Of a stretch of 45,681 nt of DNA, positions 1-45,681 are shown in pieces. Numbering within the stretch: the first letter of the stretch is position 1; each line of letters begins with the position of its first letter. Where the stretch lies: NCBI GenBank assembly GCA_018302545.1, contig JAGVZM010000006.1, positions 1-45,681 on the forward strand. Reading direction: 5' to 3'. The translations under genes and the position numbers were made by a program. This stretch comes from Candidatus Woesearchaeota archaeon. GTDB lineage: Archaea > Nanobdellota > Nanobdellia > SCGC-AAA011-G17 > GW2011-AR18. The notes below the pieces were generated by a model. That model saw nothing but the letters and a program-made list of their open reading frames with translations. It was not told the DNA's origin and did no database searches.

Positions 1-1277
1 CTTTTTATTTTTATATGTTTCTCTAATAGTTCTTTGGTATAATCTATTGTGTTTAGTGTGCTATGTGAAGTTTGCCTGTTTATTATTTCTTTTGTATATT
101 TTTTAAATGCTATTTTTTCCAAAAATATGTTTACATATTTTCTTTGCTTAAATTCTACAATATATTGTTTGTGTTTTCCTTTTCCTCTTGGTTCTCTTTC
201 ATATAATTTAGAAACAATTCCAATGTTTAAAAATAAATACATTAAGTCATTGGCTAATCCTTTTGATATCGTTCCTGCTGCAATCCTGTTTCCACTGTAT
301 TCCTTGGAGGTTTGAGACCCATCTCCATCAAAATATCCCTTTAAATATTCACAAATTTTTTCTTCCGATAAACTAAAAATTATTGAAGGTATTCGCTTAT
401 CAATGGCGGTTCTGCCGCAACCTATTTTTTTTAATGTAAGTGCTAATATTTTGTTTTTTATAGCTATTTGTGTAGAAAATCCTAATCCTTTTGTTTGTCT
501 TATGTATGGATTAATATTAAATAATTTTTTTGATAAACTAATCATATCCTCTTTTATCTTAGGGTTATCATTTGAAAAAACAACGCTTCCTGTATTTTCT
601 GTCCATCCTTCAGATGCATAATAACCTAAAAACCTACAAAAATCTTTACTTATTTCAAGGTTTACAGATAAAGTTTTGCTAGTTCCTTTTTTAATTTGTA
701 ATGTTTCTAAGTTTAGATTTTGATTTGCTTCAATTGTAAGTTTTTTATAAGAATTTATTGGAAGATTTGTATGTTGTTTTCCTTTTCTTAAATATTGATA
801 GATATCATTACTACAATCACATATTTCAGAAGCTTTTTTCCATCCTATTTTTTTTATTATTTGTTTTAAATCTTCTTCATAACCTTCTATTCTACAGTCT
901 TCATCTTTTAATAGCTCTAATAAATCTATATGTGTTGGTCCATTCTTAATTGTTGGTAACTTTTCAGGGATAATTATTTTATTTCCAATCTTTAATTCTT
1001 GACACTCGATTGGTAAAATTTTAAAATTCTTATGTGTGAATAAACTATGATCTGGTGTCACAGTTATTTTTCTACCCGTTCTTGTAATTACTTCCAATAG
1101 TTTTGTTCTTTGTGGATGTTTAACTAAAGCTATTAATTTTTTAAGTTTAAATTTCAAATCAAAGTCCATGGAGGGTATGTAAATCTTAGATAGGTCTTTT
1201 CCTTCTAAATCTTGTATTCTTACTCTTTTCATTATTCCACTTTCTGTGATTAAAACCTCTTCATTACCTCTAATTGA
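1..1277 (-). other. Intein 2 (partial, at least 425 aa, LAGLIDADG endonuclease) in the same ATPase
   Basis: Starts at residue 1070, just after extein GEVRS, with block A SIRGNEEVLI. Block B is VTPDHSLF (1047-1058). LAGLIDADG helices read FLGYYASEGW (near 605-635) and LKGYFDGDG (near 318-345). The splice-terminal blocks F and G lie beyond the left edge, so the C-junction cannot be checked. The uninterrupted family usually has Thr after GEVRS, so a Thr or Ser +1 residue is expected. The exact N-junction could be one residue earlier because two serines are adjacent, but block A spacing favours Ser 1070. Confidence 0.85.
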
Positions 1278-4200
1278 GCTTCTAACTTCTCCCACAATTA
1301 AAGCAGAATCTCCCATTCTTAAAGAAGTTCTTATTCCTTCGTCTGCTCCTAATTCAGATCCTGATTTTAATAAAGCGGATCTAACCTTCATTGGTTGAAT
1401 ATCATAACCTAATTTTGCTAATGGTTCTACTGGAATCTCTCTTGTATTATGAGCAACTACCCCTCCAGTTATAAAACTTTCATCTCCTGGAATGGATAAA
1501 TCGTAAACATAATCTTCAAAATCTTTTATTATTTCAATTGATCTTACTTGATCCCAATATAAATCTGATTTAGCTAAATTTTGTAAATTTTCTATTAATT
1601 TATTTTGTAATTTTGTTTGTTGTAACAGATTTCCTAGTTTTTCTCTACCTAAATTATTATTTCTTAAGATATAATCTCTGTAGTTAAAATTTGTTAAAAT
1701 TTGTTTAATCTCTTTTCTATCTTCTAAAACTAAAGGAATCACATCTCCTGAATCATGGGTTGAATTTTTTGAGCATAATTTTTCTAAAGATTTTAATTTG
1801 TAGTTTGGTAGAAATCCAACATTCTGTTCAAATAACCTGCAAAACTTAAGAGTACTTATTGAAGAAGGGTATGTTTTATCGCTTTCTCTAAATTTTCCTA
1901 TTCTTAAAATTATTCCTAAATTGAATAATAGGTTTTGTATGTCCTCTAATAATTTTCTTGAAGATAGGCTCATTGTTATTTCAGACTTAGCTACATGACC
2001 ATCTCCACTATACATCCCTTTTAAAACTTGAGAAATTTGCTTTTTAGATAGATTAAACATCCAGTTTGGAATTCTTTTTGTATAAGCATTTCCCCTTAAT
2101 TCGAAAACTTTTATCATTATCTCTTTTAATGTTTTTGAGTTTAACATCAAAGAAAATCCATCAGAGTGCATTTTTACATTAAAATTATATTTATTTGCAA
2201 GTTCATAAGCAAATTCTCTATTTTCTTCTTCAACAACTGATAGAAGAACCGAATTTTTGTCATAACACCCATCAGCTATCCATAATCCAAAGAAAGTTAG
2301 TAAATTATCATCTAACTTTAGTTTAATTGGTAATGCACCTCCATGATTGCCATGTTTGAATTTTGCATTTTCCAATGAAGAAGTATCATAACCTAAACAG
2401 GCCATATCTTTTATTATTTTTATTGGAATTATGCCTTCTCTAATCCACCTACACCTTAAAGATCTATTGTGTTTATGTTCTTTGCCTAATTGATGTATTT
2501 CAAATTTATTATTTTTTAAGAATTCTTTAACACAATCTCCAAAAATGTAACCGTTATCAAATTTTTCTAAATGGTCTAATAGAGATATTTCTTTTATTTC
2601 ATTTAAGTTTTCTGGTATTTTTCTTGTTGTTGCTATGAAATCTTTTTCTTTTATTTCATTTACTTTTATTTCTGAAATTTCTGCATTTTCTCTTAATCCA
2701 AACAACGAATGATCTCCTGTTACTTTTATTACTTTCCCCGTTCTTGTTGTTATTTTATAAATTGGTTTCTTTACTTTGTGTCTAATTAATTTTGTTGGTT
2801 TTGACCATTTTATTTTTCCTTTTTTATCCATGGAAAGAATTTCTATATTTTCATTGTTGCCAGATACTTCATGATTTGATAAAGAATACCAAAGACTATA
2901 AGTATCTAGATTATGGTCAACTAATTTCCCAATAGTTGTTCTTTCTATTTTATTTGCTTTTTTTATTAAAATCTCGGAATCTCCTGTTACACTATCTTCA
3001 ATTACAATTATTCTATATTTCCTCATAATCTCTACTAAAACAGAACCAATTAGACTAGTTTTACCTGATCCTCTAGTTCCAGCTATGAGTAAAGTTCTGG
3101 AACCATCAATAATAAAACTTAGTAGACCTGCTGCTAAATCATTAATCATACCACTTTTAATAAATAAAGGTAATGTCCAAGGTTTGTCTCTATGTCTTCT
3201 TATAGAAAATGCTAAGCCTGTTGGATTTAATGGTCTAGAGATTATAGCTACTCTTGCTCTTGCTTCTGGCAAGGTTAATTCTGTATCCAAAACTGGATTT
3301 GCTTCATCTAAAGGCCTAGCAGATATTAACCTAAATTTTGATGCCCAACTTTCAACATCTTCAGCTGAAGGAACTATGTTGGTTATACATTCATCATATT
3401 TTCCATGAACTAAAAAGATAGGTGTTGCTCCTGCAGGAGAATTTATTGCTATATCTTGAACTTCTGGGTCTAACAATAATGATTCTATTAAACCAAAACC
3501 AACAGTATACCTAACTAATATTTGTGCTAATTCTTCTATTTCTTTATACTCTAAAGGAATTCTTTTATGTTCTGATAATTCTGTTATTAAATCTCTGCCA
3601 ATATTAAAAAATGTCGTTCTCATTTTTTCTGGATCAATAAACTCTTCTGCTTTTGGTTGATGCTCTGCTAATACTTTTCTTGCTAATTCTAAAAGCTCGT
3701 ATTTATCTTCAGTTAATTGAAATTCTGGGGGGGTTATGTGATAAAGCGGTTTTATAGTATCTTTTGTGTTAAAAATTTGTATGTGTGTATTTTTATTTAA
3801 GGTGTAAGCATCAATTTCTTCTCCATCTAATGGGGGAGTAGCTGCTAATCTAGTATACATAAAATCTGGAGTTATTGTTGGATGGAATATTTGTTTATAC
3901 AAAGATCTTGATTCAATTTCGTATCCATCAATTTGATCTTTTACATTTTGAATTAGTTTTGTATTATATAGTAAAGAGTATATCTCTGTTAAGATAGATA
4001 AATAGGGTTGAACTTGTGTTTTATATTCTTCTGGAGGATTGTTTGATAAATTAATTTTTTCTTCTCTTATTAATCTTTTAGTTTCTACAAATGCTCCGAC
4101 AGGATCTGTTCTTAATAAATTTAGAACAACATATTGTAAACTTTGTATTCTTGAACTTACATCAGGCAATGGCCCGAAAACTTCTAAGGCTGCTTGTGTT

Positions 4201-4484
4201 AGAATACTTTTTTGTTTTATAAAGTGATTATATATTTGTGCAATTTCTAGGAGCATCTGTGTTTGATTGTATCCATATTCATATTTTTTCTTTTGATGAA
4301 AGGTTATTCTAGATACAGAGGGGGTTTGAGATAATTTTTCTACTATTGAAGACATTACTAATGCATCATCTTCTATAGAAGGAATTTTAGGATAAGATTC
4401 GTAATTTATGTGCATTATTTCTTCTGCACCTTCTTTTAGTACTTCATGCTCTCCTGGTTTTGTCTTTTTTTTGAATAATACCAT
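1..4484 (-). CDS. Type II/IV secretion (VirB11/archaellum-type) ATPase with two inteins, 3' end off the window
   Basis: Open in one frame from ATG at 4484 to the left edge (1494 complete codons, no stop). The N-extein (residues 1-497) has a helical N-terminal region and then the RecA-like core, with a Walker A GTRGSGKT around residues 468-476 (near 3060) and an Asp-box strand ending IVIED. After intein 1 the extein resumes with TREIPVEPLAKLGYDIQ and runs 56 residues through the Walker B-type strand ALIVGEVRS, where intein 2 begins. The family consists of hexameric cytoplasmic ATPases that power type IV pilus, archaellum or type II secretion assembly. FlaI/ArlI-like, PilB/TadA-like or KlbA-like cannot be told apart here. 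It is divergent from two coiled-coil genes that may belong to the same machine. The rest of the ATPase lies outside the window. The family call is confident, the subtype is not. Confidence 0.88.
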   Translation of the reverse strand, partial: MVLFKKKTKPGEHEVLKEGAEEIMHINYESYPKIPSIEDDALVMSSIVEKLSQTPSVSRITFHQKKKYEYGYNQTQMLLEIAQIYNHFIKQKSILTQAALEVFGPLPDVSSRIQSLQYVVLNLLRTDPVGAFVETKRLIREEKINLSNNPPEEYKTQVQPYLSILTEIYSLLYNTKLIQNVKDQIDGYEIESRSLYKQIFHPTITPDFMYTRLAATPPLDGEEIDAYTLNKNTHIQIFNTKDTIKPLYHITPPEFQLTEDKYELLELARKVLAEHQPKAEEFIDPEKMRTTFFNIGRDLITELSEHKRIPLEYKEIEELAQILVRYTVGFGLIESLLLDPEVQDIAINSPAGATPIFLVHGKYDECITNIVPSAEDVESWASKFRLISARPLDEANPVLDTELTLPEARARVAIISRPLNPTGLAFSIRRHRDKPWTLPLFIKSGMINDLAAGLLSFIIDGSRTLLIAGTRGSGKTSLIGSVLVEIMRKYRIIVIEDSVTGDSEILIKKANKIERTTIGKLVDHNLDTYSLWYSLSNHEVSGNNENIEILSMDKKGKIKWSKPTKLIRHKVKKPIYKITTRTGKVIKVTGDHSLFGLRENAEISEIKVNEIKEKDFIATTRKIPENLNEIKEISLLDHLEKFDNGYIFGDCVKEFLKNNKFEIHQLGKEHKHNRSLRCRWIREGIIPIKIIKDMACLGYDTSSLENAKFKHGNHGGALPIKLKLDDNLLTFFGLWIADGCYDKNSVLLSVVEEENREFAYELANKYNFNVKMHSDGFSLMLNSKTLKEIMIKVFELRGNAYTKRIPNWMFNLSKKQISQVLKGMYSGDGHVAKSEITMSLSSRKLLEDIQNLLFNLGIILRIGKFRESDKTYPSSISTLKFCRLFEQNVGFLPNYKLKSLEKLCSKNSTHDSGDVIPLVLEDRKEIKQILTNFNYRDYILRNNNLGREKLGNLLQQTKLQNKLIENLQNLAKSDLYWDQVRSIEIIKDFEDYVYDLSIPGDESFITGGVVAHNTREIPVEPLAKLGYDIQPMKVRSALLKSGSELGADEGIRTSLRMGDSALIVGEVRSSIRGNEEVLITESGIMKRVRIQDLEGKDLSKIYIPSMDFDLKFKLKKLIALVKHPQRTKLLEVITRTGRKITVTPDHSLFTHKNFKILPIECQELKIGNKIIIPEKLPTIKNGPTHIDLLELLKDEDCRIEGYEEDLKQIIKKIGWKKASEICDCSNDIYQYLRKGKQHTNLPINSYKKLTIEANQNLNLETLQIKKGTSKTLSVNLEISKDFCRFLGYYASEGWTENTGSVVFSNDNPKIKEDMISLSKKLFNINPYIRQTKGLGFSTQIAIKNKILALTLKKIGCGRTAIDKRIPSIIFSLSEEKICEYLKGYFDGDGSQTSKEYSGNRIAAGTISKGLANDLMYLFLNIGIVSKLYEREPRGKGKHKQYIVEFKQRKYVNIFLEKIAFKKYTKEIINRQTSHSTLNTIDYTKELLEKHIKIK
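1446..2993 (-). other. Intein 1 (complete, 516 aa, LAGLIDADG endonuclease) in the secretion ATPase
   Basis: Residues 498-1013 of the ATPase reading. Block A starts with Ser1 (SVTGDSEILI) directly after extein IVIED. Block B is VTGDHSLF (2709-2720). The two LAGLIDADG helices read FFGLWIADG (near 2270-2295) and GMYSGDG (near 1998-2016), both with acidic residues kept. Block F/G reads YDLSIPGDESF then GGVVAHN, ending in His-Asn with Thr as the +1 extein residue. Removing it rejoins IED to TREIPVE, the expected uninterrupted family sequence. All splice-junction residues are present, so it is probably splicing-competent with a possibly active homing endonuclease. Activity itself is inferred. Confidence 0.9.
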
Positions 4485-4539
4485 AACTAGTTTTATATAC
4501 TACTTATTTTATTATAAATTTATTGGAAACAGAATAAAA
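4485..4539. promoter_or_regulatory. Divergent promoter region between secretion ATPase and coiled-coil gene
   Basis: A 55-base gap separates the two divergent starts. On the plus strand TTTATATAC (4492-4500) and ATTATAAATT (4511-4520) are TATA-like. The second lies about 25 bases before the ATG at 4540, which fits a leaderless archaeal promoter. The shared gap suggests coordinated expression of ATPase and coiled-coil genes, which is inference. Confidence 0.4.
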
Positions 4540-4905
4540 ATGGTGCAAGAACAAAGTTATTCTCCTGAAGAAATGTTATTTGATTTGACTAATAGAGTGA
4601 GAAGCCTAGAGGGGAAATATAATTTATTAAGAGATCGGGTTTTGATAATTAATAATAATATGATTGAAGAGTATAAAAGAATGATGTCTGAAGTTAAAGC
4701 TATTAATGAAGATCTTAGAGAAATAAAAGATGATATGTTTAAGTTGAGAGAGAGTATTAGGCATTTAATAAAAGAAACAGAATTATTTGCTAAAAGAGAT
4801 GATGTCCAATTTTTGGAAAAGTATATTAATTTATGGAACCCTATGAAGTTTGTTACTGAAGCAGATGTAATTAGATTAATAGAAGGAAAAAGAAGAAATA
4901 AATAA
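4540..4905 (+). CDS. Coiled-coil protein, possibly FlaC/FlaD-like accessory of the secretion system
   Basis: 121 residues from the ATG at 4540. An upstream in-frame ATG at 4408 lies inside the opposite ATPase gene and before the TATA boxes, so it is unlikely. The protein is almost entirely heptad-rich helix (about residues 10-90), followed by a short conserved-looking tail with YINLWNPMKFVT near residues 97-108. That tail recalls the C-terminal part of archaellum accessory proteins of the FlaC/D/E type, but this is memory-based. No membrane segment or signal peptide is seen. The next gene starts three bases after its stop, so the two are probably co-transcribed. Its position beside the ATPase suggests a cytosolic or membrane-peripheral partner of the pilus/archaellum motor. 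Confidence 0.6.
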   Translation: MVQEQSYSPEEMLFDLTNRVRSLEGKYNLLRDRVLIINNNMIEEYKRMMSEVKAINEDLREIKDDMFKLRESIRHLIKETELFAKRDDVQFLEKYINLWNPMKFVTEADVIRLIEGKRRNK

Positions 4906-4908
4906 AAA

Positions 4909-5502
4909 ATGATTAATGAAAACATAAAACAAATAAAAGCAGGTGTTGCGGGAGATATAGATGATGTACCTGCTCCTTCTCCAGATAATACTGAAAGTTC
5001 TTCACAAAATCAAATGCCTATGGAACATGATTCTTTACCTGAGACTAGTTATTCTAGTGAACTAGGAGACACTAGTGGAGGGGGAATTAATTATAGTGCA
5101 CCACAAACTCAAGATACAGGTGGACAAGGTTATTACCCTACTGAGCAATATAGTGGGGGGCAAATAGATACAGAATTTATTCATCAAGTAGTTGAACAAA
5201 TAATTAGTGAGAAATGGGATGAGACTCTGGGAAAAATAGGTAATATTGCTGTATGGAAAGAGAAGACTAATAATGATCTTCTTTCCATTAAGCAAGAAAT
5301 AATAAGAGTCCAAGAAAGATTTGAAAATTTACAGAGCGCCGTTTTAGGAAGGGTTAAAGATTATGATCAAAGTGTTAAAAGTATACATACAGAGATGAAA
5401 GCTTTAGAAAAAGTATTTGAAAAGATTTTAGAACCTTTAACAAGCAACATAAAGGAATTAGATAGTATTACTAATGAATTAAAGAAACATCATAAAAAAT
5501 AA
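4909..5502 (+). CDS. Coiled-coil protein with disordered N-terminus, probable partner of the preceding gene
   Basis: 197 residues. Residues 1-90 are low-complexity and polar (Ser, Gly, Gln, Tyr, Pro), likely disordered, with a QGYYPTEQYSGGQ stretch. Residues about 90-197 form a long coiled coil ending in a Lys/His-rich tail. There is no signal peptide or membrane segment. It lies immediately downstream of another coiled-coil gene in an apparent operon. Proteins of this shape occur beside secretion ATPases in DPANN archaea, but no catalytic motif is present and the function is unassigned. Its end abuts the convergent membrane-protein operon (stop at 5502, the opposite stop begins at 5503). Confidence 0.6.
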   Translation: MINENIKQIKAGVAGDIDDVPAPSPDNTESSSQNQMPMEHDSLPETSYSSELGDTSGGGINYSAPQTQDTGGQGYYPTEQYSGGQIDTEFIHQVVEQIISEKWDETLGKIGNIAVWKEKTNNDLLSIKQEIIRVQERFENLQSAVLGRVKDYDQSVKSIHTEMKALEKVFEKILEPLTSNIKELDSITNELKKHHKK

Positions 5503-6048
5503 TTATACTTTGTCTACCAATAATTTAATTGAAATTGCAGCAATAACTAATATAATTAAAGCACCTAGGACTCTTGGGTGAACTATTGTAGAGATTACTT
5601 GAGACCTAACGTCCTGTGCTCCTCTTTCTACACTATCTCCAGAAGAAGTATCCTCATCAAAGGGAGTAACTTCAGGTTCGAATACTACAACTAAACCAAT
5701 TAATATTACAATTAAAATAACTACATAAATTGTAATATGACCCCCAATAGTAGTCCAGATCTCCTCATTTTTTAGTCCTAACCAAGAATACATCCCAAAT
5801 ATAATAGCTAATATAAGTATTACAAATACTAGCCAAGGAGTAATTGCTGCCACTACTAAAGTTAGTTTTCCTGCAAATACTGCAACAGCAGCTATACAAA
5901 CTGCTGCTAAAAAGTTTAAGGCTGCAGTTTTTTCATCTCCAAATAATTTTGTTTTAGTTAATAGAGAATATATTATTACAAAGATTAATAAAAAAACAAA
6001 GATTGGAGTGATAAGAGATAATAAAGAGGTGTCTAAAACGGTTGCCAT
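5503..6048 (-). CDS. Membrane protein, third of three tandem paralogues
   Basis: 181 residues with five or so hydrophobic segments. The N-terminal half shares the pattern of its two upstream neighbours: a short amphipathic start, a helix FVFLLIFVIIYSLLTKTKLFG, and a following helical pair. A charged acidic loop (about residues 125-145, EPEVTPFDEDTSSGDS) precedes a last C-terminal helix. GGAGG lies 10 bases before the ATG, inside the end of the upstream gene, so translation is coupled in an operon. No known enzyme or transporter motif is visible. Most likely a DPANN-specific membrane protein. Confidence 0.7.
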   Translation of the reverse strand: MATVLDTSLLSLITPIFVFLLIFVIIYSLLTKTKLFGDEKTAALNFLAAVCIAAVAVFAGKLTLVVAAITPWLVFVILILAIIFGMYSWLGLKNEEIWTTIGGHITIYVVILIVILIGLVVVFEPEVTPFDEDTSSGDSVERGAQDVRSQVISTIVHPRVLGALIILVIAAISIKLLVDKV

Positions 6049-6603
6049 TTATTTTCCTCCAAACTCCTTTGCTAATTTTTCAAGGAAACTTTCAGTTTTT
6101 GGTTTATCTGGATTTTTGGTTACAACTCCAATTACAATTAATAGGATAACTAGAGGAACCCCTATAGCAATTATGGCTTCTTTATCTTGGGAAGTTAGTC
6201 CTAATCCCCCAAATGGAGAAGGCGATGCTGTTAATGCATAGATAATAGCAATTATTATAAAAATCACAGCTACTCCTAATACATTCCCTTTTAAGCCTGA
6301 GAATTCTTTTCCTGCAAGCATAGCAATCAATAAAAGACCCATTAATACCACAACCATAATCATCGCTACTCTTGGAAGGAATAGATTAAGCAACTCTACA
6401 AGTTCAGTTTGCACTACTATTAGAAGACCTACTACTGTAGAAACAATTACATTAATGTTTGTTTTTCCTTGACCAAATATCTGAGTTTTTTCTAGTATCG
6501 CAAAGACTATTGAGAATATAAGTAAGAAAGGTAATAATACATCGAATACTCCTATGTCAACTAAATAGTCTATAGAGTTTCCAAGATTGAGTGAGGTTGC
6601 CAT
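6049..6603 (-). CDS. Membrane protein, second of three tandem paralogues
   Basis: 184 residues, about five hydrophobic segments. The conserved N-terminal pattern is VFDVLLPFLLIFSIVFAILE, then KTQIFGQGKTN, which closely matches the first paralogue. Its ATG overlaps the stop codon of the upstream gene by one base (TAATG), and a GGAGG lies about 13 bases upstream. The C-terminus ends in a short Lys/Glu-rich cytoplasmic tail. Function unknown; the three genes are presumably products of duplication and may form a hetero-oligomeric membrane complex (inference). Confidence 0.7.
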   Translation of the reverse strand: MATSLNLGNSIDYLVDIGVFDVLLPFLLIFSIVFAILEKTQIFGQGKTNINVIVSTVVGLLIVVQTELVELLNLFLPRVAMIMVVVLMGLLLIAMLAGKEFSGLKGNVLGVAVIFIIIAIIYALTASPSPFGGLGLTSQDKEAIIAIGVPLVILLIVIGVVTKNPDKPKTESFLEKLAKEFGGK

Positions 6604-7172
6604 TACTCTTTTTTTCCTCCTGATGTGCTTTTAGTTATATAATAAATTGCAAGTATTGCAACTAATAAAAATATGATAGACATTACAATTGGTCCTGAAA
6701 AGTTATTTATTACATAAGTTAAAAGATAATCTAACCAAGTTTGACCACTTTCTAAAGTTAGAGAATTTAATATAATTAAAATTAAGATGATCATCGAGAT
6801 TATAACAAAAGCAAGAGTAACTTTGGGATAATCTTCTTTGAATTTGAATTCTTTTGAGCCCATGAATATACCAATCATCATTAAGAAAGCTACAAATGCA
6901 ACAATGATTAGAACAACATTTGGAAGTGCTGAATTAATTGCTGAAACAACTTTGTTTGTTGCTACAACAAGCATTGCTATAACAAAAGCAACAATTGTGT
7001 TTAATTCTTTTTTTGGTGCTTCTTTATCTTCTCCTATTTTTTCTGTTCCTAAAATTTTTGTCTTTTCTAAGATAGCAAATATTAAGGCAAAGACCAATAG
7101 AAATGGCAAAACAACATCAAATAAACCAAACTCTCTTAGAAACTCGATTGCGTTTTGTAACGGAGTGGTCAT
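6603..7172 (-). CDS. Membrane protein, first of three tandem paralogues
   Basis: 189 residues. It shares with the next gene the pattern LFDVVLPFLLVFALIFAILE followed by KTKILGTEK, but here the loop after it is longer and charged (GEDKEAPKKELN). About five membrane segments follow, then a Lys-rich tail. It is the first gene of the minus-strand operon (7172 down to 5503) with overlapping or touching junctions. The start is ATG at 7172; TATA-like sequence (ATAGTAATTAT region, near 7190-7205) lies upstream. No functional motif is recognised. Confidence 0.7.
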   Translation of the reverse strand: MTTPLQNAIEFLREFGLFDVVLPFLLVFALIFAILEKTKILGTEKIGEDKEAPKKELNTIVAFVIAMLVVATNKVVSAINSALPNVVLIIVAFVAFLMMIGIFMGSKEFKFKEDYPKVTLAFVIISMIILILIILNSLTLESGQTWLDYLLTYVINNFSGPIVMSIIFLLVAILAIYYITKSTSGGKKE

Positions 7173-7225
7173 AAAGTTAAAAGTGAGATAATTACTATAT
7201 AAGCATTTTGGTTAAAAAAAGAAAA

Positions 7226-7516
7226 TTAGTATTCTTCAATCGCTTCTGCTGTTTCTTCTGCCACTTCTTCAGAAGGCAAAGCAGATTTAGAAACTATCAT
7301 TATATCTCCAACTGCTTTTACAAGTTGATGAGGAATGGTAACTCCTCTTGCTCCAGATAAAACTCTTGAAAGCTGAGAATTTTTTGTTGCCTTAACACGC
7401 CAACCATAAACTTTACTTCCTTGGAATATTGCTTCTTCTACATCTCCATAATAATGACCATCGTCTGTAAAAATACGCATCCCAAAAACATCAGTTACTT
7501 TTCTTGATTTTAACAT
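7226..7516 (-). CDS. PRC-barrel domain protein
   Basis: 96 residues covering one small beta-barrel of the PRC type: VTDVFGMRIFTDDGHYYGDV at the start, then YGWRVKATKN and GVTIPHQLVKAVGDIMIV. The C-terminus is an acidic Glu/Ala tail. PRC-barrel proteins of this size are common in archaea and are thought to act in RNA processing or as ligand/protein-binding modules. No partner is evident. GGTGG eight bases before the ATG serves as ribosome binding site. A second, separate PRC-barrel gene lies at 26023-26280. Confidence 0.8.
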   Translation of the reverse strand: MLKSRKVTDVFGMRIFTDDGHYYGDVEEAIFQGSKVYGWRVKATKNSQLSRVLSGARGVTIPHQLVKAVGDIMIVSKSALPSEEVAEETAEAIEEY

Positions 7517-7578
7517 TATAAACCACCTAACTATTTTTTGGAATACATTTTTAAGTTTATATATTTTTCCATTCTATT
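7517..7578. promoter_or_regulatory. Divergent promoter between PRC-barrel and TraB genes
   Basis: A TATA box, TTTATATATT (7556-7565), lies 14-23 bases before the plus-strand ATG at 7579, giving an essentially leaderless transcript. Read on the minus strand the same TATATA could serve the PRC-barrel gene with a leader carrying GGTGG. The dual use is inference. Confidence 0.4.
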
Positions 7579-8247
7579 ATGCGGAGATTCAAAAATCTAG
7601 TTTTAGTCGGGACATCACATATAGCTAAACAGAGTTTAATTGAAGTAGAAGAAGTAATAACTAAAGAAAATCCTGATGTTGTTGCTTTGGAGTTGGATAA
7701 ACAAAGGTTTTATGCTTTAATTAGAAAAGAAAAAGGAAAACTTAAGTTACAACATATAAAAAATATTGGTTTTAAAGGTTATTTGTTTGCAAAAGTAGGA
7801 GAGTTTGTTGAAAGAAAACTCGGAGAAAGAGTAGGGGTTAGCCCTGGGGAAGAGATGTTAAAGGCTGCAGAGTTAGCTAGTAAACAAGGTTGTAAAATTG
7901 CTTTGATTGATCAAAAAATAGAGATTACTTTGAAAAACTTTTCTAAAGAATTAACTTGGAGAGAGAAATTTAACTTTATTGTAGATATTTTTAAGGGGGT
8001 ATTTAGTAAGAAACATAGAATTAAAATTGATTTAAGTAAAGTCCCTGATCAAGAATTTATTAATAAAATGTTAAAACAAGTTAAAGATAGATATCCTAAT
8101 TTTTACAAAGTATTGGTTACTGATAGAAATAAATATATGGCTGCAAAGTTGTCTAATTTGATTCCTAATTTTAATAAAATAGTTGCTGTTGTTGGCGCAG
8201 GCCATGAAGATGAGATCATAGAAGAGATTAAGATATTGTTAAAATAA
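7579..8247 (+). CDS. TraB/PrgY-family protein, soluble form
   Basis: 222 residues. The N-terminus has the TraB signature GTSHIAKQS followed by PDVVALELDKQRFYAL. The C-terminus has VVAVVGAGHEDEI, the second conserved motif of the TraB/PrgY fold, related to TIKI/GumN metalloprotease-like proteins. Many archaeal TraB proteins are longer and carry several C-terminal membrane helices; this one stops after the soluble domain. The substrate is unknown; some family members process or inhibit peptide pheromones. It stands alone, flanked by a hairpin just after its stop. The family call is confident, function is not. Confidence 0.8.
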   Translation: MRRFKNLVLVGTSHIAKQSLIEVEEVITKENPDVVALELDKQRFYALIRKEKGKLKLQHIKNIGFKGYLFAKVGEFVERKLGERVGVSPGEEMLKAAELASKQGCKIALIDQKIEITLKNFSKELTWREKFNFIVDIFKGVFSKKHRIKIDLSKVPDQEFINKMLKQVKDRYPNFYKVLVTDRNKYMAAKLSNLIPNFNKIVAVVGAGHEDEIIEEIKILLK

Positions 8248-8249
8248 TG

Positions 8250-8266
8250 ATTGTTCGGTGAACGAT
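8250..8266. repeat. GTTCGGTGAAC hairpin, same motif as the 19.8-19.9 kb cluster
   Basis: ATTGTTCGGTGAACGAT forms a 7-bp stem (one G-U) with a GGT loop, starting two bases after the TraB stop codon. It could be a terminator-like or protein-binding element. The core GTTCGGTGAAC recurs exactly near 19793-19803. Confidence 0.45.
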
Positions 8267-8326
8267 AGTTTCAATTTAGATTAGAGTCTTGGCTAAGTTT
8301 ATATTCTTTTTTAACCATTAAATTTT

Positions 8327-8716
8327 ATGAAAAGTAAAATATTAATTGCAATGGTTTTGGTATCCCTTTTTTTGTTAGTTGGATGTACTCAAACATCCTT
8401 CAAGGCAGGAGAAAATAAAACAATTATTAAAGAGGGAAATAACAGAACAATTCCATTAGGGGTATTAAATAGATATTATGAATTAAGTGAACAATACAAA
8501 TATAGTTTAGGTGCAACTCTACAGTCTTGTCCAGCACAAGATAAAAACCTATTTGTAGTTATTGGAAGCGGGGGCTTTTCAGGGATAACCTATTATTATG
8601 ATCTTGAAGGAAATATCTTAGGAAGTTATGAATGGGATGATATGGTTGAACCTGATGAGCCTGCACCCCCCTTTGAAATAGATTATACTAAATGTATTAT
8701 TTTAAAAGAGTCTTAA
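8327..8716 (+). CDS. Small predicted lipoprotein
   Basis: 129 residues with an N-terminal hydrophobic segment ending LFLLVGC, a lipobox with Cys20. The mature part is short and polar, with VIGSGGFSGITYYYD near its middle and an acidic, proline-containing C-terminal part (EPDEPAPPFE). No family is recognised. Probably anchored outside the membrane by a lipid on Cys20. A TATA-like TTTATATTC (8300-8308) lies about 25 bases upstream of the ATG. It is a single gene without clear partners. Confidence 0.6.
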   Translation: MKSKILIAMVLVSLFLLVGCTQTSFKAGENKTIIKEGNNRTIPLGVLNRYYELSEQYKYSLGATLQSCPAQDKNLFVVIGSGGFSGITYYYDLEGNILGSYEWDDMVEPDEPAPPFEIDYTKCIILKES

Positions 8717-8770
8717 AAAGTTTACCTAACAATGGTAAACATTAAATAAAGGTTCGATTCAATCTTATTA

Positions 8771-9538
8771 ATGTTTAATAAAAAAGAGTTTTGGCATTTA
8801 TTAGTTTCAATTTTAGTTTTGGGATTTATATTTGGATTTGATGATGGAGCCAAAAATTTTCTATTCATTAATTGGATTAGTAATCTTATTTGGATCTTGT
8901 TTCTAACAGCAATTGCAGTTTTGTTTAGAGAGCTAGTCATTAAATTATTTGCAAGAAGACATGATGTACAAAGTCAATATGAAATTTGGTATGTTGACTA
9001 TTTAGGATTTTATCTCAAAGAAAAAAAAGGAAAGGGTTTTTTGAATATATTTAGAGAGACTATTAAAAAGCCATATCCTCTTGGAATCTTATTTGCTCTA
9101 ATATTAGCTGTTGCAAGTAATGGAAAGGCTTTTTTTACAGCAGTCGGAGTTCATAACTTTAAAGAGATTGAAAGCGCTAGAGTTGGAAGAAAACATGGTA
9201 GAATGACTTATTTAGAAGAAGCACAAATAGCATCTAGTGGAATTTTTGCTAGTTTGTTTTTAGCTTTTCTAGCATTATTAATAGGGGAGATGTTTAATTT
9301 TAAATTATATTCTTTTGCAAATATTAATTTTTATCTTGCTTTATTTAATATGATCCCTCTTTCTAGATTAGATGGCGCTAAAATATTTTTTGGAAGTTTA
9401 TTAATGTATATTTTTGTCTTAGTATTCTTAGTAATTGGATTTTTATTAATGAAGTTAAATGTTCTTCTAGGATTTTTAATTGGTTTTTTGATTGCTTTTG
9501 GAGCAGTTTTGTTTTATTATTTTAAGTATATCAATTAA
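8771..9538 (+). CDS. Site-2-protease (M50) homologue lacking the HExxH zinc site
   Basis: 255 residues with six or so membrane helices. The arrangement resembles the compact archaeal M50/S2P fold. Near residue 53, where HExxH is expected, the sequence reads FRELVIK, so both zinc-binding His are replaced while the Glu remains. Near residue 200 the second motif is kept as FNMIPLSRLDGAKIF, the NPDG-like element with its Asp. In active members this fold cleaves membrane-embedded substrates. With His lost it is probably catalytically dead, or a mutated family member with another role. An alternative reading as an unrelated membrane protein is possible but the LDG motif in context argues against it. 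Confidence 0.6.
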   Translation: MFNKKEFWHLLVSILVLGFIFGFDDGAKNFLFINWISNLIWILFLTAIAVLFRELVIKLFARRHDVQSQYEIWYVDYLGFYLKEKKGKGFLNIFRETIKKPYPLGILFALILAVASNGKAFFTAVGVHNFKEIESARVGRKHGRMTYLEEAQIASSGIFASLFLAFLALLIGEMFNFKLYSFANINFYLALFNMIPLSRLDGAKIFFGSLLMYIFVLVFLVIGFLLMKLNVLLGFLIGFLIAFGAVLFYYFKYIN

Positions 9539-9582
9539 TTTAGTTAGAAGTTATGACTAAAACTTAAATTATTTAAGTAAAT

Positions 9583-9590
9583 TTTATATA
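9583..9590 (+). promoter_or_regulatory. TATA box of the giant surface-protein gene
   Basis: TTTATATA ends 17 bases before the ATG at 9607. That spacing predicts transcription starting at or near the codon, a leaderless mRNA, and supports 9607 over the in-frame ATG at 9637. Confidence 0.45.
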
Positions 9591-9606
9591 TTACTTATTT
9601 TATTTA

Positions 9607-12600
9607 ATGATTAAAAGAAAAAATTGGTGTGATTTAATGGGTAATTTAAAATTAGGGATATTATCAATTTTAATTTTTGTTCTAATTCTAAACTTTGTTT
9701 ATGCTGAAAATTGTTATTTGAATGATGGAAATCAAAGTTCTTGTGAATCAGATTCTACTTGTTTCTGGGATTCTTTTGGAAATTGGTGTCAAGATAGGGG
9801 CTGTTGGAATTTATATGATCAGTCAGATTGTAGTAATTCCACAGAGATTTTAAATTTGAGTTGTAATTGGAGAACAGGAAATGCTAATTGGTGTCAGGCC
9901 GCAGATTGTTGGATTTATGATGGTACAGATGAAAATACTTGTGAAACAAATACTGCAGGATTAGCTTGTGAATGGAATGAAGAATGTCATGGTGGCCCTA
10001 ATTGCTGGAATATAGATAATCAGAATACTTGCCAAAGCACCTCTGGATGTAGTTGGGGTGGATGTTTTAGAAAAGGTTGTTGGGATTATGAAACTCAAAA
10101 TGAGTGTTCTGGACAGACAGGAATAGATGGAAGAGATTGTGCTTGGGATTCTTCAAGCAATCATTGTTATCAGCAAGGCTGTTCAGCATACACAAGTCAA
10201 TCTATATGTACAGATAATGGATGTGTTTGGGATAGAGGTTCTTGTATTGAAGGGGGCTGTTGGACTTATTCATTTACAAATCAATCAACATGTGAGGGAT
10301 CTGGTTTGAATTGTCAATGGAGCGATCCTTTTTGCCAAGAATTGGGATGTTGGAGTTTAGGTAATGAATCTAGTTGTCAAGCTTCTTCTGAAAATTGTCA
10401 ATGGGTTACAGATACAGGTGGTTGGTGCGAACAATTGGGTTGTTGGTCTTTTGATGGAACAGATAATGATACTTGTGAAAGCTCTGGTTTAGGGTGTGCT
10501 TGGAGTGATAATAATGATCCTATTAATTCTTGTGAGGCTATTGCAGAATCTTGTGGTGACCTTTCGGATACAGATCAGGATACTTGTGAACTATCAGGAT
10601 TGAACTGTAATTGGAATGATCCTGTATGTGAAGCTGTAAATTGTTCTGATTTTGATGGTACAGATGAAAATAGTTGTATTTCTGCAGGAAGTCTATGTAG
10701 TTGGAACGATCCACTTTGTATTCAATTTACTTGTGACCTTTTATCAGATACAGATCAGGCAACTTGTGAAGGTTTAGGAAATTTTGGACTTTATTGTGCA
10801 TGGGCTGATCCTTTATGTAATCCTGTAAATTGTGATGATTATAGTAATTCTGATCAAAATACTTGTGAATTTTATGGATGTAGTTGGGATCAAGAAGCTC
10901 CGGAAGGACCATCTGGGTGGTGCTATTATGATTGGAGCGCAGTAGATTGTAGTTCTATAACAAACCAAAAACAGTGTTATGATACTTACTATTGTTGGTG
11001 GGATTTAGGACAATCAACATGTCAAGAACCAGAATCTGATGTTGGATTTACAGCATGGAACCCTAGTTGTTATATTTTTAATAATAATCAAACTACTTGT
11101 GGTTTAGTTAATGGTTGTGAATGGGATGATGTAGAAAGTGAATGTACTGCTTCAGAAATTGATGTTGCTCTTAATGGTATTTCTTGTGAAAACGTTTCAG
11201 ATTCAAACTTATGTAATTCAATAAGTGTTTTATCCAACTGTTGTAGTTGGCAGGCAGGGAATTGTACTACAAATAGATTTAGTACTGCTTGTTGGGACAA
11301 TCAGCAAACTCCTCCTGAGGGAGCTAATTTTTGTGAAGATTGGGCAGCATATACTAGCCAGACGTTGTGTGAACAAATAGCAAATGATCCTTGGTATATG
11401 CCTTGTGTTTGGGATTCAAATTCACAAAGATGTAAGTTTAATGATGCTGCATTTGGTGGAAGTGTTAATTTTGATGATATAACTAATTTACAAGGTTGTG
11501 AGTTAGCTGGTGGAAGATGGATACAAGAATTTTATTGTAGTGGTGAAAATTCTATTCCAACAGGAAGATGTGAATATAAATTTGATGAAGAGACTAATTG
11601 TAATAGGGCTTGTCATGCATGTGAGAGCAGAACAGATGGTAGTGAGTGGGGAACATTAGGAAATGCCAAAGATGCATGTGAAAATTCTGATTTAGGTTAT
11701 TGTGAGTTCAAGCAAGATCCTAATGCTCCAAATAGTTTTGGTTGGTGTGATCCTAAAGCCGTTTTCTTAAGTGGAAGTGCAGGAAGTTGTGATAGTGATT
11801 GTCGTTCTTGTACATTTATAGGAAGTATAAATGAAGGTGGTCCTCAGGCAGCTTGTCAAGCAAGTTCTGCTAATTGTAGATGGCATACTGACCCATTAGA
11901 TTCTTCAAGAGGAGAATGTAGAAGTTCTGATGAAAAATCTTGTGAAGATGAATGCAGTAAATGTTATGAGCAAGAATCTTGTGTAAATTATGGGAAAGGT
12001 GGAGATGGTGTTTGTACTTGGGATACTTCTGGTGGATTCTGTAAAACTGCTGGAGGATCTGATGAAATATGTTATGATGGTAGTGATAATGATGGTGATG
12101 GATCTATAGACTGTGCTGATAATAATTGTTTGTTTGATCCTTTTTGTGGTTTTACAGATAGTGGTAATTGTTGGGGTTATTCTGACCAAAATAGTTGTGA
12201 GACTAATAACTGTGCTTGGCTTGTTGAATCTCACGGTGATAATGTTTACCAAGAATGTGCCCCTCCTGGTGCTGAATGTTGGCAATTAGATGGAAATCAG
12301 ACTGCTTGCGAGGAACGTGTTGGTGTTTGTGTTTATTTTGCTGGAGGAATTTGTGAGCCTCCTGAAGAGAATGCTCAATCTTGTTTTGCAGCAGGAAATC
12401 AAAGTTCTTGTGAAGCGATAAATGGATGTAATTGGAATGAAGATCCTTGGTGTTTAAGTCATCCTAATGATCCTGGATGCCAGACAAGTACAGGTTGGTG
12501 TGATTCTGCAGCATTTTCCTGTTGGATAAACACAAATGAAACATCTTGCACAAGTAATTCTTATTGCAGGTGGACTAATGATACTCATTCACCAACTGGT

Positions 12601-15186
12601 GGATGGTGTGATAATTCATGTTTTGCCTCTCATGATCAAAATTCGTGTGAAGGAACTGAAATTAGCTCAGGAGTTAATTGTGAGTGGGTTGGAGGATTAT
12701 GCGATCCTGCATTCATGCAATCTTTTGGAGGAAGTGCAGCAGGTTATGGTGTGGAGTGTTGGTTATTTGATGGTAATGAAACAAGTTGTGATTCTCAAGA
12801 AGGTTGTTCTTGGACGAATAATAATAATGCTTTCTGTGGAATTGATTTCACATATAATTGTTATCAATATGGAGATCAAGGTAGTTGTGATTTAAGTCCT
12901 GGTTGTAAATGGGCAGGTAGTTGGTGTGATGGTGCTGCAACAGAATGTGGTTGGAATCAGAGCTTACAGGCAGATCAAGCAACTTGCGAGAGTAATCCTC
13001 TATGTGGCTGGACAAATAATGGACAAGGTGGATGGTGTGATGCTATCTGTTTTGGTGCAAATAAAAATTCTTGCCAGTCCATTACAGGTTGTTTATGGAA
13101 TAATGGATTGTGTGAGGCAGAAGGAAATGCTAATTTCCATAATCAATTTGAAACAAGAGTTGGAGAGCCTGTTGATTTAGGAGATGATCCTACAGGAGAT
13201 TCTACTCAAGATCATGTAGATATAACTGGATGGGGATATGGGGATATGGGTAACCAATATGCATTTGGAATGCCTATGGTTGATATGAGTCAAGCAGCAT
13301 TATGTAAGGGGACAAATTTACCTACGGGTGTTGGTGTTGGAACTTCAACAGGAAAATATTATGTATATTTGGATACAGATGGTTCGACTACTGGAAATTG
13401 TGCAACTAAACATGATAATGAAAATGTTGGAAAAGAGTTCTTCTTTAGTATGAAATCTGAATTTGATAGTTCTACTGGAAAATCAAGGCAAACTTTTACG
13501 GCACAAAGATGTGTTGATGGTGCTTGGGGTGCAACAGATATAGTCTTAAGTACTTTAGAAAAATTTGCTTGTGAAGAAGTTGGAGGCGCAATTATAATAA
13601 TTGATAAAAAAGATTTAGAAAAGTATAATATTTATAATCCTAATGCTGTTATGGGAGTAGAAGTTGCTGCTGCTGATACAGATGGAAATGCTCAAACCCC
13701 AAGTGATACTGTTAGCGCTTCTGGATATGTTACTCCAGGTACTTCTGGATTTAGTTCTGAATGTTGTTGGACAAGGGGAGCTGATTGTAATTCAAATGGT
13801 CTTCCTTCAGAAATAGATCCTGAATGTTCTTCAATAAACAAGCAAGGATTTATCCAATTTGAAGATTGTTATACAAACACAGATAATAATGGAGATGGTT
13901 TAGCAGGATGCTTTGATTATTCTTGTTTAGATAATAATTATTGTGTTCAAAATCAACTAGGATTAAATGATCCTGATTATGTTGATACAACAACACCAAA
14001 GGTAGTAAATGTTAGAACAGAGGTGTATCCTGATTCAGCTTTAATAAGTTATGATACAAATAAACCTTCTTCTGGGCAATTGTTGTATTATGGTACTGAC
14101 TCTGCTTGTAGAACAAGTAATTTGGTTGCAACAGTTAATGATATAGGTTTGATAAGTAGTGATGTTAAAGATTATAAATTATGGCATGAAGGTTTAGTTT
14201 ATGATGATGATGGAGTTGACTCTTTAACAGACCCTTTAGCAGAATCCACAACTTATTATTATAAATTAAAAGTTTGCGATAGTGGTAATAGATGTGGTTC
14301 TTCAGCTTGTTCAAGTTTTACAACAACAAACATACAAGATTGTAAAGTTTGTAATTTTGTAACAAGGTTAAATGTTCCTACTGATTGGGAAGTTAGTTAT
14401 GATATTGATCAGGATGGTACTTTTGAAGTTCAGGGTGTAGAATGTAATAATCCTCAAGCAGGAGTTTTAACAACTTATTTAGAAGGTAGAAATGCTGATC
14501 TTAGATTAACAAATACTGAAAGCTCAAGTTATATTACATTTAGAAATGCTAGAATTACAAAGAGTGCATTAAATGAGAAAATTAAAACCTTGAATGGGGC
14601 AGGTTCAATAATCCAAGGTACATTGGAATCTGGAGCAGGTTATGCAGGTCTACCAAGTAGTACCAGAGATAAGATAATCAATACGCTACATCCACAAACT
14701 TGTGAGTTAAGAATACCTGGTGATGGAACTTGTGAGGAATTGTGGCATTGTGATGATAATCTAGAGAATTGTATTGATAGAACTGATGAATCTATTTTAT
14801 TGGAAACTGGTGAGGATTATTGTGAATGGCAGATTCCTTATTGTGAGTTCTCAACTTGGGCAGGTGGAGATCCATCTAGTGATCCTCCTTCGAACAACCC
14901 TTCTGGTAGTTCTTCTGCTGCATCTGGGGGAGGAGGAGGCAATACAGGAAGCCCCTCTAGAAATAATCCTCAAATAAATCAAGAATTAAGTGAATCAGGT
15001 GAGGCTTTTGAAGATAATTCAAAAATAGTTAATCAAGATAACAATCAACAAGAAAAGATAGACCAAACATCAGAGTTAGATAATAATTTAGAGGGAAAGT
15101 TTAACTTTGCTATGGTTCTTTTAATAATAGGTGTTTTGGTTTTAGGAAGTATCATAGTTTTCTTTGTTTTAAAAAATAAAAATTAA
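9607..15186 (+). CDS. Giant cysteine/tryptophan-repeat cell-surface protein
   Basis: 1859 residues. An N-terminal hydrophobic signal (about 14-33, ending NFVYA) precedes Cys36. Residues about 36-1170 are dozens of degenerate modules of about 25-40 residues. Each has four Cys and a CxW core: C(W)-x8-10-C-x6-12-CxW-x6-12-C. Fifteen can be followed back-to-back in residues 36-530. Asp-rich, probably calcium-binding loops occur near residue 825 (SDNDGDGSID) and near 1425 (TDNNGDG). A fibronectin-III-like domain spans about 1461-1574. A Ser/Gly/Pro linker (about 1752-1783) leads to a C-terminal helix (1834-1855) with a short KNKN tail. It is likely anchored in the membrane and exposed, with disulfide-stabilised modules. 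Function could be adhesion to a host or S-layer-like. ATG 9637 is an alternative start. Confidence 0.85.
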   Translation: MIKRKNWCDLMGNLKLGILSILIFVLILNFVYAENCYLNDGNQSSCESDSTCFWDSFGNWCQDRGCWNLYDQSDCSNSTEILNLSCNWRTGNANWCQAADCWIYDGTDENTCETNTAGLACEWNEECHGGPNCWNIDNQNTCQSTSGCSWGGCFRKGCWDYETQNECSGQTGIDGRDCAWDSSSNHCYQQGCSAYTSQSICTDNGCVWDRGSCIEGGCWTYSFTNQSTCEGSGLNCQWSDPFCQELGCWSLGNESSCQASSENCQWVTDTGGWCEQLGCWSFDGTDNDTCESSGLGCAWSDNNDPINSCEAIAESCGDLSDTDQDTCELSGLNCNWNDPVCEAVNCSDFDGTDENSCISAGSLCSWNDPLCIQFTCDLLSDTDQATCEGLGNFGLYCAWADPLCNPVNCDDYSNSDQNTCEFYGCSWDQEAPEGPSGWCYYDWSAVDCSSITNQKQCYDTYYCWWDLGQSTCQEPESDVGFTAWNPSCYIFNNNQTTCGLVNGCEWDDVESECTASEIDVALNGISCENVSDSNLCNSISVLSNCCSWQAGNCTTNRFSTACWDNQQTPPEGANFCEDWAAYTSQTLCEQIANDPWYMPCVWDSNSQRCKFNDAAFGGSVNFDDITNLQGCELAGGRWIQEFYCSGENSIPTGRCEYKFDEETNCNRACHACESRTDGSEWGTLGNAKDACENSDLGYCEFKQDPNAPNSFGWCDPKAVFLSGSAGSCDSDCRSCTFIGSINEGGPQAACQASSANCRWHTDPLDSSRGECRSSDEKSCEDECSKCYEQESCVNYGKGGDGVCTWDTSGGFCKTAGGSDEICYDGSDNDGDGSIDCADNNCLFDPFCGFTDSGNCWGYSDQNSCETNNCAWLVESHGDNVYQECAPPGAECWQLDGNQTACEERVGVCVYFAGGICEPPEENAQSCFAAGNQSSCEAINGCNWNEDPWCLSHPNDPGCQTSTGWCDSAAFSCWINTNETSCTSNSYCRWTNDTHSPTGGWCDNSCFASHDQNSCEGTEISSGVNCEWVGGLCDPAFMQSFGGSAAGYGVECWLFDGNETSCDSQEGCSWTNNNNAFCGIDFTYNCYQYGDQGSCDLSPGCKWAGSWCDGAATECGWNQSLQADQATCESNPLCGWTNNGQGGWCDAICFGANKNSCQSITGCLWNNGLCEAEGNANFHNQFETRVGEPVDLGDDPTGDSTQDHVDITGWGYGDMGNQYAFGMPMVDMSQAALCKGTNLPTGVGVGTSTGKYYVYLDTDGSTTGNCATKHDNENVGKEFFFSMKSEFDSSTGKSRQTFTAQRCVDGAWGATDIVLSTLEKFACEEVGGAIIIIDKKDLEKYNIYNPNAVMGVEVAAADTDGNAQTPSDTVSASGYVTPGTSGFSSECCWTRGADCNSNGLPSEIDPECSSINKQGFIQFEDCYTNTDNNGDGLAGCFDYSCLDNNYCVQNQLGLNDPDYVDTTTPKVVNVRTEVYPDSALISYDTNKPSSGQLLYYGTDSACRTSNLVATVNDIGLISSDVKDYKLWHEGLVYDDDGVDSLTDPLAESTTYYYKLKVCDSGNRCGSSACSSFTTTNIQDCKVCNFVTRLNVPTDWEVSYDIDQDGTFEVQGVECNNPQAGVLTTYLEGRNADLRLTNTESSSYITFRNARITKSALNEKIKTLNGAGSIIQGTLESGAGYAGLPSSTRDKIINTLHPQTCELRIPGDGTCEELWHCDDNLENCIDRTDESILLETGEDYCEWQIPYCEFSTWAGGDPSSDPPSNNPSGSSSAASGGGGGNTGSPSRNNPQINQELSESGEAFEDNSKIVNQDNNQQEKIDQTSELDNNLEGKFNFAMVLLIIGVLVLGSIIVFFVLKNKN

Positions 15187-15200
15187 ATTGTTTGGTGAAT

Positions 15201-15908
15201 TTAGGCTGCTAGTTTTGAGAATAATTTTTCTCCTCTCTGAGAGGCATTACATTGATCTAAGAAGTAATGATCTATTGAAGGTACAACCATCTTATCTTTA
15301 TAACTCTCTTCTATTCCATGTTTACTACCACTATTTTTTCTGAATCTTCCTAATAAAGCATATGCTCCTCCATCTGCCATGTTTACAATAGGATATCTTC
15401 TATCTGCATTAATTCGGAAGTCTATTTGTTCTAAGGTAAGGATCTTTCCATATCCTTCTTTTAATGCATGAGGAATGCCTATTTTTACTCTTGGCATTTC
15501 TGACCCATCGATTAGAATTAGGGCTTTATCTAATGTTTGTTGACTATATTCATTTAACATTAAAGCAATTGCTAGAACTGCAGATGGAATAAAACCAAGG
15601 CTACTTACTTGTTGCGCATTCAATAATAAGAATCTATAATCAACTTTAGCTGCTTCTAGGAGTTCTATAGAATCAGTTTTTCTTCTTTTTCCTAATATCT
15701 CTTCTCTTTCTTCGCTATCTAAAGGATCTTGAGAAACTGCGACCATATAAAAATAGGTTTTTGTTTTATCATCTATAGACCAGTCTATACCCATAGAAGG
15801 AAATTGTTTTGAATGTAGAGTTCTATCTTCAAGAGTTTGATCTCTTCTTGGAATTTTTATGACATCAAGCCAATCTTGATGGCTAGTATCTACCCTCTTT
15901 TTCCCCAT
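15201..15908 (-). CDS. Diverged RNase HII-like (RNase H fold) protein
   Basis: 235 residues. The sequence follows the order of archaeal RNase HII: MGIDWSIDD (D42) where GIDEAGRG is expected; ALILIDG (D134) where a VDG strand is expected; and NADRRYPIVNMADGGAYALL (D169) where KADxxYPxVxAASIxAK is expected. Thus three of four catalytic acids align, but the Glu after the first Asp is Trp43. RNase HII removes ribonucleotides from DNA and RNA primers. A diverged, possibly inactive or altered-specificity member is proposed. Homology is inferred from motif order and spacing, not from a search. It lies at the end of the giant gene in convergent orientation and starts the accessory region. Confidence 0.5.
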   Translation of the reverse strand: MGKKRVDTSHQDWLDVIKIPRRDQTLEDRTLHSKQFPSMGIDWSIDDKTKTYFYMVAVSQDPLDSEEREEILGKRRKTDSIELLEAAKVDYRFLLLNAQQVSSLGFIPSAVLAIALMLNEYSQQTLDKALILIDGSEMPRVKIGIPHALKEGYGKILTLEQIDFRINADRRYPIVNMADGGAYALLGRFRKNSGSKHGIEESYKDKMVVPSIDHYFLDQCNASQRGEKLFSKLAA

Positions 15909-16049
15909 CTAATCTTATTTTAAGAATAAATGTAAATTTAAATCTTTATTTTTTTAGTTAGAAGTTATGATTAGAAGTTTTCGATATTTGTTCTGTTTGG
16001 AATTTTTAATCTTTAATAAGAGATTATGCTTATTTTAATTTTATCTTCT

Positions 16050-16158
16050 GATTAAATATTTTGATTTTAGGTTATAATTTGTGATTTTGTTTTATGATTA
16101 AAATATTTAGTTTTTGAGATTATTATTTAGATTTTTATTGTGATTAAATATTTTAGTC
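16050..16158. repeat. Cluster of three 17-bp palindromic repeats (GATTAAATATTTTARTC type)
   Basis: Copies at 16050-16066 (GATTAAATATTTTGATT), 16096-16110 (GATTAAAATATTTAG) and 16142-16158 (GATTAAATATTTTAGTC). The consensus is a near-perfect palindrome. It lies in the 268-base gap between the RNase HII-like gene and the recombinase module, a gap in which nothing else is recognised. Further copies occur at 17616-17657 and 18724-18785. Confidence 0.55.
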
Positions 16159-16176
16159 TTTGATTGTATTGTTTTA

Positions 16177-16368
16177 TTATTTCTCCCAAATATCACCTGC
16201 TTTTTCAAAAGCAATCTTGTTGATCTTTTTTTCAATTTGATTAACACAATTTTCAACATTTTCATTAATATCAGACTCAAAAAATCTAAGAATGTGCCAG
16301 CCGTTTTTAGACAAATGCTCCTCTTTTAATTTATCAAGTCCTAATTTGTCAATTTGTATTTTACTCAA
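16177..16368 (-). pseudogene. Fragment resembling the C-terminus of Vsr/DUF559-type endonucleases
   Basis: 63 residues starting two bases after the recombinase stop codon. KNGWHILRFFESDINENVENC resembles the last strand and helix of very-short-patch-repair and DUF559 nucleases, where a GWxVLRF-type strand is followed by a helix. The catalytic N-terminal two thirds of such a nuclease are absent, so it is either a remnant or a very small protein of unknown role. Its tight linkage to the recombinase suggests it is cargo debris or an operon partner. Confidence 0.4.
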
Positions 16369-16370
16369 TT

Positions 16371-17132
16371 TTATTTATAGTATTTCATCTTTTCTTGAAC
16401 TTTGTTGAATAGCTCCTCATCTAATAATGGTTGGTGCACTCCTTTATTTGATTTGCCTGAAAATTTTGTTTCACCCAAATAAGCTCTGTTTTTTAGTAAT
16501 TTTTTTAAACCGTTAACACTTAATTGGTTTTTTATTGCTAGTTGGTTTAGGCTTGTTTGTGAATTTAAGAATTCTTCATAGATATTTTTAACTTGTAATG
16601 CTTTTTCAGGATCTATTTTTAATTGTCTTTCTATCATCTTATATCCTAGTGGTGCTTTTGTTATTGCTCCTCCCTCTTTTGATTTTCTTTCCATTCCAAA
16701 AAATGTTCTTTCTCCAATAATATTTCTTTCAAATTCTGCAAAAGCAGAGATTATGTGAAACATTAATTTTCCAGAAGCTGAAGCAGTTTCTATTCTATCC
16801 TGCAAAGAAATAAAATCAATTCCCCATTCTTTTAGTTTTTCAATTGTTAGGATTAAATCTTTTAAGCTACGAGAAAATCTATCTAGTTTGTAAATAAATA
16901 TTGCTGAAAATTTTTTGGATTCTGCGTCTTTTAGTAATTCGCTCATCGCTGGCCTATTTTTGATATCTTTGGCTGACTTTCCTTCATCTTTGTAAATTTT
17001 AAATAAGTTGTAACCTAAGGCAGAACAATAATTTTTTAATGAATCTTCTTGTCCTGCTAGAGAAAACCCATGTTGGGCTTGTTCTTCTGTTGAAACCCTT
17101 ACATAGATTGCAGCTAGTGGTTTATTTTCCAT
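16371..17132 (-). CDS. Serine site-specific recombinase (resolvase/invertase family)
   Basis: 253 residues. The N-terminal catalytic domain begins AAIYVRVSTEEQ with nucleophile Ser14, and contains FIYKLDRFSRS and the helix SAFAEFERNIIGERT. It is followed by a Recombinase-type domain (APLGYKMIERQLKIDPEKA) and a short C-terminal part that reads LKNRAYLGETKFSGK. Large serine integrases are usually twice as long with zinc-ribbon and coiled-coil parts, so this is a short form. It would cut and rejoin DNA at att or res sites and mark the region as mobile. A possible site lies just upstream (17151-17204). No integrase partner or transposase is nearby. Confidence 0.85.
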   Translation of the reverse strand: MENKPLAAIYVRVSTEEQAQHGFSLAGQEDSLKNYCSALGYNLFKIYKDEGKSAKDIKNRPAMSELLKDAESKKFSAIFIYKLDRFSRSLKDLILTIEKLKEWGIDFISLQDRIETASASGKLMFHIISAFAEFERNIIGERTFFGMERKSKEGGAITKAPLGYKMIERQLKIDPEKALQVKNIYEEFLNSQTSLNQLAIKNQLSVNGLKKLLKNRAYLGETKFSGKSNKGVHQPLLDEELFNKVQEKMKYYK

Positions 17133-17677
17133 CTTTTTAGATTATTTTATGCACTTAGGGTTATATAGTTTACGATTTATTGGAACTTAGGGCTCCCTTA
17201 GTGCACAAAAATTTAGTAGTTTTTGTTGGATGCTTAAAAGTTTTAGTTTTTGACAATTAGGTTAAAGGATAATTATTTCCTTATCTAATTAATTGTTTTT
17301 ATTCTTTCGTTAAGATAGGTATTTCTTTTGAGATCTCTCTTGATTCTGTTTTAAGTAGGAGCTATTAAACCATTTAGAATTTCAATTCCTGTTCTGCTCC
17401 TATCTTCAAAAATTTTGTGAACGTTTTTTATAAATTTTGACGACTTTTCAAAGCTTTTTAACTAGCTTTTTCGATATAATTAACCAAAGGAGAGTTTAAA
17501 GCTTGAATTTTGGGTTTTTAAGCCTTATAATCCCTTTTTAGATTATAGAGAGTATATAATCCAATCAGATTTATTTCTCTCTGAATTTTTTTGATATCTA
17601 AAAATTTTGTTTTTTGATAAAATATTTTAATCTTTTATTGTGACTAAATATTTTAGTTTTAAGTTAGATCTTTTAGT
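17133..17677. other. 545-base gap in the accessory region; palindromic repeats only
   Basis: No convincing gene was found. The right part contains two more copies of the 17-bp palindrome (17616-17632 and 17642-17657). On the minus strand a short open stretch (about 17348-17462) without a start codon reads protein-like (ending GIEILNGLIAPT), and could be a decayed gene end. The rest is AT-rich. Confidence 0.4.
17151..17204. promoter_or_regulatory. Imperfect inverted repeats upstream of the recombinase, candidate recombination or operator site
   Basis: GCACTTAGGG (17151-17160) faces CCCTTAGTGC (17195-17204), with another ACTTAGGG at 17185-17192 between them. The minus-strand recombinase ATG lies 19 bases away. 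TTATATAG (17161-17168) in the middle is TATA-like. Repeats with this spacing next to a recombinase suggest a res-like or autoregulatory site, but no cross-over dinucleotide can be named. Confidence 0.35.
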
Positions 17678-18103
17678 TTATTGTAAGGGATATATTTTCG
17701 CTATTTTTGTACGTAATTTTTCGACTTCTTTTCTTTTAAGAGATCTTCTATGCCAAGATGCTAAATCTCCATCTTGACAGAAAGTTAAACTTCCGGAACC
17801 TACTCTTCTTTTGTCTGTAACAGTCTTAATACTCATGTAAAGTAGTTTGTGATCTATTATTCTATATTTTGAAAAGTCTTCTACTATCTTTTGAGCCACC
17901 ACACTTATAGAAGAGTACCTTTCATCGTTATCGATCCCTGCTTCTGAATTTTTACCTTCGGGCCCCAGAATAGATAATTCGTAAACTGTTCTCCTTCTTT
18001 TTGTATCTGGAATACGATGTTTTTCATCAAAAGAGACTTCATCTGAAGCAAGGACTAAATATTCTATTGTTGTATCATCTTTTAAATATTCTATTCTCTT
18101 CAT
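17678..18103 (-). CDS. Hypothetical protein
   Basis: 141 residues, not recognised. The sequence is hydrophilic and basic at the C-terminus (SWHRRSLKRKEVEKLRTK). Earlier there are beta-strand-rich stretches (TIEYLVLASDEVSF; RTVYELSILGPEG) and a helical SVVAQKIVEDF. No signal peptide or membrane segment. The ATG at 18103 has a clear upstream purine-poor leader and no strong ribosome site. It lies in the accessory block between 17-bp palindromes and may belong to the same transferred element. Confidence 0.5.
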   Translation of the reverse strand: MKRIEYLKDDTTIEYLVLASDEVSFDEKHRIPDTKRRRTVYELSILGPEGKNSEAGIDNDERYSSISVVAQKIVEDFSKYRIIDHKLLYMSIKTVTDKRRVGSGSLTFCQDGDLASWHRRSLKRKEVEKLRTKIAKIYPLQ

Positions 18104-18207
18104 ATCTGTTTTAAAGGGAGGAAGAAAAAACTTAAAAACCTATCTTAAGCCTTATAAGCATTAAATTTTAGCTTCAAAGCATATTTTATGGTATTTGGGT
18201 AGAAAAT

Positions 18208-18666
18208 CTAGCTGTTTAAATCTAAATTTTTATAATAAACTTGACAAGATTTTGGAAGTTGTGACTTTGCTTCCCTTACTTTTTCTAAGAGCTCTAGCCT
18301 CCCTCTGTTTGTCAATTTTGATATTTGTTTTTGAGATTTATAATATGATCCAAGCTCATTTTCAAAGTAAAGGCAATCACCTTCGTCAATTACTCTGTTT
18401 GCAGGTTCTCCTAAAATTCTGTCTCTGTCTTCATAATCCATATAATTTAGAGAGTTTCCATAAAAACTACTATACCTACATACAAGTAACAACCCTTTTG
18501 TTTCGTGTGGAACTTTTGCACATTCTTTTTTTCCACAATTTTTTAGGATTTGAGCTAATTCTGATACTTCTTGTTCCGAGGTTGGTGCTGTTTTTGGTTC
18601 CTCATTTGTTGAGTAAGAGAATAAAATTATTGTTAAAAATGAAGAAAAAAATATTGTTTTTGTAAT
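18208..18666 (-). CDS. Predicted secreted protein with no conventional start codon
   Basis: Reading from 18666 gives 152 residues: ITKTIFFSSFLTIILFSYST is a good signal peptide, followed by a low-complexity EEPKTAPTSEQE stretch, then CGKKEC and further Cys (LLLVCRYSS; DEGDCLYFE; KSCQVYYK), suggesting a small exported disulfide protein. The frame is closed by TAG right before ATT at 18664-18666, and the first ATG/GTG/TTG in frame is TTG at 18492, which would remove the signal peptide. So translation may start at ATT, or the original ATG mutated and the gene is decaying. A TATA-like TTTATAA lies about 40 bases upstream. Family not recognised. Confidence 0.45.
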   Translation of the reverse strand: MTKTIFFSSFLTIILFSYSTNEEPKTAPTSEQEVSELAQILKNCGKKECAKVPHETKGLLLVCRYSSFYGNSLNYMDYEDRDRILGEPANRVIDEGDCLYFENELGSYYKSQKQISKLTNRGRLELLEKVREAKSQLPKSCQVYYKNLDLNS

Positions 18667-18723
18667 CTAACTTGAGAATATTAATTATTTTTAATCTTTT
18701 TTGGGTTATAAAATTTAATTTAA

Positions 18724-18785
18724 GACTAAAAATTTTAATCTTTGCTATTTTATAATCATTTAGTTTTTGATTAAATATTTTAATC
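18724..18785. repeat. Two further copies of the 17-bp palindrome
   Basis: GACTAAAAATTTTAATC (18724-18740) and the perfect-consensus GATTAAATATTTTAATC (18769-18785). They lie in the 427-base gap 18667-19093, where otherwise only AT-rich sequence without a recognisable gene is seen. Confidence 0.55.
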
Positions 18786-19093
18786 GCCTTATTTTTTATT
18801 TGATATTTAAAAGTTCAAGAAATTGTAAGTTAACTCTCTGTTTAAATCTATAGAAATAAATTTCTAAACTCACTAAAATTTGATTAGAATAAATTAATTA
18901 GTTTTTTGTTGTAAATTCTTTTTCTTTATCTTCGTTATTATAGGTTGAATAAACAAAAGAATCTTTTTTTGAAATACCAAAAGGAAATAGTTATAGTAAT
19001 CTTTTTTTAAGTAATTTTTTGAGGATCTATTTAATAAAGGACAATTTCTATAAATTTGAGGACCATACTATAAATTATTATGTAAATTCTTTC

Positions 19094-19729
19094 TTATTCA
19101 TTAAGTTCTAATTCTTTAATAACTCTTTGAATTTTTGTGTTTTTCAAGATTTGATTTCCATAGGGGGTGATTTTTGCATAAGCTTCTCTTCCAATTCTTT
19201 GTTTATCTACCATCCCCTCAGTATATAGTCTTAAGATAAATTGTGTAATTGTAGACCTTATTGAATTATACTCTTTTCCAGGATATAAATAATTTGCAAG
19301 AGATTTGTAGGAGATATGTTTTGCATTCAAGCTGTTTTGTAGTTCGTATAATGCTTTGAATAATTTAAGTTCTGCTCTTGGTAAGGATCTTAATACATTT
19401 AGAATTGGTGGTGTTGAAGTTTCTGGTTCAACTAAGATTTCCTCTTCTAATTCTTTATAATTTAGTTGTATTTTATTTATGTGAGTAGAAGAACTCTCTT
19501 TTTCTTCTTGATTTTGTTTGGTAGCTAATAATCGCTCGATCCTTTTCATTCTATCTTCTATTACTAAAAATTTATTGTTCGTACTTTTTGTGTGTTCTTC
19601 TACTATTCCATGTAGATGAAGGATATCTTTTTTTACATTGTTGAAAGAACCCTTTAGGTGTTCACTAATCTTTATTAGATTGTGTTGTTCACTCTTTCTT
19701 TTTTTAGATATGAAATCAAATATGCCCAT
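19094..19729 (-). CDS. Coiled-coil plus winged-helix DNA-binding protein
   Basis: 211 residues. Residues about 15-85 are a coiled coil, 85-110 a polar linker, and about 115-200 a winged-helix domain: RAELKLFKALYEL, then ISYKSLANYL as the likely positioning helix, SIRSTITQFILRLYTEGMV as recognition helix and wing, ending AKITPYGNQIL. It shares this layout with the protein at 20343-21107. The upstream gap contains GTTCGGT boxes which could be its operator or iterons. It may act as a repressor, partition or replication regulator of the accessory element; no enzymatic domain is present. Confidence 0.65.
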   Translation of the reverse strand: MGIFDFISKKRKSEQHNLIKISEHLKGSFNNVKKDILHLHGIVEEHTKSTNNKFLVIEDRMKRIERLLATKQNQEEKESSSTHINKIQLNYKELEEEILVEPETSTPPILNVLRSLPRAELKLFKALYELQNSLNAKHISYKSLANYLYPGKEYNSIRSTITQFILRLYTEGMVDKQRIGREAYAKITPYGNQILKNTKIQRVIKELELNE

Positions 19730-19792
19730 TATGATTTATAGTTTGTTTGTTGTATTTATATTTTACTGATTTTGTTTAGATAAATATAATTG

Positions 19793-19940
19793 TTCGGTGA
19801 ACAGTACTGAACTGTTTTCTAATTGTTCTATAAATTATTTTGCTTAATTAAAGCTTAAATCCTATAAATATGGCCACTGTTCGGTATTGTTCGGTAAACG
19901 TAGGTGACGTCACCAAACGGTTCGGTAAACGTAGGTGAAC
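19793..19940. repeat. GTTCGGT repeat cluster with a perfect palindrome
   Basis: GTTCGGT occurs four times: near 19793 (as GTTCGGTGAAC), at 19879, 19889 and 19920. The last two are parts of an exact 19-bp direct repeat GTTCGGTAAACGTAGGTGA (19889-19907 and 19920-19938) with a 31-bp period. Between them is the perfect 12-bp palindrome GGTGACGTCACC (19903-19914). The cluster lies in the 613-base gap upstream of the winged-helix gene at 19094, with a TATA-like CTATAAATA (19862-19870). Iteron-like origin or operator are the options. A small open frame at 19962-20078 (38 codons) follows it but cannot be supported as a gene. Confidence 0.6.
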
Positions 19941-20146
19941 AACTAATTTTACATGAGATAAATGATTTTTATAGATAAGAAGTATAAAACAGATGTTTTG
20001 ATGAGATTAGAGAAAAATAATAGGGGTCTGTCTATTTTTAGCAAAAGTGAGGATTATTATTTTGCAAATGGTTCATAATTAAAGGAGAATAATTCTCTTT
20101 GTCAAAAAATAAGCATAGGTTTTTATTATTTTCAATAAAAATGAGA

Positions 20147-20248
20147 CTTATTTTTACAAAAATTCGGTTCAGTGATTGATTGAAACTTAAAAATGAGAGT
20201 TGATTAATGAAAAATCTTTAATTTTGATGAAATTTTTGTAAAAATAAG
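20147..20248. repeat. 18-bp perfect inverted repeat with related degenerate copies
   Basis: CTTATTTTTACAAAAATT (20147-20164) and its exact reverse complement AATTTTTGTAAAAATAAG (20231-20248), 66 bases apart. Degenerate relatives (TTTGTCAAAAAATAAG, near 20099-20114; TTTGTGTAAAAAACAC, near 20275-20290) lie on both sides. It is in the gap 19730-20342, just downstream of the winged-helix gene at 20343. Candidate binding sites or an element end. Confidence 0.5.
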
Positions 20249-20342
20249 GGTAATATGGATGAAAACTTGAAATTTTGTGTAAAAAACACTAAAAATGAGT
20301 ATTAATTGGAGCTAAGTAGTTATTGATTGATTGAAATAAGTG

Positions 20343-21107
20343 TTAAACAGAGTTAAAAAGGGTTTTTTGATTAGGATCTGAGTCATAATAAAGATTTATT
20401 AATTTCTGTTTTAGATTTAATGTTTTGAAGTCTGGATGTATGAAAACAAGGTTTAAACGATTATTTAACCGTTTTTTAACAATAGGGGCATTTTTCTTTA
20501 TTATTGAACTTATGTGGCTCCTAATACAATGTTCAGATAGTCCCATTTTAATAGAAAGGGCTTTATAAGTTGTTTCTAGGCCCTCCTCCTCCATTTGATA
20601 AATAGATAAGAAAGTTTTTAGCTCTTGTTTGGATAATGATAAAAAAACCTTAGAAAGATCATTGGTTAGTTGTTTTAGTTGGGTTTTGGGTGGTTGTTGA
20701 TTGATTAAATGATTAAATGATTGATTAGTGATTGATTGATTGATTGATTGATTAGGCTGTTTTTCATTAAAAAAAGAGCTATTTTCTGGGCTTTTCTGTG
20801 GTTTAATCTCGTTGTTTTTGGCGTTTTCTGCCCAAATAGGACTATTTTGTGATTGATTAGTGTTTAAGTGATTGATTGATTGATTGATTAAATGATTGAT
20901 TGATTGATTAACCCCCTCATTTCCTGTGGAACTCTCCTTTTTTAGGCTTTTAAGCTCCTCTTGAAAGGAGATTAATTTTGTAGAAATTTTGCTTATTAGT
21001 TCGTTTTGTTGAGAAATAATGGATTTTAGGGTCTTTATTTCTTCAGAGAGAGCCTGAATATCTTCTTTTACTTTAGAGAAGGAATTTTTTAGAGCTTCTT
21101 CGTTCAT
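20343..21107 (-). CDS. Coiled-coil plus winged-helix protein with tetranucleotide tract
   Basis: 254 residues. Residues about 5-60 are a coiled coil. Residues about 65-140 are a low-complexity segment with repeated INQS and INHL units encoded by tetranucleotide tracts. About 150-230 is a winged-helix domain (SKQELKTFLSIYQ, TYKALSIKMGL, EHCIRSHISSI) aligning with the protein at 19094-19729. The C-terminus is a 20-residue tail. Presumably DNA-binding, perhaps dimerising through the coiled coil. The tracts sit between coiled coil and DNA-binding domain, so slippage would remove the latter. Its gap to the neighbouring gene is rich in inverted repeats. Confidence 0.65.
   Translation of the reverse strand: MNEEALKNSFSKVKEDIQALSEEIKTLKSIISQQNELISKISTKLISFQEELKSLKKESSTGNEGVNQSINHLINQSINHLNTNQSQNSPIWAENAKNNEIKPQKSPENSSFFNEKQPNQSINQSITNQSFNHLINQQPPKTQLKQLTNDLSKVFLSLSKQELKTFLSIYQMEEEGLETTYKALSIKMGLSEHCIRSHISSIIKKNAPIVKKRLNNRLNLVFIHPDFKTLNLKQKLINLYYDSDPNQKTLFNSV
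20702..20910. repeat. Tetranucleotide (ATTG/TGAT) tracts inside a coding region
   Basis: ATTG is repeated five times at 20731-20750, four times at 20871-20886 and TGAT about four times at 20893-20908, with broken copies between. Read on the minus strand they encode Ile-Asn-Gln-Ser cycles. Gain or loss of one unit shifts the frame of the winged-helix gene. Confidence 0.7.
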
Positions 21108-21177
21108 CTCCTTTTTATTTTAAGAGGAATATAAAAGAATTCTTGATTTTTTATATATGTGTTTGATTTAGTATTGT

Positions 21178-21609
21178 TTAAGATTGGTTTTCTTGATTTG
21201 TGGGTTTTGCACTAATAATTGGAAAGGTCATATGAAGGGGCAACCCTACCATTTCTTCTAATTCTAATGCCTTTACGCTTGCCCTTCTTATAATATGGTT
21301 ATAGATTGAGGCATGGAATTCTGGGTTTGTCTTTTTTTCTACTTTCCATTCATTTATGTGTTTTTTAATAAGTTCTGCATTGTTATCATGACATATTAAA
21401 AAACCATTAAGTTCTAATTTTCCTGCGTTTGAATAATTAACAATAAACTCAAAATAAACTGTTAATGCGGGTCTTTCTTCATCTCCTATTTTTAAGTTGC
21501 TTGATTCAATATCTTTTATTTTTATATTGTTTTGAATTTTATCTTCGTTTGAGAACTGTGCTTTTTTTTCAACACTTATTTTTTCAAGACCAAAACTTAT
21601 TACTTGCAT
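21178..21609 (-). CDS. Conserved-looking hypothetical protein
   Basis: 143 residues, mostly alternating strands with a helix near the end. Notable segments are VYFEFIVNYSNAGKLELNGF, LICHDN, and a C-terminal helix IIRRASVKALELEEMVGLPL followed by HMTFPIISAKP. The ordering (antiparallel strands, then a long helix and a Pro-terminated tail) recalls SecB-like chaperone folds, but this is only an impression. No signal peptide or membrane segment. ATG at 21609. It is alone on the strand between accessory genes. Confidence 0.5.
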   Translation of the reverse strand: MQVISFGLEKISVEKKAQFSNEDKIQNNIKIKDIESSNLKIGDEERPALTVYFEFIVNYSNAGKLELNGFLICHDNNAELIKKHINEWKVEKKTNPEFHASIYNHIIRRASVKALELEEMVGLPLHMTFPIISAKPTNQENQS

Positions 21610-21739
21610 GGGGATGTTGAAGAGATAGACTATTTAAACTTTTTTATAGTTTTATTGTTATTTTTTATTTGATTTTTTTATTTATTACGCCTTGATGAAT
21701 CAAAATATTTAATTATTTGCCTTGTGCCCAACTATTCTT

Positions 21740-22327
21740 ATGTATATTAGGTTGAAGAAAGTAAAAAAAGGAAAGGGTTCTGTATATGAATATGCCCATC
21801 TTGTGGAGGGAGTTTGGAAAAAAAGAAAACAAATTAAAGAGGAGATACAAGGTCCTAAGTTTAGAAGATTCAATAATTCTACACATAAATATATCCGTTT
21901 TCTTGGAAGGGTTTATCATTTTGAAGAAGATTTAATGAGGGGGGATCAAGATTTAAAGGATTTTGAAAATTTAATTAAGAATCTTTCTGTTAAGGAATTA
22001 TATTATATCTTAATTGGAAATATTTTGCTCTCTAGAGGGTTTATTAAAAAAGAAAATGCCTTTTTTAACGGAGATTTTTCAGTAGATTTGAATTCCTTCA
22101 CTATTCGGAGATTGGATCAAGAAGTTGTGTTAAAGTTGTTAAAAAGAGGAGGGTATTTATGTAAATATAGTTTGGAGGAGTTGTTTAAGGTTGATAGAGT
22201 TAATAATAGGGAAGAAGGTCTTTTTTTTATGAAAAAATTGAAAATGGTGGGAATTGAATTAAATGCAAATCTTTTTTTTATTTTAGTTAGTAAATTGTTA
22301 AAAGAGAGTAATAAGCCAGAAAATTAG
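21740..22327 (+). CDS. Hypothetical protein with a transposase-like N-terminal motif
   Basis: 195 residues from ATG 21740 (a TTG at 21722 is less likely). The N-terminus YIRLKKVKKGKGSVYEYAHLV resembles the start of archaeal IS4/IS1634-type proteins and their solo homologues, where a Lys-rich strand precedes a YAYLVE-like motif. No DDE catalytic domain follows; the rest is helical (LIKNLSVKELYYILIGNIL; YLCKYSLEELFKV), so it is not a transposase. Its stop overlaps the opposite gene by four bases (22324-22327). Confidence 0.5.
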   Translation: MYIRLKKVKKGKGSVYEYAHLVEGVWKKRKQIKEEIQGPKFRRFNNSTHKYIRFLGRVYHFEEDLMRGDQDLKDFENLIKNLSVKELYYILIGNILLSRGFIKKENAFFNGDFSVDLNSFTIRRLDQEVVLKLLKRGGYLCKYSLEELFKVDRVNNREEGLFFMKKLKMVGIELNANLFFILVSKLLKESNKPEN

Positions 22328-22827
22328 TTTATTATGTCTTTTTCTTTTAGATGGTTTGTGATGTTTGTTTCAGCACGATAGTCCTTAGGATCATTATTGT
22401 TTTTTAATTCTATAAATACTCCTTCTAGGTCTTCAAGATTATTTCCATATGATGCAGAAGAGAACAAAACATATGTTAAATTTCTTGTTGTTTGGAGGAG
22501 CCTGTTATATTCTTGAGGGGTTTCAAAATAATCTTTTAATACACTTGCAATTTCTTGGTCTACTTCTTCTATCTCTTCAAAAGAGGTATCAATTTTTACT
22601 TCTAAGTCTCCAAATCTTCCTCTTAAGATAGAAATTAGTCTTTTTCCATCTAACCTATCTATATTATAATCTGTTATAATCGCTTCATATCTCTCTGGTT
22701 CTATCAATAAATATTCAAAAAGGTTGTCTAATGTTGATGCATACTCTATTGTTGCTCCTTCTTCTCTTAATTTCTCTTCTAATTTTGAGATGTTCCACTC
22801 TTCATCGTCTATTATTAATATAGCCAT
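22324..22827 (-). CDS. Receiver-like (response-regulator fold) protein
   Basis: 167 residues. ILIIDDEEWN (two acidic residues at the end of strand 1) and IITDYNIDRLDG (possible phosphoacceptor Asp at the end of strand 3) fit a receiver domain; LTYVLFSSASYG fits strand 4 with Ser. The usual Lys at strand 5 is not evident, and the inserted Glu-rich helix (DTSFEEIEEVDQEIAS) is atypical. No output domain or histidine kinase lies nearby. It may be a solo receiver or a degenerate one. It has a partner-like gene at 23500-24117 with the same strand order. Confidence 0.6.
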   Translation of the reverse strand: MAILIIDDEEWNISKLEEKLREEGATIEYASTLDNLFEYLLIEPERYEAIITDYNIDRLDGKRLISILRGRFGDLEVKIDTSFEEIEEVDQEIASVLKDYFETPQEYNRLLQTTRNLTYVLFSSASYGNNLEDLEGVFIELKNNNDPKDYRAETNITNHLKEKDIIN

Positions 22828-22922
22828 CTTTGATTAAAGAAAAACATGAAATTTAAATATGTTACTTTTTTATGGTAGTTAATGTGGGAAGGTTTATAAA
22901 TCTTTTAATTTAATTATTTGAG

Positions 22923-23384
22923 ATGATAAATGAAAAGGATCTAGTGTTGTTTCGTGCAGCTTTAAGAGTTGGAGAAATTATATTTGAGTATGTAGTAAAA
23001 GATAAAAGAATATGGTTGGAGGATAGGAGAGGAGATGGAATTAATCCTCTTTATGATCAGACAGAAGAAGGGTTGTTTTTAGAGGGGCATTATGGTCGGC
23101 CAACCTCTCTTTGGACCCCTTGGGGAAATTATAGGATTGGGGGTTCTGGAGAGGGTTCATGGAAAGAGCATATGGATGATTTGTTAGGGCGTTTAGGTGC
23201 CATAGAAACAATTCCTCTAAAAACAACCCATATGGGGGATTTTGGGCCTGTTTATGCAATTAATAAAATTGATGCTTTTCCTTTGCCTGAACCAAGATTA
23301 AGAGAAAGAAGTTCTTATTTAGAATATAGGCTTGCTAAATCTATGTGGAAAGAGATGAAGGCTCAATTAGATAATCTTAGATAA
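22923..23384 (+). CDS. Hypothetical protein between two receiver-like genes
   Basis: 153 residues, not recognised. It contains Gly- and Trp-rich stretches (YGRPTSLWTPWGNYRIGGSGEG) and a helical C-terminus (RLAKSMWKEMKAQLDNL). No signal peptide or membrane helix. A TATA box TTTATAAA (22893-22900) lies about 23-30 bases before the ATG, predicting a leaderless transcript. The close association with two receiver-like genes suggests a shared signalling role, which is inference. Confidence 0.5.
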   Translation: MINEKDLVLFRAALRVGEIIFEYVVKDKRIWLEDRRGDGINPLYDQTEEGLFLEGHYGRPTSLWTPWGNYRIGGSGEGSWKEHMDDLLGRLGAIETIPLKTTHMGDFGPVYAINKIDAFPLPEPRLRERSSYLEYRLAKSMWKEMKAQLDNLR

Positions 23385-23499
23385 CTCTTTTTTTAATTGA
23401 TTTTAATAAGTTGTATAATTAATATATTTGTTACTTTTTAGTAGTATTTATTTCGAAATGTTTATATAGTAATTATTATTACTATTATTGAGGATTAAT

Positions 23500-24117
23500 A
23501 TGGTAAAAAGGTCTGAATTAGAGGAAAGAGCTGGAATTCTAATAATAGATGATGAACCTCATAATGTTGAGGCTTTAATTGAGTTTTTAGAAAGAAGAGG
23601 GATAGAGGTTCAATATACTTCAGATTTGGCAGAAGGTGCTGAAACAATCTCTGAAGCTTATAAAGAGGGGAGAACTTATTCTGCAATTGTATGCGATAAT
23701 CATTTTCCTAATTCAGGTCTAGAGAAATATGATCCTAATTTTAATGGAATTGATCTTGTTAGTATTTTAAGTAAAAATTCTAGAGATTTACCTCAAGATA
23801 GGGGACATAGACAATTTGTCAAAGATTATTTTGGAAGAGATTTAGGAGGAATTAGAAGAGAATATAGGGGGAAAATTGTTATGTTTTCTGGAAGTGCATA
23901 TTCAGAATCTTCTGAGATAGATTCTAGTGTTGAAATTGTACAGAAATTTCCAGATACAGAAGGAGTATGTTGTGAATCTGGGGTTTTAGATGTTTTGGAA
24001 GGTTTGGGTCTTGATTTAGAAGGAAGAGAGGATTCTGAATTATTAGAATATAAAGAAAGAAATGATTTGTGTTATGGTTTGCCCTCTGATGATGAAAGAA
24101 TATTAGGTTTTTATTAA
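23500..24117 (+). CDS. Receiver-like protein with extended C-terminus
   Basis: 205 residues from ATG 23500 (TTG 23488 would add four residues); GAGGA at 23490-23494 could be a ribosome site and TTTATATA (23461-23468) is the TATA box. Strand 1 ends [11 protein letters not shown], strand 3 ends [10 protein letters not shown], strand 4 is [10 protein letters not shown]. These match the order in the protein at 22324-22827, and fit a receiver fold with an insertion ([17 protein letters not shown]). The last 60 residues are an acidic helical tail. No effector domain is visible. Its stop overlaps that of the convergent lon gene by four bases. Confidence 0.6.
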
Positions 24118-25976
24118 GATTCTAATTTTTTTAGAATGTTTTTATTTTTTCCTTTCCAAATTAAAGCGTGTTCTAACACTTGTTTAAAATTATCTACAGA
24201 GATTATCTCTATTTTTTGTAATTGTTCTTTTGATAAGACTAAATCTTCATAATTTTTCTTTGGAATAATTACTCTTTTTATTCCTGCTTCTATTGCTGCT
24301 TCAACTTTTGCAGTTGCCCCTCCAATAGGAAGAACTTCTCCTCTAATAGATAAGGAACCAGTCATAGCTGTATCTTGCCTAATTGGAATTTTTTTTAGAG
24401 CGGATACAATCGCCGTTGCTACAGCAATTGAGGCTGAATCTCCTTCTACACCAGAACCTGCGGTGTATAGAAATTGTATAAAAATATCATACTTCTCTTT
24501 AATATCTTCTCTGAATGATTTTAAAATTATTGCAGATACATTTTTTACTGCTTCTTTTGCTATTTCTCCTAATTGTCCTGTTGCAATAAATTCTGCTTTT
24601 TCTCCACCTAAAGTTACTTCTGATTCTATAGGGAGTACTATTCCTGATAGTGCTGCACCTGCTCCAATTACTGCTAACCCATTTATCCTTCCTACTCTAG
24701 ACCCTTCTGTAATTATTACTTCATACTTTTTTTTATTTTCGATATATTTGTCTGCTAGTTGTTGTTCTAAAGGTCTTGCAAATTTCATAGATTTTGTAAC
24801 ATGGTGTTTTTCTACTAATTTTGAATTCTCTTCAATTGTTAAATCTCCAGCTGCTCTAACTAGTCCTCCTAATTCTCTTAATCTTACTGTTAATTTATTA
24901 GAAGTTGCAGCCATTTTTCTTGCTTCTTTTATTATTTCATCAACTGCTTCTTTAGTAAAATGTGGTATTCTTTTATCTTTAGATACTTCTTGGGCTACAA
25001 ATTGAACTAATTTATTTCTATTTTCTACATTATCATCCATAGTTTCGTTCATATAAACTTCATATCCGTAACCCCTAATTCTGGATCTTAGTGCTGGATG
25101 CATTTTTTCAATTGTTTCTAGATTTCCTGCTGCAACTAAAATAAAATCTGTTGGAACAGGTTCTGTAGATACCATCGCTCCCGAAGACCTTTCTGATTGT
25201 CCTGTGATTTTATATTTTTTTTCTTGTAGTGCTGAAAGAAGTTCTTGTTGGGTATGATAATCCAATAAACCTATTTCATCTATAAAAACAACACCTCCGT
25301 TTGCTTTGTGAATCATTCCAGCTGTTACTCTTTCGTGTGCGGGTGTCCCAAGTCCGCCTGATTGGAGGGGGTCATGTAATACATCTCCTAAAAGTGCTCC
25401 TGCGTGGGCTCCTGTAGAATCTATAAAGGGGGCTGTTTTTTCGTTTGTGGTGTTTACTAGGAGTTTTGGAACTTTGATTTTTTGGGTTCCTAGTTTCTTA
25501 TTTAGGTTTATAAAAAGAAGGAATGCTACAAAAAAAATCATTGATCCTATTATAGATGCAGCGGCAATTATATCTCCATATTCTTTTCTTATCCACCAAG
25601 GAGTTATGAGAGTTATTAAAAGAACAACAAATAAAATAATGTTGGTGTTTCTTGTGGATGTTAAAGATTGTATTTTTAATTTTGTTACTAATGATTTACC
25701 CTTTCCTTTAGGCATTATTCTTATTAGGGGGTTGTTTTCATCTTCTTCATTAGGTAGACAGAGAATATCTACTAATTTTGTGGTGGGTAATAATTCGGCT
25801 AGTGCTTGTCCTAATAGGGACTTTCCTGTTCCTGGTTCTCCAATTAAAAGAACATTTCTTCTTTGTCTTGCTGCCTTTTTAATAATTTTTAAGGCTTGTT
25901 CTTGTCCTATTATTTGTTCAGAAATATTTTTTGGTATTTTAATTTCTTCTGTTGTTTTATAATCTAAAGAGTCCAT
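24114..25976 (-). CDS. lonB: Archaeal membrane-anchored Lon protease (LonB)
   Basis: 620 residues. Walker A GEPGTGKS at 46-53. Two adjacent membrane helices (about 113-157; [15 protein letters not shown] and [11 protein letters not shown]) are inserted between Walker A and Walker B, as in archaeal Lon. Walker B is [12 protein letters not shown] near residue 230. The C-terminal peptidase domain has catalytic Ser514 in EGDSASIA and Lys557 in GGATAKVEA, the Ser-Lys dyad. It degrades unfolded and regulatory proteins at the cytoplasmic membrane face, together with the proteasome. Length fits the family. The promoter is in the gap 25977-26022 and the neighbour is a PRC-barrel gene. Confidence 0.95.
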
Positions 25977-26022
25977 TATATTAAAATAATAATAGAAGAA
26001 TTTAAAAGATTATTGAATAGAA

Positions 26023-26280
26023 TTATATAATTTCTTCTTCTGCTACTACTATAAAATCTCCTTGTGCTACGACAGCAGAGTGTGGAACTAATATCTCCCC
26101 TTGTTTAGTTTTTTCTAAATCGAGTCCTTCACAATATCCTGTTGTGTTTCTCAAAGCTATTTGTAATAATTCTCCTGTTTTTGTCTCAAAAATAACATTA
26201 CTTACTTCTCCAAAAACTTTTCCTGTCTTTGTTACTACTTTTTTTCCTAGAATTTTCCTAGAATTTATTTTTTCGTCCAT
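26023..26280 (-). CDS. PRC-barrel domain protein
   Basis: 85 residues from ATG 26280 (a TTG at 26304 would add eight residues). The sequence SRKILGKKVVTKTGKVFGEVSNV is the first half of a PRC barrel; the second half reads ILVPHSAVVAQGDFIVVAEEE. It is a single-domain protein like the one at 7226-7516, but not very similar in sequence. Ligand unknown; such proteins appear in RNA metabolism and in photosynthetic reaction-centre-like barrels. Its gene lies in the same direction as lonB, just upstream. Confidence 0.75.
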   Translation of the reverse strand: MDEKINSRKILGKKVVTKTGKVFGEVSNVIFETKTGELLQIALRNTTGYCEGLDLEKTKQGEILVPHSAVVAQGDFIVVAEEEII

Positions 26281-26304
26281 CTTTTTAATACCTTTTGAAT
26301 ACAA

Positions 26305-26716
26305 GACATTACTTATTTATATATTTTTGTTTTTTGAAGAAGGTTATCTTTTGTTTTTCTTATTTTTTTATTCTTTATTTGACCTTCTTTTCTTGTGGAC
26401 ACCCCCCCTATTGTTTCGTTTGGAACTTATTTTTGTGGTTGATTTCTTGTGGAGGTCTTATTTCTTTACTTTTTGGTGTTTTGGTTGAATTTTAATTAAA
26501 ATATTTTATTTTTTGAGGTTTTTCTATTTTATTTTATAAATTTTTCTATACTATAATTATTATATTATATTATATTATATTTTTCCATATGAAATAAAGG
26601 TGTTATTCTTATTAAGTTGTTGCAAGAATTTATATCTAAGTTTATTTTCACATTTTTCCATATGAAGTTGTGGTGTAGGGGTGTGATGATATATTGTTTA
26701 TTTGTTTTGAAGAGGG
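26305..26716. other. AT-rich gap upstream of cdc6, candidate replication origin
   Basis: 412 bases without a gene. It holds an AT-tract with tandem TTATA-type units (26558-26580), immediately followed by the 15-mer ATTTTTCCATATGAA (26579-26593), which recurs exactly at 26652-26666. A weaker relative of the accessory-region palindrome is at 26494-26510. Archaeal origins often lie directly beside cdc6 with an unwinding tract flanked by repeats, so an origin is likely. The known archaeal ORB consensus was not recognised. Confidence 0.45.
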
Positions 26717-26725
26717 GTGGAATTT

Positions 26726-27931
26726 ATGGTAGAATTAGTTAGTTTTTTTCAAGATTATTTAGAACAAAAGCCTATATTTATTAATAAAAAAGTTTTGCAA
26801 TCTAATTATACTCCTGAAAATATTTCTCATAGAGATGAACAAATTAAATTAATAGCAAGTATTTTGGCGCCTTGTTTGAGAATGGAAAAACCATCTAATA
26901 TTTTTTTGTATGGAAAAACTGGAACAGGAAAAACAGTAGTTACTAAACATGTTACTACACAAATAAGTAATGTTGCTAAAGAGAGAAATCTTGCTATTGA
27001 TGTAGTATATCTTAATTGCAAATTAAAGAGGGTTGCAGATACCGAATATAGATTAATAGTACAACTTGCAAAGGAATTTGGGTTAGATATTCCTGCTACG
27101 GGGCTTCCTACGGATGAAGTTTATAAACTTTTTTTGAAGCATATAGATATTAATAAAAAATTAATTATAATTATATTAGATGAAATTGATCAATTAGTAA
27201 AGAAAGCAGGAGACGAAATTCTTTATAATTTAACTAGAATAAACTCAGAATTGGAAAATGTAGAATTGTCTGTTATTGGAATTTCAAATGATCTTTTGTT
27301 TATGGATGAGGTGGACCCTAGAGTTAAAAGCTCTTTGAGTGAAGAAGAACTTGTTTTCCCCCCATATAATGCCTTACAAATTCAAGATATTCTCAAAGAA
27401 AGGGCAAAGATAACATTTAGACAGGAAATAGTTAAAGAAGGAGTTATTGAAAAATGTGCAGCATATGCTGCTAGAGAACATGGAGATGCAAGACGTGCTT
27501 TGGAATTATTGAGAGTTGCAGGAGAGTTAGCTGAAAGAAAAAATAAGCAGGAGATTTCTATAGAAGATATAGATGAAGCAGAGGAGAAAATTGAAAGAGA
27601 TAAAGTTTTGGATATAATACATACTCAACCAAAACAATTTCAATTAACTTTGTTGTCTATTTTTGATGTTTGTAATTTTTCTGAGGTTCCTGTTTTTACA
27701 GGGGATATATATGAGGTCTATAAATCTTTTTGTGGTAAAGTTGCATTAAAACCCTTAACACAGAGGAGGGTTTCTGATATTATTGCTGAATTGGATATGT
27801 TAGGAATTATTAATGCAAGAGTAATCTCTAAGGGAAGATATGGAAGAACTAGAGAGATAAGATTGGGGGTTCCTCATTCTACTGTGCCTCTTCTCAAATC
27901 TAATTTAATTGAAAACCTTAATTTATCATAA
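26726..27931 (+). CDS. cdc6: Replication initiator Orc1/Cdc6
   Basis: 401 residues from ATG 26726, with GGGG at 26714-26717 as a possible ribosome site; an in-frame GTG at 26717 would add three residues. Walker A GKTGTGKT at 63-70, Walker B IIILDEID near residue 148, sensor-1 LSVIGISNDL, and an AAA+ lid ARREHGDARRALELLR-type helix region (AAREHGDARRALELL). The C-terminal winged helix (LTQRRVSDIIAELDM...GRTREIRLGV) binds origin DNA. It begins a replication operon; the stop overlaps the start of DP1 by one base. It loads MCM at the origin that lies probably just upstream. Confidence 0.95.
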   Translation: MVELVSFFQDYLEQKPIFINKKVLQSNYTPENISHRDEQIKLIASILAPCLRMEKPSNIFLYGKTGTGKTVVTKHVTTQISNVAKERNLAIDVVYLNCKLKRVADTEYRLIVQLAKEFGLDIPATGLPTDEVYKLFLKHIDINKKLIIIILDEIDQLVKKAGDEILYNLTRINSELENVELSVIGISNDLLFMDEVDPRVKSSLSEEELVFPPYNALQIQDILKERAKITFRQEIVKEGVIEKCAAYAAREHGDARRALELLRVAGELAERKNKQEISIEDIDEAEEKIERDKVLDIIHTQPKQFQLTLLSIFDVCNFSEVPVFTGDIYEVYKSFCGKVALKPLTQRRVSDIIAELDMLGIINARVISKGRYGRTREIRLGVPHSTVPLLKSNLIENLNLS

Positions 27932-29610
27932 TGAATAAACAAGAAATCATTAATTACTTTTTGGAGAAAGGAGTTTTAATTAGTCCTGATTTTTTTAATG
28001 AATTTGATGAAAAATTTAATTCTTTGGATTTTCATAAAATTTTAACTAAAAAAAGTTTATCTACTCCTCTTGTTTTGAATAAGGAACTTTGTAATTTTGT
28101 TTATTCAGGCGGATTTTTAGATTTTAATTGGAATGATTTTGATAGATCTAAAGTTCTTTCCGAGAAGGAGATTAATTTTTCTTCTTATTCTGTTTTTGAA
28201 CAAATTATGTTTAAAAATTTTAAAGAAGAAGAGAATAAAGGAGGAGAAATATTGTTACAACAAATTAAGCAAGAGCCTGAAAAAATAAGTGTTGATACAA
28301 AAGAGGAATCAAAAGTAGAAATTTTATTTTCATATAAAGATAATAATAAAAAAAGAGAGGTTAATGACTTTGTAAAATTTTTTAGAAATAGATATGAAAC
28401 AATAAAGAAAATTTTGTGTTCTAGACAAGAATTAAAGGATAGTGTTTCAATAGCAAGATTAAAGAGAAAGAATGAAAGAGAAGCAGTTACAATAATAGGT
28501 GTTGTTTTAGATAAAGCAATAACTAAAAATGAAAATATAAAATTAGTTTTAGAAGATACTACAGATACTTTTAATGTTCTTATTACAAAAAACAGAGAGG
28601 ATCTTTATAATCTTGCTAAAGATCTAGTTTTAGATGAGGTTATTGGGATAAGTGGGGTTATGGGGAACAACATTCTTTTTTGTAATGGTATTTATTTGCC
28701 AGATATTCCAATTACAAACGAACTTAAGAAATGTCCTGATGAAGTATATGCTGTTTTTATTAGTGATGTTCATTTTGGAATTAAGAATTTTTTACATGAT
28801 GATTTCATGAATTTTGTTAATTGGTTGAATGGGAAACATGGAACAGAACAACAAAAAGATATAGCTAATAAGGTTAAATATCTTTTTGTTACTGGAGATG
28901 TTGTTGAAGGTGTTGGGATTTATCCCGGTCAGGAGGAGGACTTAGAGATTAAAGACATTTATGAACAGTATGAATTGGCTACAAAATATTTAAAGTTAAT
29001 TCCTCAAAATATAAAAATAATAATCTGTGGGGGTAATCATGATGCAATGCGTATAGCTGAGCCTCAGCCTATATTTGATAGAGAAATTGCAAAAGGCTTT
29101 TATGAAATGCCAAATGTTATTTTAGTTAGTAATCCTGCAATGGTTAATATCCACTCTAAAGAGGGTTTTCCAGGATTTAATATTCTAATGTATCATGGGT
29201 TTAGTTTCCCTTATTATGGAGACAATGTTCCTAGTATAAGGGAAAAGGGAGGGATTTTTAGATGCGATATGATTATGAAATTCTTATTGCAAAGAAGACA
29301 CTTGGCTCCTAGCCATGGTTCAAATTTATATATTCCTGATATTACCCAAGATCCTTTAGTTATTGAAAAAGTTCCTGATATTTTTGTTTCTGGACATATA
29401 CACCAGAGTATAGTTAGTAATTATAGAAATGTTTCTTTGATAAATAGTTCTTGTTGGGTTGTTCAGAGTGAAGATAATGCTAAGAGAGGAATTGTACCTA
29501 ACCCTGCTAAGATTCCAATTCTTAATTTAAAGACAAGGGAAGTTAGGATTATGAATTTCTTAGGAGATAATGCTAAGGTTTTGGTTAGTGAGAGGGCCGG
29601 TTTAAAATGA
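27931..29610 (+). CDS. polB: DNA polymerase D small subunit DP1
   Basis: 559 residues. After an N-terminal helical region and a polar linker, an OB-fold (about 180-270) precedes the calcineurin-like phosphoesterase domain with FISDVHFG (about 278), VTGDVVEG, CGGNHDAMR (about 367), MYHGFS and VSGHIHQS (about 487), all metal ligands of the Mre11-like proofreading 3'-5' exonuclease. It pairs with DP2 downstream, whose start overlaps by four bases. Start and stop are typical for the family. Acts in chromosomal replication as the proofreading subunit. Confidence 0.95.
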   Translation: MNKQEIINYFLEKGVLISPDFFNEFDEKFNSLDFHKILTKKSLSTPLVLNKELCNFVYSGGFLDFNWNDFDRSKVLSEKEINFSSYSVFEQIMFKNFKEEENKGGEILLQQIKQEPEKISVDTKEESKVEILFSYKDNNKKREVNDFVKFFRNRYETIKKILCSRQELKDSVSIARLKRKNEREAVTIIGVVLDKAITKNENIKLVLEDTTDTFNVLITKNREDLYNLAKDLVLDEVIGISGVMGNNILFCNGIYLPDIPITNELKKCPDEVYAVFISDVHFGIKNFLHDDFMNFVNWLNGKHGTEQQKDIANKVKYLFVTGDVVEGVGIYPGQEEDLEIKDIYEQYELATKYLKLIPQNIKIIICGGNHDAMRIAEPQPIFDREIAKGFYEMPNVILVSNPAMVNIHSKEGFPGFNILMYHGFSFPYYGDNVPSIREKGGIFRCDMIMKFLLQRRHLAPSHGSNLYIPDITQDPLVIEKVPDIFVSGHIHQSIVSNYRNVSLINSSCWVVQSEDNAKRGIVPNPAKIPILNLKTREVRIMNFLGDNAKVLVSERAGLK

Positions 29611-32600
29611 GTAAGACAAGTGTCAAAATGAAAGAATATTTTGAGGGTATTGATAATGGCATCAAACAGTGTTATGATTTTGCTAATCATGCTAGGAGTA
29701 AAGGATATGATCCTTCTAATACTGTTGAAATTCCTTTAGCTAAGGATATGGCTGAGAGAGTAGAAGGATTAATTTCTGTTGCAGCGCCCCAAATTAAAGG
29801 GAGCGGACTTAGTCAAAGAATAAAAGAGTTAGAATTAGAATATGGTAGTCAGAATTGGAGAATCGCTTTTCTTATTTCAGAAGAAGTTGCCAAACAGAAA
29901 TTTTGTAAATTTAAAGATGAAAAAGAAGCAATGGAAATTGCTTTAAGAGTAGGGCTTGCTTATATCACAAATGGGGTTGTTGCTAGTCCCTTAGAAGGTT
30001 TTGTAAATTTAGAACTTAGAGATAGGAGAGATGGAAAAGGAAAATATTTTGCTTTATTTTTTGGTGGTCCAATAAGAAGTGCTGGAACTACTGCTACTTG
30101 TATTTTTGTTGCTGTTTCTGATTATGTTAGAATGAAGATGGGTTATCAGCCATATGATCCTGATGAGAATGAGGTTAATAGGACTTTTGCAGAGTTAGAG
30201 CATTTTCATGATAGAATTACAAACTTACAGTATATGCCTACTAAGAAAGAGTGTGATTTTTTATCCCAAAGATTACCTATTCAAATAGAAGGAGATGCAA
30301 GTGAAAAAATAGAGGTTCCAAATTATAAAGATTTACCAAGAGTTAGTACTAATAAACTTAGAAATGGTTTTTGTTTAGTTTATGCTGAGGGATTAACACA
30401 GAAATTTTTTAAGTTTTGGGCTAAGTTTTCTAAATGGTATAAAGAGATAGGTATGGATCACTGGATTTTTTTAGAGGAATATGCTATATTACAAAAAGAA
30501 ATAAAGGCTAAAGGAAAAGTTAAAACTGAGGGAGGAGATAAACCTAAAATTACTCCAGATTACACATATATAAAAGATTTAGTTGCTGGAAGGCCTGTTA
30601 TAGGACACCCTTTGGCTGTTGGTACTTTTAGAGTGAGGTTAGGTAGGGCGAGAACTACTGGATTGAGTGATGATGCAATACACCCTGCTACAATGGTTGT
30701 TTTGGATAATTTTATAGCTTATGGAACCCAACTTAAGACAGAGAGACCTGGAAAGAGTACAGTTATAAGTAGTTGTGATACTATGGAGGGTCCAGTTGTT
30801 AAGTTGAAGAATGGAGATGTTGTTTTTCTTGAAACAGAGGAGGAATCTAGAAAAGTTGTTAATGAAATAGAAGAAATTATTTTTCTAGGAGATATTCTAA
30901 TTAATTATGGTTATTTTTTAAATAGAGGACATTCTTTAGTTCCTTTTGGTTATTGTGAGGAATGGTGGGGTCTAGAATTAGAAAAGAAAATTAAAGAGAA
31001 AGGAGAATCCTTTGAAAATTATAAGGATTTAATTGCAAATATCAGTCAGATAAAATTAGATTTTAATGAATCATTTAAAATTAGCAAACTTTTTAGTCTT
31101 CCTCTTTATCCTAGGTTTACTTATCATTGGAATGACCTTAAGAAAGAAGAATTTAGTTCTTTGGTTGAGTGGGTTCAACATGGAGTTATAAAAGAAGATA
31201 AATTTATATTGCCTCTTACAAAAGATGATAAAAATAAAAGATATTTAGAATTAATTGGAGTTCCTCATAGGAATGTTAGCAAAGAATATATTGTTATAGA
31301 AGGAGATTGGGCTAAAGGATTTAGAGCGGCACTTGGTTTTTTGTATTCTGATTATAATTTGGATAAAATAAAATCTTGTTTTGAAGGTTGTTCAAATGTT
31401 TTAGAAATTATAAATAAAATTAGTGAATTGGAAATTAGAGATAAGTCTGGATTATACATGGGGTCTAGAATGGGAAGACCTGAGAAGGCTAAAATGAGAA
31501 AGTTAACTGGAAGCCCACATTCATTATTTCCTGTTGGCTCTGAAGGGGGCAGGTTAAGGTGTTTTCAAGCTTCTTTAGAAGCAGGAAAGGTTAAGGCAGA
31601 TTTTTCTCTTTATTCATGTCAAAATTGTAGTGTTGAGACTGTTTATAGAAAATGTCATTTGTGTGACTCTGAGACTATTCCTTTATATTTTTGTAAGGAA
31701 TGTGATTCTAAAACAGGAGATTGTGGGCATGAAAGGGTTTTCAGACATAAAAATATTGAATTAAACATTAGAGATTACTTTGACTGTGCGTTAAAAAAAT
31801 ATGGAGGCAATAATTATCCTGAACTTATTAAAGGTGTTAGAGGAACAAGCAACAAAGAACATATTCCTGAGAATTTATTGAAGGGAATTTTAAGAGCGGC
31901 TAATGATATCTATGTAAATAAAGATGGGACTACTAGATATGATATGACTGAGATGAGCTTAACACATTTCAAACCTTTAGAGATAGGCACCTCTATTGAA
32001 AAACTTAAGGAGATGGGTTATACTCATGATATATATGGCAATGAATTGGAGAAGGAGGATCAAATTTTGGAGTTGAAATGTCAAGACTTAGTTTTACCTA
32101 GCTGTCCGGAGAGCTTGGAAGAAGGGGCAGATTTTGTATTGTCTAGAGTTGCTAAATTTGTAGATGACGAGTTGGAGAAACTTTATGGCTGTTAAAGATT
32201 TTATAATCTTAAATCTCGTAAGGATCTAGTTGGTAATTTGATTGTGGGTTTGAGTCCCCATACTTCTGCAGGAATTGTTGGAAGAATAATTGGGTTTTCT
32301 AAAACGCAAGGAATGTTAGCTAGTCCTTTATATCATTGTATTATGAGAAGAGATGCAGACGGTGATGAAGCTACTGTGATTTTATTAATGGATGCTTTGT
32401 TAAATTTTTCTCCTAAATTGTTGAGTAATCATAGGGGAGCTACACAAGACGAACCTTTAGTTTTGACTTCTGTGATCTTGCCTACAGAAGTAGATGATAT
32501 GGTTTTTGATATGGATATTGTTTGGAGGTATCCTTTAGAGGTGTATGAAGCTGGTTTGCAATATAAACCAGCTTATGAAGTTAAGATTAAGACTCTGAAA

Positions 32601-33104
32601 GATGAGCTAGGAAAGGAAGGGCAATATGAAGGTTGGGGTTTTACACATGATACTTCTGACTTTAATAAAGGAGTTAGATGCAGTAGTTATAAAACTTTAC
32701 CAACTATGCAGGAAAAGGTTCAAAGACAGATGGCTTTGTGTGAGAAGTTAAGAGCTGTTGATCATCATGATGTAGCTAGATTAGTAATAGAGAGGCATTT
32801 TATTAGAGATATAAAAGGTAATTTAAGAAAATTTAGCCAACAACAATTTAGATGTGTTGCTTGTAATGAGAAGTTCAGAAGACCTCCTTTGAAAGGAAAT
32901 TGTAGTAAGTGTAATGGAAAGATAATCTTTACTATTTCGGAAGGTTCTGTTATAAAATATTTGGATCCTAGTTTAAGTTTAGCTGAGAAATATCAATTGC
33001 CTGCTTATTTGGTTCAGACTCTAGATTTAGCTAAACAAATGATTGAGTTAAATTTTGGTAAGGATAAAGAAAAACAAGAAGGACTTGGCAAATGGTTTGG
33101 TTAG
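29607..33104 (+). CDS. polC: DNA polymerase D large subunit DP2, interrupted by one in-frame TAA
   Basis: Reads as 862 residues, TAA at 32193-32195, then 302 more in the same frame (29607 and 33104 frame-match), about 1165 in all, the family's normal length. The N-terminal part has GGPIRSAGTTA and the Zn cluster CQNCSVETVYRKCHLCD (about 670-690). The C-terminal part has the catalytic double-psi barrel RDADGDEATVILLMDALLNF and a second Zn cluster (CVACNEKFRRPP...CSKC). The codons just after the stop read RFYNLKSRKDLVGNL, still aligned with DP2 (archaeal sequence has LYGLE-RFYN there), so nothing is missing but one codon. A new start would be TTG at 32238, which would lose those residues. Readthrough, mutation and sequencing error are alternatives. 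Confidence 0.9.
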
Positions 33105-33111
33105 TTATTTT

Positions 33112-34314
33112 TTAAAACATATAAAGAATAACCGGAATAATTAGACATCCTGTTAAATTTATTTTTTCAATATTTAATTTTTGAGCTAAAATTCCAAATG
33201 AAGTAGAAGTTATTAAAATTATTAATCCTTCTAATTTAGTTATTACTAATGCTAAAAATATTATTGTTGATATTATTATAATATTCAACTTTTTGTAGTT
33301 GATTTTATTACAATATTTTATTATTTTTTTAGATAAGAATATTGCGAATATAGTTGATAATGATATTGTTATTAATGAAACTGCAATTATTAATATTAAA
33401 TTTGTTTGATTTAAACTAGCTATTAAATGTTCTATTGCTGCGACAGTTCCAGATCTTGATTTTTCTATTGTATATAATGCTATAAATCCTATTATCGTTG
33501 CTGATGAGGAGGAAGCATTTGATAATATGATATATTCTTCTTGATTTTTTACTTTACTTAATTTATTTGACATTAAAGCTGTGTGCGAAGAAGTTAAACC
33601 AGGTAGAAAATTTGTTAAGAAAGAGGCTAGTGAAGTAGTTATACTATATCTTAATATTTGTATTTTTGAAATGTTTATTTTAATGTCTTTTGCTTGTTCT
33701 GGTAGTTTTGTTTTATTGTTTATGCTTAATAACAATGCGCTTAGTCCAAATAGACCAGACAATAAAGGTAGTAATGGTTGATTGATTGTTTGGATATTAA
33801 AAGATAAAATTCCTAGTACTCCTGAGCCTAATAAAAACAATAAAGATAAGATTTTATTTTTATTATTAAAGGCTATAATTGTTGTTATAATTAATAGGAT
33901 TATCCCTATATGTTCTTTTATTTCAATATATATTATAGGTATTATCTTTACTAATAAAGGAATTGCTATTGTTGTAGATAATACTCCGACTATATTTCCT
34001 ATTAAACCATATGAGATTGCAGTTAGACTTTGGCCTTTTGAAGTGAGAGCGTGTGCAGGTAGAATCTCATTTAGATTTTCTGTGCTTGGAATTCCTATTA
34101 AAGAAGTTGGGATTATGTCTAAAGTGGTGTGTGTTATTGCCATTGATGTTATGGTAATTATTATTGTGATTGGGTCTAGAATTTGTAGTATTTTATAGGA
34201 ATATGCAATAATTATAGAGGATATTAAATTTATATGTATGCCTGGAATTAAGCCAGTTATCATTCCTAAAATTATTCCAGCGAGGATAGCAATTAATACA
34301 AATAAATAATCCAT
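33112..34314 (-). CDS. Archaeal TctA-like permease (COG1784 type)
   Basis: 400 residues with ten to twelve membrane helices. The N-terminus GIILGMITGLIPGIHINL and the later FLTNFLPGLTSSHTALMSN are duplicated family motifs of the tripartite tricarboxylate transporter large membrane subunit (TctA), seen here in the archaeal group that lacks TctB and TctC partners. No periplasmic binding or small membrane subunit is encoded near it. The substrate is unknown, possibly a carboxylate. It lies convergent to the DP2 gene with a seven-base gap. Confidence 0.8.
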   Translation of the reverse strand: MDYLFVLIAILAGIILGMITGLIPGIHINLISSIIIAYSYKILQILDPITIIITITSMAITHTTLDIIPTSLIGIPSTENLNEILPAHALTSKGQSLTAISYGLIGNIVGVLSTTIAIPLLVKIIPIIYIEIKEHIGIILLIITTIIAFNNKNKILSLLFLLGSGVLGILSFNIQTINQPLLPLLSGLFGLSALLLSINNKTKLPEQAKDIKINISKIQILRYSITTSLASFLTNFLPGLTSSHTALMSNKLSKVKNQEEYIILSNASSSSATIIGFIALYTIEKSRSGTVAAIEHLIASLNQTNLILIIAVSLITISLSTIFAIFLSKKIIKYCNKINYKKLNIIIISTIIFLALVITKLEGLIILITSTSFGILAQKLNIEKINLTGCLIIPVILYMF

Positions 34315-34401
34315 CTCTTATTTTTTGTTTTGTTTTTTATAAAGAAATCAGGTCTTTTCTTGAAAAATTTTCAGATGCTATAAGAAATAAGAGGATCTAA
34401 T

Positions 34402-35148
34402 TTAAACATATACTTTTGCTGCAAGGTCCTTATCACCGAAATTTTCTCTGATAAATTCGACCATCATTGTATTATTTGCAGCTTCAAAAGCTCTTAAAGC
34501 ATTAGACAATAATCCAATCCTCATAAATTCTTCACCTAACTTATTTAATCTTGGTTCATCATTTGCTAATAAGAATGCTTTCATTGCATAATTCAATTCT
34601 TTTTTTGTGAAACATTGATCTCCTAAGGAAAGTAATTTTTCTTTATTTTTTAGTGCACTATATACTTCTATTGCAAATTCAACTTTGCCCTTTTCTAAGC
34701 AATAGTCTCCTACATCATTTAGTTTTTTTTCTTCTCCAATTCTTTTAAAGGCTGCAATTGCTTCTGCTAAATGTCCCTCTTGTAAACACTTTTCTCCAAT
34801 CTTCAATAATCTAGGGTGATCTTCTGCCATTTTATAGGCTTCAATTGCATAAGAGAATACACCTAATTTTGCTTGTTCGTCTCCTACTTCAATCAACTTT
34901 TTTTTATTTTCTGTTCTTTTAAATATTTTAAGAGCATCCATCACCTGTGTTCTTTTTAGATATTCTTCTGCTGCTGCGTTTAGGAGTTCATTTCTCTTCT
35001 CTTCACTAAACATGGAAAGATTAACATTATCTAAACCTTTTTTTATTAAAGCAGGTACTATTTTAGTAAATGGATTTTCATCTGTTTTATTTGAGAACTC
35101 TTCAACCAATTTGTATGAATCTCTTTTTATATGTTCCACTTTTTGCAC
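34402..35148 (-). CDS. TPR/helical-repeat protein
   Basis: 248 residues. Most is a solenoid of 33-34-residue helical hairpins, visible at ALKIFKRTENKKKLIEVGDE, AIEAYKMAEDHPRLLKIGEK, AIAAFKRIGEEKKLNDVGDY, AIEVYSALKNKEKLLSLGDQ, AMKAFLLANDEPRLNKLGEE and ALRAFEAANN. Six repeats follow an N-terminal helix. No enzymatic domain or membrane segment. It is presumably a scaffold for protein-protein contacts in the cytoplasm. The partner is not evident from neighbours. Confidence 0.75.
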   Translation of the reverse strand: MQKVEHIKRDSYKLVEEFSNKTDENPFTKIVPALIKKGLDNVNLSMFSEEKRNELLNAAAEEYLKRTQVMDALKIFKRTENKKKLIEVGDEQAKLGVFSYAIEAYKMAEDHPRLLKIGEKCLQEGHLAEAIAAFKRIGEEKKLNDVGDYCLEKGKVEFAIEVYSALKNKEKLLSLGDQCFTKKELNYAMKAFLLANDEPRLNKLGEEFMRIGLLSNALRAFEAANNTMMVEFIRENFGDKDLAAKVYV

Positions 35149-35205
35149 TTATAAAAAAGTGAATTTTTCTATTTAAATAAATATCTCTTCTTCAGCGGTG
35201 ATTTT

Positions 35206-35556
35206 TCAGTTTATAATTTCTATAGAGTCTGCATAGATTTGGGTAGAGGATTCATATAAAGATACTTTTCCTCTTACTTGAATCAACCCTCCTTTTTTCA
35301 ATTTTAAGTTCTCTGGTTTGAATGCTACTATCTGAATAATTCCTGTTTTATCTTCCAAATCAATTATTGTTATTGTATTCTTCTCTGTAACTCTGTTTAC
35401 TTTTCCAATTACCTTTATATTTTTACCTATCTCCTTTTCACTAATAGAACTTATTTCAGAGGAAGGTAGTTCAATTTTATCTGAGATTATCACTAAAAGG
35501 ATTATACCCAGGATTGTGCATATTAAAGATAGTTTTATTATTAGATTTTCTTCCAT
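35206..35556 (-). CDS. Membrane-anchored OB-fold protein
   Basis: 116 residues. One hydrophobic N-terminal helix (about 7-25), then an OB-fold of the tRNA-anti type: GKNIKVIGKVNRVTEKNTITIIDLEDKTG..IQIVAF..KKGGLIQVRGKV. The fold usually binds nucleic acid or oligosaccharide, but here it would hang from the membrane. Small anchored OB proteins of this shape are found in archaea and their ligands are unknown. Divergent from pan; ATG 35556. Confidence 0.7.
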   Translation of the reverse strand: MEENLIIKLSLICTILGIILLVIISDKIELPSSEISSISEKEIGKNIKVIGKVNRVTEKNTITIIDLEDKTGIIQIVAFKPENLKLKKGGLIQVRGKVSLYESSTQIYADSIEIIN

Positions 35557-35662
35557 ATCCTTAAATTTATATTATCTTTTAATAATAACTCTCTTATTAT
35601 TTCTGAAAAATTTTTGGAATTTAATAGAAATGTTTATTAAGTTTCTCTTCTGTCTTGTTATA

Positions 35663-36805
35663 ATGAATTTTGTGAACTTAAAGAAAGAACCAAAGATCTT
35701 TTCTAGGTCTCTTTCTGGCATTTCTAAAGGAGATGTGCATGAAGAAAATCAACTTTTAAAAAGTAGCTTAAGTTACCTTAAGAACGAGTTAAATAAGTTT
35801 AAAGAGTTGCCTCTTCTTGTTAGTGAAGTTAAACAAGTTATAGATAATAAAGTTGTTATTAAAGTTCCTAATGGGAGTCATTTTTACGTTAATGTTTCTG
35901 GAGATTTGAAATTAAAAACAGGAGATTTTGTTTTAGTAGAACAGAGATCTTTGACTGTTGTTCAAAAATTAGAGCAAAGTAAGATCTTGGATGTTGAGAG
36001 TTTCGTTCTTTGTGAAAAACCTAATGTTTATTGGGATCATATAGGGGGATTGGACGAAGCTATTAAAGAGATAAGGGAAGTTGTTGAGTTACCATTATTA
36101 AAGCCAGAGTTATTTCAAAAAATAGGCATAGAACCTCCTAAGGGTATACTTTTGTATGGTGCTCCAGGAACTGGTAAGACTTTATTAGCAAGGGCTGTTG
36201 CGACTAGTGCTAGCTGTACTTTCATTGAGTTTGTTGGAAGTGAGTTAGTCCAAAAATTTATAGGTGAGGGGGCCAAATTGGTTAAAGAAATTTTTAAATT
36301 AGCTAGAGAAAGAGCCCCTACTATTGTCTTCATTGATGAAATAGATGCTATTGCATCTGAAAGAGTGGATGTTGGTTCATCAGGAGAAAGAGAAGTACAG
36401 AGAACTTTTATGCAGTTATTAACAGAAATGGATGGTTTTGAAAATTTAGATGGAGTAAAGGTAATAGGTGCAACAAATAGGGTAGATATCTTAGATCCTG
36501 CTATCTTAAGGCCTGGAAGATTTGATAGATTAATAGAAGTACCTTTGCCTTCTGAAGAATCGAGATTAGATTTGTTTAAAATACATACGAAAAATATGAG
36601 TCTTTCTGATGTTGATTTTAAAGGATTATTATCAAAAACAGAAGGTTTTAGTGGGGCAGATATTAGGGCAGTTTGTACTGAAGCAGGATATTTTGCAATA
36701 AGGCAAAATAGAAATAATATTCTTTTTGATGATTTTTTGGGAGCTATAGATAAGTTAAGTGGGGATAGTTTAGAAGATCAAGATCACTTAGCTATGTATG
36801 GATAA
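35663..36805 (+). CDS. pan: Proteasome-activating nucleotidase (PAN)
   Basis: 380 residues from ATG 35663; reading upstream in frame adds a hydrophobic stretch unlike the family, so it is rejected. A short coiled coil (about 27-48) precedes an OB ring domain (about 55-115) and the AAA+ domain with Walker A GAPGTGKT (166-173), Walker B TIVFIDEIDAI, and the R-finger region LRPGRFDRLIEVP. The C-terminus ends MYG, fitting the HbYX motif by which PAN opens the 20S gate. It unfolds substrates for the proteasome in the cytosol. The proteasome genes are elsewhere. The N-terminal coiled coil is shorter than in most PANs. Confidence 0.93.
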   Translation: MNFVNLKKEPKIFSRSLSGISKGDVHEENQLLKSSLSYLKNELNKFKELPLLVSEVKQVIDNKVVIKVPNGSHFYVNVSGDLKLKTGDFVLVEQRSLTVVQKLEQSKILDVESFVLCEKPNVYWDHIGGLDEAIKEIREVVELPLLKPELFQKIGIEPPKGILLYGAPGTGKTLLARAVATSASCTFIEFVGSELVQKFIGEGAKLVKEIFKLARERAPTIVFIDEIDAIASERVDVGSSGEREVQRTFMQLLTEMDGFENLDGVKVIGATNRVDILDPAILRPGRFDRLIEVPLPSEESRLDLFKIHTKNMSLSDVDFKGLLSKTEGFSGADIRAVCTEAGYFAIRQNRNNILFDDFLGAIDKLSGDSLEDQDHLAMYG

Positions 36806-36855
36806 TCTTTTAAATTTCTTTTTTATATTATAATACTTATGGTTAGGGGATATAG

Positions 36856-37389
36856 ATGAGAATCTTTTTTGGTGTGGACTTACCTTTGGAGGTTAAGGAT
36901 TATTTATATGAATTAGAAAACTCTTTGAAAGATCTTTCAATAGCTAAAATCCAGTGGGTTCCTAAAAGAAATTTTCATTTAACTTTAAAATTTTTAGGAG
37001 AGATCTCTGAAGAGAAGGTTAAAATAATTAAACTTGCTTTAAAAGATATTAATCTTAGTAAATTTAGACTTAGGTTGGGAGATTTTGGTTATTTTCCAGG
37101 AGGAGATAGGATAAATATTCTTTGGGTTGGGTTGGAGAATGATGAGCCTTTAAGAGAATTACAAAAATTAATTGATGAAAAAACTATTGGTCTTGGGGAT
37201 CTTAAACTTGGTAGCCATATAACTTTGGGAAGAGTTAAATTTTTTAAAAAAAAGAAAGAGTTTCTTGAGAAAATTAATAAATTAGATATTAGGAATCTTG
37301 AATTTGAGGTTGGTTCCTTTTGTTTATTTGAGAGCAGATTAAGCAAAGATGGGCCAAGATATTATATTTTAGAAAAGTATAAACTCTGA
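36856..37389 (+). CDS. thpR: RNA 2',3'-cyclic phosphodiesterase (ThpR/LigT family)
   Basis: 177 residues. The family's two catalytic HxTx motifs are HLTL (residues 41-44) and HITL (residues 121-124). The fold begins MRIFFGVDLPLEVKD and the length is standard. It hydrolyses 2',3'-cyclic phosphates of RNA and may have ligase activity in tRNA splicing. A TATA-like stretch (36821-36830) and an AGGGGA purine run (36846-36851) precede ATG 36856. It is on the same strand as pan and pyrB, with gaps of about 50 and 40 bases. Confidence 0.92.
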   Translation: MRIFFGVDLPLEVKDYLYELENSLKDLSIAKIQWVPKRNFHLTLKFLGEISEEKVKIIKLALKDINLSKFRLRLGDFGYFPGGDRINILWVGLENDEPLRELQKLIDEKTIGLGDLKLGSHITLGRVKFFKKKKEFLEKINKLDIRNLEFEVGSFCLFESRLSKDGPRYYILEKYKL

Positions 37390-37429
37390 GTTGGAAATCT
37401 ATTTAAATTATTAATTTATTTTGCTTTAG

Positions 37430-38548
37430 ATGGATAGTATTTATTGGGGGAGTACAGAAGATCTTGTAAATTATAATAAAGAACAATTTCAAAAATTTTT
37501 GAATCTAAATAAAGAGGAAATAAAGTCTCTTTGCTTTGAGGATGGAAGATTAAAACACATTTTAAGAGCAGAGCATTTCGACCTTGATTTTTTGAATAAA
37601 ATTTGTGATACTGCTAATGCAGCTAGGAGAATTTCTAAATTGGAAGATAATTATTTGAAGGGTTTATTGAGGTCTAAATCTATTTTGAATTATTTTAGTC
37701 AACCAAGTTCTAGAACTTTTTTCTCTTTTTCCTCTGCAGAAGCACATTTGGGTATGAAAAGGGAAGAATTAAGAGATTTGAAAACAAGTTCTTCTGTTAA
37801 AGGAGAAAGTGAAAGAGACTCTTTAAGAACTATTTCTTCTTATTTTGATGCTTTAGTTGTTAGACATCCTAGTGATCTTTATGATCTGTTTGTATTGTGG
37901 GTTATGAAAAATACAAAAAGAGAGTTACCTATAATTAATGCTGGTTCTGGTACTATGGAGCATCCAACACAAGGAATTTTGGATTATTATACTATAAGAG
38001 AGAGTTTTGATGGTAAAATTGATAGGAGGGTTGTTTTATTTGTTGGGGATTGTAAAAGAGGTAGAACAATACACTCAATAGCCAAGATCTTGTCTCTTCA
38101 TAAAAATATTACCATGTACTTTGTTGCTCCTGAACATTTGCAAATTGATGATGAGACTGAAGAATATATTAAGAAAAGAGGAACTATTGTGCATAAAACA
38201 GATAAGCCTTTGAAGGAGGTTATTACTTTTGCTGATGTTATTTATATGACTAGAATTCAAAATGAACATGGTGGAGATGGCAAAGCGGATCTTAGATATA
38301 TTTTTACTAAAGATATGTTAGATATGATAAGAGAAGGGGCAATATTAATGCATCCTATGCCTAAAAGAGAGGAGATAGATCCTAGTATAGATGATATTAA
38401 AGATGACAAGAGGGTTATGTATTGGAGACAACAAAGAAATGGTATGTGGTGCAGAGTTGCTTTACTTGCGTATATCTTTAAAGTTGATTTTAAAATTAGA
38501 GAACATTTTGAAAGAATAAAGAAAAGTGTTGCTCCTAAACCTCTTTGA
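37430..38548 (+). CDS. pyrB: Aspartate carbamoyltransferase catalytic chain with an N-terminal extension
   Basis: 372 residues, about 60 more than usual. The carbamoyl phosphate site is PSSRTFFSF (92-100; Arg95 and Thr96), the 80s loop is SSVKGES (Lys124), and EHPTQGILD (177-185) is present. The Asp-domain carries RVVLFVGDCKRGRTIHSIAK and the 240s-like loop. It catalyses the first committed step of pyrimidine synthesis. The first 38 residues or so (MDSIYWGSTEDLVNY) have no equivalent in typical sequences, and the C-terminus is also a little longer. No regulatory pyrI gene is adjacent. The SSRT form of the STRT motif is slightly unusual. Confidence 0.88.
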   Translation: MDSIYWGSTEDLVNYNKEQFQKFLNLNKEEIKSLCFEDGRLKHILRAEHFDLDFLNKICDTANAARRISKLEDNYLKGLLRSKSILNYFSQPSSRTFFSFSSAEAHLGMKREELRDLKTSSSVKGESERDSLRTISSYFDALVVRHPSDLYDLFVLWVMKNTKRELPIINAGSGTMEHPTQGILDYYTIRESFDGKIDRRVVLFVGDCKRGRTIHSIAKILSLHKNITMYFVAPEHLQIDDETEEYIKKRGTIVHKTDKPLKEVITFADVIYMTRIQNEHGGDGKADLRYIFTKDMLDMIREGAILMHPMPKREEIDPSIDDIKDDKRVMYWRQQRNGMWCRVALLAYIFKVDFKIREHFERIKKSVAPKPL

Positions 38549-38610
38549 TTTATTACTACTAAGTTTAACATAATATATATATATATATCCTTTTTCTGTA
38601 TTTTGTTTAT

Positions 38611-39774
38611 ATGTTAAATAAAAGTTGGTTGGTTATTTTTCTTTCTACTTTATTATTTGGTTTAATCTTTACAGTTGGTTGTGTAACTGATGATGGTGAA
38701 ATTTCTTTAGAGGATGAAGGTTTTGCGCCATCTAAGCTTAAAAGTTTTGTTAATGATAGACTTAGAATAGATAGATCTAACAAGATAATTAAAACTGATT
38801 CTGCAACTTCTTGTTCTTCTCCAAATGCAGTGGTTATTAGACAACAAGACATTGATAGGACATTAATAACTAGATCTGCATATGTTATAAATTCTCCTGG
38901 TTATTATTGTTTAGGAGAAGATATTAAACTTTTTACAACTTCTAATCCTTATTTACAATGGCGTTTCAATAATACTATTTTTTCAGGTTTTGCTCCTTGG
39001 TATGGTCCTTGGTTAATAAATATTAATTCTTCTAAAGTAACATTTGATCTTAATAATCATGCAATTGTTGATAATGGACAACACCAAAATAGACCTAATT
39101 CTCTTGAAGTTTTTAGAATTCAATCAGTAGGTAATGTAAAACTCAATGATATCACTATTAAAAATGGAAGACTTGTTTTGGTTGAGAAAGGTATATTAGT
39201 TTTGGGTCATATTAATTTAACTTCACCCTTTGTTAAAAATATAAAAATACAAAATATTGATTTTCAAGATGTTTTTGAGCCAATTACTGCAGGTTTTGTT
39301 CAAGGTTTAACAATTACTGATAATAATTTTAAACACCATAGTGAATCAAAATTCCAGGTTGGGGATGATTTATATATTAGAAATAATCTTTTTGAAGATA
39401 GAGATGGTGTTTCTGATGGGGTCTCTGTTTCTTATTTTAGAAATGTTGAACTTAGGAATAATACTTTTTATGGTTCCTCTCCTAATGGTAATAATGCAGC
39501 ATTTAAAGGAGATCCAAATTCTGATGTTAGATTTGATAATAACACAGTTTCCTCTTATCCTTGGGCAATTAGTGTTCCAACTTTAACATCTCTTCACTTG
39601 CCTTTAAATCTTAATCCTGGAACTTGGCCACATCCATTTTCACCACAATTTAGAACTTCTCTTAGTTATAGAGATAATAAATTCTGTAATGTTGGAAGTC
39701 AAACTAATGTTAATAATCCTAATGCTCTTGTTGTTGCTGGTCCAAATAATTTAGTTTTAGCTAATAATTGTTAA
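38611..39774 (+). CDS. Lipoprotein with right-handed parallel beta-helix
   Basis: 387 residues. A signal with lipobox FTVGC (Cys24) anchors it. The mature part has repeated N-rich rungs of beta-helix type (VTFDLNNHAIVDNG; NIKIQNIDFQDVFE; LTITDNNFKHHS; VELRNNTFYGSS; VRFDNNTVSS), characteristic of PbH1 repeat/NosD-like proteins that bind or modify polysaccharides. No catalytic triad is apparent. Probably exposed on the cell surface. Preceded by an (AT)8 run at 38573-38588 that may act as TATA element. Directly followed after three bases by another lipoprotein gene, so co-transcribed. Confidence 0.78.
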   Translation: MLNKSWLVIFLSTLLFGLIFTVGCVTDDGEISLEDEGFAPSKLKSFVNDRLRIDRSNKIIKTDSATSCSSPNAVVIRQQDIDRTLITRSAYVINSPGYYCLGEDIKLFTTSNPYLQWRFNNTIFSGFAPWYGPWLININSSKVTFDLNNHAIVDNGQHQNRPNSLEVFRIQSVGNVKLNDITIKNGRLVLVEKGILVLGHINLTSPFVKNIKIQNIDFQDVFEPITAGFVQGLTITDNNFKHHSESKFQVGDDLYIRNNLFEDRDGVSDGVSVSYFRNVELRNNTFYGSSPNGNNAAFKGDPNSDVRFDNNTVSSYPWAISVPTLTSLHLPLNLNPGTWPHPFSPQFRTSLSYRDNKFCNVGSQTNVNNPNALVVAGPNNLVLANNC

Positions 39775-39777
39775 ACT

Positions 39778-40533
39778 ATGAAAAAGAATTTTATATACTT
39801 TGGGATGCAATTTAGTATAATCTTTTTATTGTCTTTAATCCTTTTTTCTTGTGTTGAGAAATCTGAAATTCTGCCTAAACAAGAAATAGTGCCTTCTAGT
39901 CCTATATTAAAAGAGATAAATAATACACAGCAAATTGAAAATGATACTGTTTTAATAGAAAAGCCTATTTCTTGTGATGATGGAAATAGTTGTACAAAAG
40001 ATATTTTTGATTATTTAACCAAGACTTGTAAATCTGAAGTTATAATTCCTTGTTGCGGTAATAATAAATGTGAAGTCAACGAAGGTTGTAATTTTAATAC
40101 AATGGTTACTTCTTGTGTCTCTGATTGTGGTAGAAAATGTCCAGCACAAGTTGAAATAGTTGGATTATCTTGTTCTGGAGATTGTGATTTACAAGGTGAA
40201 GAGTTTACTGTAAGAGGGGATTCAAAAATAAATATAGATTTAGAGAATAAAGGAGAATTAATTGCTTTGTTTAATGTCGACTCTCAATGTGATAATGCCT
40301 CTCAAACTCACTTTTTTTCTTATAATCAACAACCTGATTTTTTTATAGGTCTGGCGGAAAATTATATTGATGTTGGTTTATATCCTTCACACTTAGGAGA
40401 AAATCAGAAGAGTTTTATTTTAAGTGTAGTTAATAAGCCTTATTTTGAGGACAGGGTGCATTGTACTTTAAGGTTTAGAGGCGATAATGGTATTTACTTG
40501 AGTAAGGAATTTTATATAAATGTAAAGAAATAA
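39778..40533 (+). CDS. Cys-rich lipoprotein
   Basis: 251 residues with lipobox LFSC (Cys25). The middle has a Cys-rich block, CDDGNSCTKDIFDYLTKTC, CCGNNKCEVNEGC, then CVSDCGRKC, reminiscent of eukaryote-like small disulfide modules seen in many DPANN surface proteins. The C-terminal half is strand-rich and ends YLSKEFYINVKK, possibly an Ig-like domain. No family is assigned. Co-transcribed with the upstream beta-helix gene; both are presumably outside the membrane. Confidence 0.7.
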   Translation: MKKNFIYFGMQFSIIFLLSLILFSCVEKSEILPKQEIVPSSPILKEINNTQQIENDTVLIEKPISCDDGNSCTKDIFDYLTKTCKSEVIIPCCGNNKCEVNEGCNFNTMVTSCVSDCGRKCPAQVEIVGLSCSGDCDLQGEEFTVRGDSKINIDLENKGELIALFNVDSQCDNASQTHFFSYNQQPDFFIGLAENYIDVGLYPSHLGENQKSFILSVVNKPYFEDRVHCTLRFRGDNGIYLSKEFYINVKK

Positions 40534-40598
40534 ATGTTTGTATATTATTGGTTGTCAGTGTTTTTGAAATTATAATTTGAAATAAAGGGTTTCTTTCG

Positions 40599-41258
40599 TT
40601 AGTTAAATTCTTCTTGTAGGATTTTTTTTAATTCTTGTGCTTTCTTCTTTCCAATTTTATCTATTTTCATTAATTGTTCTTCTGATGCACTTGCTATTTT
40701 TTTTATTGTTTTAAACTTTGAAATTAATGATTTAGCGATAGTTGGGCCAACACCTGGAAGACTTTCAACTATAGATAATTGTTGTTCTATAGGAGTTAGT
40801 GGTTTTCTTTTCGCAAATAAGGAAATTGGTTTTCTTGGTTTTTCCAATCTTTTTGCTATTAATGCTATATATTTTGCTGTATCTTTTTGTGATTCTGTGT
40901 ATATAATTGGTATTTGGAAGTCTATAGCTATAGTTGATATCATTCCTCTTATTGAATTTGGATGAAAGTCTCTTAATCTATATATATTTTCAGAACCTTC
41001 TATTATTAATAAGGGTATATCAAAATTTTCTTTTAATAGAATCAATTGATTTAATAATCTTTTATCAATTATAGAATTCAGCAGATCCTGTTGTGTTTTT
41101 CTTTCAATACCTACTTTTTGTATTTTATTGTCTAATGTTTTTGTTTCTATTATAAAGTCTGCTAACTCCAGTTGTTTTCTTTCTATTATTAATTCTTCTA
41201 CTTCTAAGGCTTTTACTATCTCTCTATTCTCTCTATTATCAATTATTACTCTTGTCAT
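40599..41258 (-). CDS. XPF/Hef-type ERCC4 nuclease with tandem helix-hairpin-helix
   Basis: 219 residues. The nuclease core has VIIDNRE (Asp7), ADF, and GIERKTQQDLL (Glu52-Arg53-Lys54), matching the V-D-RE...ERKxxxD signature. The C-terminal (HhH)2 region reads VESLPGVGPTIAKSLISKF and IDKIGKKKAQELKKIL. It cuts branched or forked DNA in replication-fork repair, usually as a dimer. In Thermococci it is fused behind the helicase of Hef. Here it starts one base after the stop of the helicase gene, so the two are a coupled pair. Confidence 0.9.
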   Translation of the reverse strand: MTRVIIDNRENREIVKALEVEELIIERKQLELADFIIETKTLDNKIQKVGIERKTQQDLLNSIIDKRLLNQLILLKENFDIPLLIIEGSENIYRLRDFHPNSIRGMISTIAIDFQIPIIYTESQKDTAKYIALIAKRLEKPRKPISLFAKRKPLTPIEQQLSIVESLPGVGPTIAKSLISKFKTIKKIASASEEQLMKIDKIGKKKAQELKKILQEEFN

Positions 41259-41259
41259 T

Positions 41260-42762
41260 TTAGAAATTCTCTAATTTTGTTTGTTCTTTATCTAAACTAT
41301 TCTTTTCTTTCATTTTATATAATATTTCTTTCATTCTTTTTTCATCTCTTTTTGATTTATAGTGATATGCAGCATCCTTTGTATTTTTTGTTATCATAAA
41401 AATTACTTTTCCTGGTTTTAGTCTGCCTACACGACCTGTTCTTTGTATTTTTCTTATACTTGAAGGGGTATTATCATAAAATATAGCTATATCTGCTTCT
41501 CCGATATGTATTCCTTCTTCACCTATAGAAGTAGTTATAAGGCATGTGTAAATCCCAGAGTTAAATTCTTCTATTGCTTTTATTTGCTCCTTTTGTTTTA
41601 ATCCCTCTTTTTGTCCGACTAGTTTTGTAGTTTTTATTTTTAAACTATTTAGGTTTTCTACAAGATTGTCTACAGTATTTCTGTAGTTTGCGAAGATAAT
41701 AACTTTTTTATTTTCTTCTTCTTTCATTATCTCTCTTAATTTATTTATCTTTGGATGATCTATATTTTTTTCTAATAACTCTTCTGTTAATTTTTTTGCT
41801 TTGATAATCTTTTCTTCTTTTAGAATGTTTTTTGATGCCTTTGAGGTTTCTGTTTGTAACTTTTCTATAAACACATTAAAGGATTTTAATCCTTGTGTTT
41901 CAATCATCTCTAAGGCATGGCTCAGTTTAAGTACTTGAGCAGATAGTGAAAGACCATAGAAAGCAGCTTGATTATTTTTTCTAATTTCTATTTGTAGATG
42001 TTTTTGTAGGTTTAATACGTCTAATTTGTTTATTTGGGAGGAGGGTTTGTATGGAATGAATGATTTTATTGACTCTATCTTTTCTTTATAGATCTCTTTT
42101 ACTAAAGAATGTATTTTTCTTATTTCCTCAGGAAGTTCTACATTAATATTGATAATATCTTTTCTTTGTACAAATTCTAAAGTATCTTCGTCATCTTCAG
42201 ATCTTATTTCAACTGCTTCTAGATATAGATTATTATATATCTCATCTATTTTTGATTTTGTAGATCCTGGTGAGGCAGTCAATGCTAGAATCCTACCATT
42301 AGGGTTTTTTTCATAATAATTTTTTGCTACCATTGTATTTGCGAAGTTTTGTCTTGAACGATGGGCTTCATCAATTACTAAAATTGAGAATTCTTCTAGA
42401 TTTATTCTATTGTTTTCAATATCCTCTTTTGTTGTTTGAGGGGTAGATACGACAATGGATATTTCTTTGTATATTTTTTCTCTTTTAATAGGAGAGGTTG
42501 TGCCTGTTAATAGTTTTATTTTTTCTTCTTCTATTGTTGTACACTCTTTGAATTCATTACATATTTGGTTTGCTAAAGGTCTTGTAGGGGTTATAATTAT
42601 TGCCTTTGAATTTTTATGTTTGTTTAACTGTTCTATTGCTAATAGAATTGCTATTTTTGTTTTTCCTAAACCTGTAGGGATACAGACTAAAGTATTTTTA
42701 TTTTTACAAGTTTTTAGAATGCTTTCTTGATACGGTCTTGGTTTAAAATTTTTTATCTCCAT
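41260..42762 (-). CDS. Hef/FANCM-type DEAH helicase, nuclease domain in a separate gene
   Basis: 500 residues. Walker A PTGLGKTK (29-36), DEAH box VIDEAHRS (129-136), motif III LTASPGST, and the C-terminal RecA domain ending QRTGRVGR and the region after. The insertion between the two RecA lobes (residues about 190-320) fits the Hef helical domain. It remodels stalled forks and Holliday-like junctions. Fused Hef is about 750-800 residues; here the helicase ends at KLENF and the nuclease begins separately after TAA-A-ATG in another frame, together about 719 residues. The linker with PIP-like motif seems absent. Confidence 0.9.
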   Translation of the reverse strand: MEIKNFKPRPYQESILKTCKNKNTLVCIPTGLGKTKIAILLAIEQLNKHKNSKAIIITPTRPLANQICNEFKECTTIEEEKIKLLTGTTSPIKREKIYKEISIVVSTPQTTKEDIENNRINLEEFSILVIDEAHRSRQNFANTMVAKNYYEKNPNGRILALTASPGSTKSKIDEIYNNLYLEAVEIRSEDDEDTLEFVQRKDIININVELPEEIRKIHSLVKEIYKEKIESIKSFIPYKPSSQINKLDVLNLQKHLQIEIRKNNQAAFYGLSLSAQVLKLSHALEMIETQGLKSFNVFIEKLQTETSKASKNILKEEKIIKAKKLTEELLEKNIDHPKINKLREIMKEEENKKVIIFANYRNTVDNLVENLNSLKIKTTKLVGQKEGLKQKEQIKAIEEFNSGIYTCLITTSIGEEGIHIGEADIAIFYDNTPSSIRKIQRTGRVGRLKPGKVIFMITKNTKDAAYHYKSKRDEKRMKEILYKMKEKNSLDKEQTKLENF

Positions 42763-42806
42763 AAAAATTAAAAAAAGAGAAGGAAAATAAAAGATTATCT
42801 AATCCT

Positions 42807-43091
42807 TTATCTTAATGATTCTTCTATCTTCTCTATATACTCTGCAATTTTGTTGCCTAAATCTGTTAAGGCAATTGTCTTTATTCTTCCATGTTTTTCG
42901 AAGTTTACTAACTTAGCTTTTTCCATCTCTTGAAGGATTTTTACTGCATGTGAATATGTGCAGTCTACTTCTTTTGCTAACACAGAACCATACCTATTTT
43001 TTTGACTTTTTCTTAATGCAACTAGTATCATTGCTGGTTTTCTTCTGAAAAAAACCTCAAAGATAGCTGTATCTTTCTTTTTAGCAGCCAA
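42807..43091 (-). CDS. Small winged-helix DNA-binding protein
   Basis: 94 residues, one winged-helix domain: MILVALRKSQ, YGSVLAKEVDCTYSHAVKIL as recognition helix, then EKAKLVNFEKHGRIKTIALTDLG as wing. It ends in an amphipathic helix that could dimerise. MarR- or ArsR-like in size. ATG 43091 is preceded by AAAATT and a weak purine run. Located upstream of the helicase gene in the same direction; whether it regulates that operon is open. Confidence 0.75.
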   Translation of the reverse strand: MAAKKKDTAIFEVFFRRKPAMILVALRKSQKNRYGSVLAKEVDCTYSHAVKILQEMEKAKLVNFEKHGRIKTIALTDLGNKIAEYIEKIEESLR

Positions 43092-43199
43092 CTTAAAATC
43101 CCCCTAAAATTATACACCTTTTTTTGTTACAATATTTCAATGTACATTTCACATATTTAAACCTTTTCTTTATGATTAATTCTAAATATATATTCTAGT

Positions 43200-43658
43200 T
43201 TATAGGTAGAATATTACTATTATTGAGACTAGAAGTATTAAATCTATTCCAATTTCTAAGTAAGACAGTTTTTTATCTAGGTTGAAATTGAATATTTTTA
43301 CTTTTATAAATGGAGGGTTTTTTGGAATTTGATCAACAAATATATGTGAGAAGTAGGATATTCCTATGATTATTGCTATTTTTGGATAAAACCCCAATAG
43401 GATTATAGTTAGGATAAAAATTAGAACTATCCCTTTTAACGAATGTATAAAACTTCTTTCATTTATTCTTGAGGAGTTATTCCATGTTTCTTTAACTGAT
43501 AATCTTTTCTTTTTTCTTAAATAATTTATAAGATGGTCTATATCGATGAGTACAGCTAAAATTCCTATTATAAATAAGAGATATATTGAGATTAAATTTA
43601 AGTTATAAAATAAAGTTCCTATTAGGAACGCTGTTAAAAAATGTGTTTGAGGCAACAT
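43200..43658 (-). CDS. Membrane-bound metal-dependent hydrolase (YdjM/DUF457 type)
   Basis: 152 residues with four to five membrane helices. The metal-site residues of the family are seen: His6 (TH..FL at the start), DIDHLINYL near residue 40, RSFIHSLKG near 70, and SHIFVDQIP near 107. Substrate unknown, perhaps a lipid or phosphoester. A TATA-like TTTATATCT (43681-43690 plus-strand view) lies in the gap toward serS. It stands alone. Confidence 0.78.
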   Translation of the reverse strand: MLPQTHFLTAFLIGTLFYNLNLISIYLLFIIGILAVLIDIDHLINYLRKKKRLSVKETWNNSSRINERSFIHSLKGIVLIFILTIILLGFYPKIAIIIGISYFSHIFVDQIPKNPPFIKVKIFNFNLDKKLSYLEIGIDLILLVSIIVIFYL

Positions 43659-43736
43659 CTTATTTTTGTAATTGATTTGTTTTTATATCTTTTGTTCATT
43701 AGTAAGATTTAATAATTAATTAGTTTGGATATTTTT

Positions 43737-45044
43737 ATGTTAGACATTAATTTCATTAGAGAGAATAAAGAATTAATTAAAAAAAGTATTATGAAAAGAG
43801 GAGTTAAATACAATCCTAATTTAGTTGATGAACTTTTAAATTTAGATGAATCTTGGAGAAAATTAAAAGGCGAACTTGATAAATTAAGACATGAAAGAAA
43901 TAAAATTACTTTAGAAGTTACTAAATTAAAACAAGAAAAAAAAGATGCTTCAGAATTGATTCAAAAAGTTAAAGATTTGCCTTCTAAAATTAAACAAATG
44001 GAAAAAGAATTAATTGAAATAAGAATAAAATATGATGAATTAATTTTAAAAATTCCAAATGTTTTAGATGAAACTGTTCCCTTTGGTAAAACTGAAAAAG
44101 ATAATATTGAAGTTAAAAAATGGGGAAAGAAAAATAAATTTAATTTTGAATTAAAAAATCATGCAGAATTAATTGAGAGTTTAGGTTTTGGAGATTTTGA
44201 TGCTGGAATAAGTAATTCAGGCAAAGGATTCAATTACTTAAAAGGAGATATTGCTTTATTGGATTTGGCTTTACAAAGATATGGTGTTGATTTTCTTTTA
44301 GAAAATGAATTTACTCCTGTTGTTCCACCAATGTTGTTAAATCATGATACTTTATTGGGTGCTTTAAATGGATTACATGATTTTAAGGAGGTGGTTTATA
44401 AAATTGAAAATGAAGATCTTTATTTAATTGGAACTGCAGAACATACTTTGGTTTCTATGATGAAAAATAAAATCTTAGAAAAATCAGAATTACCTATTAA
44501 ATTATTTGCAGTTACACCTTGTTTCAGAAAAGAAATTGGGGGACATGGTATTGATATGAAATGGTTATTTAGGATGCATCAATTTAATAAAGTTGAGCAA
44601 GTTGTTTTTTGTGAACCTAAAGATTCTAAAAAAATTTTGATTTATATGGAAAAGTTAACTGAGAAATTTTTTCAAAGTTTAGAAATTCCTTATAGAATAC
44701 TTGAAATTTGCTCTGCTGATTTAGGTGCTAAATTTTCTAAACAAAGAGATATTGAGGCTTGGTTTCCTAGACAAAATGAATATAGGGAAGTAACTTCTGC
44801 TGGAAGTTGCACTGATTTTCAAGCTGTTGCTTTGAATATAAGATATAAAGAAGCAGATGTTAAAAAATATGTACATATTTTGAATAATACAATGGTTGCT
44901 ACTTCAAGGGCGATGGTTGCAATTTTAGAAAATTATCAACAAAAAGATGGAAGTGTTAAAGTTCCTAAAGTTTTAGTTAAATATATGAATGGAAAAAAGT
45001 TTATAGGTAAATATACAATTAAAAAAGTAAATAGGAAAAAGTAA
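43737..45044 (+). CDS. serS: Seryl-tRNA synthetase
   Basis: 435 residues from ATG 43737 (TTG 43725 would add four). An N-terminal antiparallel coiled-coil arm (about 25-105) for the tRNA variable arm is visible. The class II catalytic core has YLIGTAEHTLV, motif 2 FRMHQFNKVEQ, and motif 3 with SCTDFQAVALNIRY. It is the canonical type, not the methanogenic SerRS. It charges tRNA-Ser. Length is typical. The motif-3 region reads TSAGSC where many bacteria have TSCSNC-like residues, a small variation. Confidence 0.94.
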   Translation: MLDINFIRENKELIKKSIMKRGVKYNPNLVDELLNLDESWRKLKGELDKLRHERNKITLEVTKLKQEKKDASELIQKVKDLPSKIKQMEKELIEIRIKYDELILKIPNVLDETVPFGKTEKDNIEVKKWGKKNKFNFELKNHAELIESLGFGDFDAGISNSGKGFNYLKGDIALLDLALQRYGVDFLLENEFTPVVPPMLLNHDTLLGALNGLHDFKEVVYKIENEDLYLIGTAEHTLVSMMKNKILEKSELPIKLFAVTPCFRKEIGGHGIDMKWLFRMHQFNKVEQVVFCEPKDSKKILIYMEKLTEKFFQSLEIPYRILEICSADLGAKFSKQRDIEAWFPRQNEYREVTSAGSCTDFQAVALNIRYKEADVKKYVHILNNTMVATSRAMVAILENYQQKDGSVKVPKVLVKYMNGKKFIGKYTIKKVNRKK

Positions 45045-45069
45045 AATAATCCTTTTTCTGTTTCTAGTT

Positions 45070-45321
45070 ATGCAAGAAAATAATATTAAAGAAGATATTT
45101 ATACTAAAGAAGGAAGACGCGAGCTTGAAGAAGAAGACCAGATTGTTGAAGATGAAGAAGGTTTTATGGAAGGTTATGAACAGGGAGAGGTTCTTTCTAA
45201 GTGTGCTAATTGTGGAAAAGTTTTGATTGATGAAAAATTTGTTGAAGAAGAATTTAATGGAGAGCTTTTTAGGTTTTGTAGTAATGAATGTGCGAACTCT
45301 TTTGAAGTTGGAAAAAAGTAG
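45070..45321 (+). CDS. Small zinc-finger (TRASH/YHS-like) protein
   Basis: 83 residues. The acidic N-terminus (EEEDQIVEDEEGFMEGYEQ) precedes a treble-clef-type finger: CANCGKVLIDEKF, then ELFRFCSNECANSFEVGKK. The four cysteines C-x2-C...C-x3-C fit YHS/TRASH or MYM-type fingers that bind metal ions or proteins. It follows serS after 25 bases, probably co-transcribed. Function unknown. Confidence 0.65.
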   Translation: MQENNIKEDIYTKEGRRELEEEDQIVEDEEGFMEGYEQGEVLSKCANCGKVLIDEKFVEEEFNGELFRFCSNECANSFEVGKK

Positions 45322-45436
45322 AAAGAAATAAGTAATTATTTTATAGAATTTCTTTTGTGAATTTTATTAACTAAGAATATATCTGACAAAACAGATTTGT
45401 AATCATAAAATCTATTCTTGTTGTCCAGAGTCTTTC

Positions 45437-45681
45437 TTACCTTAACTTTTTCTCTAATTCACCGAAAGCTCTTTCCCAAAATTCAGGGCTTGCTTTATCA
45501 TCTTCTCTGTTTGGTCCACAATCTACTAATCTCCAACCTTTGCTTGAAGCATAATCTTGTATTGGTTGAGTTAATACATCATGATGATATGTTGAAGTCG
45601 CTAAAATTAAGGGTAAACCTAACTCATCAGCTTTTTCAGCAACTAATAATCCTAGAGGTTGATTTGCTTCTGACTCTTCCA
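45437..45681 (-). CDS. C-terminal part of a possible receiver-like protein, 5' part off the window
   Basis: 80 complete codons from the right edge to TAA at 45437-45439. The sequence has GLLVAEKADELGLPLILATSTYHHD, then DYASSKGWRLVDCG and a helical end WERAFGELEKKLR. A strand ending ATST followed by a helix and WRLVDC could be strands 4 and 5 of a receiver/Rossmann-like domain, as in the genes at 22324 and 23500. No catalytic residues are visible. Fold suggestion is tentative. Confidence 0.5.
   Translation of the reverse strand, partial: EESEANQPLGLLVAEKADELGLPLILATSTYHHDVLTQPIQDYASSKGWRLVDCGPNREDDKASPEFWERAFGELEKKLR

Follow-up and report, generated by a model that had tools for sequence, protein, structure and literature searches.

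A full-length class-1 intein in a T2SSE-family ATPase of a Woesearchaeota archaeon belongs to an apparently mobile intein family present at one site in three paralogous ATPases

The window, a stretch of 45,681 nt that makes up the whole of contig C29 in a 30-contig, 1.16-Mb genome, carries on its minus strand a frame of 1494 codons without a stop (3-4484) that continues past the contig edge. The frame encodes a PilT/VirB11-like (T2SSE) ATPase, named ATP1 here, and the question raised by the locus is what interrupts the core of this enzyme. The first-pass annotation had placed a complete 516-aa intein at 1446-2993, at the Asp-box position of a secretion ATPase, and had suggested that a motor dependent on protein splicing could be conditionally controlled. 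The intein itself was borne out to the exact base by the Pfam and NCBIfam matches, the structural model and the empty sites described below, whereas its role as a control element was not.

Intein 1 (site A; residues 498-1013; 1446-2993, minus strand) comprises a class-1 Hint splicing domain and a LAGLIDADG endonuclease, and is inserted after ...RKYRIIVIED and before Thr+1, at what we take to be the Asp box of the ATPase core, downstream of the Walker A motif. All of the residues named in the first-pass annotation can be read on the minus strand: Ser1, the N-terminal nucleophile (2991-2993); the block B TxxH, here T92-G-D-H95 (2709-2720); Asp241 in the first LAGLIDADG motif, GLWIADG (2271-2273); Asp331 in the second, GMYSGDG (2001-2003); penultimate His515 with terminal Asn516 (1446-1451); and Thr+1. 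Searches with Hint and endonuclease domain models, which had been proposed as a check, gave matches over the cut-offs for Pfam Intein_splicing (E 3.7e-40, two stretches) and LAGLIDADG_3 (PF14528; E 2e-30, three stretches), with both inteins of the frame counted together in each case, as well as for NCBIfam TIGR01445 intein_Nterm (70.3 bits; cut-off 24.5) and TIGR01443 intein_Cterm at 992-1014 (22.6 bits; cut-off 15.6). Ser1, TxxH and the terminal HN are present in 21/21 site-A inteins, and Thr+1 in all 13 occupied rows of the ATP1 alignment. The second LAGLIDADG motif is likewise found in 21/21 and the first in 20/21, the exception being the shortened, 466-aa intein of G070 ATP2. These intact residues and model matches identify intein 1 as a full-length class-1 intein with a predicted LAGLIDADG homing endonuclease, apparently competent for splicing.

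An AlphaFold2 model of intein 1 built from 16 sequences reached a mean pLDDT of 91.2 and a pTM of 0.90. Its best relative in the PDB is PI-PkoII (2cw7; Foldseek E 5e-30, Z 33.0, rmsd 3.2, 450 aligned), an intein endonuclease of Thermococcus kodakarensis, followed by the VMA inteins 7qsu, 7qss and 7qst (Z 28.6-31.1) and PI-PfuI (Z 24.9). Many intein structures match the model at Z over 16, which places it in the Hint fold, and its region 224-414 matches I-Tsp061I at Z 16.9. PI-PkoII resembles intein 1 as a full-length archaeal intein with both Hint and LAGLIDADG parts, but its host gene and site are different and identity is 19-22%. The Hint domain of the Mja KlbA intein (MJ0781; PDB 2jmz), whose host we take to be another T2SSE-family archaeal ATPase, matches the model at Z 19.4. 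KlbA inteins are described in the accessible part of one report as class 2, with Ala1, Ser at G:6 and Cys+1 (PMC4031507). A KlbA-type class-2 intein is ruled out here by Ser1, His515 and Thr+1, which intein 1 combines with an endonuclease; in addition, the +1 residue is Cys in KlbA, while each of the five sites considered here has Thr or Ser.

The assignment of the host to the T2SSE family is supported by a Pfam match (PF00437; 30.1 bits, cut-off 24.9). The N-extein (497 aa; 2994-4484, minus strand) contains the N-terminal domain and the Walker A motif GTRGSGKT and extends to IIVIED, and the middle extein (56 aa; 1278-1445, minus strand) starts at Thr+1, residue 1014, and runs from TREIPVEPL to LIVGEVRS. 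When joined over two contigs, the ATP1 extein is 763 aa long, as is the intein-free orthologue G005 of the same family, to which it is 80% identical over 1-763. ATP1 was matched in 358/371 genomes of a phylum sample, and named close relatives, GW2011_AR18 and Candidatus Woesearchaeota genomes, have the same gene, inteins included. The description of ATP1 as a secretion motor fared less well. Family-specific models match far under their cut-offs, and TIGR03819, searched against an intein-free ATP1 orthologue, gave E 2e-36, which is under the model's own cut-off. No T2SSF/TadC-type platform gene was found beside ATP1, and the four T2SSF matches in the genome all lie on C19 and C20, where the genes adjoin two other ATPases. 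As a motor ATPase can be encoded away from its platform gene, the missing neighbour is still compatible with a motor role, and "secretion motor" stands as an unproven family label. Near ATP1, three consecutive ORFs of ~185 aa lie at 5503-7172 of the window and at 1509-3182 of L100; the window trio is hydrophobic by eye and has no Pfam match above cut-off. The window also holds an ORF of 1859 aa without a Pfam match (9607-15186).

A second, full-size intein had been missed by the first-pass annotation. Intein 2 begins at residue 1070, 56 residues downstream of intein 1, at GEVRS^TEA (site B), and its first 425 residues, starting SIRGNEEVLI, occupy 3-1277 on the minus strand up to the point where the contig ends. 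The remainder was located by searching the genome with the intein family; it lies at the end of C8 (G000:C8 29978-31693; L015, L028), where a C-terminal intein piece of 72 residues ending in GGFGGIMLHN is followed by TEALALYEAMRTGA..., the C-extein (TEALALYEAM...) with which the ATPase continues after GEVRS. Aligned to six complete site-B inteins (502-506 aa), the 425 and 72 residues extend from one end to the other at 50-67% identity and sum to 497 of ~505 residues, so that ~8 are missing. A naturally split intein was considered and rejected, as both pieces stop at contig ends and their lengths add up, which makes an assembly break the simpler reading. Intein 2 is only distantly related to intein 1.

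With both inteins in place, the ATP1 precursor would measure about 1784 residues (763 + 516 + ~505) and would pass through two splicing reactions to give the 763-residue ATPase. Intein 1 would be excised by the standard route of an acyl shift at Ser1, transesterification to Thr+1 and cyclisation of Asn516, after which ligation would join ...IIVIED to TREIP..., and intein 2 would also have to leave GEVRS^TEA before the ATPase could work. Intein 1 separates Walker A from the remainder of the nucleotide site, and intein 2 is inserted past Walker B, so an unspliced precursor would be expected to lack activity. At the DNA level, the endonuclease would cut intein-free alleles near the conserved IED^T, and repair would copy intein 1 by homing.

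Occupancy of these sites was followed across the order in a sample of 103 genomes, 95 of which have an ATP1 orthologue at E 1e-60 or better, by alignment to the joined extein; carriers were counted by hand from search and alignment. Inteins are carried by 24/95 orthologues. The other 71 have exact, in-frame empty sites and align straight through all three insertion sites, which rules out a normal domain of the ATPase family, the reading that the first-pass annotation had named as its own refutation. A continuous protein of ~760 aa is the norm among ATP1 orthologues. Among the empty orthologues, the frames of G033 and G054 are interrupted by a stop. G097 and G098, with identical inteins and near-identical exteins, are counted separately among the 24, as are four carriers that are absent from the 91-row extein table, G047 for a broken frame and G051, G096 and G102 for being cut by contig ends.

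Three sites are used. Site A, at IED^T, holds inteins of 514-521 aa in 14 genomes; site B, at GE[VI]RS^T beyond Walker B, holds inteins of 502-506 aa in 11 genomes; and site C, after the Walker A lysine at GTRGSGK^T, holds inteins of 691-707 aa with Cys1 in 4 genomes. Sites A and B are filled together in three genomes (the window's, G002 and G020), C and B in two, and A and C in none, and none of these co-occurrences among the 95 is significant (A,B 3/95, p 0.20; B,C 2/95, p 0.065; A,C 0/95). The window's family f1 alone (10 genomes, 9 with an orthologue) includes two A+B alleles, one C+B, one A, one B and four empty genes. At site B, where G002 was left undetermined in the +1 residue table, Thr at +1 goes with occupancy (7/7 vs 19/83; Fisher p 8.8e-5, kinship ignored), and this link was not significant in a tree-aware test. 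In two of the carriers the frame is interrupted around site B: L071 of G002 (GW2011_AR18) has a frameshift at ~3395-3411, with the start of the site-B intein and GEVRS absent, which is either a broken ATPase or an assembly error, and in L081 of G047 stops separate the two halves of an ATP1 frame with a site-B intein.

Site A is also occupied outside the window genome. In 12 further genomes of the order, with both junctions read, the intein interrupts the gene at this very codon boundary, and seven loci in four families elsewhere in the class all have an intein at ED^S...HN^T of ATP1. At E 1e-40 or better, the intein-1 query matches 32/371 genomes of the phylum sample, a count that includes paralogues and other hosts. 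Viral contigs yielded 18 loci with distant inteins only (22-37% identity) and no viral site-A carrier.

The history of the site-A inteins departs from that of their host gene. The ATPase tree holds family f1 together, with SH-aLRT of 98-99 on the relevant forks, whereas the intein tree splits it: the site-A intein of the window groups with inteins from two other families (G070, G071 and G074), and those of G002 and G004 group with G097/G098 of a third. Forcing the three f1 site-A inteins together, as the host-gene tree has them, was rejected (dlnL 71, p-AU 2.85e-6). This tree conflict, together with the empty sites, argues that the site-A inteins are a mobile, horizontally moving family. In addition, the endonuclease (DOD) region gave a dN/dS of ~0.10 (0.075/0.72) and 0.24 (0.272/1.13) in two close pairs only, with the dS of 1.13 in the second near saturation. 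In both pairs, the region thus appears to be conserved by purifying selection, which fits selfish homing.

Site-A inteins are also found in two further T2SSE-family ATPases, ATP2 (five full cases) and ATP3 (three cases), at exactly the equivalent IED^T. In a tree of 37 inteins and the intein-2 piece, all 21 site-A inteins form one clade (100/98), which stays at 100/99 when ten outgroup inteins of the order are added; the latter come from CDC48, RadA, SMC, TFB and another host gene, with hosts identified by eye from the adjoining protein sequence, and the outgroup tree holds 6/7 class-level loci and leaves out the G098 ATP1 intein. This single clade demonstrates, at the level of sequence, that the site-A inteins of ATP1, ATP2 and ATP3 share a common origin. 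An ancestral intein inherited vertically by the three paralogues, with many losses and no jumps between them, would also give each paralogue its own clade, as is seen within the tree. It is nevertheless unlikely. Between ATP1 and ATP2/ATP3, inteins are 38-44% identical (7 pairs) and exteins 23-31% (18 pairs) with one aligner, and yet within ATP1 the intein is less conserved than the extein in 73/78 pairs; the AU test also shows horizontal movement within ATP1. The greater likeness of the ATP1 inteins across paralogues makes movement after the divergence of ATP1 likelier than common descent. Between ATP2 and ATP3 the two measures hardly differ (inteins 38%, one pair; exteins 32-37%, 8 pairs). 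Mean identity over the central 27 nt of the target is only slightly lower between paralogues (0.63 for ATP1-ATP2 and 0.60 for ATP1-ATP3) than within ATP1 (0.67; 16 sites). As the ATP2 of the window genome has the same IEDTREL target and is empty there, and at two other ATP2 sites, homing across paralogues does not seem to be frequent. We infer that the intein entered site A of the paralogues through occasional homing from one paralogue to another, once ATP1 had split from ATP2/ATP3.

The explanation that best accounts for the observed anatomy, predicted fold, empty sites, patchy distribution and tree conflict is that intein 1 excises itself from ATP1 and spreads by homing, with paralogues reached by occasional cross-homing. 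We regard this as very probable, with splicing, DNA cutting and homing deduced from the sequences. It has to be weighed against the proposal that the inteins are kept as a post-translational switch, in which condition-responsive splicing at one or both sites would gate motor assembly. Both inteins interrupt the ATP-binding core, so that the precursor should be inactive, and conditional splicing occurs in other inteins according to the accessible parts of two reports (PMC5790916, PMC6195587). However, most relatives (71/95) have no intein, and the retention of endonuclease motifs in 20/21 site-A inteins, together with the tree conflict, speaks for continuing mobility rather than domestication. 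With intein-free orthologues in the majority and an endonuclease under apparent purifying selection, the conditional control put forward in the first-pass annotation finds no support, and a switch appears improbable. A more elaborate form, to which we give slightly less credence still, is a two-key lock in which the inteins at A and B must both leave before the ATP site of a near-universal DPANN motor exists, with differing splicing rates or conditions timing its assembly; if this were true, an originally selfish intein family would time motor assembly across three paralogous motors.

Self-excision and homing also account better for the insertion than a non-splicing domain or a dead intein fixed in the ATPase lineage. 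The native +1 residue is Thr, which is sometimes a slow splicing nucleophile, but with splicing residues intact in every site-A intein, precise empty sites in the majority and a continuous protein as the norm, this reading is very improbable. An assembly chimera or contamination, for which the 30 contigs and the break of ATP1 over two of them could be cited, has a negligible likelihood given a frame open through all its codons, the reuse of one codon boundary in the 12 other genomes and seven class-level loci, and the inteins in the copies of named relatives.

Class-1 LAGLIDADG inteins, double inteins in one gene and inteins in paralogues are already known kinds. In the accessible part of one study, haloarchaeal MCM-a/MCM-d are two neighbouring full-length inteins of a single ATPase gene, and resemble the ATP1 inteins in having several sites, patchy co-occurrence and one site at Walker A; the host there is a replicative helicase, and the effect of a neighbour on homing was measured, whereas the ATP1 inteins are known from sequence (PMC10643990). 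Inteins in the second subunit of eukaryote RNA polymerases also occur at conserved sites of paralogous genes, and, as far as the accessible text goes, generally differ in position and are not close relatives, unlike the one clade at an identical site in ATP1-3 (PMC1635734). No earlier description of the inteins reported here was found in the open-licence PMC literature, and the accessible text of a paper on archaeal type IV pili does not contain the terms intein, Woesearchaeota, DPANN or AR18 (PMC4858521). As far as that literature shows, three things are new: the ATPase gene as host, its three insertion sites, and one clade spanning three paralogues.

DPANN inteins have been little described; the accessible part of one survey table lists 2 DPANN genomes with 1 intein (PMC10643990). 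Here, one core ATPase is targeted at three sites, and one intein lineage is found at the same codon boundary in three paralogues, which provides naturally occurring empty, single and double alleles in which homing, paralogue crossing and interference between neighbouring inteins could be studied. It is also a warning for annotation, as frames of 1000-2000 aa for such ATPases can conceal an ordinary protein of ~500-760 aa.

Several further observations concern other inteins of these genomes. The window genome is intein-rich, with additional matches over the cut-off on C17, C23 (two genes) and C9 (L005, L007, L008, L010, L013, L016), the hosts of which are by eye a ribonucleotide reductase, MCM, a HerA-type ATPase and EF-2. 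ATP2 holds up to three inteins in one frame of 2046 aa, at LPDG^S, IED^T and FQAFA^SGHP (L098 in G005:C15; also L097, L095, L094). The inteins at ATP1 site B and ATP2 site E are sister groups (100/99) with different insertion motifs, which may reflect a move to a new site. Finally, the site-C intein L082, the only one in the outgroup tree, groups with the SMC inteins L154 and L156 (99/99), which by eye also come after a GSGK motif, and this grouping may represent a crossing between unrelated P-loop ATPases.

Follow-up and report, generated by a model that had tools for sequence, protein, structure and literature searches.

What does a giant, cysteine-rich protein do on the surface of an archaeon that is thought to live on a host? 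The window, the whole stretch of 45,681 nucleotides of Candidatus Woesearchaeota DNA that was analysed, encodes such a protein in a single uninterrupted open reading frame on the forward strand (9607–15186; 1859 amino acids, 159 cysteines). A preliminary description made from the letters alone had delimited this frame exactly and had ascribed to its product four-Cys/CxW modules, Fn3-like and calcium-loop parts, a C-terminal anchor and a possible role in attachment or feeding.

Layout of the giant protein and its four-cysteine modules

The features of the gene are listed below; an alternative, shorter start at Met11 is possible.

9607..15186, +: whole gene of the giant Cys-rich surface protein, 1859 aa (ORF translation)
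9607..9705, +: predicted signal peptide, residues 1–33 (hydrophobic stretch preceding ENCYL; hydropathy peak at residue 14)
9709..11151, +: module array A, 15 four-Cys/CxW modules, residues 35–515 (pattern and profile matches; fold predicted from residues 217–312)
11290..12180, +: Cys-rich middle core, residues 562–858 (about 28 Cys invariant in 20 homologues)
12058..12147, +: acidic double-disulfide loop 1, putatively calcium-binding, residues 818–847 (NF033662, 28 bits; teneurin-4 C-rich, E 3.8e-5, family profile)
12166..13119, +: module array B, residues 854–1171 (pattern and profile matches)
13162..14940, +: conserved C-terminal core, residues 1186–1778 (alignment of 21 homologues; AF2 pLDDT 85.4, pTM 0.79)
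13162..13758, +: beta-rich domain, residues 1186–1384, tentatively carbohydrate-module-like (predicted structure and Foldseek)
13861..13947, +: acidic double-disulfide loop 2, putatively calcium-binding, residues 1419–1447 (invariant Cys 1435/1440/1446 and acidic residues; middle-core profile match)
14029..14325, +: Fn3-like domain, residues 1475–1573 (PF16656, E 8.7e-4, sub-threshold; Foldseek matches to Fn3 arrays)
14344..14886, +: C-terminal beta domain, residues 1580–1760 (homologue alignment and AF2 model)
15106..15171, +: predicted transmembrane anchor, residues 1834–1855 (hydropathy peak at 1837; layout shared with most homologues)

With a signal peptide and a C-terminal transmembrane segment, both recognised by hydropathy, and a short, basic cytosolic tail of about four residues beyond the anchor, the predicted product is clearly a secreted, C-terminally membrane-anchored, modular protein, in keeping with the extracellular placement proposed earlier. 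Its architecture of modules, cores and anchor is well supported.

The modules follow the spacing C-x8/10-C-x4/10-C-x-W-x3/13-C and occupy residues 36–513, 576–609 and 854–1171. The first of these stretches holds exactly 15 units, the number of clear N-terminal units already counted in the preliminary description, while profile searches of the 1859-residue protein give 27–28 modules in two arrays altogether, so that the earlier word “dozens” was right about the repeat-built nature and slightly generous as a number. The strict pattern C-x7/11-C-x3/11-C-x-W-x1/13-C is matched 23 times; when the residues of the protein were shuffled 2000 times, it appeared 0.35 times on average and never more than 4 times. 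A profile of 351 copies has the consensus GCWNYTNQTTCEANSGCTWDSDSGWCEE. Modules are identical to each other at about 28% of their non-Cys positions on average, and since no tandem repeat was detected at the DNA level in the module array, the array is probably old. For a module triplet (residues 217–312), AlphaFold2, given an alignment of 126 module triplets, predicts with a pLDDT of 91.2 that every unit consists of a short helix, a helix and a two-stranded hairpin; by this model, each module is a helix-helix-hairpin unit. Array B also contains, at a fixed site that is the same in many homologues, a conserved two-Cys insert that is distinct from the modules (residues 950–971, about 12454–12519; WC...GWCD in most homologues).

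The module probably contains two disulfides only, C1–C3 and C2–C4. These are the pairs that result when the disulfides of PSI and trefoil domains are mapped onto the module cysteines, and a pairing of this kind predicts what is found in three natural module copies short of two cysteines (two from one protein at locus L058 and one at L096; a small sample chosen by eye from a gap list), in which C1 and C3 are gone and C2 and C4 retained in 3/3. The gap-scan class with C2 and C3 kept, and one of four cases in the class with C2 and C4 kept (L140), were omitted by eye as instances of the separate two-Cys insert, not degraded modules. A Cys-blind profile was dropped in favour of the gap scan because variable spacing produced alignment artefacts.

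Enzymes that could form such disulfides are encoded in carrier genomes. At L033 and L096, a DsbA-like gene (a PF13462 match in L033) directly follows the giant gene on the same strand, at distances of 16 and about 240 bp respectively, and the genome of the window has three DsbA-like genes, one of them adjoining a VKOR. VKOR is not enriched together with the modules (33 of 60 module-bearing versus 144 of 311 other genomes, p 0.26); 14 of the 17 module-rich carriers without a VKOR match have a DsbA-like gene. The enzyme genes support an extracellular oxidation of the cysteines through DsbA and VKOR, against which the missing VKOR enrichment counts. The 159 cysteines might instead form a metal-binding or redox store without disulfides, but this is hardly credible for a secreted protein with an invariant Cys pattern and a conserved Trp core, in which cysteines are lost as the pair C1 and C3 and whose genome encodes oxidising enzymes.

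Relatives of the modules, loops and cores

A Pfam scan of the whole giant protein names nothing. When 100 single modules were compared with Pfam, Paramecium_SA was matched by 8, Trefoil by 7 and PSI by 4 (best E 6e-4, 1.5e-3 and 8e-4, respectively); after permutation of all residues except Cys and Trp, one match to each family was left (best E 0.2, 0.58 and 0.01), the best E-values being ~13- to 390-fold worse. One module aligns in identical register with PSI, with Trefoil and with half of the Paramecium_SA profile. Against PSI (PF01437), the best module reaches 21.1 bits (E 4e-4), under the Pfam gathering score of 23.1, and is aligned over profile positions 2–30 of 52 (C-x8-C...C-x-W...C), but it has about half the PSI length and four cysteines instead of the full PSI set of six to eight, and PSI is not recovered by Foldseek. 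The PSI domain of Met has four disulfides. Trefoil (PF00088) is matched by modules at 15.4 and 12.8 bits, under the gathering score of 21.0 (best E elsewhere 9.3e-4); the module shares the GCxWD...GWC core of trefoil or P-type domains, whereas the trefoil has three disulfides as against four cysteines in the module. The best module scores 16.5 bits in the alignment with Paramecium_SA (PF01508; gathering score 21.2; best E 6.2e-4). Paramecium surface antigens likewise have ~30-residue four-Cys CxW units in surface proteins, and the module matches half of the profile, but the match is sub-threshold and no common core domains are known.

Because its scores lie just under these three cut-offs, the module resembles known domains and does not pass as a member of any; the earlier view that it matches no nameable family therefore stands as far as thresholds are concerned and falls short with respect to these likenesses. 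In SCOP, trefoil and plexin repeats are one fold, with a common core and two shared disulfides, which are presumably those that the module would keep. A Foldseek search of the PDB with the triplet model gave no significant match (best E 5.8), and the trefoil/plexin fold is thus a putative assignment. The module is probably related or analogous to PSI/trefoil modules in a minimal form, and a fold that was known from trefoil factors, plexins and integrins may here have its smallest functional version. Two other candidates were discarded: EGF had zero matches in all Pfam scans, and matches of PDB chains to nothing but the modules (designed TIM barrels, a VSG fragment) were judged to be chance.

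The calcium-loop part of the preliminary description corresponds to an acidic double-disulfide loop that occurs twice, at the end of the 300-aa middle core and again near residues 1419–1447. The loop has a known kin: the acidic double-disulfide repeat NF033662 scores 28 bits over two stretches, below its curated cut-off of 41, and in a family-profile search the loop hits teneurin-4 in its C-rich domain (E 3.8e-5), a domain whose crystal structure has three bound calcium ions and is held by three disulfide bonds (PMC9058538). Aligned to the ligands listed there, loop 1 has an acidic residue or Asn at 8 of the 9 side-chain ligand positions (teneurin E835, D840, D843, N844, D845, D847, D851 and D854 correspond to D819, D824, D827, N828, D829, D831, D835 and D838), with the difference that the ligand D856 is N840 in the giant protein. 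Two of the three teneurin disulfides are retained in the loop (residues 819–847) and the third is missing, and the EGF, NHL and YD-shell domains of teneurins are absent from the giant protein in Pfam scans. The ligand pattern supports calcium binding by the acidic loops as in teneurin.

AlphaFold2 models the C-terminal core (pLDDT 85.4, pTM 0.79) as a beta-sandwich-like domain, the acidic loop, an Fn3-like domain and a last beta domain. The Fn3-like part had been recognised before; it is supported by the predicted fold and by a match of PF16656 to the isolated residues 1475–1573 that lies under the cut-off (E 8.7e-4). Foldseek with this core returned receptor Fn3 arrays and glucodextranase 1ug9 (189 columns, E 1.3e-3), and a search of a viral fold library returned generic Fn3/tail proteins only. 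A CBM9/DOMON or glucodextranase-type domain at residues 1186–1384 had no Pfam support and is named tentatively only. No binding or enzyme domain in Pfam reaches threshold in the giant protein.

Distribution and genomic setting of the family

A profile search with the module, which the preliminary description had proposed, detected modules (E < 0.001) in 60 of the 371 sampled genomes of the phylum (about 16%) and in 57 of its 259 genera, mostly in ORFs of 1400–2757 aa; in most members of the giant's own order, none were detected. Among 22 large Cys-rich proteins (1302–3327 aa), 18 have arrays of 16–43 modules and four are of a paralogue type with two or zero modules by the same profile; the middle core is present over most of its length in 20 and the C-terminal core in 21. 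These cores are mostly 40–48% identical to those of the window protein, in further families of the class too, and they stay while the module number varies; the modules themselves show little positional orthology between proteins. Many N-glycosylation sequons are found in the homologues, and in the same order long N-terminal domains precede the Cys-rich part at L034, L057 and in the second L058 protein. A 38-module protein with a middle core at L092 (6819–12824) has a different C-terminus, without the usual C-terminal core or anchor, and at L099 (10683–16055) the giant gene adjoins that of a 1790-aa surface protein with CxDGxxNQxExxxDCGG repeats, whose long cytosolic tail consists of repeating segments.

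The window protein has all three parts by which we define the DPANN giant family, namely middle core, C-terminal core and modules. A distant paralogue with few modules is encoded in the same genome (L005, 2962–7077, reverse strand; 1371 aa); its relatives at L035 and L036 share a neighbourhood with ribosomal-protein-S2-like and MinD-like genes. A scan for relatives of the core across 84,980 named species, not exhaustive because one peptide pattern was used, found 55 loci. Fifty are archaeal, nearly all assigned to Woesearchaeota, Pacearchaeota, Nanoarchaeota, Aenigmarchaeota, other DPANN or “archaeon”, with one “Euryarchaeota” bin, and five are bacterial, with matches that hardly extend beyond the acidic loop. 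Aenigmatarchaeota sequences are nested in Nanobdellota clades in a quick tree, owing either to transfer or to misbinning. The family is unnamed in Pfam and NCBIfam, and no description of it was found in the literature searched, which is weak evidence of absence as subscription journals lay outside the search. Judged from its sequence, the window protein is a member of an unannotated family across tiny, probably host-dependent DPANN archaea. The preliminary observation was thus right and somewhat understated; the phylum-wide range, the conserved cores and the paralogue go beyond it.

The alignment of the modules to half of Paramecium_SA and their scant positional orthology would suit a variable coat on the cell surface, or a shield from viruses or grazers, comparable to Paramecium surface antigens. 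These ciliate antigens have lipid anchors and are encoded by large sets of variable genes, whereas the present genome has one main giant and one distant paralogue, and the identity of the middle and C-terminal cores across many families also speaks against variability, which makes such a coat highly improbable.

Across families, the giant gene has no conserved neighbour, and synteny is local only. At L034 and L057 the giant gene lies between the genes of the DNA polymerase D subunits (DP1-giant-DP2), and at L058 DP1 is followed by two giants in tandem; in the window, the two subunit genes are direct neighbours (26717–33104) and the giant gene is located elsewhere. DP2 (29607–33104) has an in-frame TAA at 32193–32195 (KLYGC*RFYNLKSRKD), at a site where the frame of relatives continues (KLYKMEPYYNLKKK); an error in the assembly, a split gene or a genuine mutation would each account for it. 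Many short hypothetical genes fill 15201–23500, and serine recombinase and response-regulator-like genes are found downstream of the giant (16371–17132 and 22324–22827, reverse strand; 23488–24117, forward strand). On the reverse strand at 3–4484, the translation is that of a type IV pilus/archaellum-type ATPase with apparently two intein-like insertions (VIEDS...VVAHNTREIP, GEVRSS...).

A candidate role in contact with another cell

In the archaeon's own genome (1.16 Mb, 95.6% complete) a polyprenyl synthase was not found, whereas the enzyme is present in 14 of 14 control genomes. The archaeon is therefore likely to obtain its lipids from a partner, which backs the earlier suggestion that this DPANN organism lives on a host, and VKOR and DsbA-like genes together with a missing polyprenyl synthase are what one would expect where a lipid-dependent archaeon makes an extracellular protein in oxidised form. 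Lipid uptake from a partner is reported for Nanohaloarchaeum (PMC11035636). Contact with another cell is to be expected from a genome that looks lipid-auxotrophic. We favour, with a probability of about 0.5, a secreted and anchored giant stalk, stabilised by calcium and disulfides, for cell contact, with the host as the likeliest partner. The module arrays would form a stiff, protease-resistant stalk that carries binding surfaces out past the surface layer of the cell itself, and the giant protein would mediate contact with a partner cell, most likely the host that supports the lipid-dependent DPANN archaeon. An attachment role is plausible at about even odds, and the protein is a good candidate for it.

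A repeat stalk would suit equally well an adhesin for same-species aggregation, biofilms or mineral or polymer surfaces, with which the weak fold match of the C-terminal core to glucodextranase 1ug9 would agree; no direct evidence separates this reading from host contact, but given the lipid-auxotrophic look of the genome we consider it decidedly unlikely. The single membrane anchor, the large size, the many sequons in homologues and an array length that varies around constant cores might denote a general cell-envelope protein, such as an S-layer-associated stalk or coat component without a role in host contact. The detection in 60 of 371 phylum genomes only, with none in most members of its own order, is however unlike that of a main envelope component, and we regard this explanation as possible, on balance rather unlikely.

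Since modules are detectable in only ~16% of the sampled phylum genomes, the favoured host-contact stalk is not a universal attachment device. Trefoil/PSI-like modules are otherwise known from animals and protists. That the family might be the main host-contact protein of a large part of Woesearchaeota/Pacearchaeota-type DPANN, with a minimal two-disulfide trefoil/PSI-like stalk that arose in or was acquired by archaea and was exchanged between DPANN phyla, is a bold extension that we hold to be unlikely. The family offers a concrete, widespread and sequence-defined candidate for partner-holding in the largely uncultured Woesearchaeota-type DPANN, and its two conserved cores are usable for expression, antibodies and proteome searches.

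Two DPANN systems invite comparison. Cryo-ET of Nanobdella aerobiophila shows an elaborate organelle for attachment (PMC11104419), and the SPEARE proteins of Nanohaloarchaeota are giant, mostly outside the cell and held by a C-terminal transmembrane anchor, with a proposed attachment role (PMC6642349); the available parts of both papers, on which these statements rest, do not mention the module family. The window protein shares with SPEARE proteins the very large size, the mostly external location, the C-terminal anchor and the DPANN source. In contrast to them, it lacks serine protease, laminin-G and intracellular restriction-type domains in Pfam scans and ends in a tail of few residues; it has a disulfide-module stalk instead.
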